Translations under genes and position numbers: made by a program
Origin: Acidobacteriaceae bacterium dw_441
Lineage (GTDB): Bacteria > Acidobacteriota > Terriglobia > Terriglobales > Acidobacteriaceae
DNA length: 64,000 bases
Direction: 5' to 3'
NCBI GenBank assembly: GCA_018449715.1
Contig: JAAVVA010000001.1
Location: 1,798,001-1,862,000 of the forward strand
Notes under the pieces: model-generated
Database searches by the model: none
Seen by the model: only the letters and a program-made list of their open reading frames with translations
Told to the model about the DNA's origin: nothing
Part shown: one piece after another, positions 1-64,000 of the stretch
How positions within the stretch are numbered: position 1 is the stretch's first letter
How the letters are laid out: each line of letters starts with the position of its first letter

Positions 1-1
1 C

Positions 2-340
2 GACGAGATGCGTACCTCCATCCACAAGGAGCTTGACCGCCTGAAGACCGAGGACGTCTCCGACGAGGAGCTTGAGCGGTTCAAGACTCGCGCCCGCGCC
101 GATCTTCTTCGCGGTCTCGCTGACAACGACGGTCTCGCGCACGAATTGGCCGAGTACCAAACCCGCTTCGGCGACTGGCGCGAGCTGTTCCGCGAGCTTG
201 ACCGCATCAACGCTGTCACCAAGGCCGACATTCGCCGCGTCGCCAACAAGATCTTCGTCGACGGCAACCGAACCAGCGCGCGCATCGAATTCGTTGCGCA
301 GAAGAAGAAACCCGCCACGGCCCAGGGAGGCGCGGAGTGA
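2..340 (+). CDS. C-terminal end of an M16-family (insulinase-like) peptidase, 5' truncated by the window
   Basis: Only the last 112 codons are present; the reading frame is open from base 2 with no stop, so the gene begins before the window. The visible part is helical and charged, with the pattern of the inactive C-terminal half of M16 enzymes (a relative-position helix pair followed by 'ADIRRVANKIF', which typically precedes the final strand). The zinc-binding HxxEH motif would lie upstream and cannot be seen. The stop codon overlaps the start of the next M16 gene in a GTGA quartet, so the two are translationally coupled. Pairs of M16 genes, one catalytic and one not, are common; this one would be the catalytic member by inference only. 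Confidence 0.75.
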   Translation, partial: DEMRTSIHKELDRLKTEDVSDEELERFKTRARADLLRGLADNDGLAHELAEYQTRFGDWRELFRELDRINAVTKADIRRVANKIFVDGNRTSARIEFVAQKKKPATAQGGAE

Positions 341-1845
341 GTCTCATGAATCGTAATCACCGTACACTGGTCGCCGCTGCCATCCTCGCCTTCGTTCCCT
401 CGCTCACATTCGCGCAGGCCGCAGCAGCCCCCGCTCCTGCCAAGCCCGCTGCGACCACAGCGGCTCCCGCGCAGCCATGGAAGAAGATCCCCATTCCTGC
501 GCTGCACGCCTTCAAGCCGCAGCAGCCGAAACGCATCGAGCTGGCCAACGGCCTCGTCGTCTTCCTGCAGGAGGACCACGAGCTTCCCTTCATCAACGGC
601 AGCATCCTCATCCGAGGAGGCAGCCGCGACGAGCCCGCTACCAAGCTGGGCCTCGTCAGTATGTATGGACAGACGTGGCGCACCAGCGGCTCGGCCACCA
701 CCGACGGCGACAAGCTCGACGACCTGCTTGAGCTGAAGGCCGCCAGCATCGAGACCTCCGGCAGCACCGCCAGTACCTCCCTGCGCTGGTCCAGCCTGAA
801 GGGCGACTTTGACACAGTCTTCGCCTCCGCCGTCGACCTCCTCCTCCACCCCGCGTTCAAGGCCGACAAGCTCGCCCTCGCTGCACGCCAAATCGACACC
901 GGCATCTCGCGCCGCAACGACGACGCCGGGGACATCGCCATCCGCGAAGCCATCAAGCTCGTCTATGGCGCGGACAATCCCTACGCGAGACAACCTGAGT
1001 ACACCACTGTCTCCGCAGTTACCCTCGACGACCTCAAGGCCTGGCACGACCGCACCGTCGTCCCCAACGGCATGATCGTCTCTGTCTCCGGCGACTTCGA
1101 CTCCGCCGAGATGGAGCGCAAGCTCCGCTCAGCCTTTGAGCCCCTCCAGCGCGGACAGGTTCTGGCCTCCGAAAAATTCACCTTCACCGATCCCAAGCCC
1201 GGCGTCCGCTTTGCCGATAAGGACGACGTCAACCAGTCCAACGTCCTCATCGTCGGCCTCGGCACCGAGCGCAGTAACCCCGACTACTACGCCCTCAGCG
1301 TGATGAACGAGATCTTCTCCGGCGGATTCGGCTCGCGTGTCGTCCAGAACGTCCGCACCAAGCTCGGCCTCGCCTACTCGGTCGATGGCAGCTACGGCGC
1401 GTCCTACGATCACCCCGGCATCTTCTACGTCATCGCCGGAACCAAGAGCGCCTCGACCGTTGCGGCAACCAAGGCGATGCTCGAAGAGGTCGGCCGCCTG
1501 AAGACCGTGCCTCCCACGGCCTCCGAGCTGTCCAAGGCGAAGGACCAGCTTCTGAACTCCTTCATCTTCCACTACGACTCGCCCGAGAAGACCCTCAGCG
1601 AGCAAGTCACACTCGCCTTCTACGGCTACCCCTCCGACTTCCTCGAAAAGTACCGCACCGGCATCGAGCAGGTCACCTCCGCCGACGTCTCCCGCGTGGC
1701 CAACAAATACGTTGACGCCGCAAAGCTGGGCATCGTCGTCGTCGGCAACCAGTCCGAGATCAAGCCCTCGCTCGACTCCCTGGGAGCCGTCACCCCGCTC
1801 GACATCACGATTCCGCCGCCTCCGGGAGGAAAGGGCGAGCAGTAG
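337..1845 (+). CDS. M16-family peptidase-like protein lacking the zinc motif, secreted
   Basis: This 502-residue protein has an N-terminal signal peptide (basic start, hydrophobic stretch to about residue 25, AQA cleavage site) followed by an Ala/Pro linker and two M16-like halves. The first half has the family's opening strand (residues about 65-95, 'LANGLVVFLQEDHELPFI'). Where active enzymes carry HxxEH, it reads roughly GLVSMYGQTWRTSG, so zinc binding is absent. The second half contains 'NVRTKLGLAYSV', the conserved C-terminal-domain motif that holds the substrate. It is probably the non-catalytic partner of the upstream peptidase in a periplasmic heterodimer. GTG at 337 gives the coupled overlap; ATG at 346 is an alternative start. 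Confidence 0.85.
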   Translation: MSLMNRNHRTLVAAAILAFVPSLTFAQAAAAPAPAKPAATTAAPAQPWKKIPIPALHAFKPQQPKRIELANGLVVFLQEDHELPFINGSILIRGGSRDEPATKLGLVSMYGQTWRTSGSATTDGDKLDDLLELKAASIETSGSTASTSLRWSSLKGDFDTVFASAVDLLLHPAFKADKLALAARQIDTGISRRNDDAGDIAIREAIKLVYGADNPYARQPEYTTVSAVTLDDLKAWHDRTVVPNGMIVSVSGDFDSAEMERKLRSAFEPLQRGQVLASEKFTFTDPKPGVRFADKDDVNQSNVLIVGLGTERSNPDYYALSVMNEIFSGGFGSRVVQNVRTKLGLAYSVDGSYGASYDHPGIFYVIAGTKSASTVAATKAMLEEVGRLKTVPPTASELSKAKDQLLNSFIFHYDSPEKTLSEQVTLAFYGYPSDFLEKYRTGIEQVTSADVSRVANKYVDAAKLGIVVVGNQSEIKPSLDSLGAVTPLDITIPPPPGGKGEQ

Positions 1846-1996
1846 GCCCTTTCTGGGAAAGGTCCGTCTCCAACGCAGCTTAAAAGCTGTGAATAACGAT
1901 GGACATTTCCACAGTCTTATTCTAAGTTCGTCACATCAGGCGAGACCTGACATTGCTTCGCTGAACTTAGTTTCTCCCCGGACTGGATTACTGCCG

Positions 1997-2926
1997 ATGT
2001 CTCTGTCCGTCATTATCCCGGCCTACAACTCCGCCCGCTATATCGCGGAGACGCTCAGGAGTGTTCTTCGGCAGACCGTCCTCCCGGACGAGATTCTGGT
2101 GATCGATGATGGCTCTACCGACGAGACCGCTTCCATCGCCGAAGGATTTAGCCCTCTTGTCCGTGTCTTTCGCCGCAGGAACGAAAAGCAGGCCGCCAGC
2201 CGCAACTTCGGCGTGCTCCAGGCGAAGGGCGAGTGGATCGCCTTTCTCGATTCAGACGACCTCTGGGAGCCCAACAAGCTCGAACGGCAGATGGAGGAGC
2301 TGGCAGCCAACCCCTCCGCGGACGTCTGCTACACCAGCCGGGTCGAGATGCTCGACGATGGCAGCAACACCCTCCATCGCGGCAAGGTCATCGAGGTCGC
2401 AAAGCCCTCGGAGGTTCGTCAGGCGCTCTTTCGCAACACCAACTTTCTTCCCAGCGCGGTCATCGTCCGCCGTTCGCTCTATCTTGCCGTCGGCGGCTTC
2501 GACTCCCGCGTCTCGGTCGAGGACTGGGACCTCTGGCTAAGGTTGCTTCACGCGGGAGCGCGGTTCGTCGCCTGCCCCGAGCCGCTGGTCCAGTACCGCA
2601 CCTATATGCACCGTCCCAACCCCTATGGCGGAATGGCGACGTTTCATTCCAAAGAAGATATCCACCGGCGACTCATCTACCCCCATCTTCCCCGCGCTAC
2701 GCGCTGGTACACGCGGAACAAGATTCGGAGCGAGCACGAGTACTGCGCCGCCTATACTCTCCGGGCTGCCGGAGAGTCCTCCCAGGCCTTCCGCATGATG
2801 CTTCGCTCGGTGCTGCGAGCGCCCTTTTATTACCCATACCGCTATAAGGTTCTCGCGCACATGCTCTACACTCGTCTTCTGCGACACAACGCCCCGGCTG
2901 AGCATCAGGAGTCTCTCGCGGGTTAG
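1997..2926 (+). CDS. family 2 glycosyltransferase (first tandem copy)
   Basis: A 309-residue GT-A fold glycosyltransferase. It opens directly with the nucleotide-binding strand 'MSLSVIIPAYNSARYIAETL', shows 'DDGSTDET' near residue 38, and has the acidic cluster 'FLDSDDLWEP' near residue 80 that binds the metal and sugar nucleotide. 'VEDWDLWLRLLHAG' (about 175-190) is the usual acceptor-side ED motif. The frame is open further upstream, but ATG 1997 matches the family start and the paralogue. No membrane segment is evident, so it is cytoplasmic or peripheral. It lies in a polysaccharide/lipid-glycan cluster with a second copy and a flippase. The sugar and acceptor cannot be predicted. Confidence 0.9.
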   Translation: MSLSVIIPAYNSARYIAETLRSVLRQTVLPDEILVIDDGSTDETASIAEGFSPLVRVFRRRNEKQAASRNFGVLQAKGEWIAFLDSDDLWEPNKLERQMEELAANPSADVCYTSRVEMLDDGSNTLHRGKVIEVAKPSEVRQALFRNTNFLPSAVIVRRSLYLAVGGFDSRVSVEDWDLWLRLLHAGARFVACPEPLVQYRTYMHRPNPYGGMATFHSKEDIHRRLIYPHLPRATRWYTRNKIRSEHEYCAAYTLRAAGESSQAFRMMLRSVLRAPFYYPYRYKVLAHMLYTRLLRHNAPAEHQESLAG

Positions 2927-3110
2927 CGTTTCTCCCGCGCCGGACGGTTTAAATAGGGTTTCCCGATCATTAAAATCCTGTATCTGGCTAATAAAAATAC
3001 ATTTACGCTCTCTCCTCTGCTGGTCCCCGGTAGACTTTTCTCCCTGGTTTCAATTACCTTCAACCTGTTACCTGCATCCACCGGGCCCCGTTCTACAAGC
3101 GATTGAAGCT

Positions 3111-4037
3111 ATGTCTCTGTCAGTCATTATTCCTGCCTATAACGCAGCCCGCTACCTTGCGGACACGCTTAACAGCGTCATGCGGCAGACGGTTCTTCCC
3201 GACGAGATTCTCGTCATCGACGACGGTTCCACCGACGAAACAGCCGCCATCGCAGAGAGTTTCGGTCCCCTTGTGCGCGTCTATCGCCGGACAAACTCCA
3301 AGCTGTCCGCCACCCGCAACTTCGGCGTGCAGCAGGCCACCGGCGAGTGGATTGCCCTGCTCGACGCCGACGATCTCTGGGAGCCCCACAAGCTGGAGCG
3401 CCAGCTTGCCGTCCTGGCCGCCAATCCCACCGCCGACGTCTGCTACACCGGGCGCATCGAGATGCTGGACGATGGCAAAACCCTGACGCCGGGCAAAGTC
3501 ATCTCGGTGGCCGACCCCAGGGACATCCGCAAGGCGCTTTTCCGCAACACGAACTTTCTTCCCAGCGCAGTCATCGTCCGGCGGTCGCTCTATCTTTCAA
3601 CCGGCGGATGCGATCCGAAGGTTGTCATCGAGGATTGGGATCTCTGGCTCAGGCTCCTGCATGCGGGAGCGAAGTTTGTCTGCTGCCCCGAGCCGCTCGT
3701 CCACTACCGAATCCACACCGCGAGCCTTACCGCAAAGACCGGAATGATCGCCTTCCAATCCAAGGAAGAGATCTACAATCGTCTGGTCTATCCCTATCTT
3801 CCTCGATCCACACGCTGGTTCACCAGAAACAAGATTCGCAGCGAACACGAGTACTGCGCCGCATATGTTCTCCGCGCCGGTGGAGACCTCTCCCAGGCCT
3901 TCCACATGATGCTCCGCTCGGTGCTTCGCGCCCCCTTCTACTATCCTTACCGGTACAAAGTTCTCGCGCACATGCTCTATACCCGGTTCCTACACCGCAA
4001 TTCCCCGGCTGAGAGCCGGCAATCTCTCGCCGGTTAG
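3111..4037 (+). CDS. family 2 glycosyltransferase (second tandem copy)
   Basis: A 308-residue paralogue of the preceding gene, about three quarters identical by eye along its whole length, with identical long blocks around 'RQTVLPDEILVIDDGSTDET', 'LFRNTNFLPSAVIVRRSLYL' and the last 60 residues. The metal-binding motif is 'LLDADDLWEP'. The two copies differ most between residues about 200 and 225, the segment before the C-terminal helices where acceptor recognition is likely, so they may add sugars to different acceptors. Similarity continues for about ten bases beyond both stop codons. Wzx-like flippase follows 32 bases downstream. Confidence 0.9.
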   Translation: MSLSVIIPAYNAARYLADTLNSVMRQTVLPDEILVIDDGSTDETAAIAESFGPLVRVYRRTNSKLSATRNFGVQQATGEWIALLDADDLWEPHKLERQLAVLAANPTADVCYTGRIEMLDDGKTLTPGKVISVADPRDIRKALFRNTNFLPSAVIVRRSLYLSTGGCDPKVVIEDWDLWLRLLHAGAKFVCCPEPLVHYRIHTASLTAKTGMIAFQSKEEIYNRLVYPYLPRSTRWFTRNKIRSEHEYCAAYVLRAGGDLSQAFHMMLRSVLRAPFYYPYRYKVLAHMLYTRFLHRNSPAESRQSLAG

Positions 4038-4069
4038 CGTTTCTCTTCTCACCGGGTTATTTTCATCTC

Positions 4070-5626
4070 ATGGGTTCCAAAGAAAAGTCATCCTCTTCAG
4101 GAAAAATCCTGCGCAACTCCTTCTGGTACGGACTCGAAACAATCATCGAGACCGTCGTCTTCTTTGGGACCTCCATCGCTGTCGCCCGCTACCTTGGCCC
4201 CACCAAGCTCGGATACTTCAGCTACATCAACTTCTTCGTCACCATCGTTACCCGCACCAGCGGCACGGGGCTGGCCAGCTCCACGCGCAAGTACATGTCC
4301 GAGTTCATCGGGCAGGAAAAACACGGAACGGCGCGCGCGGTCTATCACCTTGCCTACAAGTACCAGCTTCTCGGCTCCGTCGTTATCACGGCTCTCGGAC
4401 TGGCAGGCGTGCTCCTCTTCGGAGACCACTCCTACCGGCTCATGGCCTGCCTGCTCATCCTGTCGATCATCCCGGGAGTCATGTCGTGGGTTCCCGCGCA
4501 GGCCAATCTCGCCCTGGAAGACGCCTCCAAGAACACCACCAGCGCCTTCGGCTACATCTTCACCTACACGCTCATCATCCTTCTCACGCTGCACTTCCAC
4601 TGGGACCTCGTGGGTATCGCCTCCGCGTCGCTGATTGGACGCGTCGTCGAGATGGCTCTTCGCACCATTCCCCTGCACAGCCGTTTAAGCAAGATTCCTC
4701 TTGAGCCTCTCGATCACGACATCATCGCCCGTATCCGCCGCTTCTGCATCGAGGCGATGGGAATTCAGTTGTTGATGTCGGTTGTGTGGGACCGTTCCGA
4801 GATGATCTTTCTCAAGGCTTTCTCCGGCCTCGAGCAGATCGCCTTTTACTCCGTAAGCTTCGGGCTTGCCAATAATCTTCTCGTCATCCCCCGCGTCTTT
4901 GGAGGAGCGACCGGTATCACCCTGATGGTCGAGTCCTCGCGCGATCCCTCCCGTGTCCGCAGCATCCTCGACAACATCTGCCGCTTCCTTCTCTTCGTCG
5001 TCCTCCCGGTCCACCTGGGAGCCGCGGCCATCGTGCGCGAAGCTATCCACTTCGCTTATGGAGACAAGTACATCGGGGCTGTCCCGGTCCTCATCATCGC
5101 CTCCATCCTGGCCATTCCGCGCTCCTTTCAGGAGCTTCCCTCTGTTCTGCTGAGCGCCGCCGACCACCAGAAGCGGACGCTCTTCTGGTACATGATCACC
5201 GGAGTTCTCAACATCGCGCTCGACGCCGTCCTGATCCCCCGTTATGGAGCGATCGGCGCGGCCTGGGGCAACGGCCTCTCGCAGGCCTTCGGGGTCGTCG
5301 TTATCTGGCGGGCAGCGCGACAGGACTTCGACTTCGGCTTCCCGGTCCTGCCCGCGATCCGGCTCTTCTCCGCCAGCCTCATCATGGCGCTGATCGCCTT
5401 TGCGATCGGTCGCCGCGTCCCCGGAATGCCGGGACTCATCCTGGCGGTCCTCACCGCCATTCCCGTCTACATTCTTCTGGTCCGGCTCTTCCACGGTCTT
5501 CGCCCAGAGGACAACTACCGCCTCTCGCTGATCGGCAACCGTCTGCCCAGCGTGGTACGCCGCCCGTACATGGCGGTGGTCTCCTTCATCACCACCACAC
5601 CACAGGCCGAGGCCCAGCCGCAGTAA
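4070..5626 (+). CDS. polysaccharide/oligosaccharide flippase, Wzx/MOP-superfamily
   Basis: A 518-residue polytopic membrane protein with about twelve to fourteen hydrophobic segments spread evenly, the profile of the MOP superfamily (RfbX/Wzx/MurJ-like). The N-terminus 'ILRNSFWYGLETIIETVVFFGTSIAVARYLGP' is the typical first helix with the conserved Gly-Pro turn. The family moves lipid-linked oligosaccharides across the inner membrane. Placement directly after two GT2 genes supports export of a glycan they build. A polymerase (Wzy) and priming transferase are not visible nearby. A short polar C-terminal tail ends in Gln/Ala-rich sequence. Confidence 0.85.
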   Translation: MGSKEKSSSSGKILRNSFWYGLETIIETVVFFGTSIAVARYLGPTKLGYFSYINFFVTIVTRTSGTGLASSTRKYMSEFIGQEKHGTARAVYHLAYKYQLLGSVVITALGLAGVLLFGDHSYRLMACLLILSIIPGVMSWVPAQANLALEDASKNTTSAFGYIFTYTLIILLTLHFHWDLVGIASASLIGRVVEMALRTIPLHSRLSKIPLEPLDHDIIARIRRFCIEAMGIQLLMSVVWDRSEMIFLKAFSGLEQIAFYSVSFGLANNLLVIPRVFGGATGITLMVESSRDPSRVRSILDNICRFLLFVVLPVHLGAAAIVREAIHFAYGDKYIGAVPVLIIASILAIPRSFQELPSVLLSAADHQKRTLFWYMITGVLNIALDAVLIPRYGAIGAAWGNGLSQAFGVVVIWRAARQDFDFGFPVLPAIRLFSASLIMALIAFAIGRRVPGMPGLILAVLTAIPVYILLVRLFHGLRPEDNYRLSLIGNRLPSVVRRPYMAVVSFITTTPQAEAQPQ

Positions 5627-5671
5627 GACCTGTCAGTTCCCTGCAACATGTTCATGAGAAGATAACCTCAC

Positions 5672-7096
5672 ATGAACACTCCGGGATTATCCATCGCCAT
5701 TATGGCTGCCGGGAAAGGCACCCGTCTCAAGAGCAAGCGCCCCAAGGTTCTGCACGAGATCGGAGGGCGCGCGCTGCTGCTTCACGTCATCGCCGCCGCC
5801 AGAGAGGTCGTCCCCGCCGACCAGATCTACTGCATCATCGGCCACGAGGCCGACCGCGTTCGCGCCGCCGTCGAAGCGACTGGAGTCGAGTTTGTCCTTC
5901 AGCCCGAACAGCGCGGAACCGGACACGCTCTCCAGATGGTGAAGGCCTTCTTTGCCCTCTCCGGCGAGGAGGTTCCTCAGAATCTGCTGGTGCTCTCCGG
6001 CGACGTGCCGCTTATCCGTCCCGAGACGATCCAGCAAATCTACAAGGCCCACCGCCGCGAAAATGCCGCGATGACCATTCTCACCGCGATCCCCACCGAC
6101 CCAACGGGCTATGGACGCATCATCCGCGCCGAACCCGGCACTCAAACGCCCGATGTCAATGCTATCGTCGAGCAGAAATCGCTTCGCCCGGATCAACTCG
6201 ACACGCAGGAGATCAACTCCGGAATCTACTGCTTCCGAACCAAAGCACTCTTCGACAAGCTCGACCTGCTCGACACCAAGAACGCGCATGGAGAGTTCTA
6301 TCTCACCGACATCGCCGCGATGCTGGTCGCGGACGGCGAGCGCGTCATCGCGACGCAGGCGGAGAGCGTCGATGAGGTTCTCGGAGCCAACACCATCGCC
6401 GAGATGATGCACCTCGACGCCGCCATGCGGCTGGCCACTGCGCGCCGCCTGATGGCCAACGGAGTCACCATCTTCCGCCCCGAGACCACCGTTATCGACG
6501 CCGAGGTCGAGGTAGGCGCGGACACAGTCATCGAACCCTACGTCCAGCTTCTCGGAGCAACGAAGATTGGCTCCGATTGCCGCATCCGCTCCTACTCGGT
6601 TATCCAGGACACCGTGATCGGAGACAACGTCACCGTCCGCAACGGATGCATCATGGACACCGCGACCATCGCCGACGGAGCCATCCTCGGACCCTACGCC
6701 CACCTGCGGCCCGAGAGCCGCATTGGCGCGGCGGCACACGTCGGCAACTTCGTCGAGACCAAGAAGGTCACGCTTGGAGCAGGCTCGAAGGCGAACCATC
6801 TGAACTATCTCGGCGATGCCGTGATCGGCGCAGGAGTAAACGTCGGCGCGGGAGCCATCACCTGCAACTACGATGGGGCGCGCAAACACCAGACGACGAT
6901 TGGAGACAACGTCTTCGTCGGCTCCGACTCCACGCTGGTTGCGCCGGTCACGATTGAGTCCGGCTCCTACATTGCGGCAGGAAGCTGCATTACCGATGAC
7001 GTTCCCAGCGGCTCGCTTGCGTTTGGACGCGCCCGACAGGTCGTCAAACCCGGATGGGTTGCGGCTCACGAGAAAACGCTCAAGAACGGGAAATAA
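5672..7096 (+). CDS. glmU: bifunctional UDP-N-acetylglucosamine pyrophosphorylase / glucosamine-1-phosphate N-acetyltransferase
   Basis: The 474-residue length is normal for GlmU. Residues 5-28 contain the uridyltransferase signature 'MAAGKGTRLKSKRPKVLHE'; 'LSGDVPLIRPETI' carries the metal-binding aspartate; 'AHGEFYLTDIAAML' is the conserved pyrophosphorylase segment. From about residue 255 the protein becomes a left-handed beta helix of hexapeptide repeats, with 'NFVETKKVTLGAGSKANHLNYLGDA' (the acetyltransferase active-site region) and 'NVGAGAITCNYDG'. It makes UDP-GlcNAc for peptidoglycan, lipid A and the neighbouring glycan genes. A very long opposite-strand frame is only a shadow of its codon use. 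Confidence 0.97.
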   Translation: MNTPGLSIAIMAAGKGTRLKSKRPKVLHEIGGRALLLHVIAAAREVVPADQIYCIIGHEADRVRAAVEATGVEFVLQPEQRGTGHALQMVKAFFALSGEEVPQNLLVLSGDVPLIRPETIQQIYKAHRRENAAMTILTAIPTDPTGYGRIIRAEPGTQTPDVNAIVEQKSLRPDQLDTQEINSGIYCFRTKALFDKLDLLDTKNAHGEFYLTDIAAMLVADGERVIATQAESVDEVLGANTIAEMMHLDAAMRLATARRLMANGVTIFRPETTVIDAEVEVGADTVIEPYVQLLGATKIGSDCRIRSYSVIQDTVIGDNVTVRNGCIMDTATIADGAILGPYAHLRPESRIGAAAHVGNFVETKKVTLGAGSKANHLNYLGDAVIGAGVNVGAGAITCNYDGARKHQTTIGDNVFVGSDSTLVAPVTIESGSYIAAGSCITDDVPSGSLAFGRARQVVKPGWVAAHEKTLKNGK

Positions 7097-7197
7097 TTCG
7101 TTCATGGATTCCACAGAACCGTGGATAATGCTTCTAGTCCCCCGGTCGATGAGACACGAGAGAGACGGAACCGTGCAGAGGAGTTTTTCGGGGAGAG

Positions 7198-8274
7198 ATG
7201 CAGGAACGGGTCCTGGTAGTAGATGACGAAGAACCGGTCCGCGGTCTTGTGGCCTCCATGCTCAGGAAACGCGGCTACTCCGCCGTCACAGCTTCCGGAG
7301 CCAGCGAAGCCATCGACCTGCTTCGTCAGGATTCCAGCTATTCCCTCGTTCTCTCAGACATTATGATGCCGGGCACCGACGGTCTTGCTCTTCTCGACCG
7401 TATCTCGGTAGACCATCCAGAGCTTCCGGTCGTCATGTTCTCTGCCGTGCGCGACATTCAGGTTGCCACCAACGCCTTCCGCCGTGGAGCCTTCGACTAT
7501 CTCATCAAGCCGTTCGAGAGCAGCCAGCTTGAGAGCGTCGTAACACGAGCCGCCGAGCATCACCGCCACCTGCTTCAGACCACGGCCTACCGCCAGCATC
7601 TGGAAGACATGGTCTCCGCCCGCACCAGCCGTCTGCGCTCCATCATGCAGGACCTTGAGCGAAGCTACGACATCACCATTGGAGCCATGGGCGACGCGCT
7701 TGACCTGCGCGACCAGGAGACGGAGGGCCACTCCAAGCGAGTGACCGCCTACACCATCGAACTGGCCCGCGCCTATGGCGTGACCTACGACGAGCTTCGC
7801 ACCATCGCCCGCGGAGCCTTTCTGCACGACATCGGAAAGATCGCCACACCAGACTCTATCCTGCTCAAGCCCGGACGGCTCGACGAGGCCGAGACGGTCG
7901 TGATGCGCGAACACTGCCAGCAGGGCTACGAGATGCTGCGCAAGATTCCCTTCCTCCACGAGGTCGCCGAGATCGTCTATGCCCACCAGGAGTGCTTTGA
8001 CGGAACCGGCTATCCACGCGGCCTGAAGGGAGATGAGATTCCTCTGGGAGCGCGCATCTTTGCCCTCGCCGATACGCTCGACGCCATGACCTCCGACCGC
8101 CCGTATCGCAAGAGAACAACCTTCGCCGCGGCGCGAGCGGAGATTCTTCGCTGCTCCGGCACGCAGTTCGATCCCTCGATTGTCGCGGTCTTTCAGAAGA
8201 TTCCAGAGGACTTCTGGAGCGAGATCCGCAACAAGACGCAGGAGTCCGGCTTCGATGCCTTTGCAACGCTCTAG
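7198..8274 (+). CDS. response regulator with HD-GYP cyclic-di-GMP phosphodiesterase output domain (RpfG-like)
   Basis: A 358-residue two-domain protein. Residues 1-125 form a receiver: acidic pair 'VDDEE' near residue 10, phosphoacceptor Asp at about residue 54 in 'LVLSDIMMPG', and the conserved Lys in 'FDYLIKPF'. A coiled segment (about 125-155) leads into an HD-GYP domain with 'FLHDIGKIATPDSILLKPG', 'HQECFDGTGYPRGLKG' and 'ADTLDAMTSDRPYRK'. All hallmark residues (HD, the later His pairs, GYP) are present, so it should hydrolyse c-di-GMP. The start at 7198 follows 'GGGGAGAG'. No partner kinase is adjacent. Flagellar genes lie 2 kb downstream, which suits a motility/biofilm role by inference. 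Confidence 0.92.
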   Translation: MQERVLVVDDEEPVRGLVASMLRKRGYSAVTASGASEAIDLLRQDSSYSLVLSDIMMPGTDGLALLDRISVDHPELPVVMFSAVRDIQVATNAFRRGAFDYLIKPFESSQLESVVTRAAEHHRHLLQTTAYRQHLEDMVSARTSRLRSIMQDLERSYDITIGAMGDALDLRDQETEGHSKRVTAYTIELARAYGVTYDELRTIARGAFLHDIGKIATPDSILLKPGRLDEAETVVMREHCQQGYEMLRKIPFLHEVAEIVYAHQECFDGTGYPRGLKGDEIPLGARIFALADTLDAMTSDRPYRKRTTFAAARAEILRCSGTQFDPSIVAVFQKIPEDFWSEIRNKTQESGFDAFATL

Positions 8275-8357
8275 GCTCGCTCCGGCCTCCGCTTTGCCTG
8301 ACCTCGGCGACACGCATTAGCATGTGCGAAACGGCGAATCCTCCCGAAAGGAAGAGC

Positions 8358-8639
8358 ATGGCACTCCTCGATCAAGCCGCACTCGACAACCTGGCCAACA
8401 CGAACCCCAACTGGAAGCTCGAAGACGGCAAGCTTGTACGCGACTGGACCTTCAAGGACTTCGTGCAGGCGATGGAGTTCGTCAACCGCATCGCAGGGGT
8501 TGCCGAGACAGCCAACCACCATCCCGACATTGACATTCGTTACAACCGCGTACGGCTCGCCCTGGTCTCGCACGACGCCGGGGGCATCACGCAGCGCGAT
8601 GCAAGGATGGCTGCCCGCATCGACCGCGAGTTTCTTTGA
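8358..8639 (+). CDS. phhB: pterin-4a-carbinolamine dehydratase
   Basis: A 93-residue protein that contains the diagnostic dehydratase core 'WTFKDFVQAMEFVNRIA...AETANHHPDIDI', including the catalytic His-His-Pro, and the C-terminal 'SHDAGGITQRDARMAARID' typical of the family. It dehydrates 4a-hydroxytetrahydropterin and recycles the pterin cofactor; in many bacteria it has additional, poorly defined roles. No phenylalanine hydroxylase is nearby. The start at 8358 is preferred over the in-frame ATG at 8322 because 'AAAGGAAGAGC' precedes it at normal spacing. It converges on recO with only three bases between the stop codons. Confidence 0.92.
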   Translation: MALLDQAALDNLANTNPNWKLEDGKLVRDWTFKDFVQAMEFVNRIAGVAETANHHPDIDIRYNRVRLALVSHDAGGITQRDARMAARIDREFL

Positions 8640-8642
8640 GAC

Positions 8643-9380
8643 TCAGGCTCGCTCCAGCGCTCGCGCGCTCCTGATCCTGCGCTCCAGATGCCTCTCCAGC
8701 AGCGTCACGGCGAAGTGCCGCAGATCGGCTGCACGCTTCTTCGGCCACTCTTCCTCCGCCAACTCTGCCAGGGGAGAGCGAAGGAAGCGCAGGGCCTCCG
8801 CGACCGATGCCGCCGAGAGCAGCTCGCTCCCGTTCCTGCGGTCGTCCTCGCACATCACTCCGTCCACCACATCGGAGTAGAAGACGGACCTTCCCCGCAG
8901 ATCCAGACCACAGGCGACGCAGTGCCCCAGCGCAGGCATCCACCCCATCAGGCGGCTGATCCACAGCGCGAAATAGGTCACCGGCATCCACACGTGGCCG
9001 ACATGCATCTGCTCCGTGGCGGTAACGGCCAGGCGGAAGATCGCATCCTCGGGAGCCTGCTCGGGAAGAACCTCCTCCAGCACCTCGGCGACGAACTCGA
9101 GGGCGGCGGTGCGGCTGTAATCCACCGGTCCGGCCAGGGGCGACCACAGGATCTCGAAGGCGTCCAGACGCACCAACTCCTGTTTTGGTTTTTCGGCGTA
9201 GGTGGCGCGAACGTAGGTCATCGGCTCAAGTGCGCCACCGAACCTGCGTCGCGAGCGCATGGCGTGGCGCGCTACTCCCTTGATGCGTCCCTGCTCCCGC
9301 GTCAACAAGCTGACCAGCAGATCAGCCTCTTCAAAGGGCCACGTCCGCAGCACAATCGCCTCGCCCTGCCGTTGTGTCAT
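8643..9380 (-). CDS. recO: DNA repair protein RecO
   Basis: The protein is 245 residues from the chosen start. The N-terminal OB-fold is recognisable: 'GEAIVLRTWPFEEADLLVSLLTREQGRIKGVARHAMRSRRRFGGALEPMTYV'. The helical C-terminal half contains 'CVACGLDLRGRSVFY', the remnant of the zinc-type cysteine region seen in many RecO proteins. RecO loads RecA on SSB-coated gaps together with RecR. ATG 9380 (MTQRQGEAIVL) fits the family start better than the in-frame ATG at 9404, which lies 8 codons upstream. It is probably co-transcribed with or lies just downstream of the ferredoxin gene; the perfect hairpin at 9411-9442 separates them. Confidence 0.93.
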   Translation of the reverse strand: MTQRQGEAIVLRTWPFEEADLLVSLLTREQGRIKGVARHAMRSRRRFGGALEPMTYVRATYAEKPKQELVRLDAFEILWSPLAGPVDYSRTAALEFVAEVLEEVLPEQAPEDAIFRLAVTATEQMHVGHVWMPVTYFALWISRLMGWMPALGHCVACGLDLRGRSVFYSDVVDGVMCEDDRRNGSELLSAASVAEALRFLRSPLAELAEEEWPKKRAADLRHFAVTLLERHLERRIRSARALERA

Positions 9381-9410
9381 CTCCCACCCGCAAAAACCAC
9401 CCACAAAACG

Positions 9411-9442
9411 AAGACGCGTGGCTCACAAGAGCCACGCGTCTT
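9411..9442 (-). terminator. perfect hairpin between ferredoxin and recO
   Basis: A 14-bp perfect stem (AAGACGCGTGGCTC / GAGCCACGCGTCTT) with a 4-base loop lies 38 bases after the ferredoxin stop. In the minus direction it is followed by CGTTTTG, a weak U-run, so it probably attenuates or ends the ferredoxin transcript before recO. Confidence 0.7.
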
Positions 9443-9480
9443 AACTGTACAGAATCTTTCCCCGCATCTGCGGGTAACTG

Positions 9481-9741
9481 TTAGCGTCCGAAGTGATCGG
9501 AAGCCTTCTGCTGGAAGCTGGCCCACTGCTCCGGAAGATCGTCCGCAGCGTAGATCGCCGAAACCGGGCATACGGGAACGCAGGCACCGCACTCGATGCA
9601 CTCTGCCGGATCGATGTACAGCTGGTCCGTATCGGCGTGGCCGGCCTCGTCCTTCTTCGGGTGGATACAATCGACCGGGCAGGCATCCACACAGGCCGTA
9701 TCCTTAGTCCCGATGCAGGGTTCCGCAATCACATAAGCCAT
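9481..9741 (-). CDS. seven-iron [3Fe-4S][4Fe-4S] ferredoxin
   Basis: An 86-residue ferredoxin with the FdI-type cysteine layout: C9-x7-C17-x3-C21-P for the 3Fe-4S cluster with a further Cys at 25, then 'CIECGACVPVCPV' for the 4Fe-4S cluster. The N-terminal 'MAYVIAEPCIGTKDTACVDACPVDC' is the common bacterial form. It acts as a low-potential cytoplasmic electron carrier; its redox partners are not in this window. It is monocistronic or weakly linked to recO, from which it is separated by a strong hairpin. Confidence 0.93.
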   Translation of the reverse strand: MAYVIAEPCIGTKDTACVDACPVDCIHPKKDEAGHADTDQLYIDPAECIECGACVPVCPVSAIYAADDLPEQWASFQQKASDHFGR

Positions 9742-9943
9742 CTCTTTAATCTCTCCCTATAGCCTCGTCTGAATCTCAATGTCAGTTAGGGGCGTTTGAT
9801 CCGATTCTAGCAGCAAATTCTCCTCCCCCATAATGAGAAATCTCCCTGCAAATACGACCATTTAAGACCGATTTAGGTTGCCCGGAATACGCATTTTCGC
9901 GAATGTGTTTCCCTAGAAGGAGATACCCTCTGGAGCCCTGCCG

Positions 9944-10375
9944 ATGTCCCTGACGAAAGCCCATACCGAATATCTGACCTTCAACACCCGCGAACGCTAC
10001 GAGATGGTCCACATTACCCCGCAGGTCGAAGAGATCGTGCGCCGTAGCGGAATCGATGATGGCCTGTGTTTTGTTTCGCCTATGCACATCACGGCGGCGA
10101 TCTACGTCAACGACCACGAGGATGGCTTGATCGAAGATATCGGCACGTGGCTGGAAAAGCTGGCTCCGCGCTGGCCCGGCTACCAACACCACCACACCGG
10201 CGAGGACAACGCCGACGCGCACCTGAAGGCCCTTCTGCTGCACCACGAGACGACCTTACCTATCACGAAGGGGCGGCTCGACCTTGGAACGTGGCAGCGC
10301 ATCTTCTACGCCGAGTTCGACGGTCAGCGCTCGAAACGCGTCATCGTGAAGGTGCTGGGGCTCGCAAAAGGATAA
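9944..10375 (+). CDS. yjbQ: YjbQ family protein (UPF0047; secondary thiamine-phosphate synthase-like)
   Basis: A 143-residue protein with the complete family pattern: '[40 protein letters not shown]', then '[48 protein letters not shown]'. The conserved His/Glu/Asp residues cluster at the presumed active site of the trimeric fold. Weak thiamine-phosphate synthase activity has been reported for homologues; the true role is unsettled. Its last 35 bases overlap the 3' end of motB on the other strand, so both ends are coding on both strands. Confidence 0.88.
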
Positions 10376-11099
10376 TGTCCACGCGGCGATTCTGCGTGCG
10401 GCCTTCGGCGGTCGCGTTCGAGGCCGCGGGGTGAAACTCCGCGTAGCCCGCGGCAGAGACGTTCGACGGGCGCATGACGCCGTGCTCCAGCAACATGCGG
10501 GCGATCATGCTGGCGCGTGCCGTCGAAAGCTCCCAGTTGCTGGCGAACTGCTGCGTGTGGATGGGCACATTGTCGGTGTGGCCTTCCACGCGCAGCGGGG
10601 CGTCAGGCAAAGTTGCGGCAAGAGCCACCAGCGTCGCCAGTGACTCCCTGCGTATCTCCGCCGAACCAGAGGGAAAGAACCCAGCCTCGTGCAGCGAGAT
10701 CACCAACCCCTGCTCGGTGATCTGCGTCGTCACGCTTCCGGTGGGGAGCTTCGCCTTCGCCTCCTGCGCCTTGACGACCTTGCCCAGGCGCTCCTTCATC
10801 TCCTCTTCCTTCTTCATCTGCGCGGCCTGCGGAAACGGCATCGCCAGCATGGCGGGCTTCGTCACCACCGAAGCGGCAGCAGCAGGGTCGAGCGGCGGGG
10901 TCGTAGCGTGCTGCTCGAAACCGCCCATCGGCGTGAAAGCCGTCTGCATGGCCGCAGCGACCTGCGCCTGCTTCTTCTTGTCCGACTGACTCGAAGCAAA
11001 CAACACGACGAAGAACGCAAACAGCAGCGTGATGAAGTCGGCATACGAAACCAGCCATCGCTCATGGTTTACGTGTTCGTGTTTTTTCTTGCGGCTCAC
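10341..11099 (-). CDS. motB: flagellar motor stator protein MotB
   Basis: A 252-residue stator protein. It has a cytoplasmic basic N-terminus, one membrane helix with the essential proton-binding Asp ('[22 protein letters not shown]'), a linker, and a C-terminal OmpA-like peptidoglycan-binding domain (from about residue 130; '[28 protein letters not shown]' and 'NRRVDIILL'). It anchors MotA channels to the cell wall and drives flagellar rotation. Translation starts at GTG 11099, overlapping the motA stop by GTGA, so the two are coupled. The 3' end overlaps yjbQ by 35 bases. Confidence 0.95.
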
Positions 11100-11875
11100 G
11101 CTGCAGCCTCCGCGGCGCCTTCACTCTCATGTCCATCAGCAAGGAAGGTGCGCAGCTTGGTTTCGAGCATGCGCGGATTCATGCCTTCGAGGATCGAGAT
11201 GACGCCTTCAAGAACCATCTCCTTCGCCATCTGTTCCTCGCGGTGGCGAATCTTCAGCTTGCCCGCTGCGGGAAGGAAGATGAGGTTCGCAAGGGCCACG
11301 CCGTAGATCGTCGCCACGAAGGCAACTGCGATGCCGCGTCCGACCTCGGTGATGTTGTCGAGATGCTGCATCACCTGGATGAGTCCGAGCACGGCGCCGA
11401 TGATTCCGACGGTCGGCGAGTATCCTCCCGCGGCCTCGAAGACCTGCGGAATCTTCTCTTCCATCTCAGACTTGTTATCCAGCTCGAGCTGCATGATCTT
11501 GCGAACCTCGTTCGACTCCGTGCCGTCGATGGCCAGCATCAATGCCTGGCGAAAGAAGGGGTCCTTGATGGAGCCGAGGTCCTGGTCGAGCGATACGATG
11601 CCGCTCTTGCGGGCCTTGTTGGCGAACTCGACGAGCTGCTTCAGCACCTCTTCGTTGTCCGCCGCGCCAGAGACGAAGACCTTTGCCAGGCTCTTGATCG
11701 CGCCGAGAAAGACCTTCAGCGGAAACTGGAGCATGACCGCTCCCATCGTTCCGCCGAGCACGATCATGCCAGCGGTCGGCTGTGTGATCTGACCGATATT
11801 TCCACCCTCGATCATCATGCCGGCCAGGATGCCGATAATCGCGACTAAGATTCCACCGATGCTGGCGATGTCCAT
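11096..11875 (-). CDS. motA: flagellar motor stator protein MotA
   Basis: A 259-residue protein with four membrane helices: two near the N-terminus ('IASIGGILVAIIGILAGMMIEGG' and 'PTAGMIVLGGTMGAVMLQFPL') and two at about 150-210 ('SPTVGIIGAVLGLIQVMQHL' and 'GIAVAFVATIYGVALANLIFLPAAGKL'). The cytoplasmic loop between them is charged and would contact FliG. This is the MotA/ExbB-type proton channel subunit. It sits between flbD and motB in a minus-strand operon divergent from flagellin. Confidence 0.95.
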   Translation of the reverse strand: MDIASIGGILVAIIGILAGMMIEGGNIGQITQPTAGMIVLGGTMGAVMLQFPLKVFLGAIKSLAKVFVSGAADNEEVLKQLVEFANKARKSGIVSLDQDLGSIKDPFFRQALMLAIDGTESNEVRKIMQLELDNKSEMEEKIPQVFEAAGGYSPTVGIIGAVLGLIQVMQHLDNITEVGRGIAVAFVATIYGVALANLIFLPAAGKLKIRHREEQMAKEMVLEGVISILEGMNPRMLETKLRTFLADGHESEGAAEAAA

Positions 11876-11909
11876 ATAACGTCCTCACCCGTTTAAAAAT
11901 GTCTGTTGA

Positions 11910-12188
11910 TTACTCCGCCGTCTTGTTTGTTCCCGCCTCGAAGGCGGTCTCCTGGGCGAAGCGCGCACTCTTTGCGGAGAGTGCTGTGTCCGCATCCGGC
12001 CATGCGGTGCGAAGCACTAAGCCGCGATACTCCATCACCCTCTTCATCACCTCGGCGCGGGATTCGAGAACGACGAGCTTCTCGCCGGTTACCAGCGTAA
12101 GCACCGTGTCCGGAGCGGAATCCGCATACTTGATCAGATCGCAGTTAAGGCTGAGATGGCTGCCGTTAAGGCGCGTCAGTTCAATCAT
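11910..12188 (-). CDS. flbD: FlbD-family flagellar protein
   Basis: A 92-residue protein from ATG 12188. The first 65 residues give the FlbD pattern: 'MIELTRLNGSHLSLNCDLIKYADSAPDTVLTLVTGEKLVVLES', followed by a helix. The family is found inside flagellar operons, often just before motA, and has no firmly established biochemical activity. The frame runs upstream to 12296, but the conserved start and the AGAGAGGAAG ribosome site favour 12188. The C-terminal 30 residues are acidic/Ala-rich and variable. Confidence 0.85.
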   Translation of the reverse strand: MIELTRLNGSHLSLNCDLIKYADSAPDTVLTLVTGEKLVVLESRAEVMKRVMEYRGLVLRTAWPDADTALSAKSARFAQETAFEAGTNKTAE

Positions 12189-12211
12189 TGGGAGGCTTCC
12201 TCTCTGCTCTC

Positions 12212-12219
12212 TCATCGGC
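12212..12219 (-). promoter_or_regulatory. possible sigma-28 -10 element for flbD-motAB
   Basis: On the minus strand GCCGATGA (12219 to 12212) lies 24 bases before the flbD start and is identical to the -10 element of the flagellin promoter candidate. The corresponding -35 position (12235-12238) reads ATTG, a poor match to TAAA, so support is weak. Confidence 0.35.
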
Positions 12220-12299
12220 GGAAGAGTGCAAATGCAATAGCAGGAAGCGAGCATCTGCAACAAAGAGAAAGAGCCTTTCTGTTTCCCCGAGGACATGTC

Positions 12300-12326
12300 T
12301 CAAGTCCACCGGGCAGACGCCGATGA
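12300..12326 (+). promoter_or_regulatory. sigma-28 (FliA)-type promoter for flagellin
   Basis: TCAA, a 15-base spacer and GCCGATGA match the class III flagellar promoter consensus TAAA-N15-GCCGATAA at ten of twelve positions with exact spacing. It would start transcription about 105 bases before the fliC ATG. Confidence 0.7.
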
Positions 12327-12438
12327 GAGGGGAGAACGCAACGCCTTTCGCAAGGTCAACCGGAACGAAACGCTCCGGATCACCCGAAGACAGGCAGTGC
12401 GGTAACTCAAATCGAGTGATACAGAGGAGCGTTCCCCA

Positions 12439-13290
12439 ATGGCTTTGGGTGTATTGAACAACATTTCGTCGATCTACGCGCAGAACAACCTCAACCAGAC
12501 GCAGAAGAGCCTGCAGAGCGTTCTGCAGCAGCTTTCCTCGGGCTCGCGCATCAACAGCGGCGCCGATGATGCTGCCGGTCTGTCGCTGGCCGATGGCCTG
12601 CACGCCAACGCCACTGCTCTTACGCAGTCGTCCCAGAACGCCAACTCCGGCGTCGGCATGCTGCAGACCGCGGACGGAGCCCTCGCGCAGGTGACCAACC
12701 TGCTCGACCGCGCCATCACGCTGGCCACCGAGGCGGCCAACGGAACCCTGAACAGCACGCAGGTCAGCTCGGCCAACCAGGAGTACCAGAACATCCTGAC
12801 CGAGATCGGCAACATCGGCTCGACGACCAACTACAACGGCAACAAGGTCTTCTCTTCGTCGGCGGTCAACATTGTCGTCAGCGACGGAACCACGGCTGGA
12901 ACCACCACCTTCGCTGAGACCGTCGGTGTTCTGACCAAGACCAGCGTCGGTACCACGGGCACGGCGGGCGCGGGTGTGGACCTTACGACCAACGCCAACC
13001 TGACCGCGACCACCGCCACGGCCATCCTGAACTCCCTCACCACTGCTGTCGGCGACGTTGCCTACCAGCGCGGTGCGATCGGAGCCAACATCAACCAGCT
13101 CAACGCGGCCCAGAACGTCGCCGACACGCAGCAGGTCAACCTGTCGTCGGCGGAGAACGACATCCGCGCCACCAACTATGGTCAGGCAACCAGCGACATG
13201 GCCAAGTTCCAGGTGCTCAGCCAGACCGGTATCGCGGCCCTCTCTCAGGCCAACGCCGTGCAGCAGGACATCCTCAAGCTGCTCCAGTAG
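12439..13290 (+). CDS. fliC: flagellin
   Basis: A 283-residue short flagellin. The N-terminal D0/D1 coiled region is classic ('VLNNISSIYAQNNLNQTQKSLQSVLQQLSSGSRINSGADDAAGLSLADGL', with SSGxRINSGADDAAG near residues 35-50). The C-terminal D1/D0 helix ends 'ALSQANAVQQDILKLLQ'. The central variable domain is only about 90 residues and is Thr/Ala/Val rich, so little surface domain is present. It is exported unfolded by the flagellar type III apparatus and polymerises as the filament. Ribosome site AGAGGAG precedes the ATG. fliD and fliS, its cap and chaperone, follow. Confidence 0.96.
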   Translation: MALGVLNNISSIYAQNNLNQTQKSLQSVLQQLSSGSRINSGADDAAGLSLADGLHANATALTQSSQNANSGVGMLQTADGALAQVTNLLDRAITLATEAANGTLNSTQVSSANQEYQNILTEIGNIGSTTNYNGNKVFSSSAVNIVVSDGTTAGTTTFAETVGVLTKTSVGTTGTAGAGVDLTTNANLTATTATAILNSLTTAVGDVAYQRGAIGANINQLNAAQNVADTQQVNLSSAENDIRATNYGQATSDMAKFQVLSQTGIAALSQANAVQQDILKLLQ

Positions 13291-13299
13291 TTCCACCGA

Positions 13300-13349
13300 G
13301 GCAGGCAGCGGTGAATGGCGAAGGCCGTTTGCCGCTCCTGCCCTTTTTT
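13300..13349 (+). terminator. Rho-independent terminator after fliC
   Basis: An imperfect 11-bp stem (GGCAGGCAGCGG / CCGCTCCTGCC) encloses a 20-base loop that contains a smaller hairpin, and is followed by CTTTTTT. It lies 10 bases after the flagellin stop. Confidence 0.75.
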
Positions 13350-13412
13350 CCTGCTCCCGTTTGAGGCGCAGGACTTTGTCGTTAGAGCCGCCTAATCGCA
13401 GCCCGGAAGATC

Positions 13413-13428
13413 AGGCAGCAAACTTGCA
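13413..13428 (+). promoter_or_regulatory. candidate sigma-54 promoter upstream of fliD
   Basis: AGGCAGCAAACTTGCA has the invariant GG and GC dinucleotides separated by exactly ten bases and the TTGCA -12 element of the sigma-54 consensus. It ends 36 bases before the fliD ATG. The -24 flank is imperfect, and no enhancer-binding protein is in the window. Confidence 0.45.
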
Positions 13429-13464
13429 TGTTCGGTTACGCATATTTGTGTTCAGGAGAGAACG

Positions 13465-14829
13465 ATGGGGACAGTTGGACTTAACTTCGGCGCAGTCAAC
13501 AGCGGGCAAGGCATTGATGTCGCCTCCACGGTCTCGCAGATTATGGCGGCGGAACAGGCGATCGAAGATCCCTGGAAGTCGCAGCTCTCCACCTTGCAGG
13601 CGCAGGATACGATGCTGAGCCAGATGGGCTCCGATCTCTCCACGCTCGCGACCGCACTGCAGAAGCTTACGGACTTCAACGGAGTCCTTGCGGGCAAGCA
13701 GGGCTCCAGCTCGAACGAAGATGTCGTCTCCATCTCTTCCGCCAGCTCACTGGCCGCTGCGGGAAGCCACACGATCGTCGTCAACCAGCTCGCACAGACC
13801 TCGTCTCAGTACTCGGACCAGATCACGAATACCAGCGATACGCTGAGCGGAACCGTAACCATCAAGATCGGCACAAACACCTCGTCACTCGATGTGAACG
13901 GCATGACGCTATCGGACCTTGCGGCTGCGATCAACAGCAACGCTATGGGAGTTCGCGCAGCCGTCATCACCGAGGCCAACGGCTCGCGCCTCTCTCTCGT
14001 AAGCAGCACCAGCGGAGCCGCCGGCGAGATCACGATGGGAGGCTCTCTCGTGGACGACGCCAACGGAAGCGCGGTCAACTTTCAGGAAGGAACAGCGGGG
14101 CAGGATGCCAGCCTCGTTGTCGATGGCCTCAGCACCACCAGCCCCTCAAACACGGTGACCGGACTGATCCCCGGCGTGACCTTCCAGATTCTTTCGAAGT
14201 CTTCGAATGTCAACGATCCGGTGCAGCTTCAAATTGTCACCAACAGCGGCGCCGTCCAACAGGCGATGAGCGACTTTGTGAACGCGTACAACCAGGTCGT
14301 AGATGACGTTCAATCCGAAGAAGGCAAGGATGCGAACGGCAACGCGATGCCTCTTTACGGCGATCCCACGCTTGCCCTGATTCAGAACCAGCTTTCGCAG
14401 GGACTTCTCTCCGGCGTTGCGAGCGGCTCCATCAAGGGCCTGTCGCAGCTTGGCGTCACGCTCGACAAGACAGGCCACCTCAGCTTCAACGGAGACACGC
14501 TGGACAGCGTAATCAACTCGAACTTCAGCGATGTCGAAGGCTTCCTGCAGAACACCGGGAGCTTCGGCCAGAACTTCACAAGCACGCTGAACGGACTCAG
14601 CAGCACCTCCACCACGGGAGCGATTTACCTGGCTCTGCAGCAGAACTCCTCGCAGGAAGACACGCTGAACGAAAACATCAGCAATCAGGAGGACAGGATT
14701 GCAAACGACAAGGCCCGGCTCACCGACCAACTGAACACGGCCAACGCGATTCTCCAGTCGATTCCCTCGCAGCTCAACGAGATCGCCCAGCTCTACAGCG
14801 CAGTCACCGGATACAACCAGAAAAGCTAG
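13465..14829 (+). CDS. fliD: flagellar hook-associated protein 2 (filament cap)
   Basis: A 454-residue FliD. The N-terminal domain has 'VNSGQGIDVASTVSQIMAAEQAIEDPWKSQLSTLQAQDTMLSQMGSDLSTLATAL', the usual start of the cap protein. The central region is beta-rich with FliD_C features ('DVQSEEGKDANGNAMPLYGDPTLALIQNQL', 'LSQLGVTLDKTGHLSFNGDTL'). The C-terminal helix ('LNENISNQEDRIANDKARLTDQLNTANAILQSI') would form the coiled leg that docks on the filament. It caps the growing filament and promotes flagellin folding. Ribosome site AGGAGAG is 5' of the ATG. Confidence 0.93.
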   Translation: MGTVGLNFGAVNSGQGIDVASTVSQIMAAEQAIEDPWKSQLSTLQAQDTMLSQMGSDLSTLATALQKLTDFNGVLAGKQGSSSNEDVVSISSASSLAAAGSHTIVVNQLAQTSSQYSDQITNTSDTLSGTVTIKIGTNTSSLDVNGMTLSDLAAAINSNAMGVRAAVITEANGSRLSLVSSTSGAAGEITMGGSLVDDANGSAVNFQEGTAGQDASLVVDGLSTTSPSNTVTGLIPGVTFQILSKSSNVNDPVQLQIVTNSGAVQQAMSDFVNAYNQVVDDVQSEEGKDANGNAMPLYGDPTLALIQNQLSQGLLSGVASGSIKGLSQLGVTLDKTGHLSFNGDTLDSVINSNFSDVEGFLQNTGSFGQNFTSTLNGLSSTSTTGAIYLALQQNSSQEDTLNENISNQEDRIANDKARLTDQLNTANAILQSIPSQLNEIAQLYSAVTGYNQKS

Positions 14830-14853
14830 CAGCAGAAACGGAAGAGGAGCGCA

Positions 14854-15321
14854 ATGGAATCGACCTACCAGCAGCAGGCACTGATCGGAGCCACCGGAGT
14901 TCAACTGGTGCTTGCACTCTACGACGGAGCCATTCGCTTCCTCTACCGGGCCGTGCAGTGCACCGAAGAGCAGGACGTTCGAGGACGCCGCATCGCCGTC
15001 AACCGTGCTCTCGACATCTTCATGCATCTTCAGGCCCGGCTTCGCCCCGATCTCGGCGGCAGCGTTGCCCAGTCGCTTTCAGATTTCTACGCCGCGATGT
15101 TCACCCTGATCCTCGAAGCGTCACATTACGAGTCCGTCGAACAGTTCCACGAGGTCATCGCCAACGTCCGCAACGTCCGCGATGCGTGGGCCGTCGTAGC
15201 CCGCGATCCCGAGGCCAACCGCGTGCTTCCCCGCGACCTTCGCACGAAGGAGGAGACTTTTCTCGCTCCTGCCCCTCCCGTCCCCAGCGAAGAAGCCGCT
15301 TCCTCGCATTGGTCCGCCTGA
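14854..15321 (+). CDS. fliS: flagellar export chaperone FliS
   Basis: A 155-residue protein, 24 bases after fliD. It carries the FliS core 'YQQQALIGATGVQLVLALYDGAIRFLYRAVQCTEEQDVRGRRIAVNRALDIFMHLQARLRPDLGGSVAQSLSDFYAAMFTLILEA', a helical bundle that binds the C-terminal helix of flagellin and prevents early polymerisation. The C-terminal 35 residues are a low-complexity Pro/Ala/Ser tail not typical of the family. The ribosome site AAGAGGAGCGC precedes the ATG. Gene order fliD-fliS is widespread. Confidence 0.9.
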   Translation: MESTYQQQALIGATGVQLVLALYDGAIRFLYRAVQCTEEQDVRGRRIAVNRALDIFMHLQARLRPDLGGSVAQSLSDFYAAMFTLILEASHYESVEQFHEVIANVRNVRDAWAVVARDPEANRVLPRDLRTKEETFLAPAPPVPSEEAASSHWSA

Positions 15322-15395
15322 CAGAATGCAGACGCGATAAACTGTACCTGCAAGGTGTAACGGTTTCCTTGCCGATGCGTCTTAACTGGTACAGG

Positions 15396-15776
15396 ATGAA
15401 GCGCGTGTTCTCCAATCTCGTCACGGTCGTCTGCCTGCTGGCCTTCTTCGTCAGCTCGGCAGCGTGTCTTGCCGTGGAGTTGCCTCCGCAGGAGGCGGCT
15501 CACGAGATCTCAATGCCCATGCCGATGCACAGCATGAGCGCTCCTGACCACGATTGCTGCCCGCACAACGGCTCCGCGCACCAGATGACGAGTTCGTGCT
15601 GCACGGTGCATCACCAGCCTGCCTCGTGCGTTGTCGCAGCGGAGTTGCACGAAGACGCCGCGGCTGTCTTTGCGGTGTTCGTGCCTCCGTCGTTGTCGAG
15701 CGCGGCGCTGCACCATGCAGTCCATGCGCGGCCTGTCCCTCTACAAGAGCCTCCGCTGATCGCCCTGCGAATCTGA
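15396..15776 (+). CDS. secreted His/Cys/Met-rich small protein, possible metal binding
   Basis: 126 residues from ATG 15396 (ATG 15375 is an alternative). There is a clear signal peptide ('MKRVFSNLVTVVCLLAFFVSSAACLA'). The mature part is packed with potential soft-metal ligands: 'MPMPMHSMSAPDHDCCPHNG' followed by 'SCCTVHHQ' and further His. No domain is recognised. The pattern resembles small periplasmic proteins found next to copper or silver resistance genes. The next gene downstream also begins with a Met/His-rich segment, which supports a shared metal-related role by inference only. Confidence 0.6.
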   Translation: MKRVFSNLVTVVCLLAFFVSSAACLAVELPPQEAAHEISMPMPMHSMSAPDHDCCPHNGSAHQMTSSCCTVHHQPASCVVAAELHEDAAAVFAVFVPPSLSSAALHHAVHARPVPLQEPPLIALRI

Positions 15777-15870
15777 TTCACCTCTCTTCCCTGAGCCATG
15801 CCTGCGGTGTGGGCGCCTTTGCGCGTTCACTCCAGGCGAATTGTCTTGCCCAACACAGGAGAAAAGAGCC

Positions 15871-17298
15871 GTGTCCCCGCAGATCTGGCGCAGATTGCTG
15901 CGCATCTTCACCGCTGTTCCTCTGCTCTACAGCCTCGCCGCCGTAGCGCAGCAACCGGCCATGCCTGACATGCCCAACATGTCAGAAGACCACTCCATAC
16001 ATCACCAGCAGGAGAGGCAGAGCACAGTCTCCATGCCGCAGATGCCCGGCATGATGATGCAGCCCACCAACCTCATCGAGTCGCAACTGAACCACCTCTC
16101 CTCCGGCACCACCATCGAGCCATCTTCCACCCCGATGTACATGGTGATGGGCCAGCACGGCTCGTGGATGTGGATGCTGCACGGCGAGGCCTTCGTCGCC
16201 GACACACAGCAGCAGGCCGCAGGCGATCGCGGCAAAGACAAGCTCTTCTCCACCAACTGGATTATGCCGATGGCCCTGCGCCGTCTCGGCCCGGGCCAGC
16301 TCACGCTGCGAGCGATGTTCTCGCTTGAACCCGCCACCGTCAGCGGACGCCAGTATCCCCTGCTCTTCCAGCAAGGCGAAACCGCCTTCGGCAAGCCCAT
16401 CGTCGATGGCCAGCACCCGCACAACTTCTTCATGGAGGTCGCCGCGCTCTACGACATCCGACTTGGAGAGCACACGCTTCTCAGCTTCTACGCCGCGCCC
16501 GTCGGCGACCCAGCCATCGGTCCCGTCGCGTATCCGCACCGCATGTCTGCGTCCGAGGACCCCATCGGCTCGCTCAGTCATCACCAGCAGGACTCCACCC
16601 ACATCGCGTACAGCGTCGTGACCGGTGGGCTCACCTGGCGCTGGTTCCGGCTTGAAGGCTCGGGCTTTCACGGCGGTGAACCGTCCGAGGGCCGCTGGCA
16701 GTTCCAGCCCTCGGCGAACGGTCTCGCCATCGACAGCTATTCGACGCGCCTGACCGTCTCTCCCCGCGCCAACTGGAGCGGCCAGTACTCCATCGCCCGC
16801 ATCGCCAAACCCGAGGCTCTCTATCCGCACGAGGACCAACTTCGCCAGACGGCCTCCCTCATGTACAACCGCCCTATCGGTCCGCATGACGCCAACGGTC
16901 TTACCGTGGGCAACTGGTCGAACACGCTCATCTGGGGACGTACGCGCTCCATCACCACTGGACACGACGAGCACAAGGTCAACAGCTATCTCGCTGAGTC
17001 TCTGCTGCGCTTCTCGCGCCGCAACTACGTCTGGACGCGTATCGAAAACGCAGGCCGCACCAGCGAGCTTCTGCTGGATCCGGGGACCAGCCTACCCGCG
17101 GGATTCGAGGAGGATCCCATCGGCCACGTGCAGGCCTACAGCTTCGGCTACGACCGCGACTACCGCATCGCTCGCCACCTGCTCGCCGCGCCCGGAGCGC
17201 AGTTCACTGTCTACAACACGCCCGATGCCCTGCAATCCACTTACGGGAAGCACCCGTGGGGAGCCGTTGCCTTCGTGCGCTTCCGCATCGCGCCGTAA
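15871..17298 (+). CDS. predicted outer-membrane beta-barrel protein with Met/His-rich N-terminus
   Basis: 475 residues from GTG 15871, chosen because AGGAGA lies about nine bases upstream; TTG 15841 is an in-frame alternative. It has a signal peptide ending near 'SLAAVAQQ', then a Met/His/Pro-rich stretch ('MPDMPNMSEDHSIHHQQ', 'MPQMPGMMMQ'). The remainder alternates polar and hydrophobic residues with many aromatic girdle-like motifs ('GSWMWMLHGEAFV', 'VAFVRFRIAP' at the extreme C-terminus), consistent with a barrel. A 'DGQHPHNFFMEVAALYD' motif is notable. Homologues of unknown function often accompany copper or multicopper oxidase genes. Function is unproven. Confidence 0.75.
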   Translation: MSPQIWRRLLRIFTAVPLLYSLAAVAQQPAMPDMPNMSEDHSIHHQQERQSTVSMPQMPGMMMQPTNLIESQLNHLSSGTTIEPSSTPMYMVMGQHGSWMWMLHGEAFVADTQQQAAGDRGKDKLFSTNWIMPMALRRLGPGQLTLRAMFSLEPATVSGRQYPLLFQQGETAFGKPIVDGQHPHNFFMEVAALYDIRLGEHTLLSFYAAPVGDPAIGPVAYPHRMSASEDPIGSLSHHQQDSTHIAYSVVTGGLTWRWFRLEGSGFHGGEPSEGRWQFQPSANGLAIDSYSTRLTVSPRANWSGQYSIARIAKPEALYPHEDQLRQTASLMYNRPIGPHDANGLTVGNWSNTLIWGRTRSITTGHDEHKVNSYLAESLLRFSRRNYVWTRIENAGRTSELLLDPGTSLPAGFEEDPIGHVQAYSFGYDRDYRIARHLLAAPGAQFTVYNTPDALQSTYGKHPWGAVAFVRFRIAP

Positions 17299-17352
17299 TC
17301 AAACAGCAACCTCGTAATCGAAGCTACAACATGGAGGTGGTTGAATAGGAAG

Positions 17353-17982
17353 ATGCTTCTCTACGTCGCCACCTCCAACCCCGGCAAGCTCCGCGACTTC
17401 TCCACCGCAGCGGAAGAAGTCGCGGGCAGCGCCATCGTGATCGAGCCCCTCCCCGGCCTCGCCGAGATCCCCACTCCCCCCGAAGACGAGCCGACCTTCG
17501 AGGGCAACGCCATCGCCAAGGCCCGCTACTACTCCAACTACGCGCAGGGAGGAATCGTCATCGCCGACGACTCCGGCCTCGAGGTCGATGCTCTCGACAA
17601 AGCCCCGGGAGTTCGCTCGGCTCGCTACGCGGAGGACGCAGGCTTCGGGCACGAGGAGCTTCCCCTCGACGAGCGCAACAACCTTCTTCTGCTGCGCTCG
17701 CTCGAAGGCGTGGACGAGGCCGCCCGCACCGCCCGTTATCGCTGCTCGCTCGCCGCAGCCTGTGATGGAGAGCTTCTCGCAACCGCCGACGGCATCGTCG
17801 AAGGCAGCATCCTCACCGCGCCTCTGGGAGACTCCGGCTTCGGCTACGATCCCCTCTTCTTCCTTCCCGAACAGGGAAAGAGCATGGCCGAGATCGATCC
17901 AGTCACACGCCTCAAACTGAGTCATCGTGGACGCGCTCTTCGCGCTCTTCTGCGTAAACTTCCCGCGACAAATTCGGACTGA
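17353..17982 (+). CDS. rdgB: non-canonical purine NTP pyrophosphatase (RdgB/HAM1)
   Basis: 209 residues. The N-terminus 'LLYVATSNPGKLRDF' is the family signature; 'EDEPTFEGNAIAKARYYS' and 'GIVIADDSGLEVDALDKAPGVRSARYA' give the metal and base-binding residues; 'GDSGFGYDPLFFLPEQGKSMAEI' completes it. The enzyme hydrolyses dITP, XTP and ITP to monophosphates and keeps them out of DNA and RNA. ATG 17353 is chosen because it matches the usual start; TTG 17341 directly abuts GGAGGTGG and is too close to it. Confidence 0.94.
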   Translation: MLLYVATSNPGKLRDFSTAAEEVAGSAIVIEPLPGLAEIPTPPEDEPTFEGNAIAKARYYSNYAQGGIVIADDSGLEVDALDKAPGVRSARYAEDAGFGHEELPLDERNNLLLLRSLEGVDEAARTARYRCSLAAACDGELLATADGIVEGSILTAPLGDSGFGYDPLFFLPEQGKSMAEIDPVTRLKLSHRGRALRALLRKLPATNSD

Positions 17983-18008
17983 AAAGCTCGCATTTTCGAT
18001 GATGCAAA

Positions 18009-18040
18009 TAATCGCACAAAGCTCACGGTAATCGCACGAA
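18009..18040 (+). repeat. direct repeat TAATCGCACRAA upstream of the sdh promoter
   Basis: TAATCGCACAAA (18009-18020) and TAATCGCACGAA (18029-18040) are separated by exactly 20 bases start to start, about two helical turns. They end 14 bases before the -35 element at 18055, a typical activator position. The binding protein is unknown. Confidence 0.5.
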
Positions 18041-18054
18041 AGGGCTTTGATTCC

Positions 18055-18084
18055 TTGACGATGCTGCAATCGGAGCGGAATAAT
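18055..18084 (+). promoter_or_regulatory. sigma-70 type promoter of the sdh operon
   Basis: TTGACG, an 18-base spacer and AATAAT match the housekeeping consensus at five of six positions in each box. It lies 61 bases before the sdhC ATG. Confidence 0.6.
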
Positions 18085-18145
18085 CAGGCCTGCTGCCGAT
18101 ATTGTTTTAGACAGCACTCCCAACGATCTTTCAAGGAGTTCCATC

Positions 18146-18946
18146 ATGGCAACTGCCGCACCGCCAGCCTCGCCCGCCACTCCGTCACTCCGTGGCGTGC
18201 AACCACTTCGCGCTGGCGAAGGCAACTCCTTCTTCTGGCGCAAGTTGCATTCGCTTACGGGCATCGTTCCGATCGGGGCCTTCCTGGTCGAGCACCTTGT
18301 CTCGAACTTCGAGGCGATCAACGGGCCCCTCGCTTATGGAATGCAGGTCAAGTTCCTCAATAGCCTGCCTCTCGTGCGCCTGCTTGAATGGGCCTTTATC
18401 TTCATTCCGCTGGCTTACCATGCGGGTTACGGCGTCTTCATCGCCTTCCGTGGCCGTTCCAACGTGAACGTCTACCCCTGGGCGGGCAACTGGATGTACC
18501 TCTCCCAGCGCGTCACCGGCATCATCGCGCTCCTTTATATCGTGCAGCACGTATGGCGTCAGCGCTTCAGCGGCGTCATGCTTCCGGAGCATCCCGGCGC
18601 GGCCTTCGCCAAGGTGCAGCACGAGCTTTCGAACCCGATCATGCTGGCTATCTACGTCATCGCGATGATCGCGACGACCTGGCACTTCGCCTACGGCGTC
18701 TGGCTCTTCGCCGCCAAGTGGGGCATCACCCCCGGCGACAAGGCCCGCAAGCGCTTCGGCTACGTCTGCACCGCCGTCGGCATCGCGCTCTGCCTGATGG
18801 GACTCGTCAGCATCTGGGCCTTTGTCGGACCGAAGTATCAGAACGCTCCCGAGGACGCGATGCCTGAGACCGGAATCAGCATGTCGGCTCCGGCCCACGC
18901 TCCGGTTCCAGGTTCAGTCCAGACCGCTTCGACTTTACAGAAATAA
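18146..18946 (+). CDS. sdhC: succinate dehydrogenase cytochrome b558 subunit
   Basis: A 266-residue five-helix membrane anchor of the single-polypeptide (B-type) kind. It has 'FFWRKLHSLTGIVPIGAFLVEHLVSN' for helix I with a haem-ligand His, 'FIPLAYHAGYGVFIAF', 'WMYLSQRVTGIIALLYIVQHVW' and 'TTWHFAYGVWLFAAKWGI' with further haem His residues. It carries two b haems and the quinone site, and anchors SdhAB at the inner membrane. SD sequence AAGGAG precedes the ATG. First gene of the operon; sdhA follows after 18 bases. Confidence 0.95.
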   Translation: MATAAPPASPATPSLRGVQPLRAGEGNSFFWRKLHSLTGIVPIGAFLVEHLVSNFEAINGPLAYGMQVKFLNSLPLVRLLEWAFIFIPLAYHAGYGVFIAFRGRSNVNVYPWAGNWMYLSQRVTGIIALLYIVQHVWRQRFSGVMLPEHPGAAFAKVQHELSNPIMLAIYVIAMIATTWHFAYGVWLFAAKWGITPGDKARKRFGYVCTAVGIALCLMGLVSIWAFVGPKYQNAPEDAMPETGISMSAPAHAPVPGSVQTASTLQK

Positions 18947-18964
18947 CCTGAAGGGACACGGCCC

Positions 18965-20794
18965 ATGGTCGCGTCCCTCAACGCCATAGATAAAGAGGGC
19001 CCCGGCCCCGAGGGAAAAAGAATGGCAGCAACTCCCAGAATCATCGTCGTAGGCGGCGGACTCGCCGGCCTCTCCGCCGTTATCAAGATCGCCGAGGCGG
19101 GCGGCAAGGTGGATCTCTTCTCCATCGTCCCGGTCAAGCGCTCGCACTCGGTCTGCGCGCAGGGCGGCATCAACGCGGCCAAGAACCTCAAGGGCGAAGG
19201 CGATAACGTCTACAAGCACTTTGACGACACCATCTATGGCGGCGACTTCCTCGCCAACCAGACCCCCGTCAAGCAGATGACCGAGCAGGGACCGGCGATC
19301 ATCGACCTGCTCGACCGCATGGGCGTGCCCTTCAACCGCACCCCCGAGGGCTTGTTGGACTTCCGTCGCTTCGGCGGTACTTTGTATCACCGGACAGCGT
19401 TTGCTGGAGCTACCACCGGCCAGCAGCTTCTCTACGCGCTCGACGAGCAGGTTCGCCGCTTCGAGTCCGAGGGCAAGGTCACCAAGTACGAGGGCTGGGA
19501 GTTCCTCTCCGCCGTGCTCGACAACAACGGCGTCTGCCGCGGCATCTCCGCGATGGACCTGCGCACGATGGAGCTTCGCACCTTCCCCGCCGACGCCATC
19601 ATCGTCTGCACCGGAGGCAACGGAGCCATCTTCGGCAAGTCGACCAACTCGGTCGTCTGCACAGGCTCCGCGCAGTCTGCGCTCTACCAGCAGGGCGCGT
19701 ACTACGCGAACGGCGAGTTCATCCAGGTTCACCCCACGGCCATCCCCGGCGAAGACAAGCTTCGCCTCATGTCCGAGTCGGCCCGCGGCGAAGGCGGCCG
19801 CGTCTGGGTTCCCCGGGACAAGAACGACAAGCGCGCCCCGCAGGCGATCCCCGAAAGCGACCGCTGGTTCTTCCTCGAGGAGTGGTACCCCAAGTACGGC
19901 AACCTCGTCCCCCGCGACGTCGCCACCCGCGCCATCTTCAAGGTGGTCTACGAGCACGACATGGGCATCGACGGCAAGCCGATGGTCTACCTCGACGTCT
20001 CTCACCTTCCCCCTTCGAGCCAGCACAAGCTCGAGGGCATCCTCGAGATCTACGAGAAGTTCGTCGGCGACGACCCGCGCAAGGTCCCGATGAAGATCTT
20101 CCCCGGCATGCACTACACGATGGGCGGCCTCTGGGTGGACTTCAACCAGCAGACCAACATCCCCGGCGTCTTCGCCGCAGGCGAGGCCGACTACTCCATC
20201 CACGGAGCCAACCGCCTCGGAGCCAACTCGCTGCTCTCCTGCATCTACGGCGGTTTCGTCGCCGGTCCGCAGGCCATGCAGTATGCGAAGTCGCTCCCCG
20301 AGCAGTCGGGCGACGGCGGCCACGCGGCCGAGCTGCAGCGCCAGAAGGAGTACAACAACGTCCTCCTCAACAATCCCGGCACAGAGAACCCTTTCAAGAT
20401 CTGGCGCGAGCTTGGCGACACCATGACCAAGCACGCCACCATCATCCGCTACAACAGCGGACTCGATGAGGCCGACGCCAAGATCGTCGAGCTGCTGCAC
20501 CGCTATCGCAACATCAACCTGAGCGACAAGAGCCAGTGGGCCAACACCAGCTTCGCCTTCGCCCGCCAGCTCTACAACATGCTCGAGCTGGCCCGCGTCA
20601 TCGTGCAGGGCGCTCGCCTGCGCGACGAATCGCGCGGAGCCCACTACAAGCCCGACTTCCCGGACCGCAACGACGAGAAGTTCCTCAAGACCACCAAGGC
20701 CGCCTTCAAGGATGGAGCCCCTGCCTTCGAGCTTGAGGACGTCGATATCAGCCACATCAAGCCGCGCCCGCGCCGCTACGACGCAACCGCGTAA
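18965..20794 (+). CDS. sdhA: succinate dehydrogenase flavoprotein subunit
   Basis: 609 residues. The FAD-binding dinucleotide fold is 'PRIIVVGGGLAGLSAVIKIAEAGGKVDLF'; 'RSHSVCAQGGINAAKNLKGEGDN' contains the His to which FAD is covalently attached; 'HPTAIPGEDKLRLMSESARGEGG' and 'PGMHYTMGGLWVDFNQQTNIPGVFAAGEADYSIHGANRLGANSLLSC' are the substrate-site regions. It oxidises succinate to fumarate. ATG 18965 has AAGGGA upstream, but ATG 19022 (MAATPR) also has a good purine-rich site and matches typical N-termini. Long frames on the opposite strand are codon-bias shadows. Confidence 0.96.
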   Translation: MVASLNAIDKEGPGPEGKRMAATPRIIVVGGGLAGLSAVIKIAEAGGKVDLFSIVPVKRSHSVCAQGGINAAKNLKGEGDNVYKHFDDTIYGGDFLANQTPVKQMTEQGPAIIDLLDRMGVPFNRTPEGLLDFRRFGGTLYHRTAFAGATTGQQLLYALDEQVRRFESEGKVTKYEGWEFLSAVLDNNGVCRGISAMDLRTMELRTFPADAIIVCTGGNGAIFGKSTNSVVCTGSAQSALYQQGAYYANGEFIQVHPTAIPGEDKLRLMSESARGEGGRVWVPRDKNDKRAPQAIPESDRWFFLEEWYPKYGNLVPRDVATRAIFKVVYEHDMGIDGKPMVYLDVSHLPPSSQHKLEGILEIYEKFVGDDPRKVPMKIFPGMHYTMGGLWVDFNQQTNIPGVFAAGEADYSIHGANRLGANSLLSCIYGGFVAGPQAMQYAKSLPEQSGDGGHAAELQRQKEYNNVLLNNPGTENPFKIWRELGDTMTKHATIIRYNSGLDEADAKIVELLHRYRNINLSDKSQWANTSFAFARQLYNMLELARVIVQGARLRDESRGAHYKPDFPDRNDEKFLKTTKAAFKDGAPAFELEDVDISHIKPRPRRYDATA

Positions 20795-20856
20795 CCCAAA
20801 CGAGATGAGGACTTCCTTCAAACTCGCGCTGCTCTCCGCTCTTCCGGCGGCCTCTG

Positions 20857-20880
20857 CCTCTTCGACAAGGATCGAAGAGG
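20857..20880. repeat. inverted repeat downstream of sdhA
   Basis: CCTCTTCGA and TCGAAGAGG form a perfect 9-bp stem with a 6-base loop in the gap between sdhA and the small membrane protein. There is no T-run, so RNA processing or stabilisation is more likely than termination. Confidence 0.4.
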
Positions 20881-20994
20881 CGGGCCTGCCCGGAGGCGCG
20901 GCCGGCGCGCGGCTGAAGGAGTGCAGGCGTTAGAGAGAAACAAAAACTATGCAGACAGGTTTCCCTCAAAACGATTGCCGCCATCTAACCAGCC

Positions 20995-21198
20995 ATGACA
21001 CAACTGGAGTCGAACATCTTCGTCTTCGTCGTGCTGCCGCTGGTCTTCCTCGCGGTCTGGGGCTACGCCTTCTTCTACATCCGGCGTATCAGCCACAGAA
21101 TCCACGAGATGGAAGGTCCGAACGGTCATCTGGACAGTATGGAGGCAGGCATCATGGCCGCCATGCAGCGTCCTCTGCGGACCGTAAGGCCCCGGTAG
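20995..21198 (+). CDS. small single-pass membrane protein in the sdh operon
   Basis: 67 residues: a short polar start, one membrane helix at about residues 8-30 ('IFVFVVLPLVFLAVWGYAFFYI'), a basic stop-transfer 'RRISHRIHEME', then a polar tail. No family is recognised. It lies between sdhA and the acyltransferase on the same strand. A ribosome site is not obvious, which lowers confidence. It could be an accessory subunit or assembly factor of the dehydrogenase, or unrelated. Confidence 0.45.
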   Translation: MTQLESNIFVFVVLPLVFLAVWGYAFFYIRRISHRIHEMEGPNGHLDSMEAGIMAAMQRPLRTVRPR

Positions 21199-21301
21199 CA
21201 CACGCCCGCTGGTCCTCGTTCACGAGCTCGCGGGAGATGCCTGCCCTCCATTTCTCCTTCAACATAGAGCAGCTAAACCCTTCTATCCGAAGGTGTTCTC
21301 A

Positions 21302-22297
21302 ATGAAGAGAGAGAACAACTTCGACATCATCCGCCTTCTGCTGGCCGTGGTCGTGGTGCTCTTCCACGTCGGTCACATCAGTGGGAGCCCCGTATTCGAC
21401 CACTTCCCCAATTACTTTAGCGGCCATCTCGCCGTCGAAGGCTTCTTCGCCATCTCCGGCTTCCTTATCTTCGCCAGCTGGGAGCGCTCTTCTTCTCTGC
21501 GCGACTACTCGATCAAGCGCGCCGCCCGTATCCTTCCCGGCTACTGGCTTGCGACGGCCTTCTGCCTCGCCATCGCCTTCTGCTATGGCAGTTTCCACGT
21601 CGGCAAGTTCCTTTTGGCGAACCTTACCTTCGCCAACTTCCTTGCAGGTTCTGTCCCCGGAGTCTTCCCCGAGAATCCCAGCAACGGCCTGAACGGTGCG
21701 CTCTGGACCATCAAGATCGAAGTGGCGTTCTACATCTTCGTTCCGGCCATCGTCTGGCTCTGCCGCCGCCTCAACCGCGACGCCGTTCTCTGGAGCATCT
21801 TCGCCCTCTCGATCGTCTACCGCGTCGCGATGGCCGCGCACAACACACTGGCCCTGCAGCTTCCCGGTCAGCTCTCCTTCTTCATGATCGGAGCGCTCAT
21901 CCACTACCACGTGCAGTGGTTCGAGGCTCATGGCCGCTGGATCATGCTCGGCGCGGCTCTGCTCTACGCCGCCCATCTCGCCACAGGATGGTTTATCCTG
22001 CGCCCCGCTGCGGTCGCCACCCTCACCCTCTGCGCCTCGCTGCTGCTTCCCGTGGTCAAAGGCCCCACGCGCTGGGGAGACTTCTCCTACGGGACCTACG
22101 TTCTGCACTGGCCCATCATCCAGCTCGTCGTAGCCGCAGGGCTCTACAAAAGCCATCCCTGGGCCGCGCTCGCACTTACGCTTCTGGCTGTCGCCGTAGG
22201 GGCAGCTCTCTCCTGGTTTCTGGTTGAAAAACCATCGCTCGCACTTGCACATTCACGCAGAATCAAGACGCCTTACCCTGCCGTCACACCAAGTTGA
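21302..22297 (+). CDS. acyltransferase family 3 membrane protein (OafA/YrhL-like)
   Basis: 331 residues with about ten hydrophobic segments. The N-terminus 'NNFDIIRLLLAVVVVLFHVGHISG' carries the family's R-(x)n-H catalytic-type pattern; 'HLAVEGFFAISGFLIFASWERS' and 'DYSIKRAARILPGYW' are the characteristic second and third motifs. Members transfer acyl groups such as acetyl to sugars of exported glycans. ATG 21302 is preferred to GTG 21293 because AAGG lies eight bases upstream. The gene sits between sdhA and sdhB, ending inside the sdhB ribosome site, an unusual location. Confidence 0.85.
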   Translation: MKRENNFDIIRLLLAVVVVLFHVGHISGSPVFDHFPNYFSGHLAVEGFFAISGFLIFASWERSSSLRDYSIKRAARILPGYWLATAFCLAIAFCYGSFHVGKFLLANLTFANFLAGSVPGVFPENPSNGLNGALWTIKIEVAFYIFVPAIVWLCRRLNRDAVLWSIFALSIVYRVAMAAHNTLALQLPGQLSFFMIGALIHYHVQWFEAHGRWIMLGAALLYAAHLATGWFILRPAAVATLTLCASLLLPVVKGPTRWGDFSYGTYVLHWPIIQLVVAAGLYKSHPWAALALTLLAVAVGAALSWFLVEKPSLALAHSRRIKTPYPAVTPS

Positions 22298-22308
22298 GGA
22301 AACAGACC

Positions 22309-23058
22309 ATGCCACCAAGCACCATCAAAGTCGAAATCAAGCGCCAGTCCAGCCCCGATACCGCTCCCGTCACCGAGAAGTTCGAGATCCCCTATCGCCC
22401 GGGCATGAACATCACCTCGCTGCTCGGCGAGATCGCGCTGAACCCGGTCGATGTCGCCGGCAAATCGACGACGCCCATCACCTACGACTCGAACTGCCTC
22501 GAGGAGATCTGCGGCTCCTGCGCGATGCTGATTAACGGCAAGGCCCGCATGGCCTGCTCCGCGCTGGTGGATAAGCTGGAGCAGCCCATCACGCTGGCTC
22601 CTCTCTCAAAGTTCCCCGTCGTGCGCGATCTCGCGGTCGACCGCTCCGTTCTCTTTGAGAACCTGAAGAAGGTCAAGGCCTGGGTTCCCATCGACGGCAC
22701 CTACGACCTCGGCTCCGGCCCCAAGCAGTTCCCTCAGGTGCAGGAGCAGCGTTACCCGCTCTCGAACTGCATCTCCTGCTGCTGCTGCATGGAGGTTTGC
22801 CCCCAGTTCAACGACGTCACCAACTTCGTCGGAGCCGCTACCATCGCGCAGGCCAAGCTCTTCAACATGGACCCCAGCGGCGCGGTGCTCAAGGAAGAGC
22901 GTCTCCGCGCCCTCTCGGGAGACGGCGGCATCCAGGAGTGCGGCTTCGCGCAGAACTGCGTGCAGGCCTGCCCGAAGGAGCTTCCGCTCACCGAGTCCAT
23001 CAGCGACATGAGCCGCGATGTCTTCGTCCAGAAGGTCAAGGACATCTTCACCAGCTAA
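22309..23058 (+). CDS. sdhB: succinate dehydrogenase iron-sulfur subunit
   Basis: 249 residues. The plant-type [2Fe-2S] site is 'SNCLEEICGSCAMLINGKARMAC'. The C-terminal domain has 'NCISCCCCMEVCP', with extra cysteines where most homologues have Gly or Val, and 'CGFAQNCVQACPKELP' for the [4Fe-4S] and [3Fe-4S] clusters. It passes electrons from SdhA to the membrane quinone. The SD GAGGA overlaps the stop of the preceding acyltransferase gene, indicating co-transcription. The in-frame TTG at 22294 is less likely as a start. A strong terminator follows. Confidence 0.95.
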   Translation: MPPSTIKVEIKRQSSPDTAPVTEKFEIPYRPGMNITSLLGEIALNPVDVAGKSTTPITYDSNCLEEICGSCAMLINGKARMACSALVDKLEQPITLAPLSKFPVVRDLAVDRSVLFENLKKVKAWVPIDGTYDLGSGPKQFPQVQEQRYPLSNCISCCCCMEVCPQFNDVTNFVGAATIAQAKLFNMDPSGAVLKEERLRALSGDGGIQECGFAQNCVQACPKELPLTESISDMSRDVFVQKVKDIFTS

Positions 23059-23078
23059 GCAGTTTTCATGGTCAATCC

Positions 23079-23111
23079 GGACGGGCATCCCTTGCCCGTC
23101 CCTTTCTTTTT
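23079..23111 (+). terminator. Rho-independent terminator of the sdh operon
   Basis: GGACGGGCA / TGCCCGTCC forms a perfect 9-bp stem with a 5-base loop followed by CTTTCTTTTT, 20 bases after the sdhB stop. Confidence 0.9.
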
Positions 23112-23200
23112 AAGAAACTGCAACCTGACTCGTCCGATTTCTCCGCACCCCGCAACTGCGAACCGATAAGATTGTGTCGCAATCAAGGAGGAGAGTTTTC

Positions 23201-23596
23201 ATGATTCAGCTTGCAGACGCTCGTCGCATCATCGCAGCCGCCGAGAAGAAGGCCGAAGAGCTTGGCCAGCCCATGAACGTCGCCGTCGTAGATGAAGGCG
23301 GAAACCTTATCGCCTTCGAGCGCATGGCCAACGCCTGGCTTGGCTCCATTGACATAGCACAGAAGAAGGCCTGGACCTCCCGCGCCTTCGACATCACCAC
23401 CAAAGATCTCGGCGCGAACTCGCAGTCGGGCGACCAGTTCTTCGGCATCCACGCCTCGAACAACGGCAAGGTGATGATCTTCGCCGGGGGCATTCCCATC
23501 AAGAAGGATGGCAAAGTGGTTGGAGCCATTGGAGTCAGTGGAGGCTCCGGCGAGCAGGACCACGCCGTGGCCGAAGCGGGCGCAGCTGCCTTCTAA
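23201..23596 (+). CDS. GlcG/HbpS-family (haem-degrading-domain) protein
   Basis: 131 residues from ATG 23201, preceded by AAGGAGGAGAG. The sequence 'LADARRIIAAAEKKAEELGQPMNVAVVDEGGNLIAFERM', 'AQKKAWTSRAF' and 'GIPIKKDGKVVGAIGVSGGSGEQDHAVAEAG' spans the whole DUF336/GlcG fold. Family members bind haem, cobalamin or small molecules, and some accompany glycolate or diol metabolism; the specific role here is unknown. No signal peptide is seen, so it is cytoplasmic. It is a single gene between two terminators. Confidence 0.85.
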   Translation: MIQLADARRIIAAAEKKAEELGQPMNVAVVDEGGNLIAFERMANAWLGSIDIAQKKAWTSRAFDITTKDLGANSQSGDQFFGIHASNNGKVMIFAGGIPIKKDGKVVGAIGVSGGSGEQDHAVAEAGAAAF

Positions 23597-23617
23597 TACT
23601 CCTTCAAGCACAAAAGC

Positions 23618-23645
23618 AAAAGGCCCCCATCTCTGGGAGCCTTTT
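23618..23645. terminator. bidirectional terminator
   Basis: AAAAGGCCCCCA / TGGGAGCCTTTT is a near-perfect stem with one mismatch and a TCTC loop, with A/T runs on both sides. It lies between the GlcG-like gene and the convergent small gene at 23662-23862. Confidence 0.8.
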
Positions 23646-23661
23646 GTCGTCTCACCCACGA

Positions 23662-23862
23662 TTACTTTGTGAAGATTGTACTTCCCGGTGTAGTTCCTTC
23701 GTCGTCATGGATGCGATTCTGTGCGCGTTTTGCGCTCTCCATCGCGAGGTCGTCGATCTTCTGCTGCTCGGTCCTGTCGGCCTCGGTCGCGTGTACGTTT
23801 TCCTCAAGTGCTTCGTGAGAGGGTCTCGTTCCCGTCTTCGTCGAGTTCAGTCCTTGTGCCAT
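23662..23862 (-). CDS. small hydrophilic hypothetical protein
   Basis: 66 residues from ATG 23862, which has an excellent ribosome site (GAGGTGAGG) six bases upstream. The product is very polar and charged ('MAQGLNSTKTGTRPSHEALEEN', then 'QQKIDDLAMESAKRAQNRIHDDEG'), with no signal peptide or membrane segment. It ends at a bidirectional terminator. No family is recognised; the composition suggests a small, partly disordered soluble protein. Confidence 0.6.
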   Translation of the reverse strand: MAQGLNSTKTGTRPSHEALEENVHATEADRTEQQKIDDLAMESAKRAQNRIHDDEGTTPGSTIFTK

Positions 23863-23948
23863 GATCCTCACCTCATTCCTATCTAGAGAGATGAGCTTTT
23901 CGCCAGCCCCGTTGCCCTCCGCGAAGTTGCTACAATCGCTGTACTCCT

Positions 23949-25259
23949 ATGCGCCGTCGCGTCCACACGCAAGCCCATGAAAAGCGGGTGTTTGCCCGCA
24001 CCGCCGCTCTCGCCGCCTGTCTTCTGCTCGTCGGAGGACATCTTGCCAAGGCCCAGGCAACCCATCCGAAAAAGGACACCATGAGCACCCAGGACCCTCT
24101 CGCCGTCCACTCCTCCGCCATCGTCATCGACACCCACGCCGACACGCCGCAGCGCTTCGTCGACGAGCACTGGAACTTCACCGACCCTCTCGACGGCGGC
24201 ATGTTGAGCTACGATAGCGCCAAGAAGGGCAACCTCAACGCGCAGTTCTTCTCCATCTGGGTGGACCCAAACCAGTACGCGGCCAACGCCTCCGCACGCC
24301 GCACGCTGGAGCTGATCGACGGCACGCTCGAACAGGTTCGCCGCGCCCCGGATAAGCTCGCTCTCTGCGTTACCGCCGACCAGATCGTCGCCGCGCACCA
24401 GCAGGGCAAATTCGCCGTGCTCATGGGGATTGAAGGTGGCCATTCCATCGAAAACTCCCTCGGGCTTCTGCGCGACTACTACCGCCTCGGCGTGCGCTAC
24501 ATGACCCTCACCTGGTCGAACACCAACGACTGGGCCGACTCCTCCGGCGACATCGATGATCCCGCAGTGCCGCACCACAACGGTCTCACTCCCTTCGGCA
24601 AACAGGTCGTCGCCGAGATGAACCGCCTTGGAATGATCGTCGATATCTCGCATGTCTCCGACAAGACTTTCTGGGATGTGATGGAGACGACGAAGACTCC
24701 CATCATCGCTTCGCACTCCTCCGCCCGCGCCCTCACCAACGCACCGCGCAACCTCACCGACGATATGCTGCTCGCCGTCGCGAAGAACAACGGCGTCGTC
24801 ATGGTGAACTTCTTCCCCGCCTTCATCGACGAGCAGTGGCGGCAGGCATGGAACGCGCGGCGTCCCGAGCGTCAGAAGGCACAGGAGGCTCTCGCCGCCG
24901 AGTACAAGGCCAAGGGGCTGCCGGTTCCCTACGCCGCCTCCGACAAGATCGATCGCGAGTTCTCCGAGAAGATCGGCCGTGCCCCCTTGGAGTCGCTCAT
25001 CGACCACTTCGACCATGTCATCAAGGTCGCGGGCATCGACCACGTCGGCATCGGCACCGACTTCGACGGCATCCCCGTGCCTCCCGCGGGCATCGACTCC
25101 GCCGCCGACCTGCCGAAGATTACCCAGGCCCTCATGGCCCGCGGCTACACCGCAGAAGACATGCGCAAGCTCCTCGGCGAAAACCTGCTGCGCGTCTTCC
25201 GCGACGTGCAGGCTGCCCAGCAGAAGCCTCCGGTCATCGCTCCGGGACAGGGTCAGTAG
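23949..25259 (+). CDS. membrane dipeptidase (peptidase M19), secreted
   Basis: 436 residues with a long basic signal sequence cleaved near 'AKAQA' (about residue 37). The catalytic domain opens with 'IVIDTHADTP', the first His-x-Asp zinc pair of the renal-dipeptidase family. 'VLMGIEGGHSIENSLGLLRDYYRLGVRYMTLTWSNTNDWADS' supplies the bridging Glu region; 'MIVDISHVSD' and 'PIIASHSSARALTNAPRNLTDD' supply further His ligands; 'HVGIGTDFDGI' closes the site. It cleaves dipeptides, including D-residue dipeptides, in the periplasm. pyrE starts 34 bases downstream. Confidence 0.93.
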   Translation: MRRRVHTQAHEKRVFARTAALAACLLLVGGHLAKAQATHPKKDTMSTQDPLAVHSSAIVIDTHADTPQRFVDEHWNFTDPLDGGMLSYDSAKKGNLNAQFFSIWVDPNQYAANASARRTLELIDGTLEQVRRAPDKLALCVTADQIVAAHQQGKFAVLMGIEGGHSIENSLGLLRDYYRLGVRYMTLTWSNTNDWADSSGDIDDPAVPHHNGLTPFGKQVVAEMNRLGMIVDISHVSDKTFWDVMETTKTPIIASHSSARALTNAPRNLTDDMLLAVAKNNGVVMVNFFPAFIDEQWRQAWNARRPERQKAQEALAAEYKAKGLPVPYAASDKIDREFSEKIGRAPLESLIDHFDHVIKVAGIDHVGIGTDFDGIPVPPAGIDSAADLPKITQALMARGYTAEDMRKLLGENLLRVFRDVQAAQQKPPVIAPGQGQ

Positions 25260-25293
25260 CAAACCAGGGCTAGTAGCGGAATTACAATCGAAG

Positions 25294-25908
25294 ATGACCA
25301 TGCCAGCAGACAACCGCACCGCACTCCTCGATCTCATCGCGACCCTCTCCTTCCGCCTCGGCGACTTCACCCTCGCCAGCGGCCAGAAGTCCGACTACTA
25401 CATCGACTGCCGTACCACCACCCTGCACGCCGAGGGCGGACGCCTCTCCGGCCTTCTCTTCCACGAGCTGATCCGGCAGCATTTTCCGCAGGCCGAGGCC
25501 GTCGGCGGACTCACGATGGGGGCCGACCCGCTCGTCTCGAACACCGCCAGCGCCAGCGCATGGAGCCACCTGCAGAATCCCGACGCCCCTCTCGTCCACG
25601 GCTTCCTCGTCCGCAAGTCCGAGAAGGCGCACGGCACCGGCCGCCGTATCGAGGGCTTCCACAAGGACGGGGCGAACGTGGTGATCGTCGATGACGTCTG
25701 CACTACCGGAGGCTCCACCATCACCGCCATCGAAGCAGCCAAAGCCTCAGGAATGAACGTGATCGGAGTCCTCTGCCTCGTCGACCGCGAGCAGGGCGGA
25801 CGCACCAACATTGAGGCGGACGCACCCGGAGCGGCGTTCCATTCGCTCTACACCGCCACCGACGTCCGCAAGGCCCACATCGCGCTGAACCCCGCGCAAA
25901 CCAAGTAA
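25294..25908 (+). CDS. pyrE: orotate phosphoribosyltransferase
   Basis: 204 residues. 'FTLASGQKSDYYIDCRTTTLHAEG' is the N-terminal orotate-binding region; 'FLVRKSEKAHGTGRRIEG' is the mobile PRPP loop; 'ANVVIVDDVCTTGGSTITAIEAAKASG' is the PRPP-binding motif. It converts orotate and PRPP to OMP in pyrimidine synthesis. The reading frame is open far upstream, but ATG 25294 (or 25300) gives the normal length. mtnA follows 12 bases downstream, probably in one transcript. Confidence 0.94.
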   Translation: MTMPADNRTALLDLIATLSFRLGDFTLASGQKSDYYIDCRTTTLHAEGGRLSGLLFHELIRQHFPQAEAVGGLTMGADPLVSNTASASAWSHLQNPDAPLVHGFLVRKSEKAHGTGRRIEGFHKDGANVVIVDDVCTTGGSTITAIEAAKASGMNVIGVLCLVDREQGGRTNIEADAPGAAFHSLYTATDVRKAHIALNPAQTK

Positions 25909-25920
25909 ACTGGAAGAGAC

Positions 25921-26994
25921 ATGATTCCTACCCTCGAATGGCTCCCGAACGGCGTTAACTTCCTCGACCAGACCAAGCTCCCTCTTGAGGAGACCTACGT
26001 CCTCGCCACCGATTACCAGCAGGTCGCCACCGTCATCCGCGACATGATCGTGCGCGGCGCTCCGGCTATCGGCGTCTCGGCTGCGATGGGCGTGGCACTC
26101 GGCGTCAGCCAGAGCAAGGCCACCGACATTTCCACCCTCACCAAAGAGGTCGCCGTCATCGGCGACACTCTCGCGGCCACTCGCCCGACCGCCGTCAACC
26201 TCTTCTGGGCCATCCAGCGGATGCGCGACCGGTACAACGCCCTCGCCGCCGCCAACACCTCCATCCCCGAGATCAAGGAAGCCCTCATCAAAGAGGCCCA
26301 GCAGATGTACGACGAGGACATCGCCGCCTGCAAGTCGATGGGAGCCCACGGCGCAGCCCTGCTCCCGCAGGAGGGCACGGTCCTGACCCACTGCAACGCG
26401 GGCGCTCTCGCGACCTGCGGCTACGGCACCGCCCTCGGAGTCATCCGGGCCGCCGTCGAGCGTGGCCACAAGATCGACGTCTACGCGGACGAGACCCGCC
26501 CCTACCTGCAGGGCGCTCGCCTGACTGCGTGGGAGCTTCTGCACGACAACATCCCCACCACAGTCCTCTGCGACAACATGGCCGGCTCGCTGATGCGCCA
26601 GGGCAAGATCCAGGCCGTCATCGTCGGGGCCGACCGCATCGCCGCCAACGGCGACACCGCCAACAAGATCGGCACCTACTCGGTCGCGGTCCTCGCGAAG
26701 GAGCACGGCATCCCGTTCTACGTCGCCGCGCCTCTCTCCACCATCGACGTCGCCACCACGCACGGCGACCAGATCCCCATCGAGCAGCGCTCCGCCACGG
26801 AGGTCACGCACTCCAACGGCAAGCAGATGACCCCCAACGGCGCGGCCATCCAGAACCCGGCCTTCGACGTCACCCCGGCCAAGTACATCACCGCCATCAT
26901 CACCGAGCACGGCGTCCTGCGCGCTCCCTACGAGCAGTCCATCCGCGAGATGTTCGAGAAGGCCGCTGCTAACCCCGAGCTGGTTTCCGCATAA
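25921..26994 (+). CDS. mtnA: S-methyl-5-thioribose-1-phosphate isomerase
   Basis: A 357-residue protein of the eIF2B-alpha-like fold. It has '[20 protein letters not shown]', '[20 protein letters not shown]' (written [12 protein letters not shown] in this copy, with the catalytic Cys) and '[43 protein letters not shown]', which contains the catalytic Asp. It converts methylthioribose-1-phosphate to methylthioribulose-1-phosphate in methionine salvage, or in the MTA-isoprenoid/DHAP shunts. No other salvage genes are visible nearby. A bidirectional terminator follows. Confidence 0.94.
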
Positions 26995-27015
26995 GCGATC
27001 CGCATCGCTGCGAAT

Positions 27016-27046
27016 AAAAAATCCGGCCCCCGTGGCCGGATTTTTT
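27016..27046. terminator. bidirectional Rho-independent terminator
   Basis: AAAAAATCCGGCC / GGCCGGATTTTTT is a perfect 13-bp stem with a 5-base loop, between mtnA and the convergent GT39-like gene. Confidence 0.92.
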
Positions 27047-27050
27047 GCAT

Positions 27051-28391
27051 TTACGACTTTGCCAGGTTGAAGATCCACTCCACCTGGATCAGTCCCAGCA
27101 CCGCGAGACTCACCCAGCCTCTCCAGCGCGATGCGGAGCCCGTGGAGCGCGCCATCAATCCCAGCAACACCAGCGGAGCCACCACAGGAAAGTGATACGT
27201 CGGGTGCGACATCGAGATCCAGTAGGGCGCGGAGTACAACAGCACCACGCCTCCCAGCAGCCACGTCTCCCACCGCATCCAAAAGGCCGCAGGAGCAGCC
27301 GCGATCCAGAAGAACGCAAATCCCGCCACGAGGAGGTAGCAGACCGCGTCCATCCCGAACGCCACGGGGAACCACCGGCTCCCCGCTCCCCGCAGGTTGG
27401 CCGCCGTAAAGATGTCGAAGCCCCAGAAGCACCGCACACGGTTCAGTGTGCGGTGCAGGAAGATGCCGGGCCGCTGCTTCACATACTCCACGGCCAGCCG
27501 CTTGAACTCATCTCCCCGCGCCGTTGCGGGAAGCCCTTGCACCCTTTGGACGATCACCTCGTATTCCGGAAACTCCCGTATCTCGTCGCTGCCCAGTTTG
27601 GCGTGCGAGCCGAAGTACCATGTACGGTACATCGGGGTCCACGGGTTATTGCCGTAGTAAAGATTCACCCCGTTGGAGTTGTTGATCGTCCACTGGCCCG
27701 AAAGCTGATGCACCTTCACGACCCACGCGAAGATCATCGCTGCCCCCAGCGATACGGCCAGCAGAGGCTGCGCTACCTGCTTCCGGCGCAAAAAAGCGAG
27801 TCCGGGCAGAACCAGCAGCAACGGCAAGGCGCTGGGCCGCACCAGCGAGAGCCACCCCAGCGAGCCTCCCAGCAGCAGGGCCTCTCCCCAGCCTGCGTCT
27901 TCGGAGCACCGCACGGCAGCACTCATCGCCACCAGCAGCAGAGCCGCGGAGGGCATCTGGGTCATAGGCTCAATCGAGAAATGGATCAACGCCGGGGTCA
28001 CGCTGAAGATCGCTAAGAGAGCCACGGTGGCTCCTCGCGCAATCCTCAGGTCGCCCGCCAACCGCACCAGCCCGAAGCAGAACAGCCCCCACCACGCCAG
28101 CATTGAGAGCCGCAGTACGGTATCCCCGCCTCCTGCCTCCAGAAACGGAGCAAGGTACAGCGACAGCCCCGGAGGCCAGTACGGCACGAACCGCTCTCCC
28201 CCAAGAAGCAGGAGAGCCACGCCGCGATAGTCGGTTGAATCCGATGCGAGCGGGGCTCCTGCAATCTTCCACAGCGCCAGCAAGCGAATAAAAAAACTCG
28301 CTGCAACGACCAGCACAATCCCGCTTCGGAAGCCCAGCTGCGACGCACTGCCCGGCCCGTCCTCCAACGTCTGTTTCTGGATCAAACTCAC
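27051..28391 (-). CDS. polytopic membrane glycosyltransferase (GT39/ArnT/DPM-mannosyltransferase-like)
   Basis: 446 residues from GTG 28391, where GCAGGAGA gives a good ribosome site; an in-frame ATG at 28427 would add a Cys-rich start. There are about ten membrane helices. 'FIRLLALWKIAGAPLASDSTDYRGVALLLLGG' carries the Asp-containing first periplasmic loop typical of C-type glycosyltransferases, followed by 'YWPPGLSLYLAPFL'. The C-terminal half is rich in aromatic residues. Such enzymes use polyprenyl-phosphate sugars as donors. Donor and acceptor are unknown, and it stands alone. Confidence 0.7.
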   Translation of the reverse strand: MSLIQKQTLEDGPGSASQLGFRSGIVLVVAASFFIRLLALWKIAGAPLASDSTDYRGVALLLLGGERFVPYWPPGLSLYLAPFLEAGGGDTVLRLSMLAWWGLFCFGLVRLAGDLRIARGATVALLAIFSVTPALIHFSIEPMTQMPSAALLLVAMSAAVRCSEDAGWGEALLLGGSLGWLSLVRPSALPLLLVLPGLAFLRRKQVAQPLLAVSLGAAMIFAWVVKVHQLSGQWTINNSNGVNLYYGNNPWTPMYRTWYFGSHAKLGSDEIREFPEYEVIVQRVQGLPATARGDEFKRLAVEYVKQRPGIFLHRTLNRVRCFWGFDIFTAANLRGAGSRWFPVAFGMDAVCYLLVAGFAFFWIAAAPAAFWMRWETWLLGGVVLLYSAPYWISMSHPTYHFPVVAPLVLLGLMARSTGSASRWRGWVSLAVLGLIQVEWIFNLAKS

Positions 28392-28531
28392 ACACTCTCC
28401 TGCACATGACGACATCGAACAGCTCATCGGCCTGCAATTAGGACGGGGACGTTGGAATCATGATACCGTGACAGTGAACCGGAGAACCCTCCCACTCTTC
28501 GCCGAAATCTTCTATTCTGGAAGACAGTCAG

Positions 28532-28837
28532 GTGATCGCCCGTTTTTTAAATCCGCGCAACCGTTCCCTTCTTCGTGGGTCCCTGCTGGTTCTCCTTAGC
28601 GTTGCAATCTCGGTTCCCCTCTCGGACTTCCCGAACAATCGCGCCAATCCCTTCCTCATCCTTCCTTTCGTCGTCTCGATTGCAGGAACTGTGGATCACG
28701 TGCGTTGCATGAAGACACGCTGGAGCTTTTATCACGGAGGCGTCCTGCTGCTGATCTACATGGACCTGATGGCGCTCAGCATCATCCTTTTCATGCTTCT
28801 TTACCCTTACGCCCTCTGGATGACCCGCTACTCCTGA
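28532..28837 (+). CDS. small hypothetical membrane protein
   Basis: 101 residues with three hydrophobic segments at about 14-32, 40-55 and 72-95 ('GGVLLLIYMDLMALSIILFMLLYPYALWM'). It uses a GTG start; the ribosome site is weak. No family recognised. It is transcribed divergently from the GT39-like gene and ahead of mscL. Confidence 0.5.
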   Translation: MIARFLNPRNRSLLRGSLLVLLSVAISVPLSDFPNNRANPFLILPFVVSIAGTVDHVRCMKTRWSFYHGGVLLLIYMDLMALSIILFMLLYPYALWMTRYS

Positions 28838-28939
28838 TCCCCTTGGAACAGAGATAGATGCTAGCAAGGACACGACGGCTGTCGTATACTCGCCGTGACC
28901 CAGGCACGTGATTTTAAAAATTTCTCTCAGGAGATTCTT

Positions 28940-29344
28940 ATGCTGAAAGGCTTTCGCGATTTCATTTTGAAGGGCAACGTGATGGATCTGGCCGTCGCCG
29001 TGATCATCGGCGCGGCGTTTACTGCCATCGTTACCGCATTGACGGCCAACATCATCAATCCTCTGCTCGGAGCCATCGTCGGCAAGCCGAACTTCGATTA
29101 CATGGTGGCTAACGTCAACGGCGGCGTCATTGAGTATGGCAAGTTCCTCACCGCCGTCGTCAACTTCCTTCTGATCGCCGCGGTTGTCTATTTCTTCCTC
29201 GTTCTTCCCACGCAATACCTGATGAAGAAATTCAATCCTCCCGTCGCGGCCGCCCCCGAGCCTGCTACCAAGACCTGCGCCGAGTGCCTCTCCGACATTC
29301 CCGCCGCCGCCCGCCGCTGCAAGTTCTGCGGCCAGGCCGCCTAG
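28940..29344 (+). CDS. mscL: large-conductance mechanosensitive channel with C-terminal zinc ribbon
   Basis: 134 residues. The first 100 match MscL: amphipathic start 'MLKGFRDFILKGNVMDLAVAVIIGAAFTAIVTAL' (helix N and TM1 with the gate region) and a second helix 'KFLTAVVNFLLIAAVVYFFLV'. It opens under membrane tension to release solutes. Unusually, the usual C-terminal helix bundle is replaced or extended by a compact four-cysteine ribbon, 'CAECLSDIPAAARRCKFCGQA'. ATG 28940 follows TCAGGAGATT; the earlier in-frame start at 28895 is not needed. Confidence 0.93.
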   Translation: MLKGFRDFILKGNVMDLAVAVIIGAAFTAIVTALTANIINPLLGAIVGKPNFDYMVANVNGGVIEYGKFLTAVVNFLLIAAVVYFFLVLPTQYLMKKFNPPVAAAPEPATKTCAECLSDIPAAARRCKFCGQAA

Positions 29345-29431
29345 CCTTTCCCGTCTCTCATCCTGCGCAGCGTCGGTTTTTCTTCCGCGCCGCGCAGGAT
29401 GCTGTACCCTACCTCATATTTCCTTTTACGT

Positions 29432-31618
29432 ATGAGGTCCAATTTGCGTTCTGTCCGTATCCTGGCCTTCTCCGCTCTTCTCCCCTCCCTTATTGCTTCA
29501 GCCCAGTCCTCCTCCACGCAGGTCTTCGGATACCGCGATTTCACGCAGCAGTCGAAGTGGGACGCAGCTTTCCTTGCCATCCCCGACGCGAAGCTTGCAG
29601 GCGAGCACCTCAAATTCCTGACCGCCTCCCCCCACTGGGCCAGTTCCAAAGAGGACTACGACACCGCCGTCTACGTCGCCAATAAGTTCAAGGAAGCGGG
29701 CATCGAAACCCGCATCGTCCCCTACAAAATTCTTCTCAACAAGCCGGTCAAAATCTCCGTCGAGGCCTTCGACGACAAGGGCGCGAAGCTCATGTCCGGC
29801 CCCACCCCCGAGCACGTCGACCCCAAAAAGTACGGCGGCGATCCCTTCCAGGACGACCCGCGCGTCTTCACCGCCTTCAACGGCTCCTCGCCCTCCGGCG
29901 ACGTCACCGGCGAGGTCGTCTATGCCAACTACGGCAACCTCGCCGACTTCAAGCGGCTTGAACAGATGGGCGTTCATATAAAGGACAAGATCGTTCTCGT
30001 GCGCTACGGCGGCAACTTCCGCGGCGTCAAGGTCTACCTCGCGCAGAAGTTCGGAGCCAAAGGCGTCCTCATCTACTCCGACCCCGTAGACGACGGCTAC
30101 TATCGCGGCGATGTCTACCCCAAGGGGCCCTTCCGGCCTGAGTCCGCCGTGCAGCGCGGCTCCGCGCAGTTCCTTCCCATCTACCCCGGCGATCCACAAA
30201 CTCCTGGCATCGCCTCCACGCCCGACCTCCCCGACTCCAAACGCATCCCCCTCGACAAGCTGGGCGACAACCAGCCCTCCATCCCCGTCAACCCTCTCTC
30301 TTATAAGGATGCCGAGCCCATCCTGAAGGGTCTCGAAGGCCCCGCTTCGCCCCGCACCTGGCAGGGAGCACTTCCCTTTACCTATCACGTCGGCGGCACC
30401 AGCCGAGTGTCCGTCCACATGCATCTTGAACAGGACACTGCCCTGCGCACCATCTGGGACGTCATCGGCACCATCCCCGGCACCGATCCCGCTCAGAAGG
30501 ACGACTGGATCGTCGCCGGAAACCACCGCGACGCCTGGGTCTACGGCGCGGTCGATCCCAGCTCCGGCACGGCGGCCATGCTCGAAACCGTCCACGGTCT
30601 TGGAGCCCTGCTCAAACAGGGCTGGCGGCCAAAGCGCAGCATCGTCATTGGCTCCTGGGACGCGGAGGAGGAGGGCCTGATTGGTTCCACCGAGTGGGTG
30701 GAGCAGAACGTGAAGCCACTGGCCCGCGCCGTCGCCTACTTCAACACCGACGTCGGCGTCTCTGGCCCCGAGTTCAAGGCCTCCGCCGTGCCCTCGCTCA
30801 AACAGTTCGTCCGCGAGGTCGCTCAGCAGGTCCCATCCCCCAAGGGAGGCACCGTCTACGAGCAGTGGCGGCACGACCAGCAGGATGAGGCCGAGCGCCG
30901 CATGGCGGCCACCTCCGGAACTCCCGGCGGCCCCTCACGCTACAACGCTCAGGTCGAGGACGACGTTCGCGTCGGCGACCTCGGTTCCGGCTCCGACTAC
31001 ACGCCCTTCATTCAGCACCTCGGAGTGCCCTCCACCGACATCGGCTCCGAGGGGCCGTATGGCGTTTATCACTCCGTCTTCGACAACTACAACTGGTTCA
31101 TCAAATTCGCCGACCCCACCTTCGTCTACGAGCAGCAGCAGGCCCGCGTCTTCGGTCTTGAGATTCTGCACATGGCCGATACGGACGTTCTCCCCTACGA
31201 CTATCAGCTCTACGGCAAGGAGATCACCAGCTACCTGACCACCGCGAAGAGTAGCGCGGCCTCCGACAAGCTGTCGCTCGATTTCGCCGCGGCCCTTGCG
31301 GCAGCGCAACGCTTCGAAGCAGCGGGAACCGCCATTCGCATGCGCCAGCAGGCGATCCCGACGGATACGGCCTCTCTCAACGCTGCCCTGCGCGACGCCG
31401 AGCACGCCTTTCTGCTCGAAGACGGCCTGCCCCACCGCCCCTGGTACAAGCACGCCATCTACGCTCCGGGCGAGTACACCGGCTACGCCGCCGTCGTCGT
31501 CCCAGGAGTCAACGAGGCCATCAGCGACTCCGACACAGCCCGCGCAACCACCCAGCTCGGCAAGCTCACCGAAGCTCTCAACCGCGCCGCAGACATCCTC
31601 GAAGCCGCCGCAAAGTAG
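29432..31618 (+). CDS. M28-family zinc metallopeptidase (glutamate carboxypeptidase II-like), secreted
   Basis: 728 residues from ATG 29432, chosen because it begins a standard signal peptide (MRSNLRSVRILAFSALLPSLIASAQ); ATG 29399 is possible. Order of domains: an N-terminal part of the peptidase, a protease-associated insert around 'GEVVYANYGNLADFKRLEQMGVHIKDKIVLVRYGGNFRGVK', then the catalytic core with zinc ligands in 'VAGNHRDAWVYGAVDPSSGTAAMLE', 'WDAEEEGLIGSTEWVEQ' (catalytic Glu pair), 'YFNTDVGVSG' and 'YHSVFDNYNW', then a C-terminal helical dimerisation domain. It probably trims acidic peptides in the periplasm. Confidence 0.9.
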   Translation: MRSNLRSVRILAFSALLPSLIASAQSSSTQVFGYRDFTQQSKWDAAFLAIPDAKLAGEHLKFLTASPHWASSKEDYDTAVYVANKFKEAGIETRIVPYKILLNKPVKISVEAFDDKGAKLMSGPTPEHVDPKKYGGDPFQDDPRVFTAFNGSSPSGDVTGEVVYANYGNLADFKRLEQMGVHIKDKIVLVRYGGNFRGVKVYLAQKFGAKGVLIYSDPVDDGYYRGDVYPKGPFRPESAVQRGSAQFLPIYPGDPQTPGIASTPDLPDSKRIPLDKLGDNQPSIPVNPLSYKDAEPILKGLEGPASPRTWQGALPFTYHVGGTSRVSVHMHLEQDTALRTIWDVIGTIPGTDPAQKDDWIVAGNHRDAWVYGAVDPSSGTAAMLETVHGLGALLKQGWRPKRSIVIGSWDAEEEGLIGSTEWVEQNVKPLARAVAYFNTDVGVSGPEFKASAVPSLKQFVREVAQQVPSPKGGTVYEQWRHDQQDEAERRMAATSGTPGGPSRYNAQVEDDVRVGDLGSGSDYTPFIQHLGVPSTDIGSEGPYGVYHSVFDNYNWFIKFADPTFVYEQQQARVFGLEILHMADTDVLPYDYQLYGKEITSYLTTAKSSAASDKLSLDFAAALAAAQRFEAAGTAIRMRQQAIPTDTASLNAALRDAEHAFLLEDGLPHRPWYKHAIYAPGEYTGYAAVVVPGVNEAISDSDTARATTQLGKLTEALNRAADILEAAAK

Positions 31619-31627
31619 CCCGCAAAC

Positions 31628-31664
31628 AGCAAGGCCGCTCCGATGGAGCGGCCTTGCTTATTTT
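31628..31664. terminator. Rho-independent terminator between M28 peptidase and thiC
   Basis: AGCAAGGCCGCTCC / GGAGCGGCCTTGCT forms a perfect 14-bp stem with a GAT loop, followed by TATTTT on the plus side. It serves the peptidase gene and may also stop the convergent thiC transcript. Confidence 0.88.
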
Positions 31665-31678
31665 CTCGACAACAGCGA

Positions 31679-33184
<1,506 letters not shown>

Positions 33185-33428
33185 CTACGCCGCAAGTCGA
33201 CGTATTCCGAGTATATCGCCGATGCCCTCGAAGCCGCACACGACCGAAGCTGCACACCGGCTGGCCAACCCGCCAACACGCCTCGCATCCAACCCACACA
33301 GAACGCGCACGACCGTGAGTACTCCGGCGAACGCAGCCGTCTCTGCCACGGAAATCCTGCTCTCCCCGCACCGCGCCGGTACGGCGCCAACAGCCCGGTG
33401 CGGCACAAAACGAAAAGGAGCTTCCACC

Positions 33429-33932
33429 ATGAAAATCTTCTCTGACAACATCGAGTCCCTCAGCAGCCTCTATGTCACCCACCTCCGCAAAGCCCTCGAC
33501 ATGGAGCAGAAGATCACCGATGCCCTCCCGAAGATGATCGAAAGGTCCACCGACCCCGAACTGGCCACGGCCTTCCGCAACCATCTCCAGCAGACCGAAA
33601 ACCACGTCAACCTGGTGCAGGCTCTCCTGCGCAACGCAACCGGTAGCGACGGCACCGAGACCTGCAAGGCCATCGGTGGTCTCATTACCGAAGCAGAGGA
33701 TGGGATGAAAGACGCAGCCGATCCTGCCGTCCTCGACATCACCCTCATCGCCACAGGCCAGCAGGTCGAGCACCACGAGATCGCTGTCTACGGCACGCTC
33801 CGCACCTGGGCCAGCATCCTCGGTCTCGCCGACGACGCTGTCACCCTCGACACCATCCTTCAACAGGAGAAGGACGCCGACAAACTCCTCAGCACTATCT
33901 CCAACGGGGCCAACCTTCAGGCAGCAGCCTGA
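33429..33932 (+). CDS. YciE/YciF-type ferritin-like protein (DUF892)
   Basis: 167 residues from ATG 33429, with AAGGAG nine bases upstream. The sequence is a four-helix bundle: 'YVTHLRKALDMEQKITDALPKMIERSTDPELATAFRNHLQQTENHVNLVQALL' and 'ATGQQVEHHEIAVYGTLRTWASILG', with Glu and His spaced as in the YciF di-iron-like site. Members are associated with stress response; enzymatic function is not established. It is followed by a strong terminator. The long in-frame extension to 33141 is low complexity and not part of the gene. Confidence 0.88.
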   Translation: MKIFSDNIESLSSLYVTHLRKALDMEQKITDALPKMIERSTDPELATAFRNHLQQTENHVNLVQALLRNATGSDGTETCKAIGGLITEAEDGMKDAADPAVLDITLIATGQQVEHHEIAVYGTLRTWASILGLADDAVTLDTILQQEKDADKLLSTISNGANLQAAA

Positions 33933-33939
33933 TTCACGC

Positions 33940-33970
33940 GCCCGGCAGGAGTACTCCCTGCCGGGCCTTT
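33940..33970. terminator. Rho-independent terminator after the YciF-like gene
   Basis: GCCCGGCAGG / CCTGCCGGGC forms a perfect 10-bp stem with a 7-base loop and a short CTTT tail. The ADOP permease gene ends convergently 11 bases further on. Confidence 0.82.
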
Positions 33971-33980
33971 ACTCACACCC

Positions 33981-36653
33981 TCATTCGTTCCGCAACGCAA
34001 CCATCGGATTGATCCTCGACGCCCTGCGCGCCGGAAGGTATCCTGCCAGCGCCGCGACAGCGCCCAGCAGAACCGCCATCACAACAAACGTCATCGGGTC
34101 CGTCGGCGCGGTTCCAAACAGCAGCGAGGCAATCAGGTGAGCCATCGCAATCGATCCCACCGCGCCGACCACAATTCCCATTGCAGCCATCTGAAGCGTC
34201 TTCGAGAGCACCCCCATCTGCACATTTCCCGGAGAAGCTCCCAGCGCCATCCTCACGCCAATTTCCTGTGTCCGCCGCGTCACGGAATAAGAGATCACCC
34301 CATAGATTCCCAGCGAAGCCAGCGCCAGTCCCAGAGCCGCGAAGCCCCCCACCAGCATCATGAAGAACTGCCGGGGCGATACGGCGTGATCCACCAGCCT
34401 TTGAAGGGGCCGGAACTCCACCGCTGGCTGGTTCGGATTGATCTGTCGCAATGTACGCATCACGCTACCCGCCAGTTGCTGAGGAGGCAGCTTCGTCCGC
34501 ACGACCAGCGTGGCTCCATCCGGCCCCCATTCCTTCTGTGTCATCGGCAGGTACATCTGCCAGCTCGCATTCCCTTCCACGTTGGTGTCTCGAACATCCG
34601 CAATCACCCCGATCACGCGAACATCCTTGTCATTGATCGCGGCCATCTTTCCAACTGCATCCTCATTAGGAAAGAGTCCCTTGGCGGCGCTCTCGTTCAA
34701 TACCATGACGCCTTCGCTCTTGTCGTTGTCGTTCCAGCCGAAGTCCCTTCCCCTCAGCCGCATCCCCATCGCCTTCAGGTATCCCGGCGAAACGACGTAG
34801 ACGAAGGTCGAAGGAAGCTCGCCCTTACGATACGTCTTCCCCTTGATCCTCGGCGCACCCCATGTCCGGTTGCGATCGAGCGGAAGATTGTCGGAGAATC
34901 CCACCGCCTCTACCCCCGGCAACTCCCCGACACGACGCCCTATGTCCTGAAGAATCGCGGATCGCTTCTCCGTGCTTCCACCGTCGTCATAGTCGATACG
35001 TACGGCTGCGGCTGAACCTGGATTGAATCCCAGATCCACGTCGAGCACCCGCAGAAAGCTCCGCAGCAGCAGACCGGCTCCCACGATCAGGACACAGGCC
35101 AACGCTACCTCTGAGACAACTAGAGCCGTGCGCAGCCTCTCATGCTGACGACCTTCGGTCGTGCCATGACCGCTATCCTTCAACGCTTCCTGCACATTTG
35201 TACGCGAGACCTGTATACCAGGCATCAGGCCGAAAAACACCGCTGTCGAAACCGTAATCAGCAACGTCCATGCCAGCGCCGTTCCATCCAGCCGCACGCT
35301 GCTCAACAACGGAAGCGCAATCGACCCCTGATGCGCCAGGTAGCGCAGCATGGCATACGCAAGCCCCAGACCCAGCACAGCTCCCGCCCCTGCCAGTACC
35401 AGGCTCTCCGTTAATAACTGGCGTATCAAACGCCAGCGTCCTGCTCCCAGAGCGCTGCGCAGCGCAAACTCCTTGCCTCGCGCCGCGGCTCTCGCCAGCA
35501 GAAGGTTCGAAAGATTCACACACACGATCAACAGGATCAGCCCGACCGCGCACCACAGCACGACCAGCGACCTGCGCAGCTTGCCGCTGACATACTCCTT
35601 CAAAAAGATGGGATAGGCCGTGTATTGATGGTTCGAATCCGGAAATCTCTTTCCCCAGTAAAGCTGCGGGAAAAGTGTCTTCGCCTCCATCCGCGACTGC
35701 TCGATCGTTACCCCTTGCTTCAACCGAGCGATCAGGGCAATGGTGTTCCCCTCGAATCGTATGTCGTCCATGATCAGCGGCGTCAGGATGTCCACCTTCG
35801 CGCCCGGCGAGAACGCGGAGCCGAAATCAAAGCTCTCGGGCAGCACCCCTGCTACCGTCACCGGCTTGCTGTCGAGGGTAATCGTCTTGCCCACGAGCGA
35901 ACGGTCTCCTCCGAACTGCCGCTGCCAGAACGCATACGACAGCATCACCGCCGCCGGTCCACCCTTGATCGACTCCTCCGGAGTGAACTCGCGCCCAAGC
36001 ATTGGCTGCACTCCCAACACATGGAAGAAGTTTCCCGCCACCAGGATTCCCGTCACTGGCAGAGGAACGCCATGCCCGGTCAGCTTGTAGTTGTCCTCCG
36101 TCGAAAACGCAAAGTAGCCTGTCACGTCCTCATAGGACTTGTTCATCGCCCGCAGGTCTTCGTATGCATCGACCGAGTAGGTGGATGCGGACAATCCCTT
36201 CGCATCGGCTGGAGCAATCCACACCAGCCGGGAAGGATCGTAGAACGGCAGTGGCCGCAGCAGAATCGTATTCACCACGCTGAAGACCACCACATTCGCA
36301 CCGATCCCCAACGCCAGAATCAGAATCGCGATCGCTGCAAATCCCATATCCCGCTTCAGCGTCCGCATCGTATAGCGAAGGTCCTGCAACAACGTATCTA
36401 CCCAGGGCAGCCCACGCGACTCTCTCTGTCTCTCCTTGGCCTGTTCCACTCCTCCGAACTTCACCATCGCGCTCCTCCTCGCCTCCTCGGGACTCATCCC
36501 GCTCCGCATGTTCTCCTCGGTCGCCATCGCGATATGCGAGGCAATCTCTTCCTCCAGCTCGCGGTCCATCGGCTCCTTGTGGAAGAACGCTCCCGCCCGC
36601 GCCACTCCGCGACGCAACGACCCCAGCCTCGATCCTCGCCTCTCGTGCTTCAT
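33981..36653 (-). CDS. ADOP-type ABC transporter permease (duplicated FtsX/MacB-PCD)
   Basis: 890 residues from ATG 36653. The N-terminal cytoplasmic part contains 'MDRELEEEIASHIAMATEENMRSGMSPEEARRSAMVKFGG', the helical element typical of acidobacterial orphan permeases. It is followed by TM1 ('MGFAAIAILILALGIGANVVVFSVVNTILLRPLPF'), a MacB-like periplasmic domain, three helices, a second periplasmic domain and a last FtsX block ending 'PARRASRINPMVALRNE'. No ATP-binding gene is adjacent. The start overlaps the padR stop by ATGA, so the two are coupled. The frame runs on to 37067 but that extension is padR read in another frame. Confidence 0.9.
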   Translation of the reverse strand: MKHERRGSRLGSLRRGVARAGAFFHKEPMDRELEEEIASHIAMATEENMRSGMSPEEARRSAMVKFGGVEQAKERQRESRGLPWVDTLLQDLRYTMRTLKRDMGFAAIAILILALGIGANVVVFSVVNTILLRPLPFYDPSRLVWIAPADAKGLSASTYSVDAYEDLRAMNKSYEDVTGYFAFSTEDNYKLTGHGVPLPVTGILVAGNFFHVLGVQPMLGREFTPEESIKGGPAAVMLSYAFWQRQFGGDRSLVGKTITLDSKPVTVAGVLPESFDFGSAFSPGAKVDILTPLIMDDIRFEGNTIALIARLKQGVTIEQSRMEAKTLFPQLYWGKRFPDSNHQYTAYPIFLKEYVSGKLRRSLVVLWCAVGLILLIVCVNLSNLLLARAAARGKEFALRSALGAGRWRLIRQLLTESLVLAGAGAVLGLGLAYAMLRYLAHQGSIALPLLSSVRLDGTALAWTLLITVSTAVFFGLMPGIQVSRTNVQEALKDSGHGTTEGRQHERLRTALVVSEVALACVLIVGAGLLLRSFLRVLDVDLGFNPGSAAAVRIDYDDGGSTEKRSAILQDIGRRVGELPGVEAVGFSDNLPLDRNRTWGAPRIKGKTYRKGELPSTFVYVVSPGYLKAMGMRLRGRDFGWNDNDKSEGVMVLNESAAKGLFPNEDAVGKMAAINDKDVRVIGVIADVRDTNVEGNASWQMYLPMTQKEWGPDGATLVVRTKLPPQQLAGSVMRTLRQINPNQPAVEFRPLQRLVDHAVSPRQFFMMLVGGFAALGLALASLGIYGVISYSVTRRTQEIGVRMALGASPGNVQMGVLSKTLQMAAMGIVVGAVGSIAMAHLIASLLFGTAPTDPMTFVVMAVLLGAVAALAGYLPARRASRINPMVALRNE

Positions 36654-37003
36654 CGCTCCGCACCTCCCTCGCCCATCGCCAGCACACGACCCATCACACC
36701 CGCCAGTCGCCGCCAATACGCTGTATCCTCGGCAAGCTGTGTTTTTCCCTGCTTCGTAATCGAATAGAACTTTGCCCGGCGCTTGTTCTCCGAAGCTCCC
36801 CACTCGGCCTCGATCCATCCCCTCTGCTGCAGCCGCACCAGCGCCGCGTAGATCGTTCCCTGGTTCAGCAAAATCTCGTTGCCGCTCACCTGCTCGATGC
36901 GCCGCGCAATCCCATAGCCGTGCATCTCTCCCATCGTGGCCAGCGTCTGCAGCACCATCAGATCCAGCGTTCCCTGCAAAAGGTCCAGCTTCGCTTCTCC
37001 CAT
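36650..37003 (-). CDS. PadR-family transcriptional regulator
   Basis: 117 residues. The winged helix is evident: 'LLQGTLDLMVLQTLATMGEMHGYGIARRIEQVSGNEILLNQGTIYAALVRLQQRGWIEAEWGASENKRRAKFYSITKQGKTQLAED', with the usual PadR 'GTLDLMVLxTL' start and beta-hairpin wing. A C-terminal helix follows. It is translationally coupled to the ADOP permease and probably represses its own operon in response to an unknown ligand. Ribosome site AGGAGAG precedes the ATG. Confidence 0.93.
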   Translation of the reverse strand: MGEAKLDLLQGTLDLMVLQTLATMGEMHGYGIARRIEQVSGNEILLNQGTIYAALVRLQQRGWIEAEWGASENKRRAKFYSITKQGKTQLAEDTAYWRRLAGVMGRVLAMGEGGAER

Positions 37004-37133
37004 TCCATCTCTCCTGTGGTGCTCCCACCTGTGGATACGCCACAGGTATAAAAAAGTTCACGGCCATGTCATTTTTTCTTTTCTGTTTCTCCTCCCCGGC
37101 TCCTCATCCCATAACCCGGCGTAAAATAAAGCC

Positions 37134-37586
37134 ATGTCGACCCCCGACCGTAAGAGCCCGTTGAAGATCATCGTCGCCACCGTCCTGATCCTTGGGACCG
37201 TCGCCTATCTCGCCGTTACCGGCGTGCGCGACAACAAGAGCTACTACGTCACCATCAACGAGCTTCATGGCATGGGTAACAAGGCCTACACGCGCCACCT
37301 GCGCGTCGCCGGAAACGTCGCCCCCGGCAGCGTCACCCGCTCCGGCACCAACGCCACCTTTACGCTGGTCGAACTCGACAAGACCCTGAAGGTCTCCTAT
37401 CAGGGCACCGAGCCGCCACCGGACACCTTCAAGGACGATGCACAGGCTCTTGCCATCGGAACCTACGGCAAGGACGGCGTCTTCCACGCCACGCAGCTTC
37501 AGGCCAAGTGTGCCTCGAAGTACGCTCCGGCACCGGGCCAGAAGGCTCCGACCGCCGCGGCAACCGCCCTTCCGGCCACCCGCTAA
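37134..37586 (+). CDS. ccmE: cytochrome c maturation haem chaperone CcmE, Cys-type
   Basis: 150 residues: an N-terminal membrane anchor ('LKIIVATVLILGTVAYLAVTGV'), then the OB-fold domain ('LRVAGNVAPGSVTRSGTNATFTLVE', 'LKVSYQGTEPPPDTFKDDAQALAIGTYGKDGVFHATQLQAKCASKYAP'). At the haem-attachment site, where Escherichia coli has H-x3-Y, this protein reads C-x3-Y. CcmE receives haem from CcmABCD and hands it to CcmF/H. The C-terminal tail is Ala/Pro-rich and disordered. First gene of the ccm operon. Confidence 0.92.
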   Translation: MSTPDRKSPLKIIVATVLILGTVAYLAVTGVRDNKSYYVTINELHGMGNKAYTRHLRVAGNVAPGSVTRSGTNATFTLVELDKTLKVSYQGTEPPPDTFKDDAQALAIGTYGKDGVFHATQLQAKCASKYAPAPGQKAPTAAATALPATR

Positions 37587-37642
37587 GTTCCTTCTTCTTT
37601 TGTTCGACCTATACTGAAGGCAAGTCCTTCACCTGCCTTCGC

Positions 37643-38350
37643 ATGTCCACCGCCGCTCCAATCCGCTCCGAGACCGCTGCCGCCGCCGCCAGTCTCGACT
37701 CCGTCTCGAAGATCTACGGAGCCTTCGCGGCTCTCCGCAACGTCACCACCAGCTTCCCCGCTGGCTCCTCGACGGTCATCCTCGGAGAAAACGGCGCGGG
37801 CAAGTCCACGATGCTGCGTGTGCTCGCTGGACTCATCACTCCCACCCGCGGCAAGGCGATCGTCTTCGGAGGCCCGCCGCACCTGCACCGCCACCGCGTT
37901 GCTTACATGAGCCACTCCACCATGCTCTACGACGAGCTGACCGCGATGGAGAACCTCACCTACTTCGCCACTCTGCACCGCGGCGACGGCTGCGCCTGCG
38001 TCGGTTCGCCCGAGATGGCCCTCCGCGCCGTCGGGCTCGATCCCGCGCTCACGCGCCCGGTTGGCCAGTACTCGCAGGGAATGCGCCAGCGCGCCTCCCT
38101 CGCTCGCGTCCTTCAGACCGACCCCGAGCTTCTCCTCCTCGACGAGCCCTTCTCCAACCTCGATGTCAAAAGCGCAGGCCAACTGGTCGAGCTTCTTGCC
38201 GACTTCCGCACCTGGCCCGTTCCCGGCGGAGGCTCGCGCACCCTCATCCTTACCACCCACCAGGCTTCGCTCGCCGAACCTCTCGCCGACCGCACCCTGA
38301 CCATGCGACAGGGGCAGATCGTCGATCTCTCCACCGGAACCAACGGATGA
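37643..38350 (+). CDS. ccmA: haem exporter ATP-binding protein CcmA
   Basis: 235 residues from ATG 37643. Walker A is 'LGENGAGKSTMLRVLAGL', the signature loop is 'YSQGMRQRASLARVLQ', Walker B is 'ELLLLDEPFSNLD' and the switch His is in 'LILTTHQASLAEPLADR'. It supplies ATP hydrolysis to the CcmBCD complex that releases haem-loaded CcmE. Its stop overlaps the next gene by ATGA. Confidence 0.92.
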   Translation: MSTAAPIRSETAAAAASLDSVSKIYGAFAALRNVTTSFPAGSSTVILGENGAGKSTMLRVLAGLITPTRGKAIVFGGPPHLHRHRVAYMSHSTMLYDELTAMENLTYFATLHRGDGCACVGSPEMALRAVGLDPALTRPVGQYSQGMRQRASLARVLQTDPELLLLDEPFSNLDVKSAGQLVELLADFRTWPVPGGGSRTLILTTHQASLAEPLADRTLTMRQGQIVDLSTGTNG

Positions 38351-38853
38351 AATCACCCGCGCCGACCAAGACCAACGCTGTCCGCCTGCTCGATTCTCTC
38401 GGTATCTCCTACGAGCTTCGTTCGTATGAGATCGACCCCGCGGACCTTACCGCCATTGCCGTCGCGCATAAGATCAGTCTTCCTCCCGAACAGGTCTTCA
38501 AGACGCTTCTCTCCCGCACCAACACCGGCGATCATCTTTTCGCCGTCGTCCCCGGCGACACCGAACTGGACCTGAAAAAACTCGCACGCGCGGCTGGAGC
38601 CAAGAACACCGAACTCGCTCCGCTCAAGGACGTTGAGCCCCTCACCGGATACATCCGCGGCGGCGTCACCGTCATGGGAGCGCGCAAGCCCTTCCCCGCC
38701 TTCGCGGACGAGACCATCGAACTGTTCGACATCATCAGCGTCTCCGCCGGACAGCGCGGCCTGCAGGTGTTGCTCTCCCCTGCCGACTACCTCCGCGCCT
38801 CTGAAGCCACCCTCGCCGACCTCACCAAGCCACCCGCAGGAGAACCCCGTTGA
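38347..38853 (+). CDS. ybaK: YbaK/EbsC-family aminoacyl-tRNA deacylase
   Basis: 168 residues with the full YbaK fold: 'TNAVRLLDSLGISYELRSYEIDPADLTAIAVAHKISLPPEQVFKTLLSRTNTGDHLFAVVPGDTELDLKKLARAAGAKNTELAPLKDVEPLTGYIRGGVTVMGARK'. The conserved Lys in 'VFKTLL' and the 'GYIRGGVTVMGARK' loop fit Cys-tRNA(Pro) deacylase. It lies, coupled by 4-base overlaps on both sides, between ccmA and ccmB, an unusual insertion into the ccm operon. Confidence 0.9.
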   Translation: MKSPAPTKTNAVRLLDSLGISYELRSYEIDPADLTAIAVAHKISLPPEQVFKTLLSRTNTGDHLFAVVPGDTELDLKKLARAAGAKNTELAPLKDVEPLTGYIRGGVTVMGARKPFPAFADETIELFDIISVSAGQRGLQVLLSPADYLRASEATLADLTKPPAGEPR

Positions 38854-39539
38854 AGTATCTCGGCTACGTCTTCGAGCATCTCCGCAAGGACCTCCGTCTG
38901 GAGTGGCGCTCCCGCGACGCCATCAACGGAATGCTCTTTTTCGTGCTCCTGATGGTCGTGGTCTTCTCCATCGCTTTCGATCCCGCAGGTTACCCCTCGG
39001 TCACGCGCCAAATCTCCGGAGGCATCCTCTGGGTCGGCCTCCTCTTTGCCTCCATGACCGCGCTCAACCAATCCTGGAGCCGCGAGCAGCGCAACCAGGT
39101 GCTCGAAGCCCAGCGCATGGCTCCCTCGCCCGCTTCGGCCCTCTTCGTCGGCAAGGCGCTGGCGAACATGCTCTTCGTCCTCGCGGTCGAGGCGGTGCTG
39201 GCCCCCATCTTCGTCGTCTTCTTCAACCTGCACGTTCTCGGCAATGCGAAGCTGCTCGCCCTCATCCTTCCGCTGGGAACCTGGGCACTTGTGGTCAACG
39301 GAACCTTCTTCGCCGCACTCGGCCTCCGCGCCCGCAACCGCGAGCTTCTTCTCCCGCTGATCCTGCTGCCGCTGTCTCTCCCCGCGGTCCTGATGATGGT
39401 CCAAGCCACCACCGGCGTCCTCACCGGAGAACTCGACCCCATCTACCTTCGCTCATGGATCACCCAGCTCGCCGGATACGACCTTATCTACACCGTCGTC
39501 TGCGTCCTTCTCTTTGAGACCGTTCTCAACGCCGAGTAG
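38850..39539 (+). CDS. ccmB: haem exporter permease CcmB
   Basis: 229 residues starting at TTG 38850, which overlaps the ybaK stop. Six membrane helices are visible. 'FEHLRKDLRLEWRSRDAINGMLFFVLLMVVVFSIAFDP' and 'GILWVGLLFASMTALNQSWSREQRNQVLEAQRMAPSPASALFVGKALANMLFVLAVE' match the family. It forms the membrane part of the CcmAB transporter. Confidence 0.92.
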   Translation: MKYLGYVFEHLRKDLRLEWRSRDAINGMLFFVLLMVVVFSIAFDPAGYPSVTRQISGGILWVGLLFASMTALNQSWSREQRNQVLEAQRMAPSPASALFVGKALANMLFVLAVEAVLAPIFVVFFNLHVLGNAKLLALILPLGTWALVVNGTFFAALGLRARNRELLLPLILLPLSLPAVLMMVQATTGVLTGELDPIYLRSWITQLAGYDLIYTVVCVLLFETVLNAE

Positions 39540-39627
39540 CCCCTCTGCGCGAATATCGCAGCTCTATCCCATAACAACCGCACGTCATCCCTCCCCTCCA
39601 TCAATTTCGCGCTAAAATAGTCCCATC

Positions 39628-40359
39628 GTGGCCCGCTCCTCCACACTCCGCACTGTCGCCTGGCTCTGGCTCGCAGCCACGGTTGCGGTTCTGGTCGTCG
39701 GTTTCCGGCAGGCGATCTTCCTCGCGCCAATGGAAGAGACGATGGGCAATCTGCAGCGCATCTTCTACTACCACCTTGCGCACGCGATTCTTGGCCTGAT
39801 CTTTCCGTACATCAACCTCGCCGCCTCGCTGGCTTTTCTCTACTGGCGTCGCCGCGACCCGTTGAAGGCCCTCACAGCTGACGCCCTCGCTGTCGCCTCT
39901 GCTGAGATCACCGTGCTCTTTGTCGGCATTACGCTTGCGACCGGTATGCTCTGGGGCAAGCCCGCATGGGGCATCTGGTGGACGTGGGACGCCCGCCTAA
40001 CCACGGAGTTGATCCTGTGGCTTCTCTACATCAGCTACCTGATGCTGCGGCGCTTTTCCCCCACAGGCCAGACCGGTGTCCTCTCCGCCGTCCTCGCCGT
40101 CTTCGCCGCCATCGACATTCCGATTGTCTATATGTCCATCCAGTGGTGGCGCACGCAGCACCCCGCCCCTGTCTTCGGGCCTGAAGGCGGCGGCATCGAC
40201 CCTGCGATGGTCCCAGCCGTTCTCTGGAACCTTGCAGGATGGGCCATGTGGGGTATCTTCCTCATTGCGCTGCGCTTCGCCGTGGAGCGCCGCCACCAGA
40301 TCGCCGAGCAGGACGCTGCCCTTCTCGCCCTCGAGGCTTCTCTCGAGACCCCCCAATAA
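39628..40359 (+). CDS. ccmC: haem-handling protein CcmC
   Basis: 243 residues from GTG 39628. Six helices are visible, and the tryptophan-rich haem motif is 'WGIWWTWDARLT' near residue 112. Flanking His residues ('IFYYHLAHAILGL' and 'IPIVYMSIQWWRTQHP') would ligate haem. CcmC presents haem to CcmE. An 88-base gap separates it from ccmB. The C-terminal tail is charged and helical. Confidence 0.94.
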   Translation: MARSSTLRTVAWLWLAATVAVLVVGFRQAIFLAPMEETMGNLQRIFYYHLAHAILGLIFPYINLAASLAFLYWRRRDPLKALTADALAVASAEITVLFVGITLATGMLWGKPAWGIWWTWDARLTTELILWLLYISYLMLRRFSPTGQTGVLSAVLAVFAAIDIPIVYMSIQWWRTQHPAPVFGPEGGGIDPAMVPAVLWNLAGWAMWGIFLIALRFAVERRHQIAEQDAALLALEASLETPQ

Positions 40360-40369
40360 CGGAGCCACA

Positions 40370-40504
40370 ATGACCTGGACGACCTTCTTCGACCTCTCTA
40401 CGATGGCCCACCGCCATCTCGTCTTCGTCTATGCCGGAGTGCTTGTGCTCCAGCTAGGCTACGCAGGCTGGGTCGCCCGTAACTGGTTCCGCGCTGGACG
40501 CTAA
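40370..40504 (+). CDS. ccmD: CcmD-like small membrane protein
   Basis: 44 residues from ATG 40370, with GGAG six bases upstream and only ten bases after ccmC. It has one membrane helix ('HRHLVFVYAGVLVLQLGYAGWV') with a basic C-terminal end (ARNWFRAGR), the topology of CcmD, which holds CcmC and CcmE together. Assignment rests on position and architecture rather than sequence. Confidence 0.65.
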   Translation: MTWTTFFDLSTMAHRHLVFVYAGVLVLQLGYAGWVARNWFRAGR

Positions 40505-40526
40505 TCCCTTCCCTCTAAAAAAAATC

Positions 40527-40554
40527 AACGAAGCTACACAAAGGCAGCTTCGTT
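40527..40554 (-). terminator. inverted repeat with T-run on the minus strand
   Basis: AACGAAGCT / AGCTTCGTT is a perfect 9-bp stem with a 10-base loop. On the minus strand it is followed by GATTTTTTTT; on the plus strand no T-run follows. It would stop antisense transcription entering the ccm operon from the right. Confidence 0.5.
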
Positions 40555-40715
40555 GTCCGAGAAGGATTACAGACGATGCAGGAGTTCCCCATCTGGCAAC
40601 TCCTCGCATCCGTTCATGGAAACACCTCGTTCAGAAAAAGGTTTCGCTCCTTCTAAAATCTTTTCCGCATTCCGCGCCTTGCAGCCCTCTTTCCCGCCCG
40701 ATAGACTCAAAATCT

Positions 40716-41945
40716 GTGCAACAGCCTTTTTATCGTCTGCGAGTCCGCCTTCTCGCCCTGTCTCTTCCCGCGCTTCTGCTGCCCCTCGGCTGCCGCCGCA
40801 ACGGCTTCCCTGACGTCCCCAAGGGCTACATGGAGTTTGCCTATGTCACCAACGGCAACTCCAATACCGTCAGCGTGCTCGACCTTGTGAACCTGCGGCC
40901 CGACCGCACCCTCCGGGTCGGCGACAACCCCACCGGAATCGCAGCTAACCCACGTCGTAACGAGATTTACGCCGTCAACTCTCGCTCCGGCAGCATCTCC
41001 GTCATCGACGGAACCTCCAACACAGTCGCCGCGACTATCCCGGTCCACCGTCAGCCTTATTTCATAAGCGTCGATCCTGCCGGGGGCCGCGCTTACGTGG
41101 CCAACTCCGGCTCCAACTCCGTTAGCGTGCTCGACCTCGACCGCCGCCGCGAGATTGCCGCCGTCGGCACGGGCGAGCAGCCGGGCGTCGCTCGCGTCAG
41201 CCCTGACATGCGCTCTGTCGTCGTTTCTAATCGCGGCTCGGGTAGCGTCTCCATCTACGACGCCGCCCCGTACTCCAGCGCCCCACAGCCTTCCCAGCAG
41301 AAAGAGCAGCCCGCGCTCAAGTTCCGCTCCACCTTTTCCGGCTGTCCCGGAGCTACCGACGTCGCTATTCTTCCCGACTCCTCCAAGGCCTTCGTTGCCT
41401 GCTCCGGCGGTCGCAGCGTGATGGTTGTCAGCCTTGCTGCCGCTCCCGACTCATGGCCAGCCCGTCAGGACCCCGCAGCGACCTCCGACCACCTGCTCAC
41501 GATGCTCGACGTGGGTGCCACGCCGGTCCATCTCGCCGTCAAACCCGATGGAGGCGAGATCTTCGTCTCCAACTTCGGCTCCGACTCAGTCTCCGAGATC
41601 GACACGTGGAACAACCAGGTTCTCGGGACCTACATGATCGGCATGAAGCCTGTGCACGGCGTCATCACCCACGACAATTCCACCCTGTGGGTTGCCAATT
41701 TTGGCTCCGACCTTGTGAGCATCTACAGCATCGATGATGGCCAGCTCATCACGACGATCCACACCGGGTCGTCGCCGGACACGCTCGCATTCTCTGCCGA
41801 CGAGCACCTTCTCCTCGCTGCGGATTCGCACTCGGGAGACGTGGCGGTCATTCGCACGCAGAGCAAGCAGGGAGCGGGCCTCTTTACGATTCTTCCGGCG
41901 GGCTCTTCACCCAACGGCATTGCGGTCAAGGCCACACAGCACTAA
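40716..41945 (+). CDS. YncE-like seven-bladed beta-propeller lipoprotein
   Basis: 409 residues from GTG 40716. The N-terminus is a lipoprotein signal with lipobox LPLGC at about residues 22-26. The mature protein is built of repeats such as 'AYVTNGNSNTVSVLDLVNL', 'IYAVNSRSGSISVIDG' and 'AYVANSGSNSVSVLDL', the YVTN beta-propeller type. Such proteins are surface or periplasmic and of varied or unknown function; some bind DNA or accompany cytochrome systems. A poorly conserved Gln/Pro insert lies near residue 190. No operon partner is clear. Confidence 0.8.
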   Translation: MQQPFYRLRVRLLALSLPALLLPLGCRRNGFPDVPKGYMEFAYVTNGNSNTVSVLDLVNLRPDRTLRVGDNPTGIAANPRRNEIYAVNSRSGSISVIDGTSNTVAATIPVHRQPYFISVDPAGGRAYVANSGSNSVSVLDLDRRREIAAVGTGEQPGVARVSPDMRSVVVSNRGSGSVSIYDAAPYSSAPQPSQQKEQPALKFRSTFSGCPGATDVAILPDSSKAFVACSGGRSVMVVSLAAAPDSWPARQDPAATSDHLLTMLDVGATPVHLAVKPDGGEIFVSNFGSDSVSEIDTWNNQVLGTYMIGMKPVHGVITHDNSTLWVANFGSDLVSIYSIDDGQLITTIHTGSSPDTLAFSADEHLLLAADSHSGDVAVIRTQSKQGAGLFTILPAGSSPNGIAVKATQH

Positions 41946-41972
41946 CCATCCGCAACAGCAATAGGTAACAGG

Positions 41973-42750
41973 TCAGAAGGTCGGAGCTGCAATCTTCTGA
42001 AAGTCGTTCGCAATAAATTTCTGCTGCTCTTCCGACCAGTGCCAGTAACGGCGCTCAATTTTTTCGAGCTTGTCGTTTAAGGTGGTGGTCCGTGTCTCTT
42101 CCAAAGTGCCGTAGGGAAACCCCAAGAACGTGCTCCGATCGAGTGCGGTCTCATAGGTAAGCAACTGTGCCCCGTGATGGTAATACTCTGTCTTCAGAAT
42201 CTCCTGCAGTCTGCCGTGGACGATAGAGAAGATCTGAGTTTCCTTCACAAAAAACCCGAACCATGACCTGCGGTCACCCCGTGGAGTACGACACCTTCTT
42301 CGTCCATGTGCCGAAGCGGGATCAGTTCCATCGAACTCGATCCGGACCAGCAGTCGAACTCCCGATGGTCAATTACGTGCCACGACATCTTTGCAGAATC
42401 CTCATCCGCTCCCTGCAGGAGATAGAGATAACAGGAAACTCCAGTCCCACTTCGGCAGGAACGCACCTCCGTAGTGAGCGTTCTCCCCGGAACGCACGGG
42501 CCGCAATTCGATCCTGTCCCCTGGCAGAAGGTTTCCGACGACGTACTTTGCTACAGATGTCTCGATGCCAAGATGCGTCAGTAGCCCGGTCTTCTGGAGT
42601 GTCAGCCAGCATTAACATGCTCTCCATCTCGGTCAGCTTGCCAAAAGGAATTGCGCCCTGTATTCCAACGCGGAGGTACTGCGCCACACATGGCCCGGCG
42701 GAGAACAGTGCAGCATAGATGCAACCTGCCATCAGGAATTTACGAAGCAA
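41973..42750 (-). pseudogene. frameshifted secreted protein of unknown function
   Basis: Reading from 42750 leftwards there is a good signal peptide (MLRKFLMAGCIYAALFSAGPCVAQ) and then 'VGIQGAIPFGKLTEMESMLMLAD'. The frame then degenerates into Arg-rich shadow, while protein-like sequence continues in a second frame ('TGLLTHLGIETSVAKYVVGN' to 'YGGAFLPKWDWSFLL', ending at a stop). It moves to a third frame ('SAKMSWHVIDHREFDCWSG' to 'AGHGSGF') and back again at a T6 run near 42252 to the final 90 residues ('VKETQIFSIVHGRLQEILK'). At least three frameshifts are needed. Sequencing error at the T6 run is possible for one of them, not easily for all. Confidence 0.6.
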
Positions 42751-42876
42751 TGGAGTGCCTCCCCATATCGAACCCAGTCATCTCACAGTTTTGACCTGTC
42801 AGGCCCCGCCCAGACACAACCCACTGTATATAAGCAATATCCATCTGATGATTTTTTGCGAAAAAGAAAAGGAGCC

Positions 42877-43866
42877 TTACTCTTTCCGGATCGGATTCTC
42901 TTCCCGCTCCGCCTGACGAGCGAGCCGGAGCGTATACCGCGTGGCTGAGACATACGCTCCCGCAAACAGTAGCAGGCCCGACAGGAACGCCCACATCATC
43001 AGCCCGACAGAGATATAAAACGGCCCGTAGACCGACTGAAAGTCCAGCCAGGGCAGCGCTCGGACATACAGTTGCTTCGCAATCTCCCACAACAGGCCAA
43101 TCATCAGCGCGGTGGGAAGCACGGCACGGGCTGGAATCTTACGATTAGGAAGCACCCAGTAGATCAGGAAAAACAGAAGAATGCTCAGCCCGACACCACA
43201 GATCTTCAGAAACCACTGCGCCGCAAGCTGGTAGGCAAAGTTTTCCGTGTGGCCGAAAAAGAGTACGGCCAGCACCGCCCTCGATCCCGAGGTAAAGCCT
43301 ACCGATGCCAGCGCCAGCACGCCAACCGCAAACGCCAGCCCCAGCGAAACGATCTGGTTGTGGAGGTAACTGCGATTCTTCGCCACTCCCCAGACGTTAT
43401 TCAATGCAACCTCCAGCGGAAGAAAGACCCCGGTCGAGCTGAACAGCAGCATCAGCACCGAGAAGACTTGCACTCCCTTGCGCGGGTGAGCGAGAAGCTG
43501 CATGTTGCGGATGACGAAGTCCTGGCCGACCGGAAGGAAGCTGCGCATCATATCGCCCACGACCTGCTCCATCGCCCGCGAATGAAAAACGCGGCGGCAG
43601 AGCGTAAGCAGAAGCACGATGAACGGAAACAGCGACAGGATGACGTTGGCCGCGACGCTGAAGGCGTAGGTGTGGACCTCCGAACGCATCATGTAACGCA
43701 GCAGCTCGACTGCCTGCGGCCAGAACCCTTCCCTGCGGACCGCCGGAGGAACCTGTTCGATGGGAAGATCTTCGGATGGCTTCGGGAGGCTCTCGGGCGC
43801 AGAGGACGCATCGGCTGCTTTGGCCTTGCGGACTGCATCTGGATTGCGAGGCGTAATCGAGAACAT
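42877..43866 (-). CDS. YihY/BrkB-family inner-membrane protein
   Basis: 329 residues from ATG 43866; the open frame extends to 44196 but that overlaps queG. A polar Ala/Pro/Ser-rich N-terminus of about 60 residues precedes six membrane helices. 'HTYAFSVAANVILSLFPFIVLLLTL', 'STGVFLPLEVALNNVWGVAKNRSYL' and 'VLPNRKIPARAVLPTALMIGLLWEIAKQLYVRAL' are the conserved YihY blocks. The family was once misnamed RNase BN; its function remains unclear. It follows queG with overlap of upstream frame only, and the true start is not certain. Confidence 0.85.
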   Translation of the reverse strand: MFSITPRNPDAVRKAKAADASSAPESLPKPSEDLPIEQVPPAVRREGFWPQAVELLRYMMRSEVHTYAFSVAANVILSLFPFIVLLLTLCRRVFHSRAMEQVVGDMMRSFLPVGQDFVIRNMQLLAHPRKGVQVFSVLMLLFSSTGVFLPLEVALNNVWGVAKNRSYLHNQIVSLGLAFAVGVLALASVGFTSGSRAVLAVLFFGHTENFAYQLAAQWFLKICGVGLSILLFFLIYWVLPNRKIPARAVLPTALMIGLLWEIAKQLYVRALPWLDFQSVYGPFYISVGLMMWAFLSGLLLFAGAYVSATRYTLRLARQAEREENPIRKE

Positions 43867-43954
43867 AACGAGGCGGCGGGTAGGAGCCGATTTCACTTCG
43901 ATGCTAGCAGAAGGAGCCACTGCCTTCGCGACGGAAGAACGGGAAGCAGACCGC

Positions 43955-45115
43955 TTAGTGAGAGTCTGAATCTTCCTGCTGCCTGATGCGACGGATCGCC
44001 CAGCGTGCGCTTTCGGCCAGCACTTCGTCTTCGCCTGCACTCCACTCTTCAAGCCGGGGCAGGAAGCCACTGTCGAGGCTGTTTCCCATTGCAATAGCGA
44101 CGTTGCGATGCAGACGCTTCTTTCGGGTTCTCTCAAGAGGCGAGCCTTTGAAGTAGCTGCGGAAGCTCGCAGCATCGAGGCTGGCCAGCCAAGCAAGCTC
44201 GGGATTCACCAACTCCTGCCTCGGCTCCATCCCCTCCTTCTGGGCGATTGGAGCCCTGCGATTCCACGGGCAGACGTCCTGGCAGATATCGCAGCCGAAG
44301 ACCTGTCGCCCCATCGACTCGCGCAGTTCTTCCTCGATGCCGCCCTTCTTCTCGATGGTTAGATAGGCGATGCAGCGCGAGGCATCCATCTGTCGAGGAG
44401 CCACCAGCGCCTGCGTCGGACACGCGTCGAGGCAGCGTGTGCAGCTTCCGCAGCGGTCAGCAGCAAGCTCTGGAACAACATCGGACGCGATGGGAATCGA
44501 GGTAACGATCACCCCGAGCAACAACCACGATCCAAGCTGTTCGTTGATGACGCAGGTATTCTTGCCGATCCACCCAAGTCCGGCACGCGCGGCGGCGGAA
44601 CGCTCCACCAGCGGCCCCGTATCGACGTAGCATCGAGCCTCGAAGGAAACGCGCTGGAGAAGTGCTTCCTCGATCTTCCTTAGGCGCGTCAGCAGCTCTT
44701 CGTGATAGTCGGTGGGAATCTTCGCACCATTTTCCTGCGTGCGTCCGCTCCACGCATAGCGAGCGATCCATCCGGTTCCAGAAGGAGCGGGAGCGATGGA
44801 CGTAGGAGCCTTCGCGTTGTAGTTCAGAGCGCAGACGACGACAGAGCGAGCCCAGGGCATAGCAGCCCGAACGCTGCTTCGCAACAATGTGCCGTCTTCG
44901 CTGCGGCGCTTGAGATACTCCATCTCCCCGGCGCGGCCAGCCTCGACCCAAGCAGCAAAACGAGCGGCATCGCGCTGCGCAGGCTCGCTTCCGTCTTCCG
45001 GCACAGAAGCTACCCCTGCGGCATCAAACCCGGCTTCACGCGCCTCGGCCTGAAGCCAGCGAATAAGCTCGGACGTCCATGCAGCCTGCGAAATCTTCTC
45101 CCCCACGGCACTCAT
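43955..45115 (-). CDS. queG: epoxyqueuosine reductase QueG
   Basis: 386 residues. The N-terminal cobalamin-binding domain contains 'RYAWSGRTQENGAKIPTDYHEELLTRLRKIEEAL' and 'CYVDTGPLVERSAAARAGLGWIGKNTCVINEQLGSWLLLGVI'. Two [4Fe-4S] sites follow: 'CGSCTRCLDACPTQAL' and 'CDICQDVCPWNR'. The C-terminal HEAT-like helices end the protein. It reduces epoxyqueuosine in tRNA to queuosine. It is likely co-transcribed with the hypothetical gene upstream and yihY downstream. Confidence 0.95.
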   Translation of the reverse strand: MSAVGEKISQAAWTSELIRWLQAEAREAGFDAAGVASVPEDGSEPAQRDAARFAAWVEAGRAGEMEYLKRRSEDGTLLRSSVRAAMPWARSVVVCALNYNAKAPTSIAPAPSGTGWIARYAWSGRTQENGAKIPTDYHEELLTRLRKIEEALLQRVSFEARCYVDTGPLVERSAAARAGLGWIGKNTCVINEQLGSWLLLGVIVTSIPIASDVVPELAADRCGSCTRCLDACPTQALVAPRQMDASRCIAYLTIEKKGGIEEELRESMGRQVFGCDICQDVCPWNRRAPIAQKEGMEPRQELVNPELAWLASLDAASFRSYFKGSPLERTRKKRLHRNVAIAMGNSLDSGFLPRLEEWSAGEDEVLAESARWAIRRIRQQEDSDSH

Positions 45116-45139
45116 CTACGCCAGAGTTCAGGGTAATTG

Positions 45140-45448
45140 TTATCGAGGATGGCTGACATCAGAATCCTGCCGCGACCACTTCTCTCCGAACGCCCTTTTA
45201 ACATCCTCCTCGTCCATCGCACGCCCTCTCCGCGTAATGACGAGATCGTTGGCCTGACCAAGCACCTCGAGGTCTCGATCAAAAGCCAACCGCGCCTCTG
45301 CGGAAAGCTCGGTCTGTTCAAGATGCTCGGCGAAGTCAAAGGCACTCCCGAACTCTCGGATAAGAACGAGACCGCCTTCCCGATGGAGGGTAATGCGTAG
45401 AGATTGAGAGGGGAGAAGGATGGTGTAGATGAGGTCGAAGATCACCAT
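45140..45448 (-). CDS. hypothetical protein upstream of queG
   Basis: 102 residues. A hydrophobic start ('MVIFDLIYTILLPSQSLRITLHREGG') is followed by an acidic helical middle ('FDFAEHLEQTELSAEARLAFDRDLEVL') and a basic end. No family recognised. It ends 24 bases before queG on the same strand. The composition looks protein-like, but the ribosome site is weak. Confidence 0.5.
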   Translation of the reverse strand: MVIFDLIYTILLPSQSLRITLHREGGLVLIREFGSAFDFAEHLEQTELSAEARLAFDRDLEVLGQANDLVITRRGRAMDEEDVKRAFGEKWSRQDSDVSHPR

Positions 45449-45610
45449 GACATTCTACGGTTCCTGCAACGACGCAGAGTACGTCTAAAGTGTGCCAAAA
45501 GCTATGCAAAAGGAATGGAGAAATACGGGATTTCGCAGGCGAGAATATGCCATTCCAGCTTTTTGATCTGGTCCCTAAAACTTTAGGGATCTTGTTTTGA
45601 ATGAATTAGA

Positions 45611-45702
45611 TGGCGGAGAGGGAGGGATTCGAACCCCCGGTACCCTTGCGAGTACGTCTGATTTCGAGTCAGGTGCATTCAACCGGGCTCTGCCACCTCT
45701 CC
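45611..45702 (-). tRNA. tRNA-Ser (anticodon CGA)
   Basis: On the minus strand a 7-bp acceptor stem (GGAGAGG / CCTCTCC), a seven-base anticodon loop CTCGAAA giving anticodon CGA, a long class II variable arm (ACTCGCAAGGGT region), a TTCGAAT T-loop and an encoded CCA at 45613-45611 form a complete class II tRNA. One C-A mismatch closes the anticodon stem. Confidence 0.95.
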
Positions 45703-46017
45703 GCTGTAAGAACTATTGTAACAAGGCGTTAGCGTCTGGAGCAAACGCCCAGGGACTCTAAACCACTGCTCGAAGATCTACGAAGAGATGAAGCCGCAGC
45801 GTTTGTTCCTGCGATGCTCTGTGATGGCATTTGGCCTTCGTCTAACGCATCTCCCCTTCTATCTCTGGAACAGAGTCCACTTATCTTTACCCAAACGCTC
45901 CGTTCAGGAATAAGGACACTGGTCGCCTCAATTTCTAGTAGTCAAAGTCCTTTATTTTCCGCTCAATAGCGAAGGTTTTTTGAATCGTAAAAAAATCGAA
46001 GTCTTTGCAAAAACACC

Positions 46018-46047
46018 TTGACACTGCTTGAACTGCCTGCGTAGGAT
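46018..46047 (+). promoter_or_regulatory. sigma-70 promoter of the TonB receptor gene
   Basis: A perfect TTGACA (46018-46023), 18-base spacer and TAGGAT (46042-46047). The LacI-type operator starts 12 bases downstream, over the expected transcription start. Confidence 0.7.
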
Positions 46048-46059
46048 TTCGCACGAAAA

Positions 46060-46073
46060 ATGAGACGTCTCAT
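46060..46073 (+). promoter_or_regulatory. palindromic operator ATGAGACGTCTCAT (site 1)
   Basis: A perfect 14-bp palindrome with a central CpG, the form of LacI/GalR-family operators. The same sequence occurs at 60152-60165 and, degenerate, at 50298-50311. A LacI-family gene lies at 50449. Binding of that protein is inferred. Confidence 0.75.
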
Positions 46074-46311
46074 CTATCGATCAAAAACTTCTGAATACTT
46101 CTGCTTCGGTTTCGAATTTCGAACATAACTCCGTGAGTTCTGAAGGAGCGAAGAGGAGTTTCAATCGCGCTGCAGGTATTCACGCAACATCACAAGGACG
46201 CATCTGCTCGATGACGAATGGCCCCACAACACATTGAAAACGACCGCAGACTCTACGACTAACAGATAACAACCAGGCTCTCACGAGCTTATGGTTCCTG
46301 GAGGCTTTCCC

Positions 46312-49300
46312 ATGAATTTATTGATGCTACAAACACGATTCGTACAGCGTGGAAGATCAGCACCCCACGCGACTATCTCTGCTTCACAAAAATCTTTTGC
46401 GCGCCTTGCATTCGTGCTTCTGATGGGATCCCTGGCTTTACTTCCATTGCAATTGATCTCATCCGCCGCGTATGGACAAGCCAGTTCAAGCTCCGATGCC
46501 GTAGGCAAGGTCACAGACTCTACGGGAGCAACGATCGCTGGGGCCACCATTCATCTGATCAGCAACGCAACCGGTGCGGAGCGTACTGCTACGAGCAGTG
46601 AGAGCGGCGATTGGTCGATCCCCAACCTTCCTCCTGCAAGCTATAAGGTTCGCATCGAGAAAGATGGATTCAAAACAGCAGAGATTCCATCTCTCGATGT
46701 CGAAATCGGTAAGACGGCAAACGGATCGGCGACACTCAGCATTGGCGAGCATACAGAGACAGTCGAGATTAGTACCCTTCCCGCACAGTTACAAACCTCG
46801 GAAGCTACCGTTGGACAGGTCATCAGCCAGAAGCAGATCACCGATCTTCCGTTGAACGGTCGCAATGTGCTTCAGCTTGCGACTCTCGCCCCTGGAGTTT
46901 CGCCGCCGCAAACGGGACAGACCGGCAACCCTGGTCGTTTCGGTACACGCAGTCTCTTCATCACGATCGACGGTGGACGCGGCAGTTCCACAAACTACGT
47001 TCTCGATGGAACCTACATTCGTTCTGTTCGCTTCAATAACATGTCGATCCAACCGAACGTCGATACGATTCAGGAGTTCAATCTTCTGCGTAACTCCTTC
47101 TCGACAGAGTATGGACAGGGGCAAGCGGTTGTTTCGATGGTCACAAAATCCGGATCGAATTCGTTCCACGGCAGCGCTTATGAGTTTGCGCGTAATAGTG
47201 TCTTTGATGCTCGCAACTACTTCGCCACCTCGATTACCAATCCTGTGAAGCCCGCCTTCAGCCGTCATCAGTATGGAGGGACTCTGGGCTTTCCTATCAA
47301 GAAAGACAAGCTGTTTGTCTTTGGTGGCTTTGAAGGTCTGCGCACAAATCGCGATACTCCCGTCTACGGTGTTTACCCGACGGCAGAACAACTGGGGACG
47401 CCTGACAATCAGCTTGCCCAAGTGCTGAATCCAACCTTCCCCACGCCACAGACGCCAAATGGAGCTGCGACGATTCTTGGTCAGTACAACTACAGCGCCA
47501 CACCAACCACCACAGACAACTATGATCAGTACACGATTCGCGCGGATCAGACTTTGTCTCCGCGCAACATGCTCTTCGAGCGCTATGTCAATTTCGATTC
47601 GACGCAATTTCTTCCGTCCGTGCAGGGAGGCATTAACAATAAGCTGACCGGACGTAATGGCGTGATTGGTCATACCTTCCTCATCTCCCCTAACATCGTC
47701 AATGAAGCGCGCATCGGCTATAACATGTACTACAACTTTGAGCTTGGAGTTGGCTATCAGCCGGGGACGAATTTTGCATCGCAGGAAGGCTTGAATTACG
47801 TCACGAGTCTCACAGATCCAACACAGTATGGTCGTGCAAACGTCACGATTGTCGGTTTTACCAATGTCTTCGATAACGTCACAAGTCAGGGCGGAAGCGA
47901 AAATATTATCAGCGCTGGCGATTCGCTGAGTATCGTCAAAGGCAGACATACTCTGAAGTTTGGCTTCCAATACCAGAACCGTCGTGTCATTCTTCTGGCG
48001 GATAACAATGCTACGGGCTCTTTCACCTTTGGCCCCTGCACGGCAACGGCTTGCGACGATGCCAACAAGATCAATCCGGATACAAGCACCTACTACACGG
48101 CATTAGAGAACTATCGTCGCGGATACTGCACTGCAAGCTGTAATGGAAACTTTGGCACAACACGCGGGCATTATCGCGACAACACGTACGGCGCGTTCAT
48201 CAGCGATGTATTCCAGTTCGGTCATGGCCTTACGATCAACGCAGGACTTCGCTGGGAGTACAACTCACCCTTCATTGAGCAGAATGGCCTGGAAGGAACG
48301 CTGGACCCCACAACTGGCAAGATCAAGTACAGCAAGGTTCCGGAATTTATCCCGACGGTATTCCTTCCTTATGTAACAACTGACTCAACCTATCGCCCCG
48401 GCATCATTGAGCCTCGAAAAAAAGGCTTTGGCCCTCGGCTTGGCCTTGCTTATGAACCACGCAGCGGAACAGTATTTCGTGCGGGCGGTGGTATCTTCTT
48501 TGAGAACATCAACACGAACGAGCTTCAGTTCACTCGCTACGCTGCACCGCTCTACTTCCAACAGTCTCTCAATAACGTCTTTGTCCAGAATATGTTTCCC
48601 GATCCAACCCTCGGCTCAGCAGGACTTCCGGCTCCCTTCTCCATTCGTCCGAGCAACGCTTTGCCGTACACACTGGAATGGACGGCAAGTGTGCAGCAGG
48701 ATCTAGGGCATGGCGTCATTCTTGAGCTTGCATATACAGCCAGCGCAACTCGCAAGCTTTGGAAACGCTATGACCAGAACATGGATCTGCTGAGGCCTGG
48801 CTATACAGCGCCGGGAGTCAGCAATACTGCCAATGTTGGAGTGAGGCCGTTCCCTCAGTTCCAGCATGGTATTTTGACCAGCAGCAATGCTGCGACTGCG
48901 AACTTCGAAGGCGGCTCCGTAAAGGTTGAAAAGCGCGCCAAGAATGACGGCCTTTACTTTCTCGGCAGCTATCAATGGTCGAAGAATCTCGACAACAACT
49001 CCGGTGAGGTTGAGGCGAATGATACGGCATACTCGACGGACTTTTCTTTCGACTACTCCTATGCTCGCTTCGACGTTCGCCATCGCGCAGTTATCAGCGG
49101 AGGCTATGAACTTCCCTTCGGGAAAAACCATGCCTACCTGCAGCATGGCGTCGGGAATGTTCTTGCAGGAGGATGGTCGCTTCAGCCTGCGGTACAGCTA
49201 CGAAGCGGATATCCCTTCTCTCCATCCCGTTCCGGCGTAACCTTCGGCACGTATACTCCGGGCCGCGTCAACCTTGCTCCGGGGAGAACGCTTGCCAGCT

Positions 49301-49620
49301 CCTATCTCAGCAACCGCTCCATTAACCGTTGGTTTGATGCAAGCGCCTTCGTCGATCCCGGCGGAACAGTTCAGGGAAATGTGAGACGCAATACACTACG
49401 TGGTCCTGGGACGGTGCAGTTCGATCTCTCCGCCATCAAGAGCTTTAACTTCAGAGACCGCCTCACTGCTCAGTTCCGTGCTGAAGCCTATAACGTGATC
49501 AATCACGGAATCTTCGCTCAACCAGCGGCCAACATATCGACCCCGAGTACCGTAGGAAAGATCTCTTCGACCTCTGGAGACAATCGCAGTATCCAGCTAG
49601 CGGTCAAAGTTATCTTTTAG
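46312..49620 (+). CDS. TonB-dependent receptor, Oar-like, with N-terminal carboxypeptidase-regulatory domain
   Basis: 1102 residues from ATG 46312, preceded by GGAGG at seven bases; ATG 46291 is less likely. An extended signal sequence ends near 'SAAYGQA'. Next is a CarboxypepD-regulatory Ig-like domain ('VGKVTDSTGATIAGATIHLISNATGAERTATSSESGDWSIPNLPPASYKVRIEKDGF'), then a plug ('GQVISQKQITDLPLNGRNVLQLATLAPG') and a large barrel ending in 'IQLAVKVIF' with a terminal Phe. Acidobacteria use this class for uptake of carbohydrates and other polymers. Expression is probably controlled by the LacI-type operator upstream; the locus suggests a sugar-containing substrate. Confidence 0.9.
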   Translation: MNLLMLQTRFVQRGRSAPHATISASQKSFARLAFVLLMGSLALLPLQLISSAAYGQASSSSDAVGKVTDSTGATIAGATIHLISNATGAERTATSSESGDWSIPNLPPASYKVRIEKDGFKTAEIPSLDVEIGKTANGSATLSIGEHTETVEISTLPAQLQTSEATVGQVISQKQITDLPLNGRNVLQLATLAPGVSPPQTGQTGNPGRFGTRSLFITIDGGRGSSTNYVLDGTYIRSVRFNNMSIQPNVDTIQEFNLLRNSFSTEYGQGQAVVSMVTKSGSNSFHGSAYEFARNSVFDARNYFATSITNPVKPAFSRHQYGGTLGFPIKKDKLFVFGGFEGLRTNRDTPVYGVYPTAEQLGTPDNQLAQVLNPTFPTPQTPNGAATILGQYNYSATPTTTDNYDQYTIRADQTLSPRNMLFERYVNFDSTQFLPSVQGGINNKLTGRNGVIGHTFLISPNIVNEARIGYNMYYNFELGVGYQPGTNFASQEGLNYVTSLTDPTQYGRANVTIVGFTNVFDNVTSQGGSENIISAGDSLSIVKGRHTLKFGFQYQNRRVILLADNNATGSFTFGPCTATACDDANKINPDTSTYYTALENYRRGYCTASCNGNFGTTRGHYRDNTYGAFISDVFQFGHGLTINAGLRWEYNSPFIEQNGLEGTLDPTTGKIKYSKVPEFIPTVFLPYVTTDSTYRPGIIEPRKKGFGPRLGLAYEPRSGTVFRAGGGIFFENINTNELQFTRYAAPLYFQQSLNNVFVQNMFPDPTLGSAGLPAPFSIRPSNALPYTLEWTASVQQDLGHGVILELAYTASATRKLWKRYDQNMDLLRPGYTAPGVSNTANVGVRPFPQFQHGILTSSNAATANFEGGSVKVEKRAKNDGLYFLGSYQWSKNLDNNSGEVEANDTAYSTDFSFDYSYARFDVRHRAVISGGYELPFGKNHAYLQHGVGNVLAGGWSLQPAVQLRSGYPFSPSRSGVTFGTYTPGRVNLAPGRTLASSYLSNRSINRWFDASAFVDPGGTVQGNVRRNTLRGPGTVQFDLSAIKSFNFRDRLTAQFRAEAYNVINHGIFAQPAANISTPSTVGKISSTSGDNRSIQLAVKVIF

Positions 49621-49629
49621 TTCCACAAC

Positions 49630-49672
49630 AAAACGAGGATGCCTGATAGTATTTGTCGGGCATCCTCGTTTT
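49630..49672. terminator. bidirectional terminator after the TonB receptor
   Basis: AAAACGAGGATGCC / GGCATCCTCGTTTT is a perfect 14-bp stem with a 15-base loop, between convergent genes. Confidence 0.88.
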
Positions 49673-49697
49673 ACTACTGCTTTCGTATAAAGAATAT

Positions 49698-50210
49698 CTA
49701 AAACGCAATTCGATTGCGTCGAGCATCTACTTCTCGCGCCTCAAGTTCTGGAACCTTCTTTAGATCATCCAGTGTTTTGAAGTCGCCGCTCTTCTGACGA
49801 TAGCTGACAATACTCTCTGCCTGTTTCGTGGAAAATCCCAGTTGCGCTTCTATCTCTCCGGCGCTTGCTTTATTAATATTCACCTTTGTCGTAACAGCAG
49901 GAAAGTTTTTTACGAGGTAATCCAGAATCTCTGTGAACTCTTCATCCGAAGCCTGTGCACCAAGACCGGCCATCTTCGTGATCTCGTTCTCCCAACCTTC
50001 ACGATTCTGACCGTTAGCAATAACATTTGTCGGTGAATGACACTTGCCGCACACACGAATCAGAGTATCCTTGCCCGGACCATCAGGAAGCTTCGGATAT
50101 TGCGAGGATGTCGTGGAAGCAGTCTGTGACTGCGCCCCGGCTGCGTGTACAACAGAGGAAGCAATCAGGACCCCGCTTCCCAGCGCCAGGATGCATACAG
50201 CCACTCGCAT
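49698..50210 (-). CDS. secreted c-type cytochrome fused to a helix-hairpin-helix (ComEA-like) domain
   Basis: 170 residues from ATG 50210 (GGAGGG eight bases upstream; ATG 50225 is also possible). It has a signal peptide, then a small cytochrome c domain with haem motif CGKCH ('LIRVCGKCHSPTNVIANGQNREGWENEITKMAGLGAQASDEEFTEILDYLVKNFP', Met ligand candidate in 'KMAG'). The C-terminal domain is 'VNINKASAGEIEAQLGFSTKQAESIVSYRQKSGDFKTLDDLKKVPELEAREVDARRNRIAF', a tandem helix-hairpin-helix of the ComEA type. It is probably a periplasmic electron acceptor for the locus dehydrogenases. Promoter and degenerate operator lie just upstream. Confidence 0.85.
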   Translation of the reverse strand: MRVAVCILALGSGVLIASSVVHAAGAQSQTASTTSSQYPKLPDGPGKDTLIRVCGKCHSPTNVIANGQNREGWENEITKMAGLGAQASDEEFTEILDYLVKNFPAVTTKVNINKASAGEIEAQLGFSTKQAESIVSYRQKSGDFKTLDDLKKVPELEAREVDARRNRIAF

Positions 50211-50297
50211 GTATCGACCCTCCATAAACCTCCTTGCAGCTAAACTGCTTAGACTTCATATCTTAGCCTGTATTTTAGTCTCAATTCCATCCAAAAG

Positions 50298-50311
50298 ATG
50301 AGACGACTCAA
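50298..50311 (-). promoter_or_regulatory. degenerate copy of the palindromic operator (site 2)
   Basis: ATGAGACGACTCAA on the plus strand keeps 12 of 14 bases of the perfect palindrome; one half is intact. It sits 8 bases downstream of the -10 box of the cytochrome promoter, as at the other two sites. Confidence 0.6.
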
Positions 50312-50319
50312 TTCGACTA

Positions 50320-50349
50320 AATATAGAGATACCCTTCAAACACTGTCAA
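50320..50349 (-). promoter_or_regulatory. sigma-70 promoter of the cytochrome-HhH gene
   Basis: On the minus strand TTGACA (50349-50344), 18-base spacer and TATATT (50325-50320), a near-consensus promoter driving the gene that starts at 50210. Confidence 0.7.
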
Positions 50350-50448
50350 CAATTCTGCGATAGTTCATAGATGTCGAAGGCCCCACAACACTCATCTGAC
50401 GAACGTTAGGATGAAACCTCTCATTCACAATCATGTAGGATTTGTCAT

Positions 50449-51534
50449 ATGCCGCCCACCCAAAAGGAGCTAGCAAAGCTGGCAGGCGTCTCTGCCGGAA
50501 CTGTCTCGAACGTCATCAGTGGCTCGACGAACGTCAGTGAGCGCTCACGCCAGAAGGTACTTGAAGCCATTCGCGTCCTCAACTACCAGCCCAACCTGAT
50601 CGCACGCAGTCTGCGGACCAATCGCACCCGCACACTCGGAATCATCGTTCCTGATATTACGATTCCCTTCTTCCCGAAGATCATTCGCGGAGCAGAATCC
50701 GCGGCTCGAGAACATGGCTACTTCCTTATCGTGCTCGATTCCGAAGGCAGCTCCGATCGCGAATCGGACCTGATTGCACTCCTCCGCGCTCAGCGAGTAG
50801 AAGGTGTGCTTCTTGTTACCGCCGGTGGTCTTGAGGTGCTACCGGAGCGCCTCAAGACTGCGCAGACGCACTTTCCGGTTGTCTGCCTGGACCGCCTTCC
50901 CGCTGATCTCCATATAGACTCCGTGTGTGTTGATGACACAGGGGCAGCAGAGATGGCCACCTCTCACCTGATGAGTCTCGGGCACCGTAATATCGCCATC
51001 ATCACTGGCCCTCTGACGTTGCGTAACGAGCAGGAGCGCCTGCGAGGTTATCGCCAGGCGTTGCAGAGCGGTGGCATCCCAATACAGAAATCGCTGATAT
51101 GGGACGCATCGTTTGAACAGGACGATGTCTCGAAACGCTGCCAGAGCGGAATGCTTCGTCCCACCGGCAGGCCTTCCGCTCTCATGGCCACCAATGGCGT
51201 CACCGGACTCGCGGCTCTGCGCAGCCTCTACTCCATGGGGCTCAGCACCCCTAAAGATTTCTCTTTTGTCACGTTTGACGAAATAACCGCGGAAGACTTT
51301 TTTCGCCCCGGAATTACCTCTATTGTGCAGCCGACCTACGACATGGGATATAAAGCCGTCGAGGTGCTTCTGGACCGCATCGAACGCGGAGACGATGCTC
51401 CACGGAAGAAGGTTCGTCTTCCTGCAATGGTGAAGGTGCGGGAATCCTCTGGAAAACCTCTCGTCGAAGTCGCAGAAACAAAACCGCGTCGTTCGGTTTC
51501 CAAAACTTCGTCAGCCTCTCGTACACGTCGCTAA
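50449..51534 (+). CDS. LacI/GalR-family transcriptional regulator
   Basis: 361 residues. The DNA-binding domain is textbook: 'TQKELAKLAGVSAGTVSNVISGSTNVSERSRQKVLEAIRVLNYQPNLIARSLRTNRTRTLGIIVPD', including the hinge helix (NxIARSLRTNRT). A periplasmic-binding-protein-like effector domain follows ('GYFLIVLDSEGSSDRESDLIALLRAQRVEGVLLV', 'FSFVTFDEITAEDFFRPGITSIVQPTYDMGYKAVEVLLDRI'). The basic C-terminal tail is extra. It very likely binds the ATGAGACGTCTCAT palindromes in this locus and is released by a sugar or sugar derivative. It is convergent with the DUF4432 gene, only six bases apart. Confidence 0.95.
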   Translation: MPPTQKELAKLAGVSAGTVSNVISGSTNVSERSRQKVLEAIRVLNYQPNLIARSLRTNRTRTLGIIVPDITIPFFPKIIRGAESAAREHGYFLIVLDSEGSSDRESDLIALLRAQRVEGVLLVTAGGLEVLPERLKTAQTHFPVVCLDRLPADLHIDSVCVDDTGAAEMATSHLMSLGHRNIAIITGPLTLRNEQERLRGYRQALQSGGIPIQKSLIWDASFEQDDVSKRCQSGMLRPTGRPSALMATNGVTGLAALRSLYSMGLSTPKDFSFVTFDEITAEDFFRPGITSIVQPTYDMGYKAVEVLLDRIERGDDAPRKKVRLPAMVKVRESSGKPLVEVAETKPRRSVSKTSSASRTRR

Positions 51535-51540
51535 CAAACA

Positions 51541-52605
51541 TCACTGTGGCTTCTGAAGCTCTTCTATTGCCCTTTGAAGTTTGCTTACATCATCAAGCAC
51601 TTCAAATCTCAGGCGAAACCGCCTCTTTTCTCCCGGAGCCAGCATCTCCAACGTACCGCGCTCGCGTTCTGCCTTTCGTCCCAATGTCCTGCAGTTAGAC
51701 GGTTCGAGCCCCAGCACGAAGTGATTCTCCCCAGTCAGCTTCCACTGCGCAAACTGTGGCAAAGTTGATGCATCGTAACTCAACCTGATTCCAAATTGCG
51801 GTTGATCGCGATCATTTGCAAGGACAATTCCTACCCAACCATCTTTATCGGCAGCCATGTCATGAAAGTACACTCGCTCCTGCTGATCTCGTACAGCCGG
51901 CTCAAATTCTGACCACCGCATTACGCTCTCTTCCGAAAATCGGTCGCTTGGATGTACTTCCTTCGTCGGCGCATAGATTTGAGAAGATGCCGTCAGCAAT
52001 GGGTATCCGAAGTTGAAGTGATACAACATCATCAGTGGTGTCACACGCACGCCTTCATTCGACACCACATCTTCAATCTCAAGAGCTGATGACTTCAGCG
52101 AAGTTGTTATTCGCCGCTCCAGTAGCATATTGGGGCCAAAGACAGAGGACTCGCGCACGTTGCCCGCAATCTCAAAGAGGCAATCTGTGCCTTCCCATCG
52201 TTCCGACCATCGCAACTGCTCCGCTGGGGTCGTTGAAATTGGCCCATGCAGCCCAAGCTCCTCACCATCATCGATAGAAGGAGTCCCGGCCATTGTCAGT
52301 CCGCATGTCGTCAACAGGCCGCCAGAAAATGTCTTCAACCACTCCAACCCACGACTTGAATAGTAGGATGGATGAACCATTCCCTGCGGAGAGTGCCAGC
52401 AAAGAGAACTGCCGCGAAAGTTCGCCTCGTAGATATCCATCCCGCGATCCGGGACCACCCAAAACTCGAGGCCAGTTGCCGTTTTTACGCGCAACGCCGA
52501 TGTTCCCCGAGCACGCCCGTCTGCGTACAGGAAAGGAGTAATCCCTCCTGCCTGCGAAAGCCTTCCGATATGACGCCGAGTTTCATCCTTACAGTCAGCG
52601 CTCAT
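51541..52605 (-). CDS. DUF4432-family (aldose 1-epimerase-like) protein
   Basis: 354 residues without a signal peptide. The beta-sandwich mutarotase pattern is visible: 'LEFWVVPDRGMDIYEANFRGSSLCWHSPQGMVHPSYYSSRGLEWLKTFSGGLLTTCGLTMAG', 'LHGPISTTPAEQLRW' and 'MMLYHFNFGYPLL' with conserved His. The family is annotated by homology to galactose mutarotase; substrates are poorly defined. It is the last gene of the minus-strand carbohydrate operon, ten bases after the DUF1080 gene, and probably handles an anomeric sugar intermediate. Confidence 0.85.
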   Translation of the reverse strand: MSADCKDETRRHIGRLSQAGGITPFLYADGRARGTSALRVKTATGLEFWVVPDRGMDIYEANFRGSSLCWHSPQGMVHPSYYSSRGLEWLKTFSGGLLTTCGLTMAGTPSIDDGEELGLHGPISTTPAEQLRWSERWEGTDCLFEIAGNVRESSVFGPNMLLERRITTSLKSSALEIEDVVSNEGVRVTPLMMLYHFNFGYPLLTASSQIYAPTKEVHPSDRFSEESVMRWSEFEPAVRDQQERVYFHDMAADKDGWVGIVLANDRDQPQFGIRLSYDASTLPQFAQWKLTGENHFVLGLEPSNCRTLGRKAERERGTLEMLAPGEKRRFRLRFEVLDDVSKLQRAIEELQKPQ

Positions 52606-52615
52606 TCACGCCCTT

Positions 52616-53476
52616 TCAGGGAAGCTTCTTCAACCAGACATTGCGGTGCGAAATCTTCACGTCTCCACCACCCTCGATCTCAAACGCCAACACACCTAAA
52701 GCAGCATAGTACTTCGGGTCCGTATCGACTAGCATAGCCATCACATGACCATTCACAATATGTGTCAGAGTGTGCCCGTCAGCAATTACCTCAAACTGAT
52801 TCCACTCCCCCGGTTTGATGAATGCTTTCAATTCATCTGAGACTCCCACCGTGCCGAGAAGTCGAGGCTTCACATTCGGTTCCGTGGCTACAACCTGCCC
52901 TCGCCAGGCAATAATGCCGCGTGAACTGTCCTGCTCATACAGCTGACCTGTATAGCGATTGTTATAGTCAAAATCAGCCTGGTATCCCGTCAGGTTCCAC
53001 TTCGCATGTTTCTTGAGTAGCTCTTGATTCTTCCTGACCCGCTGCTTCTGCTGCTCACTCATCTGCGCCAACTGATCCGTTGGAATCTCACGAATCTGCG
53101 GAGCCACAAGCTTGCTGCGATATTGAACACCTCCGTTTGCACCAGTCCCCTCCAGCTTAATCTCAAACCGCAATCTGAAGTTTCCTGGTTCACCGCCGCG
53201 CCAGATGATGTTCGTTGTGCCTGAAGGATTCGCATCACTGGAGACACCGACTATCGCTCCATCTTCGACATGCCATACATCGGACGGACCATCCCATCCA
53301 TTCAGGGTTTTGCCATCGAAGATCTGTATCCAGCCATTGTGATCGTTGAAATCAATCGGCTCTGGCTGTACAAAGCGACTGCCTCCAGCAGGAGGGCGAG
53401 CGACTTGCTGAGCAAACACAGGCGCAGCAAACATCATTGCGACAAGCAGACCTTCAATACGCCTCGATTTCCTCAT
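52616..53476 (-). CDS. DUF1080 (3-keto-glycoside hydrolase-type) secreted protein
   Basis: 286 residues from ATG 53476, overlapping the stop of the upstream oxidoreductase gene by ATGA. A signal peptide ends near 'APVFAQ'. The domain '[32 protein letters not shown]', '[23 protein letters not shown]', '[17 protein letters not shown]' and '[21 protein letters not shown]' is a concanavalin-like sandwich typical of DUF1080. Some family members cleave 3-keto glycosides made by Gfo/Idh/MocA oxidoreductases. A charged helical insert of about 35 residues (near 135-165) interrupts the fold. Confidence 0.88.
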
Positions 53477-54615
53477 GCTCGAACATCCTCCCACTGCCTG
53501 TTCTTCGCGGAATCCAGAACAGCATCTGTCACATAATCAACAGCCAGGCCATCACGAAATGTCGGCGCGGCCTCTTCGCCCTTACCTAATGCCGTTAGAA
53601 AATCGGCGACCTGGTGGATGAAGGTGTGCTCATATCCAATCTGCAGACCTGGTACCCACCATTGCTTCATGTACGGATGATCGCTATCCGTAATATGAAT
53701 ACTCTTCCAACCACGCAGTCTTCCCTCATCTCTATGGTCAAAGAATTCCAGGCGGTGCAGATCGTGCAGGTCCCAGCGTGCGGAAGCGTACTCGCCATTG
53801 ATCTCGAGAGTGAATAAAGCCTTGTGTCCACGCGCATAGCGTGTCGCTTCAAACAACGCAGTTGATCCGTTCCTGAAGTGGCCTATAAACGAGCTAGCAT
53901 CGTCTATGGTTACGGGCTCCATCTTTCCTGTCAGGCTATGCTTACGTTCCTTGATGAAAGTCTCTATCATCGCGGAGACCTCGGCAATCGGCCCGTTCAG
54001 CCACAATGCCATATCGATGTTGTGTGCCAGCAGATCCCCCGTCACTCCACTGCCTGACACCGACGAGTCGAGACGCCACAGACCTTCACCTCCCTGCGGT
54101 AGATCCTGTGAGATCGTCCAATCTTGCAGGAACTGAGACCGATAGTGAAAGATACGTCCGAATCGTCCCTCATCCAGCAGGTTCTTCAGCAGCGCCAGTG
54201 CCGGAACGCGACGATAGTTGTACCACACCATGTTCGGCACCTTTGCAGCCTCAACTGCATCGAGCATCGCTTTCGCTTCTGCAGCGTTGCGCCCCAGTGG
54301 CTTCTCGCATAGCAGCATCTTCCCAGCCTTAGCGGCGGCAATTGCAATCTCTGCATGTGTGTCGTTGGGACTGGCAACATCAATCAGGTCGATATCTTTG
54401 CGCTCGATCAGAGTACGCCAATCCGACTCAATGGACTGATATCCCCAATTCTCCGCAAACCCTTTTGCACGCTCGGTGTTCCTCGCACATACCGCCTTCA
54501 AGACTGGTCTATATGGAAGATCGAAGAAGCGGGGAGCCTGCAGGAACGCATTCGAATGCGTTCTCCCCATGAATCCATAGCCTACAATTCCGATATTAAG
54601 ATCCTTCTTCGCCAT
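53473..54615 (-). CDS. Gfo/Idh/MocA-family oxidoreductase
   Basis: 380 residues. The NAD(P)-binding start is '[21 protein letters not shown]'; '[39 protein letters not shown]' carries the conserved EKP. The C-terminal dimer domain includes '[32 protein letters not shown]' with the Gfo-type Asp-x3-His. No Tat signal is seen, so it is cytoplasmic. Likely role: oxidising or reducing a sugar hydroxyl (often C3) or inositol-like substrate. It is translationally coupled to the DUF1080 gene. Confidence 0.93.
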
Positions 54616-54620
54616 AGCTT

Positions 54621-55682
54621 CTATCGATTCTCAATCCATCCATGAGCATCACGCACAGCAAGCAAAGTGCGCAGCACATCGTTCCAGGTATCAGGAGACA
54701 TCATCACTGCATTTGGAAACATGCAGCCATCCCAGCAAATGTGTTCGTAAGCACGAGTTGGCTTGCCATCTTCATTGCGCATCCAAAGTCCAGCGACCTT
54801 CACAATATCCATCTTGCCGTTGGGATCATTCGCAGGGCAGTGTCTTCCCGTCTTGTCGTGCGATCCACTTCCGTGCACAGTTCCGTCATTCTGCGCGACA
54901 TGAAAATCAATGGTCCAGGGGCGCAACGCGTCAGTCAGCTTACGCAGAGCATCCATCAGAACATCCTGCTGCGACCAATCGAAGTTCTCCGGCAATAGAC
55001 GACTTTCCGGAGAGTTATATCCCAACGTGTACAGAAGAGAATGCGCCATGTCTGCCTGGAAACCGACCGTCTGAGGTCGCCCGACCAATTCCAGCAGCTC
55101 AATCATGTGCGTCCAGCCATGCATGCCACCCCAGCAAATCTCCCCTTCTGCGGCCAGTCGTTCGCCGTAGTTTTCCGCAATCTTCGCTGCCTCGCAAAAG
55201 GTTGCTGCGATCTTCTTCGTGTTAGCTACCGGATCCTTCGCCCACTCTGACGTACTGGTAGCGGAGTCGATACGGATCACGCCATACTTACGAATCCCCA
55301 GTTCGCGCAAGGTCTTTCCCATAGCACAAGCCTTCTTCACCTGAGCCAGAAAGCTGCTGCGCTCCTCTTCACTTCCCATGGCGGAACCGCCACCCGTCGG
55401 AGGCCACACAGGAGCCACCAGAGAACCAACCAGCAGCCCGCGACTCGCGATCCCCTCCGCCAGATGAGCGAGATCATCTTTTGTTGAGTCGATATCAACG
55501 TGCGGCAGAGCGGCAAACAGATCGACACCATCGAACTTTTTGCCATCAACCTCTGCCGCAGCCGTCAGATCCAGCATCGTATCAAGATCGATTGGTGGCT
55601 CGGAATCAGGTCCCTTGCCTACAAGTCCAGGCCACATCGCATTGTGTATCGCTGGCTTCGTGTGCTTTATTTCGGTGCTCAC
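54621..55682 (-). CDS. sugar phosphate isomerase/epimerase-like TIM-barrel protein
   Basis: 353 residues of the xylose-isomerase-like (AP endonuclease family 2) fold. Metal-ligand candidates: '[46 protein letters not shown]' (Glu and Asp-x-x-His) and '[36 protein letters not shown]'. Members isomerise or epimerise sugars; some act as eliminases on 3-keto glycosides. No signal peptide. It lies five bases from the Gfo/Idh gene and six from the cupin gene, so all are in one operon. Confidence 0.88.
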
Positions 55683-55688
55683 AGATCA

Positions 55689-56906
55689 TCACCCCTTCAC
55701 AAGCGGCGCAGCATCGGGATTGCCCGGACCAAAGTGCTTCAGCATCACCAATGGGTCGGTCGAGCTGCGATTCTCGATCACGACACCCTTCTTCGCCGCA
55801 TCTGCTGTTACAAAGACCTCATCTTCGGTCGTCTCACCGAAACGAATCATCGAAGGCGTGGAGATCGTATGCTTACCCATCAGACCGTGCCCCTGCGTCA
55901 CAATCACACCATACGCCGCAGCATCTTTGATCGTCACCGTCTTCTTCGGAAGCACCGTCAACTCCTTCGCCGAATAATACGATGTGCCGTAGGTCACCCA
56001 CACCTCGCGATAACCGGACTGCGCCATCTCTTCCCCATCCTTCACCGGCTTCGGAAACGTCTTATTTGTGCTGGCAAACTCGGGATTCACATTCGCGTCC
56101 CAATCCAACATGCTAATCAGGTAATCGAGGTCTTTGCTGTGCTCAGGCAAGACATCTTTCGTCAGCAGGCTCCAATCAACGATGCGTCCGTCCACCTCGG
56201 ACTGAAACATGGCGAACACATCACTATTGACCTGCGGCTCGTATGTCACCAGCGAGCCTGGAGCGTGCAGAATTCCCGGATTGATCTGCCATCCCTCACC
56301 CGGCACTAGGCGATAGGCACGCGCATATTTCAGGATTCCATTGTCTCCTCGGTTCCACCGCTCAAGGCATCCACGAATGTCCGCCTTTGTCGTACCCGGC
56401 TCAAGCCCCATGTACGTGTGGGGAAAGTTATTTTGGATTTGGTTATATTGAGGCGGGAAGTAATAGGCCTCCGGTTTTCCCTTCTGTCCCACCAATTTTG
56501 CGAACTCTTCCGTCTGGTGCATGTGATGTGGAATCGGCCCCAGGTTGTCGAAGAACTTGCATAATAGGTTCCACCCGCCTTCGCGCTCCATCACATCAGA
56601 ACCCAGCAGAACATCGCCCGCTGCTTCCACTGCATCCTTCAACAAGAAGGACTCACCCTCTTTCGTCTTCACGTAGCTGAGTCCCTCATCTGGCAACGTC
56701 TCAGGACCATTCGATGCCTTCGTTGTTGACGAGAACCAACGCTCGTTAATGCCGCCGCGATGCCCCCCGAATGCATAAAGATCGTCTGGATGCAATTTCA
56801 ATCTTCTGCCCGGAATCATGAACGATCGAGGCACCCAGCATGGAGCCAGCCTGAGAATTCCGCCACCCATGTTCACAGCTTCTTCAATACTCGCTCGCTT
56901 GATCAT
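55689..56906 (-). CDS. cupin-type sugar isomerase-like protein
   Basis: 405 residues, predicted to fold as a bicupin. The first cupin contains 'LGPIPHHMHQTEEFAKLVGQKGKPEAYYFPPQ', with a HxHxxxE metal pattern as in mannose-6-phosphate isomerase-like proteins; 'VPGEGWQINPGILHAPGSLVTYEPQVNSDVFAMFQSEVDG' adds the distal His. A second beta-rich domain ('VTIKDAAAYGVIVTQGHGLMGKHTIST') follows. No signal peptide. Probably a metal-dependent isomerase acting on the sugar processed by this operon; substrate unknown. Confidence 0.75.
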   Translation of the reverse strand: MIKRASIEEAVNMGGGILRLAPCWVPRSFMIPGRRLKLHPDDLYAFGGHRGGINERWFSSTTKASNGPETLPDEGLSYVKTKEGESFLLKDAVEAAGDVLLGSDVMEREGGWNLLCKFFDNLGPIPHHMHQTEEFAKLVGQKGKPEAYYFPPQYNQIQNNFPHTYMGLEPGTTKADIRGCLERWNRGDNGILKYARAYRLVPGEGWQINPGILHAPGSLVTYEPQVNSDVFAMFQSEVDGRIVDWSLLTKDVLPEHSKDLDYLISMLDWDANVNPEFASTNKTFPKPVKDGEEMAQSGYREVWVTYGTSYYSAKELTVLPKKTVTIKDAAAYGVIVTQGHGLMGKHTISTPSMIRFGETTEDEVFVTADAAKKGVVIENRSSTDPLVMLKHFGPGNPDAAPLVKG

Positions 56907-56931
56907 TCTCTTCCTCTTGGACTACCTGGTT

Positions 56932-58479
56932 TCAGTGCTCGATACCAATTCCAAAGGAGTACAGCGTGTTGTCATGCGTCACGAAAAACACATGGCCATC
57001 CCCAACTGTAACTCCCGCCATCAGCGCATACGTTGGAACCGCTGTTCCGCTTGTGTAAAGTTCCTTGCCATCGGCCGCATCCAGCACCAGCAGCCTGGCT
57101 GGCGTAGAAGCGTTACCCTGCGCTAGCGCAAGTACAAGACCATTCGCGATCACGGGCGGAGCAGGATTCACCATTCCTTTAGACACCCACTGCGGCGTGA
57201 GAGCCATCTTTCCATTGTTCTCTTCCAGCTTGAATGCCACGATGCTTCCCTGCGCGGTCGCTCCATTACTCGTTGCGAATTTCGCTGAAGCATTTACCGC
57301 ACCATGAATCGAAGAAAAAATCCACGTCGTGTCAGACGTAGTATCCTGCCACACTGCAAGCGCATCAGGAGCTTCTCCCAAAGCTCCACCCACTGAGGGC
57401 GTCTCTGCCAACACCGTATGATGGTCCTCTCCACCCGGCGTCCCCCCATCAAGCAGAACAAAGCTGCCGCTCTTGCCCGGAGCGACAACCAGCCTCTTCC
57501 CCTTGTATGTAAACGACACGGGAGAGACATTACGCAGCGGCCCTTCAGCCTCGTACCACGCCTTCACCTTTGCATCAGGAGTCAACGCAACCAGACTGTT
57601 GGAGTGAACGCCCTCAGCGTTCGGGTTCGCACTTTTTCCCGTCACCACATAAGCCACATCGTCTCCCAGCGTCGGTCCGATTGCCGCCAGCAACGGAACA
57701 CTCTTCGAGTCATATGACGCCATCGGATAATCAGACGATGCCATATTCACCATGTAGAGCGCGTTCTTCCCACCAGCACACGCAGCGCTTGTCGTCGTGT
57801 ACATCACCGTACCGCCCAGAGCCAGCCCCTTCGAGAAACCAACCGCATGGGGCACAAACTTTACCGGCGATGCGAAGTCAACCCCGGTCGTAATTACCTG
57901 TTCATGCAGCGCGCCATCCGGTGTAAGTACGTAGATTCCCTTCAGTCCGAATCCACCACCACCAGCGGCCACTCCGATCCTTCTCTCATTTACCGCTAAG
58001 GGGCCTTGCGGCGGCGCAGGCTTCTGTCCTGGCGCCCTGCGAGCGCCAAAATTAATGACCAGCGGAGGCTCCATCGTCATGGCAAGATTCGATGCCCCAC
58101 ACGTGGAAGGCGCGGCATCATAATGTTTCTGCCACAAGATCTTCCCCAGCTCCGAGTCCACCGCATACACATTCTGCCTGTCCGACCAGATCACAAAATC
58201 CTTGAAGCCCTGCGAATTAATCAGCCTCGGAATAAGCAGCGGTTCGCTGTAAGAGCGAAAGCCACCCGCCTCTTTTCCGAGCTTCAGCTTCCAAAGAAAT
58301 TTGAACTCTCCGTGGAAGGATTCTTTAGTAATACTCTTCTCGGCCTTCTGCGCACCGGCGCGACCAGCGTCATTGCGATTCGTGCTCCAATACCCCAAAG
58401 TCTGAGCATGGACCTGCATCACACAGAGCACTGCACCTGCAATGCTGAGTCCGAGCGACACGGCTGACGATCTTTTCAT
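56932..58479 (-). CDS. secreted PQQ-like beta-propeller protein (paralogue A)
   Basis: 515 residues from ATG 58479 (AAGGAAAC upstream). A signal peptide ends near 'QVHAQ'. Repeats of the PQQ/quinoprotein type follow ('NVYAVDSELGKILWQKHYDA', 'IYVLTPDGALHEQVI', 'RLLVLDAADGKELYTSG', 'VFFVTHDNTLYSFGI'). The catalytic and metal residues of true quinoprotein dehydrogenases are not recognisable. It shares layout and end motifs with the next gene, so the two are paralogues. A Gly-rich loop (GVAAGGGGFGLKG) is notable. Possible role: periplasmic sugar binding or oxidation. Confidence 0.82.
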   Translation of the reverse strand: MKRSSAVSLGLSIAGAVLCVMQVHAQTLGYWSTNRNDAGRAGAQKAEKSITKESFHGEFKFLWKLKLGKEAGGFRSYSEPLLIPRLINSQGFKDFVIWSDRQNVYAVDSELGKILWQKHYDAAPSTCGASNLAMTMEPPLVINFGARRAPGQKPAPPQGPLAVNERRIGVAAGGGGFGLKGIYVLTPDGALHEQVITTGVDFASPVKFVPHAVGFSKGLALGGTVMYTTTSAACAGGKNALYMVNMASSDYPMASYDSKSVPLLAAIGPTLGDDVAYVVTGKSANPNAEGVHSNSLVALTPDAKVKAWYEAEGPLRNVSPVSFTYKGKRLVVAPGKSGSFVLLDGGTPGGEDHHTVLAETPSVGGALGEAPDALAVWQDTTSDTTWIFSSIHGAVNASAKFATSNGATAQGSIVAFKLEENNGKMALTPQWVSKGMVNPAPPVIANGLVLALAQGNASTPARLLVLDAADGKELYTSGTAVPTYALMAGVTVGDGHVFFVTHDNTLYSFGIGIEH

Positions 58480-58530
58480 GCTGACGTTTCCTTTTCCAGG
58501 CACAACAATCCACCCCAAGTCTCACAGCAC

Positions 58531-60165
58531 TTACTTGATTCCGAAACAGTAAAGTGTTCCATCGAATGTCCCGAAGATGACACGACCGCCAGCCACAGAT
58601 AGCCCCGCCTGATGCAGGAACGACACGATCTGATCTCCACTGCTATAGAGTTGTTTGCCCGTCTGTGCATCTAGCACAAACAGCTTCGCGGGCTTCGATC
58701 GTTCAATTCTCTGCTCTGCCGAGTACAGGCCACCTTCGATATCGTTGGTCTGGCCAGTAAACTCTCCACCTGCAAGGACGAAGACCAGCCCATTTGCTAT
58801 GACGGGAGGCTCAGCCGTCAGCATATCAATGGACTGCCACGCTGGCGAAAGCACCGTCTTTCCAGCCTTTTCCTCTACTTTGAAGGCAAGGATACCTCCA
58901 TTTGGAGTAGGGCCATAATTGATGGGGAACTTCATCGTCGTCAGCCCTCCGTTCGGAGCCAACACCCACTGCGTGCCAGCAGCATCCTTCCATGCAGCAA
59001 AGCTTCCCCACGTCCCTTCCGTCTGAAAGTTCACATTTGCATTTGCTAGAAGCTCTGACCGGAACAATGGCGTCTGATGATCCGCTCCTCCCAGCGACTT
59101 GCTGTCCAGCATGAAGAAGCGTCCTTCCTTCCCGCCGCCGACAAGCAGGTCGCGGCCTTTATACGGAAAGACCACTGGAGTCGTATTCAGATCAAGATCT
59201 CTCTGCGTAAGCCATTTATAGTTCGAAGGCGTGTAGTAATCCTTCAGCATCAATGTGTCATTCGAGAAGGTATAAGCCTGAAGGCTAGTCGAAAGCTGAC
59301 CAGTCTTCGCGTCATACGGATGGTCTCCCGATTCAAAGTAGATCGTTCCATCGCTGCCAACCGCAGGCCCTGCCGTTCCCCAGAGCCCGCCCTGCGGCGG
59401 CGAAGACACAGTGACCTTCTTCGTGACAGTGTTGTAGGCATACAAGGCGTTCGGAACTCCACCGCATCCCTGCCCAGTTATGGTAAACACAACACCCTTC
59501 ACCAGATTCAATCCGTATGGCTTGCCATAAACACCTGGCAGAATCTGCACCGGAGCTTGCGTCTCTTCCCCGGTAGCCGGATCGAGCAGGTGCAGATATC
59601 CATCCGTCGTCATCACGTACAGGACACGCTCCCCTTCACCTGCCGGGGTAATCACCGGAGTGGCGCTCAACGCATTCGTACAGATAAACCCACGGCCCTC
59701 ACCCTGCTCCTGCGGCTGATCCGAGACCCACTTGAGCTTCTTCTGCCACACCAGTTCTCCCGTGTCCGCATCGACGACATAGACGTCGTTCGAGCTACCG
59801 GCAAATATGGCGACGGTCTTAGTTCCGCCTTTCGCGTTGATGCCCGAAACGATCAGAGGCTCGCGAAACGACTGCATCCCCATCGTCTTGTTGTCGGTCT
59901 TCAGCTTCCAGAGTAGCTTCAGCCCCGCAACATTCTGGGGCGTGATCTTCGTTTCCTCACGCTGCCAGGCATCTCGTTGCGGGCTGTAACTGCTTGTAGT
60001 CCACTCTGGCTGTATGGCTTGCCCCCATGCGGGCATGATGCAGAGCATCGAAAGAACTAGGGCAGCACAGATCTCTGCCCCTCGAATAGAGTGCGAAGGA
60101 ACTGTCTTGCAGCTCCTGTAAGAGACTTCCGGGCGGTGGATCGTTCGAAATATGAGACGTCTCAT
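58531..60165 (-). CDS. secreted PQQ-like beta-propeller protein (paralogue B)
   Basis: About 544 residues if translation starts at ATG 60165; the start is uncertain because that ATG lies inside the palindromic operator, and TTG 60204 coincides with the -35 box. A hydrophobic signal ('ICAALVLSMLCIMPAWGQA') is present with a long basic lead. Propeller repeats: 'DVYVVDADTGELVWQKKLKW', 'VLYVMTTDGYLHLLDPATGEE', 'KLFVLDAQTGKQLYSSGDQIVSFLHQAGLSVAGGRVIFGTFDGTLYCFGI'. Catalytic quinoprotein residues are not evident. First gene after the LacI-controlled promoter. Confidence 0.8.
   Translation of the reverse strand: MRRLIFRTIHRPEVSYRSCKTVPSHSIRGAEICAALVLSMLCIMPAWGQAIQPEWTTSSYSPQRDAWQREETKITPQNVAGLKLLWKLKTDNKTMGMQSFREPLIVSGINAKGGTKTVAIFAGSSNDVYVVDADTGELVWQKKLKWVSDQPQEQGEGRGFICTNALSATPVITPAGEGERVLYVMTTDGYLHLLDPATGEETQAPVQILPGVYGKPYGLNLVKGVVFTITGQGCGGVPNALYAYNTVTKKVTVSSPPQGGLWGTAGPAVGSDGTIYFESGDHPYDAKTGQLSTSLQAYTFSNDTLMLKDYYTPSNYKWLTQRDLDLNTTPVVFPYKGRDLLVGGGKEGRFFMLDSKSLGGADHQTPLFRSELLANANVNFQTEGTWGSFAAWKDAAGTQWVLAPNGGLTTMKFPINYGPTPNGGILAFKVEEKAGKTVLSPAWQSIDMLTAEPPVIANGLVFVLAGGEFTGQTNDIEGGLYSAEQRIERSKPAKLFVLDAQTGKQLYSSGDQIVSFLHQAGLSVAGGRVIFGTFDGTLYCFGIK
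60152..60165 (-). promoter_or_regulatory. palindromic operator ATGAGACGTCTCAT (site 3)
   Basis: Identical to site 1 at all 14 positions. It starts 9 bases after the -10 box of the promoter at 60175-60204, covering the predicted transcription start. The outer flanks CGAAAT and ATTTCG extend the symmetry. Confidence 0.75.
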
Positions 60166-60174
60166 TTCGAGAGG

Positions 60175-60204
60175 ATAGTACCGACGACAAGCGAACCCTG
60201 TCAA
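60175..60204 (-). promoter_or_regulatory. sigma-70 promoter of the propeller-cupin-isomerase operon
   Basis: On the minus strand TTGACA (60204-60199), 18-base spacer and TACTAT (60180-60175). It gives the downstream eight genes their own start inside the larger minus-strand cluster. Confidence 0.7.
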
Positions 60205-60285
60205 GCATTCCTCCAGATTTTACTGATCTATCAAGCGCACCCAATCTTTACTGGTCCACCTTTACTCAAAGGTCATTCGCCACAC

Positions 60286-62175
60286 TCAATACTGTTGTGC
60301 TCCAGCATCCTGAACGCGTACTCGATAGACAGACGTGCGCGCCGTAACATAAAGCGTCTTCATATCATCGCCCCCAAAGGCAACATTCACAGGCGTCTCT
60401 GGAAACTCGATCCTCTTCAGTAGCTGTCCCCGTGGTGTATAGACCGCAACCCCTTTGCACGCGATGTAAAGGTTTCCGTTTGCAGCGACACGCAGACCAT
60501 CCGGCGTACCTTCGAGATTGCGAATCACGATGCGCTCATTTGATGCATTGCCATTTTTGTCGAGATCGTAAGCGCGAATGCTCTTTTCCTGAGAGTCCGC
60601 CACATAAAGGATCCGACCATCCTGCGTCAGTGCTACTCCATTAGGACGCTGCATCTTTGCGATCAGCGTTACCCTGCCCTGCGGGTCGACATGATACAAA
60701 CCATTGAATGAAAGCTCGCGCTCCTCAAGCACTGCAAGCGAAGCTGGATCAGAAAAATAGACCTGTCCATCGCGTCGCACGACTACGTCATTTGGGGAGT
60801 TGAGTCGTTTACCTTCATATTTCTCAGCGACCACAGTCTCGCTGCCATCAAGATTTGTTCGTACGATACGATGACCGTCGCGCTCTGCCGTGTAAAGCCG
60901 TCCCTGTACATCCATTGAATTGCCATTTCCCGCATGGGTGTAACGACGATAGACCTCTGGCTGGTTCAGTTTTGCGATCTTCATCGTGCGAGAGTTGTAA
61001 ATATCGCTGAAGAGAAGATAGCCTCCATCCTTCTTTACCCACACAGGTCCTTCCACAAAAGAAAAGCCCGTTCCAACACGCTCAACGCCTGATCCCGAAG
61101 CAACCGGAGGAGGTGGAGGTGGCTCAATCTCCAGCGCCAGACGCCAGGTCCAGGAGGTTCCGGGCTTGATCTTCACCAAACCAACCCCGGTATTCAATGA
61201 ATTTTGTATGCCGAACCACGGCTCCGGACAGAAATACCCAACGCTTGCTCCACCATATGCGTTGGTCCGAATCAGCGGCTCGGGCAATGTTGTGGTTGAT
61301 GTCTGCGTCAGCCGAAGCACCATTCCCTCAGGATCGATGATGCGCGAAAACGGTTGGCTCTTGTATCCAGCCAGCGGCAATGCAACACGCGCATCAAAGC
61401 TACCAAGTTCTTCCGGAATATAGAACGAACGTTGCTTCTGTTCTCCACTTAAAACCCCCACAGAATTACGCAGCATCTGCACTGTATTCTGCGTTTCAAA
61501 AAGCATTTTGGCGGGATCTGTAGCTGGAAGAAACGGCAGCTTGAAGCCGATGTGATTCCCGATGGAAAACGGCATCAGCTCGGTGTTGGAGTCATCTGAC
61601 TTCACGACATAATCAATCGTGAGATGCCCGTCGATCAACTCATAGGTCGCGTCGAGATGAAACGCATACGGATAGAACCTTCGTGTCGCATCCGATGCTT
61701 CCAGCTCTACCGTTACGCGAGCGCTGTGTTCGTCGGCAGTATGACTCACTGTCTTCCACGGAAGAGTACGTGCGAATCCATGACAGATCATAGGGTAGCT
61801 CTTTCCCATTGCGGTATAAGAACCCATTCCGCAACTTTCCTTCGGCACAGTATCCGTTGGGTATTGTGCTCCGACAGCAGGCCACAGTAACGGACCTTTC
61901 CCTTGAAAGCCAGTCTTATGCTCGTAATCTCGCGCATGATAAAGCAACTCCACCTGTTTTCCCTGAAAAGTAACTTTGAAGCTGCTTAGCTCACCCCCCT
62001 CTGTCGGAGCGACGGCAGCTTCTGCGCCAGCGACGTTATCGTGCAGGACAATTACCTTTGGAGAGTCCGGCCCAGATGCATTTTCCTCAATGACGGTGTA
62101 GCGCATCTGGGCGAACAACAGGACCGAAGAAGCTCCCATCCATGCAATCGCAAGAAGAGGCAAATGGATTCTCAC
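60286..62175 (-). CDS. fusion of aldose 1-epimerase-like and SMP-30/gluconolactonase-like domains, secreted
   Basis: 629 residues. A signal peptide ends at 'LLFAQ'. Residues about 25-355 are a galactose-mutarotase-like sandwich ('PTEGGELSSFKVTFQGKQVELLYHARD', 'GPLLWPAVGAQYP', 'MICHGFARTLPWKTVSH', 'MPFSIGNHIGFKLPF'). A Pro-only linker (six prolines near residue 360) joins an SMP-30 propeller: 'GFSFVEGPVWVKKDGGYLLFSDIYNSRTMKI', 'GRLYTAERDGHRIVRTNLDG', 'RLNSPNDVVVRRDGQVYFSDP', 'GVALTQDGRILYVADSQEKSIRAYD', 'GTPDGLRVAANGNLYIA'. The Glu, Asn and Asp metal ligands of the lactonase family are present. It would interconvert anomers and open the lactone produced by the coupled PQQ dehydrogenase. Confidence 0.88.
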   Translation of the reverse strand: MRIHLPLLAIAWMGASSVLLFAQMRYTVIEENASGPDSPKVIVLHDNVAGAEAAVAPTEGGELSSFKVTFQGKQVELLYHARDYEHKTGFQGKGPLLWPAVGAQYPTDTVPKESCGMGSYTAMGKSYPMICHGFARTLPWKTVSHTADEHSARVTVELEASDATRRFYPYAFHLDATYELIDGHLTIDYVVKSDDSNTELMPFSIGNHIGFKLPFLPATDPAKMLFETQNTVQMLRNSVGVLSGEQKQRSFYIPEELGSFDARVALPLAGYKSQPFSRIIDPEGMVLRLTQTSTTTLPEPLIRTNAYGGASVGYFCPEPWFGIQNSLNTGVGLVKIKPGTSWTWRLALEIEPPPPPPVASGSGVERVGTGFSFVEGPVWVKKDGGYLLFSDIYNSRTMKIAKLNQPEVYRRYTHAGNGNSMDVQGRLYTAERDGHRIVRTNLDGSETVVAEKYEGKRLNSPNDVVVRRDGQVYFSDPASLAVLEERELSFNGLYHVDPQGRVTLIAKMQRPNGVALTQDGRILYVADSQEKSIRAYDLDKNGNASNERIVIRNLEGTPDGLRVAANGNLYIACKGVAVYTPRGQLLKRIEFPETPVNVAFGGDDMKTLYVTARTSVYRVRVQDAGAQQY

Positions 62176-63776
62176 TTGGCAGCCCCCTTTTCATGATCGA
62201 GCAGAGCAAAGCTGAAAACTGTGGTGTTGGTGGCGATTGCGACATACTGCTTGCCGTCCACCATATATGTCATCGGTTGTGCATTGATGCCTTCCCCGGT
62301 GTTGAAATGCCAAAGAGTCTTGCCGGATTTTGCATCCAGAGCGACGAATTGACCATTCAATTCACCTGAGAAAATCAGGCCGGTTTTAGTCGAAAGCAGA
62401 CCACCGCCAAGCCCCATGTTGCCTACACGCTCCTGCTCCCAGACGAGCTTACCTGTAATCAGATCGAGCGCTCGCACATAAACCTTCCAGTCCGCGTTAT
62501 GCAGCAGAACATCTCCTCCGGCACGGTACTGAAAACCTCCCGGGCGGAAGGTCTCTGTGTTCTTCGTAGCTAGACCGCAGCCTTCCAGAGCAACCACATA
62601 AAAAAGATTCGTATCGCGGTTGTAAGCCGGAGACATCCAATTCGCTGCACCGATCGACGAAGGACATACCTTCGTTCCTGTCAGGCTCGGCTCAATTCCA
62701 GGCACGCGGATAGGACGACCTTCCGCGGTCAAACCGCTAGCCCAGTTAAGTTGCGTTACAAACGGTACTCCATGGAGAAATTTTCCCATTTCACGATCGA
62801 GCACATAGTAGAAACCGTTGCGATCCGCCTGCACCAGCAACTTACGCATCTTGCCTTCATACACAGCATCCACCAGCACCGGCACTTCGGAACCATCCCA
62901 ATCCATCATGTCGTGCGGAGTGAACTGAAAGTACCACTTCAACTTTCCGGTATCCAGATCAATCGCAACCATGCATTCGCTGTACAGGTTATCGCCCATA
63001 CGCACATCGCCATTAAAGTCAGGGGATGGATTTCCCAGTCCTAAATAGTAAAGATTCAATTCCGGATCGTAACTCCCGCTCATCCAGGTAGCAGCCCCTG
63101 CATGCTTCCATGAGTCACCAGCCCACGTCTCGTTGCCGGGTTCGCCTGGTTTAGGAATCGCATCCCAATGCCATAGCTTCTTTCCTGTATCCGCGTCGTA
63201 CGCCTCCAACCAACCATTCAATCCACGGTCTCCAGGAGCTACACCAACTATGACCTTCCCCTTTGCGATAAAGGGAGCAGGTGGTGCCGAATATCCTTCA
63301 GTCGTCTCCGCAATCTTTACCTCGTAGACCACGCTGCCAGTCGTCGCATTCAAGGCGATCAGGTAATCATCCGTGGTGAGATAGTAGACGCGGTCCTTAT
63401 AAACCGCGGCACCTCGCTGTGGCCCCTCGCGATCCTTTACCTTCACAAGCGGATGATGATGATCCCATATAAGTCGCCCGCTCCTGCCATCAATCGCATA
63501 GAGAGCATTCGGTTGCGTAAAGTACAACACGCCATTTACTGCAATAGGAACGGATTGCATCGGCGCGCCGCTATTCACATGAAAAGCCCATTGCGCGACG
63601 AGCGAGTGAATATTGGATGGCTTAATCTGATCCAGTTCACTGTTACGCTGGCTGTTGTAGCTTCCGTTATAAGTCAACCAGTCCTTACCGGGTGGCTGTA
63701 GAAGCTGTTGCTCTGTTACCTGCGCGAAAAGCGATGATGAAAGTATCAGCAGAAACGCAAGAGCCCTAATCCTCAT
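62172..63776 (-). CDS. PQQ-dependent alcohol/sugar dehydrogenase-like quinoprotein, secreted
   Basis: 534 residues with a signal peptide (ends 'SSSLFAQ') and an eight-bladed propeller. 'GETWAGDSWKHAGAATWMSGSYDPELNLYYLGLGNPSPDFNGD' and 'FQFTPHDMMDWDGSEVPVL' match the methanol/ethanol-dehydrogenase family; the catalytic base would be the first Asp of D-W-D. The metal-ligand Glu is replaced by Asp (GVAPGDRGLNG), and the adjacent-cysteine disulfide ring is absent. Its stop and start overlap both neighbours by ATGA, tying it to the cytochrome upstream and the mutarotase-lactonase fusion downstream. Confidence 0.88.
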   Translation of the reverse strand: MRIRALAFLLILSSSLFAQVTEQQLLQPPGKDWLTYNGSYNSQRNSELDQIKPSNIHSLVAQWAFHVNSGAPMQSVPIAVNGVLYFTQPNALYAIDGRSGRLIWDHHHPLVKVKDREGPQRGAAVYKDRVYYLTTDDYLIALNATTGSVVYEVKIAETTEGYSAPPAPFIAKGKVIVGVAPGDRGLNGWLEAYDADTGKKLWHWDAIPKPGEPGNETWAGDSWKHAGAATWMSGSYDPELNLYYLGLGNPSPDFNGDVRMGDNLYSECMVAIDLDTGKLKWYFQFTPHDMMDWDGSEVPVLVDAVYEGKMRKLLVQADRNGFYYVLDREMGKFLHGVPFVTQLNWASGLTAEGRPIRVPGIEPSLTGTKVCPSSIGAANWMSPAYNRDTNLFYVVALEGCGLATKNTETFRPGGFQYRAGGDVLLHNADWKVYVRALDLITGKLVWEQERVGNMGLGGGLLSTKTGLIFSGELNGQFVALDAKSGKTLWHFNTGEGINAQPMTYMVDGKQYVAIATNTTVFSFALLDHEKGAAK

Positions 63777-64000
63777 CGGCCCACCTCGCCGTCACCTTCG
63801 ACCTTTTTATGCAGATTGACAGTTGCCTGCTTCGCCAGCATTGCCAACAGGTCGTTGTACTCTTCCCGACTGAGTACCTTGTCGTAGTTATGAGGCATAA
63901 GTGAAATCTTCGACTCCTCTACTGATTTCAACTCCGCACGGTCGAGCAGATGCAGGTGATTCTGATTATCGAGAAGCTGGATCGAAAAATTATCCTGGTT
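63773..64000 (-). CDS. C-terminal end of a cytochrome c-type protein, truncated by the window
   Basis: The last 75 codons are visible: 'NQDNFSIQLLDNQNHLHLLDRAELKSVEESKISLMPHNYDKVLSREEYNDLLAMLAKQ' plus a polar tail. The 'SLMP' Met and final helix are the pattern of a putative haem-binding domain at the end of multi-domain cytochromes. The haem CxxCH would lie to the right of the window. It overlaps the dehydrogenase start by ATGA, so it probably is the electron acceptor of that enzyme. Confidence 0.65.
   Translation of the reverse strand, partial: NQDNFSIQLLDNQNHLHLLDRAELKSVEESKISLMPHNYDKVLSREEYNDLLAMLAKQATVNLHKKVEGDGEVGR

Follow-up and report, generated by a model that had tools for sequence, protein, structure and literature searches.

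The gene cluster of the soil acidobacterium Acidobacteriaceae bacterium dw_441 that runs across the end of the window (the whole 64,000-nucleotide stretch of DNA analyzed here) is best understood as two adjacent, separate units, a predicted LacI regulon (46060-60204) and an oxidation arm (60286-67965), a reading to which, regulon included, we assign a probability of roughly 85%. The core of the regulon comprises seven genes (51541-60204) coding for two PQQ-type propellers, a cupin, a TIM barrel, a Gfo/Idh/MocA oxidoreductase, a DUF1080 protein, and a DUF4432 protein, and the arm comprises a receptor, a diheme cytochrome, a PQQ dehydrogenase, and a mutarotase-lactonase fusion (Table 1). All of the genes named in the initial annotation are present, every one on the minus strand. 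The interval that it described as fourteen kilobases of overlapping or tightly spaced genes really measures 12.5 kb, with the gene run extending past the window to the diheme cytochrome and a TonB-type receptor. The tight spacing is borne out by overlaps of 4 bp (PQQ dehydrogenase and fusion) and 22 bp (Gfo and DUF1080) and by core gaps of 5 to 25 bp, but it is broken by a wider gap of 81 bp (60205-60285) that separates the arm from the core and has the core promoter and operator (60204-60152) at its downstream edge. That the whole represents a LacI regulon for keto-sugar catabolism beside a self-contained oxidation arm has about an even chance of being correct, the chemistry and substrate of the core enzymes being predicted from sequence.

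Table 1. Features of the two units and of the predicted regulatory region
Feature	Coordinates	Strand	Remarks
Putative LacI operator, perfect	46060..46073	+	Behind TTGACA / TAGGAT, upstream of TonB-type receptor
TonB-type outer-membrane receptor	46291..49620	+	Named by eye; predicted regulon member
Small single-CxxCH cytochrome fused to ComEA-like helix-hairpin-helix	49698..50225	-	Hydrophobic N terminus; predicted regulon member
Operator-like site, 2 mismatches	50298..50311	-	Small-cytochrome promoter; TTGACA ends 32 nt before
Operator-like site, 2 mismatches	50411..50424	+	Just upstream of lacI
LacI-family repressor	50449..51534	+	Nearest models RbsR/CytR/PurR, all below cut-off
DUF4432, mutarotase-like	51541..52605	-	No hydrophobic N terminus (cytosolic); 347 bits
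DUF1080 / 3-keto-disaccharide hydrolase family	52616..53494	-	PF06439; hydrophobic N terminus, periplasmic
Gfo/Idh/MocA oxidoreductase, levoglucosan-dehydrogenase-like	53473..54615	-	Cytosolic; Pfam 90 bits
Xylose-isomerase-like TIM barrel	54621..55682	-	Cytosolic; 30.0 vs Pfam cut-off 31.1
Cupin, model with type I phosphomannose isomerase fold	55689..56906	-	Invariant residues aligned to presumed isomerase metal ligands
PQQ-type propeller, paralogue of 58531-60204 gene	56932..58518	-	No DxD pair; hydrophobic N terminus
PQQ-type propeller, eight-bladed type by model	58531..60204	-	Invariant DxD (D336, D338); hydrophobic N terminus
Putative LacI operator, perfect	60152..60165	-	Core operon
Core promoter TTGACA-18-TACTAT	60175..60204	-	Just before core operator
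Mutarotase-lactonase fusion (Aldose_epim + SGL)	60286..62175	-	One protein, hydrophobic N terminus; last gene of arm
Quinoprotein dehydrogenase	62172..63776	-	PF01011 propeller 283 bits; DxD (D292, D294), no adjacent Cys pair
Diheme c-type cytochrome	63773..64597	-	3' end in window to 64000; both CxxCH outside window
TonB-type receptor of arm	64597-67965	-	Outside window, beyond diheme cytochrome

Perfect copies of the putative operator, ATGAGACGTCTCAT, occur twice in the 4.92-Mb genome, both at this cluster and each just behind a TTGACA promoter, against 0.018 expected under uniform base composition; the reversed control pattern has no copy in this genome. The two sites with two mismatches are called by their position and promoter; such sites are not enriched genome-wide (8 in all versus 12 for the control). 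The distance from the end of TTGACA to the operator is 31 to 34 nt in all 14 loci with an operator at the core, window included, and 32 to 37 nt at four receptor and cytochrome sites. Allowing up to one mismatch, the operator is present in 10 of 13 examined loci with the propeller promoter and in 4/5 cupin-first core loci, and allowing up to two it is absent from L056, L072, L075, and L059. A perfect copy is found in only three of the 18 cupin-bearing family genomes, and four more (G031, G095, G128, and G148) have a one-mismatch version at the core. Relatives of lacI with 67 to 80% identity are linked in 8 loci. A palindrome with a central CG, located at the target promoters and conserved among related loci, is what would be expected of a LacI regulon, and we infer that the LacI protein encoded here binds it. 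The regulon thus delimited would also take in the first TonB-type receptor and the small cytochrome, which lie outside the interval initially annotated. In L050 and L054, the core lies next to a relative of this receptor (86% and 53%, respectively), and G034 has an unlinked relative (57% over 473 residues) with the same promoter-operator arrangement (L137). The small cytochrome occurs near the core in seven loci, with the CxxCH motif kept in every case. In several relatives (L052, L053, L057, and L069), the operator precedes the ATPase gene of a monosaccharide (CUT2-type) ABC importer, the substrate-binding part of which, scanned in three loci, has RhaS as its nearest model (221 to 229 bits, below the 342 cut-off).

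The claim that the oxidation arm falls under the same LacI control is not supported, as the core operator lies downstream of the arm and no site with up to two mismatches precedes it. Searches for the mutarotase-lactonase fusion at full length turned up one of the 150 genomes of the family (at E 1e-60) and one of the 396 of the phylum (at E 1e-80), in both cases the genome under study; the two sets overlap, and only the best few candidates per genome were scored. At E 1e-8, the fusion is absent from every one of the mapped loci (L050-L085, 36 in all, including some duplicates). By the test of co-occurrence in other genomes set out with the initial annotation, the core thus holds up, and the arm, judged by its fusion protein in the genomes and loci searched, does not. 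The Asp residues of the DxD motif are catalytic in PQQ-dependent alcohol dehydrogenases, which also possess an adjacent Cys pair near the PQQ. Like these enzymes (PedH, XoxF, and type I/II alcohol dehydrogenases), the arm dehydrogenase retains the DxD motif, aligning with PedH over its full length (347 bits) with D292 and D294 matching the PedH Asp residues; however, the Cys pair is missing from it in this alignment, as it is from the other seven aligned rows. It scores 542 bits against acido-empty-quinoprotein group A (TIGR04528), below the cut-off of 650 that three paralogues in the genome exceed. PqqC, PqqD, and PqqE score above their NCBIfam cut-offs, indicating that PQQ can probably be made. 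On its own, the arm would carry out a periplasmic aldose or alcohol oxidation, first to a lactone, followed by lactone opening. A GH106 rhamnosidase gene, a rhamnulokinase-like gene, and RhaD are located 3 to 10 kb beyond the arm.

The two units might nevertheless form one integrated pathway, in which the arm dehydrogenase and diheme cytochrome oxidize a glycoside or the released aldose in the periplasm, the fusion handles the lactone, and the core, into which the arm is transcribed, continues in the cytosol. They share a strand, and no terminator-like site is listed in the 81-bp gap, so that read-through from the arm into the core is possible. Moreover, in L050 a cytochrome-PQQ dehydrogenase pair (36 to 37% identity) occupies the corresponding position ahead of the core operator, and L056 has a quinohaemoprotein about 3 kb upstream of the core. 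Given that the 4.9-Mb genome studied here contains no more than about ten related dehydrogenase genes, this recurrence is suggestive; although non-orthologous, these enzymes weaken a strict separation of the units, and PQQ oxidation may still be functionally linked with the core. Against this stand the position of the arm upstream of the operator with no copy of its own, the finding of the full-length fusion only in this genome among the 150 family and 396 phylum genomes searched, and the presence of a MauG-like trio in the place of the arm in G034 (L069), the core-bearing congener in the set searched. Such integration therefore appears improbable, and two neighboring units remain the preferred reading.

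The seven-gene core is conserved in Edaphobacter-like genomes with its gene order kept and has a patchy distribution: cupin matches below E 1e-140 are found in 18 of 150 family genomes, three of which (G064, G112, and G116) have cupins of 57 to 58% identity in another context. A propeller match above 600 bits is seen in 9/150, all among those 18; in L059 and L077-L080, the core has no adjacent propeller. Cupin, TIM barrel, and Gfo genes also occur together in three of seven planctomycete loci.

Among the cytosolic enzymes, the Gfo protein, which has no hydrophobic N terminus, best matches the solved structures 4h3v (367 bits; uncharacterized) and 6a3f (285 bits; listed as a putative dehydrogenase), the latter of which we take to be levoglucosan dehydrogenase. 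The TIM barrel retrieved no solved-structure sequence match at E 0.1 from the copy of the PDB searched, which may or may not include the deposited structure of AtOGE (8BVK). Neither Pfam nor NCBIfam yielded a match to the cupin at E 0.001. Its model (pLDDT only 68) superimposes on phosphomannose isomerase 2wfp with a Z score of 15.7 and an rmsd of 3.7 over 271 aligned residues, placing the invariant H128, H130, E146, and H214 on isomerase residues that are presumably the metal ligands. By this model, the cupin would share the fold and metal site of type I phosphomannose isomerases, yet it has 12% identity to them and no phosphate-sugar context. The DUF4432 protein matches 3ty1, a "Hypothetical aldose 1-epimerase" (111 bits).

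The nearest named NCBIfam model of the Gfo protein, levoglucosan dehydrogenase (LgdA equivalog NF052479), raises the alternative of an anhydrosugar route like LgdA-LgdB1-LgdB2-LgdC, with cytosolic C3 oxidation of an imported sugar by Gfo, elimination and hydration by the TIM barrel, and the cupin or Gfo finishing. The Lgd pathway (PMC7676230) likewise has an LgdA-type Gfo and TIM-barrel enzymes, and its B. smithii cluster includes genes for LacI and for a sugar ABC transporter, as in some relatives here. However, the Gfo protein reaches 328 bits where the model requires 650, and the core has a single TIM barrel and a single Gfo where Lgd has two of each. It further adds the cupin and periplasmic proteins, and the two propellers and DUF1080, all with hydrophobic N termini, would be superfluous to such a route. 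Together with the TIM barrel's want of a solved-structure match, these differences make it quite unlikely. A comparably low probability attaches to action on a deoxy or unusual free aldose, such as a rhamnose-like sugar, with the TIM barrel and cupin as aldose-ketose isomerases and DUF4432 as a mutarotase; the propellers and DUF1080 would then be surface proteins that bind or cleave glycans. The likeness of the importer to RhaS, the rhamnose genes beyond the arm, and a cupin paralogue near an L-rhamnose mutarotase in L084 agree with this; but those rhamnose genes have no operator nearby and recur beside a cupin in one other mapped locus only (L067, with another gene between), and the joint retention of Gfo and DUF1080 points to oxidation-first chemistry.

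The DUF1080 protein (PF06439, named 3-keto-disaccharide hydrolase in the Pfam version used) scores 110 bits against a cut-off of 26.8. Its real start is probably an internal ATG, its secretion-type N terminus is called by hydropathy only, and the family has 14 matches in this genome. A periplasmic DUF1080 requires a periplasmic oxidant, in 3-keto-glycoside systems an FAD/GMC enzyme of the LacABC kind or a secreted Gfo. No LacABC-type dehydrogenase was detected among the cluster genes scanned, and the Gfo protein here lacks a hydrophobic N terminus. The candidate is the upstream propeller, whose predicted TTG start coincides with the -35 box, the true start lying further in. Its D336 and D338 are invariant in 13 rows and align with the DxD of the dehydrogenases in a remote, partial alignment that secures no other PQQ or metal ligand. 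With no whole-length sequence match in the PDB and a structural TM of about 0.5, it is a remote quinoprotein relative, which counts against the pathway, and its role as the periplasmic oxidase is accordingly doubtful. The initial proposal of keto-sugar or glycoside catabolism is still the best reading of DUF1080, the levoglucosan-dehydrogenase-like Gfo, and the TIM barrel, shorn of the arm under common LacI control, and for the core we consider it evenly balanced.

Under keto-sugar catabolism by the LacI regulon, the repressor would block transcription just downstream of the -10 box when sugar is absent. When it is present, the regulon's receptor would admit a glycoside (or an oligosaccharide) to the periplasm, where the DxD propeller would oxidize it, presumably at C3, and pass the electrons to the small cytochrome. 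DUF1080 would cleave the 3-keto-glycoside, and the released (keto-)monosaccharide would enter the cytosol, in some relatives via the co-regulated importer, for conversion to a common hexose by Gfo, the TIM barrel, the cupin, and the DUF4432 mutarotase. A bolder version, with a new periplasmic route to 3-keto-glycosides, which we regard as unlikely, would make the propeller a new quinoprotein glycoside 3-dehydrogenase working through the small cytochrome with secreted DUF1080, and the cupin, with its phosphomannose-isomerase fold, a new isomerase of unphosphorylated keto-sugars within a cytosolic cassette (cupin, TIM barrel, Gfo, and mutarotase) common to Acidobacteriota and Planctomycetota.

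A comparable order of steps is proposed in PMC9007349: periplasmic oxidation comes first and DUF1080 cleavage second, after which two sugar epimerases and a reductase act. As in the 3-keto-glycoside pathway of Caulobacter (LacABC with DUF1080) and Bacteroides (the BT2157 group), a secretion-type DUF1080 shares an operon with oxidoreductase and isomerase-like genes; in contrast to that pathway, the core has the propellers and small cytochrome in place of a LacABC-type dehydrogenase and adds the cupin, DUF4432, and the proposed operator. The Agrobacterium O-glycoside beta-eliminase operon (GlycDH, AtOGE, AtHYD, and Gfo; PMC10628242) likewise uses Gfo and TIM-barrel-like proteins to oxidize at C3, cleave the bond, and regenerate glucose, but the core differs in having DUF1080 and a TIM barrel with no match at E 0.1 in the PDB copy searched.

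These observations replace a tempting one-pathway reading with two units and a predicted regulon, so that experiments can be aimed at one repressor, one operator, and about ten genes. They also offer a concrete oxidant candidate for this DUF1080, namely, a quinoprotein-like propeller with a small cytochrome. Two phyla share the cytosolic cassette, which to our knowledge has no known function; solving one member would therefore help annotate the others.

All the genes named in the initial annotation were found in the window (positions 1798001-1862000 of contig C1 in a genome of 4.92 Mb) by gene calls and family searches, and the gene run extends past the window's end through a diheme cytochrome and a TonB-type receptor. 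As an account of one cluster that annotation stands for the genes but not for a single unit: the oxidation arm (mutarotase-lactonase fusion, PQQ dehydrogenase, diheme cytochrome, and receptor) and the core (two propellers, cupin, TIM barrel, Gfo/Idh/MocA oxidoreductase [Gfo], DUF1080, and DUF4432 proteins) differ in neighborhood and operator. The same LacI control proposed for both is unsupported, since the core promoter and operator lie between the two, leaving the arm upstream of the control element without a copy of its own. With operator placement and neighborhood results against it, the single-pathway reading was dropped; the core probably represents a keto-sugar operon, with an uncommon assortment of enzymes and the operator proposed below. 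No description of this gene combination was recognized in searches of the openly licensed PMC literature, which does not imply its absence elsewhere.

Features of the gene run and of related loci (plain numbers, window numbering; values above 64000 lie past its end)
Feature	Position	Strand	Basis or remark
Operator, perfect	46060		
TonB-type receptor (other)	46291-49620	+	
Small cytochrome	49698-50225	-	
Operator-like sites, two mismatches	50298, 50411		lacI/cytochrome intergenic region
lacI	50449-51534	+	
Core	51541-60204	-	
Propeller, 528 aa	56932-58518	-	
Propeller, 557 aa	58531-60204	-	
Operator, perfect	60152		
Core promoter, TTGACA-18-TACTAT	60204-60175	-	Sequence scan
Arm	60286-67965	-	
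Diheme cytochrome	63773-64597	-	Arm
TonB-type receptor	64597-67965	-	Arm
986-aa protein	L010:8020-10980		Divergent from arm's receptor
GH106, rhamnulokinase-like, and aldolase genes	L010:11005-17440		71005-77440; past arm
MauG/MbnH-like trio	L053:3345-6444		Divergent from core

The putative operator, ATGAGACGTCTCAT, was found by a search for central-CG palindromes upstream of the core. The genome holds two perfect copies and six further operator-like sites with two mismatches. Sites with up to two mismatches number 8 against 12 for the control, i.e., no excess; hence, the pair between lacI and the cytochrome gene is argued from position, the promoter before 50298, and the lacI and importer sites of relatives. 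Among 150 family genomes, the perfect operator occurs in five, namely, this one, G034, and G102, which have the core, and G049 and G105, whose copies lie inside an ORF with neither a preceding TTGACA nor a cupin match and were deemed chance; one genome (G115) has a perfect match to the reversed control pattern. A perfect copy is thus lacking from most of the 18 genomes with the cupin, and four of them (G031, G095, G128, and G148) have the operator at the core with one mismatch. The distance from the end of TTGACA to the operator is 31 to 34 nt in 14 of 14 loci with a core site (the window included) and 32 to 37 nt at four sites before receptor or cytochrome genes. For the 557-aa propeller, the predicted TTG start coincides with the core promoter's -35 box, and the true start lies further in. 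In G034, a TonB-type relative of the receptor on a separate contig (L137, C6) has the same promoter and operator, which suggests that the regulon works in trans. The sequence arrangement thus supports LacI regulation of the receptor, small cytochrome, and core, with the repressor presumably binding the operator. Against this reading, no operator was found at four core loci (L056, L059, L072, and L075). Excluded from the core-operator counts were L058, L070, L073, L074, and L081, which are truncated short of the promoter; L060 and L067, which have a cupin without TIM and Gfo relatives; planctomycete loci L061 to L066 and L068; and paralogue loci L082 to L085; none of these has an operator site.

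Genes were mapped by tblastn (E 1e-8) on 36 loci, taken partly from contigs of named genomes and partly from family genomes; this count includes one contig twice (as L056 and L071), and some further family-genome loci may be duplicates of named ones. The comparison bore out the expected co-occurrence for the core in Edaphobacter-like loci but not for the arm, whose fusion is present in 0 of 36. The closest named relatives of the cupin are in Edaphobacter and other Acidobacteria records, and the order 557-aa propeller, 528-aa propeller, cupin, TIM, Gfo, DUF1080, and (DUF4432) is conserved in the Edaphobacter-like loci within the limits of contig ends; the propellers are absent beside the core in L059 and L077 to L080. 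In planctomycetes, cupin, TIM, and Gfo genes adjoin in three of seven loci (L061, L063, and L066; identities of 55 to 58%, 57 to 65%, and 65 to 70%, respectively), cupin and TIM adjoin in three more (L064, truncated at that point, L065, and L068), and a DUF4432 gene (30 to 32%) is nearby in four of seven (L061, L062, L063, and L066). A different protein of ~350 residues, without a Pfam match in the two cases tested, takes the place of DUF4432 in L070, L074, L076, L079, L080, and L081; by eye it looks mutarotase-like, as if one such enzyme were swapped for another. The cupin is patchily distributed (18 of 150 family genomes below E 1e-140), which counts against our reading of the core. A cupin paralogue (56 to 58% identity) occurs in L082 to L084. 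In L082 and L084 its neighbors are a TIM barrel gene and a symporter-like one, and in L084 an L-rhamnose mutarotase is also nearby; the cupin-TIM pair seems to be reused in another pathway.

With the best few candidates per genome scored, the fusion was retrieved from 2 of 150 family genomes at E 1e-60 (full length here; residues 5 to 201 only in G137) and from 2 of 396 phylum genomes, an overlapping set, at E 1e-80 (full length here; residues 16 to 351 only in G397). In the flanking sequence covered, only L050 (36 to 37% identity) and L056/L071 have a PQQ dehydrogenase near the core. That unrelated PQQ dehydrogenases recur upstream of it in both L050 and L056 argues against two separate units, as does the failure of a sequence scan to find a terminator-like site at the arm/core boundary. 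The arm dehydrogenase retains the DxD motif and lacks the adjacent Cys pair. We read the arm as an independent aldose/alcohol oxidation route, which may belong with the genes beyond it for a GH106 alpha-L-rhamnosidase, a rhamnulokinase-like protein, and a rhamnulose-1-phosphate aldolase/dehydrogenase. The 986-aa protein encoded divergently from the arm's receptor has no Pfam match and a faint similarity to alpha-galacturonidase (48 bits versus a cutoff of 1300).

In relatives, a CUT2-type importer (ATPase, permease, and permease fused to a binding protein) adjoins lacI or DUF4432 in L052, L053, L057, L069, and L077 and is partial in L051, broken by the contig end; the operator directly precedes its ATPase gene in the first four. 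Its binding part is closest to RhaS (221 to 229 bits versus a cutoff of 342; three loci scanned). A link to L-rhamnose via L067 was rejected: a rhaD relative ends 2.4 kb from the cupin, but another gene intervenes.

In ten loci (L051 to L055, L057, L069, and L076 to L078), the operator separates the core from a divergently oriented trio of genes for a MauG/MbnH-like di-heme protein (below the cutoffs of both models), a carboxypeptidase-regulatory-like protein, and a YVTN/YncE-like propeller; in L075 the trio is farther off on the core's contig. The MauG/MbnH-like gene occurs in 25 of 150 family genomes at E 1e-60, and its close form (at least 486 bits) in 10, all within the 18 with the cupin (hypergeometric 4e-11, a statistic that ignores shared ancestry). 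One idea considered was a role for this protein in the maturation of a protein cofactor of the propeller; G114, listed as 100% complete, has propeller and core with no MauG/MbnH-like match at E 1e-60, and the trio of the present genome is on another contig (C7) than the core, both of which argue against it.

Structure models of the 557-aa propeller (pLDDT 74) and the cupin (pLDDT 68) are of moderate quality, and in fold comparisons a family not listed is not thereby excluded. The propeller model has a PQQ/BamB-type fold, with eight-bladed designs among the top matches, and profile comparison with the genome's own quinoprotein dehydrogenases gave 98.5% over 279 columns. Its invariant D336 and D338 align with their DxD, which in known enzymes comprises the catalytic and the lanthanide-binding Asp. 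The 528-aa propeller is a paralogue without this pair and matches no solved structure by sequence at E 0.1. PqqC, PqqD, and PqqE score past their cutoffs, so PQQ synthesis genes are present, which speaks against "empty" quinoproteins (no PQQ made) in this genome. Three of its proteins (L011 to L013, on C9, C4, and C1) exceed the "acido-empty-quinoprotein" cutoff; "empty" may be an ill-fitting name for species that also have PqqC, PqqD, and PqqE.

Gfo is similar over its full length to 4h3v (367 bits) and 6a3f (285 bits), the latter of which we take to be levoglucosan dehydrogenase, and scores about half of that family's cutoff. In a profile search, the cupin weakly matches a phosphomannose isomerase (E 0.00075), and its model shares the fold of that enzyme (Z 15.7); invariant H128, H130, E146, and H214 align with residues of that enzyme that are presumably metal ligands. 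DUF4432 matches 3ty1, a hypothetical aldose 1-epimerase, DUF1080 matches solved relatives weakly (top score of 51 bits), and the TIM barrel has no PDB sequence match at E 0.1.

The chemistry that we suggest for the core draws on family membership and on analogy with the DUF1080, Lgd, and eliminase pathways, as described in PMC9007349, PMC7676230, and PMC10628242, and the compartments of its proteins are predicted from N-terminal hydropathy only. In the proposed mechanism, the repressor would block the promoters from which the receptor, the small cytochrome, and the core are expressed. A glycoside would enter the periplasm, where its oxidation and cleavage would take place, and the keto-monosaccharide would be completed in the cytosol.
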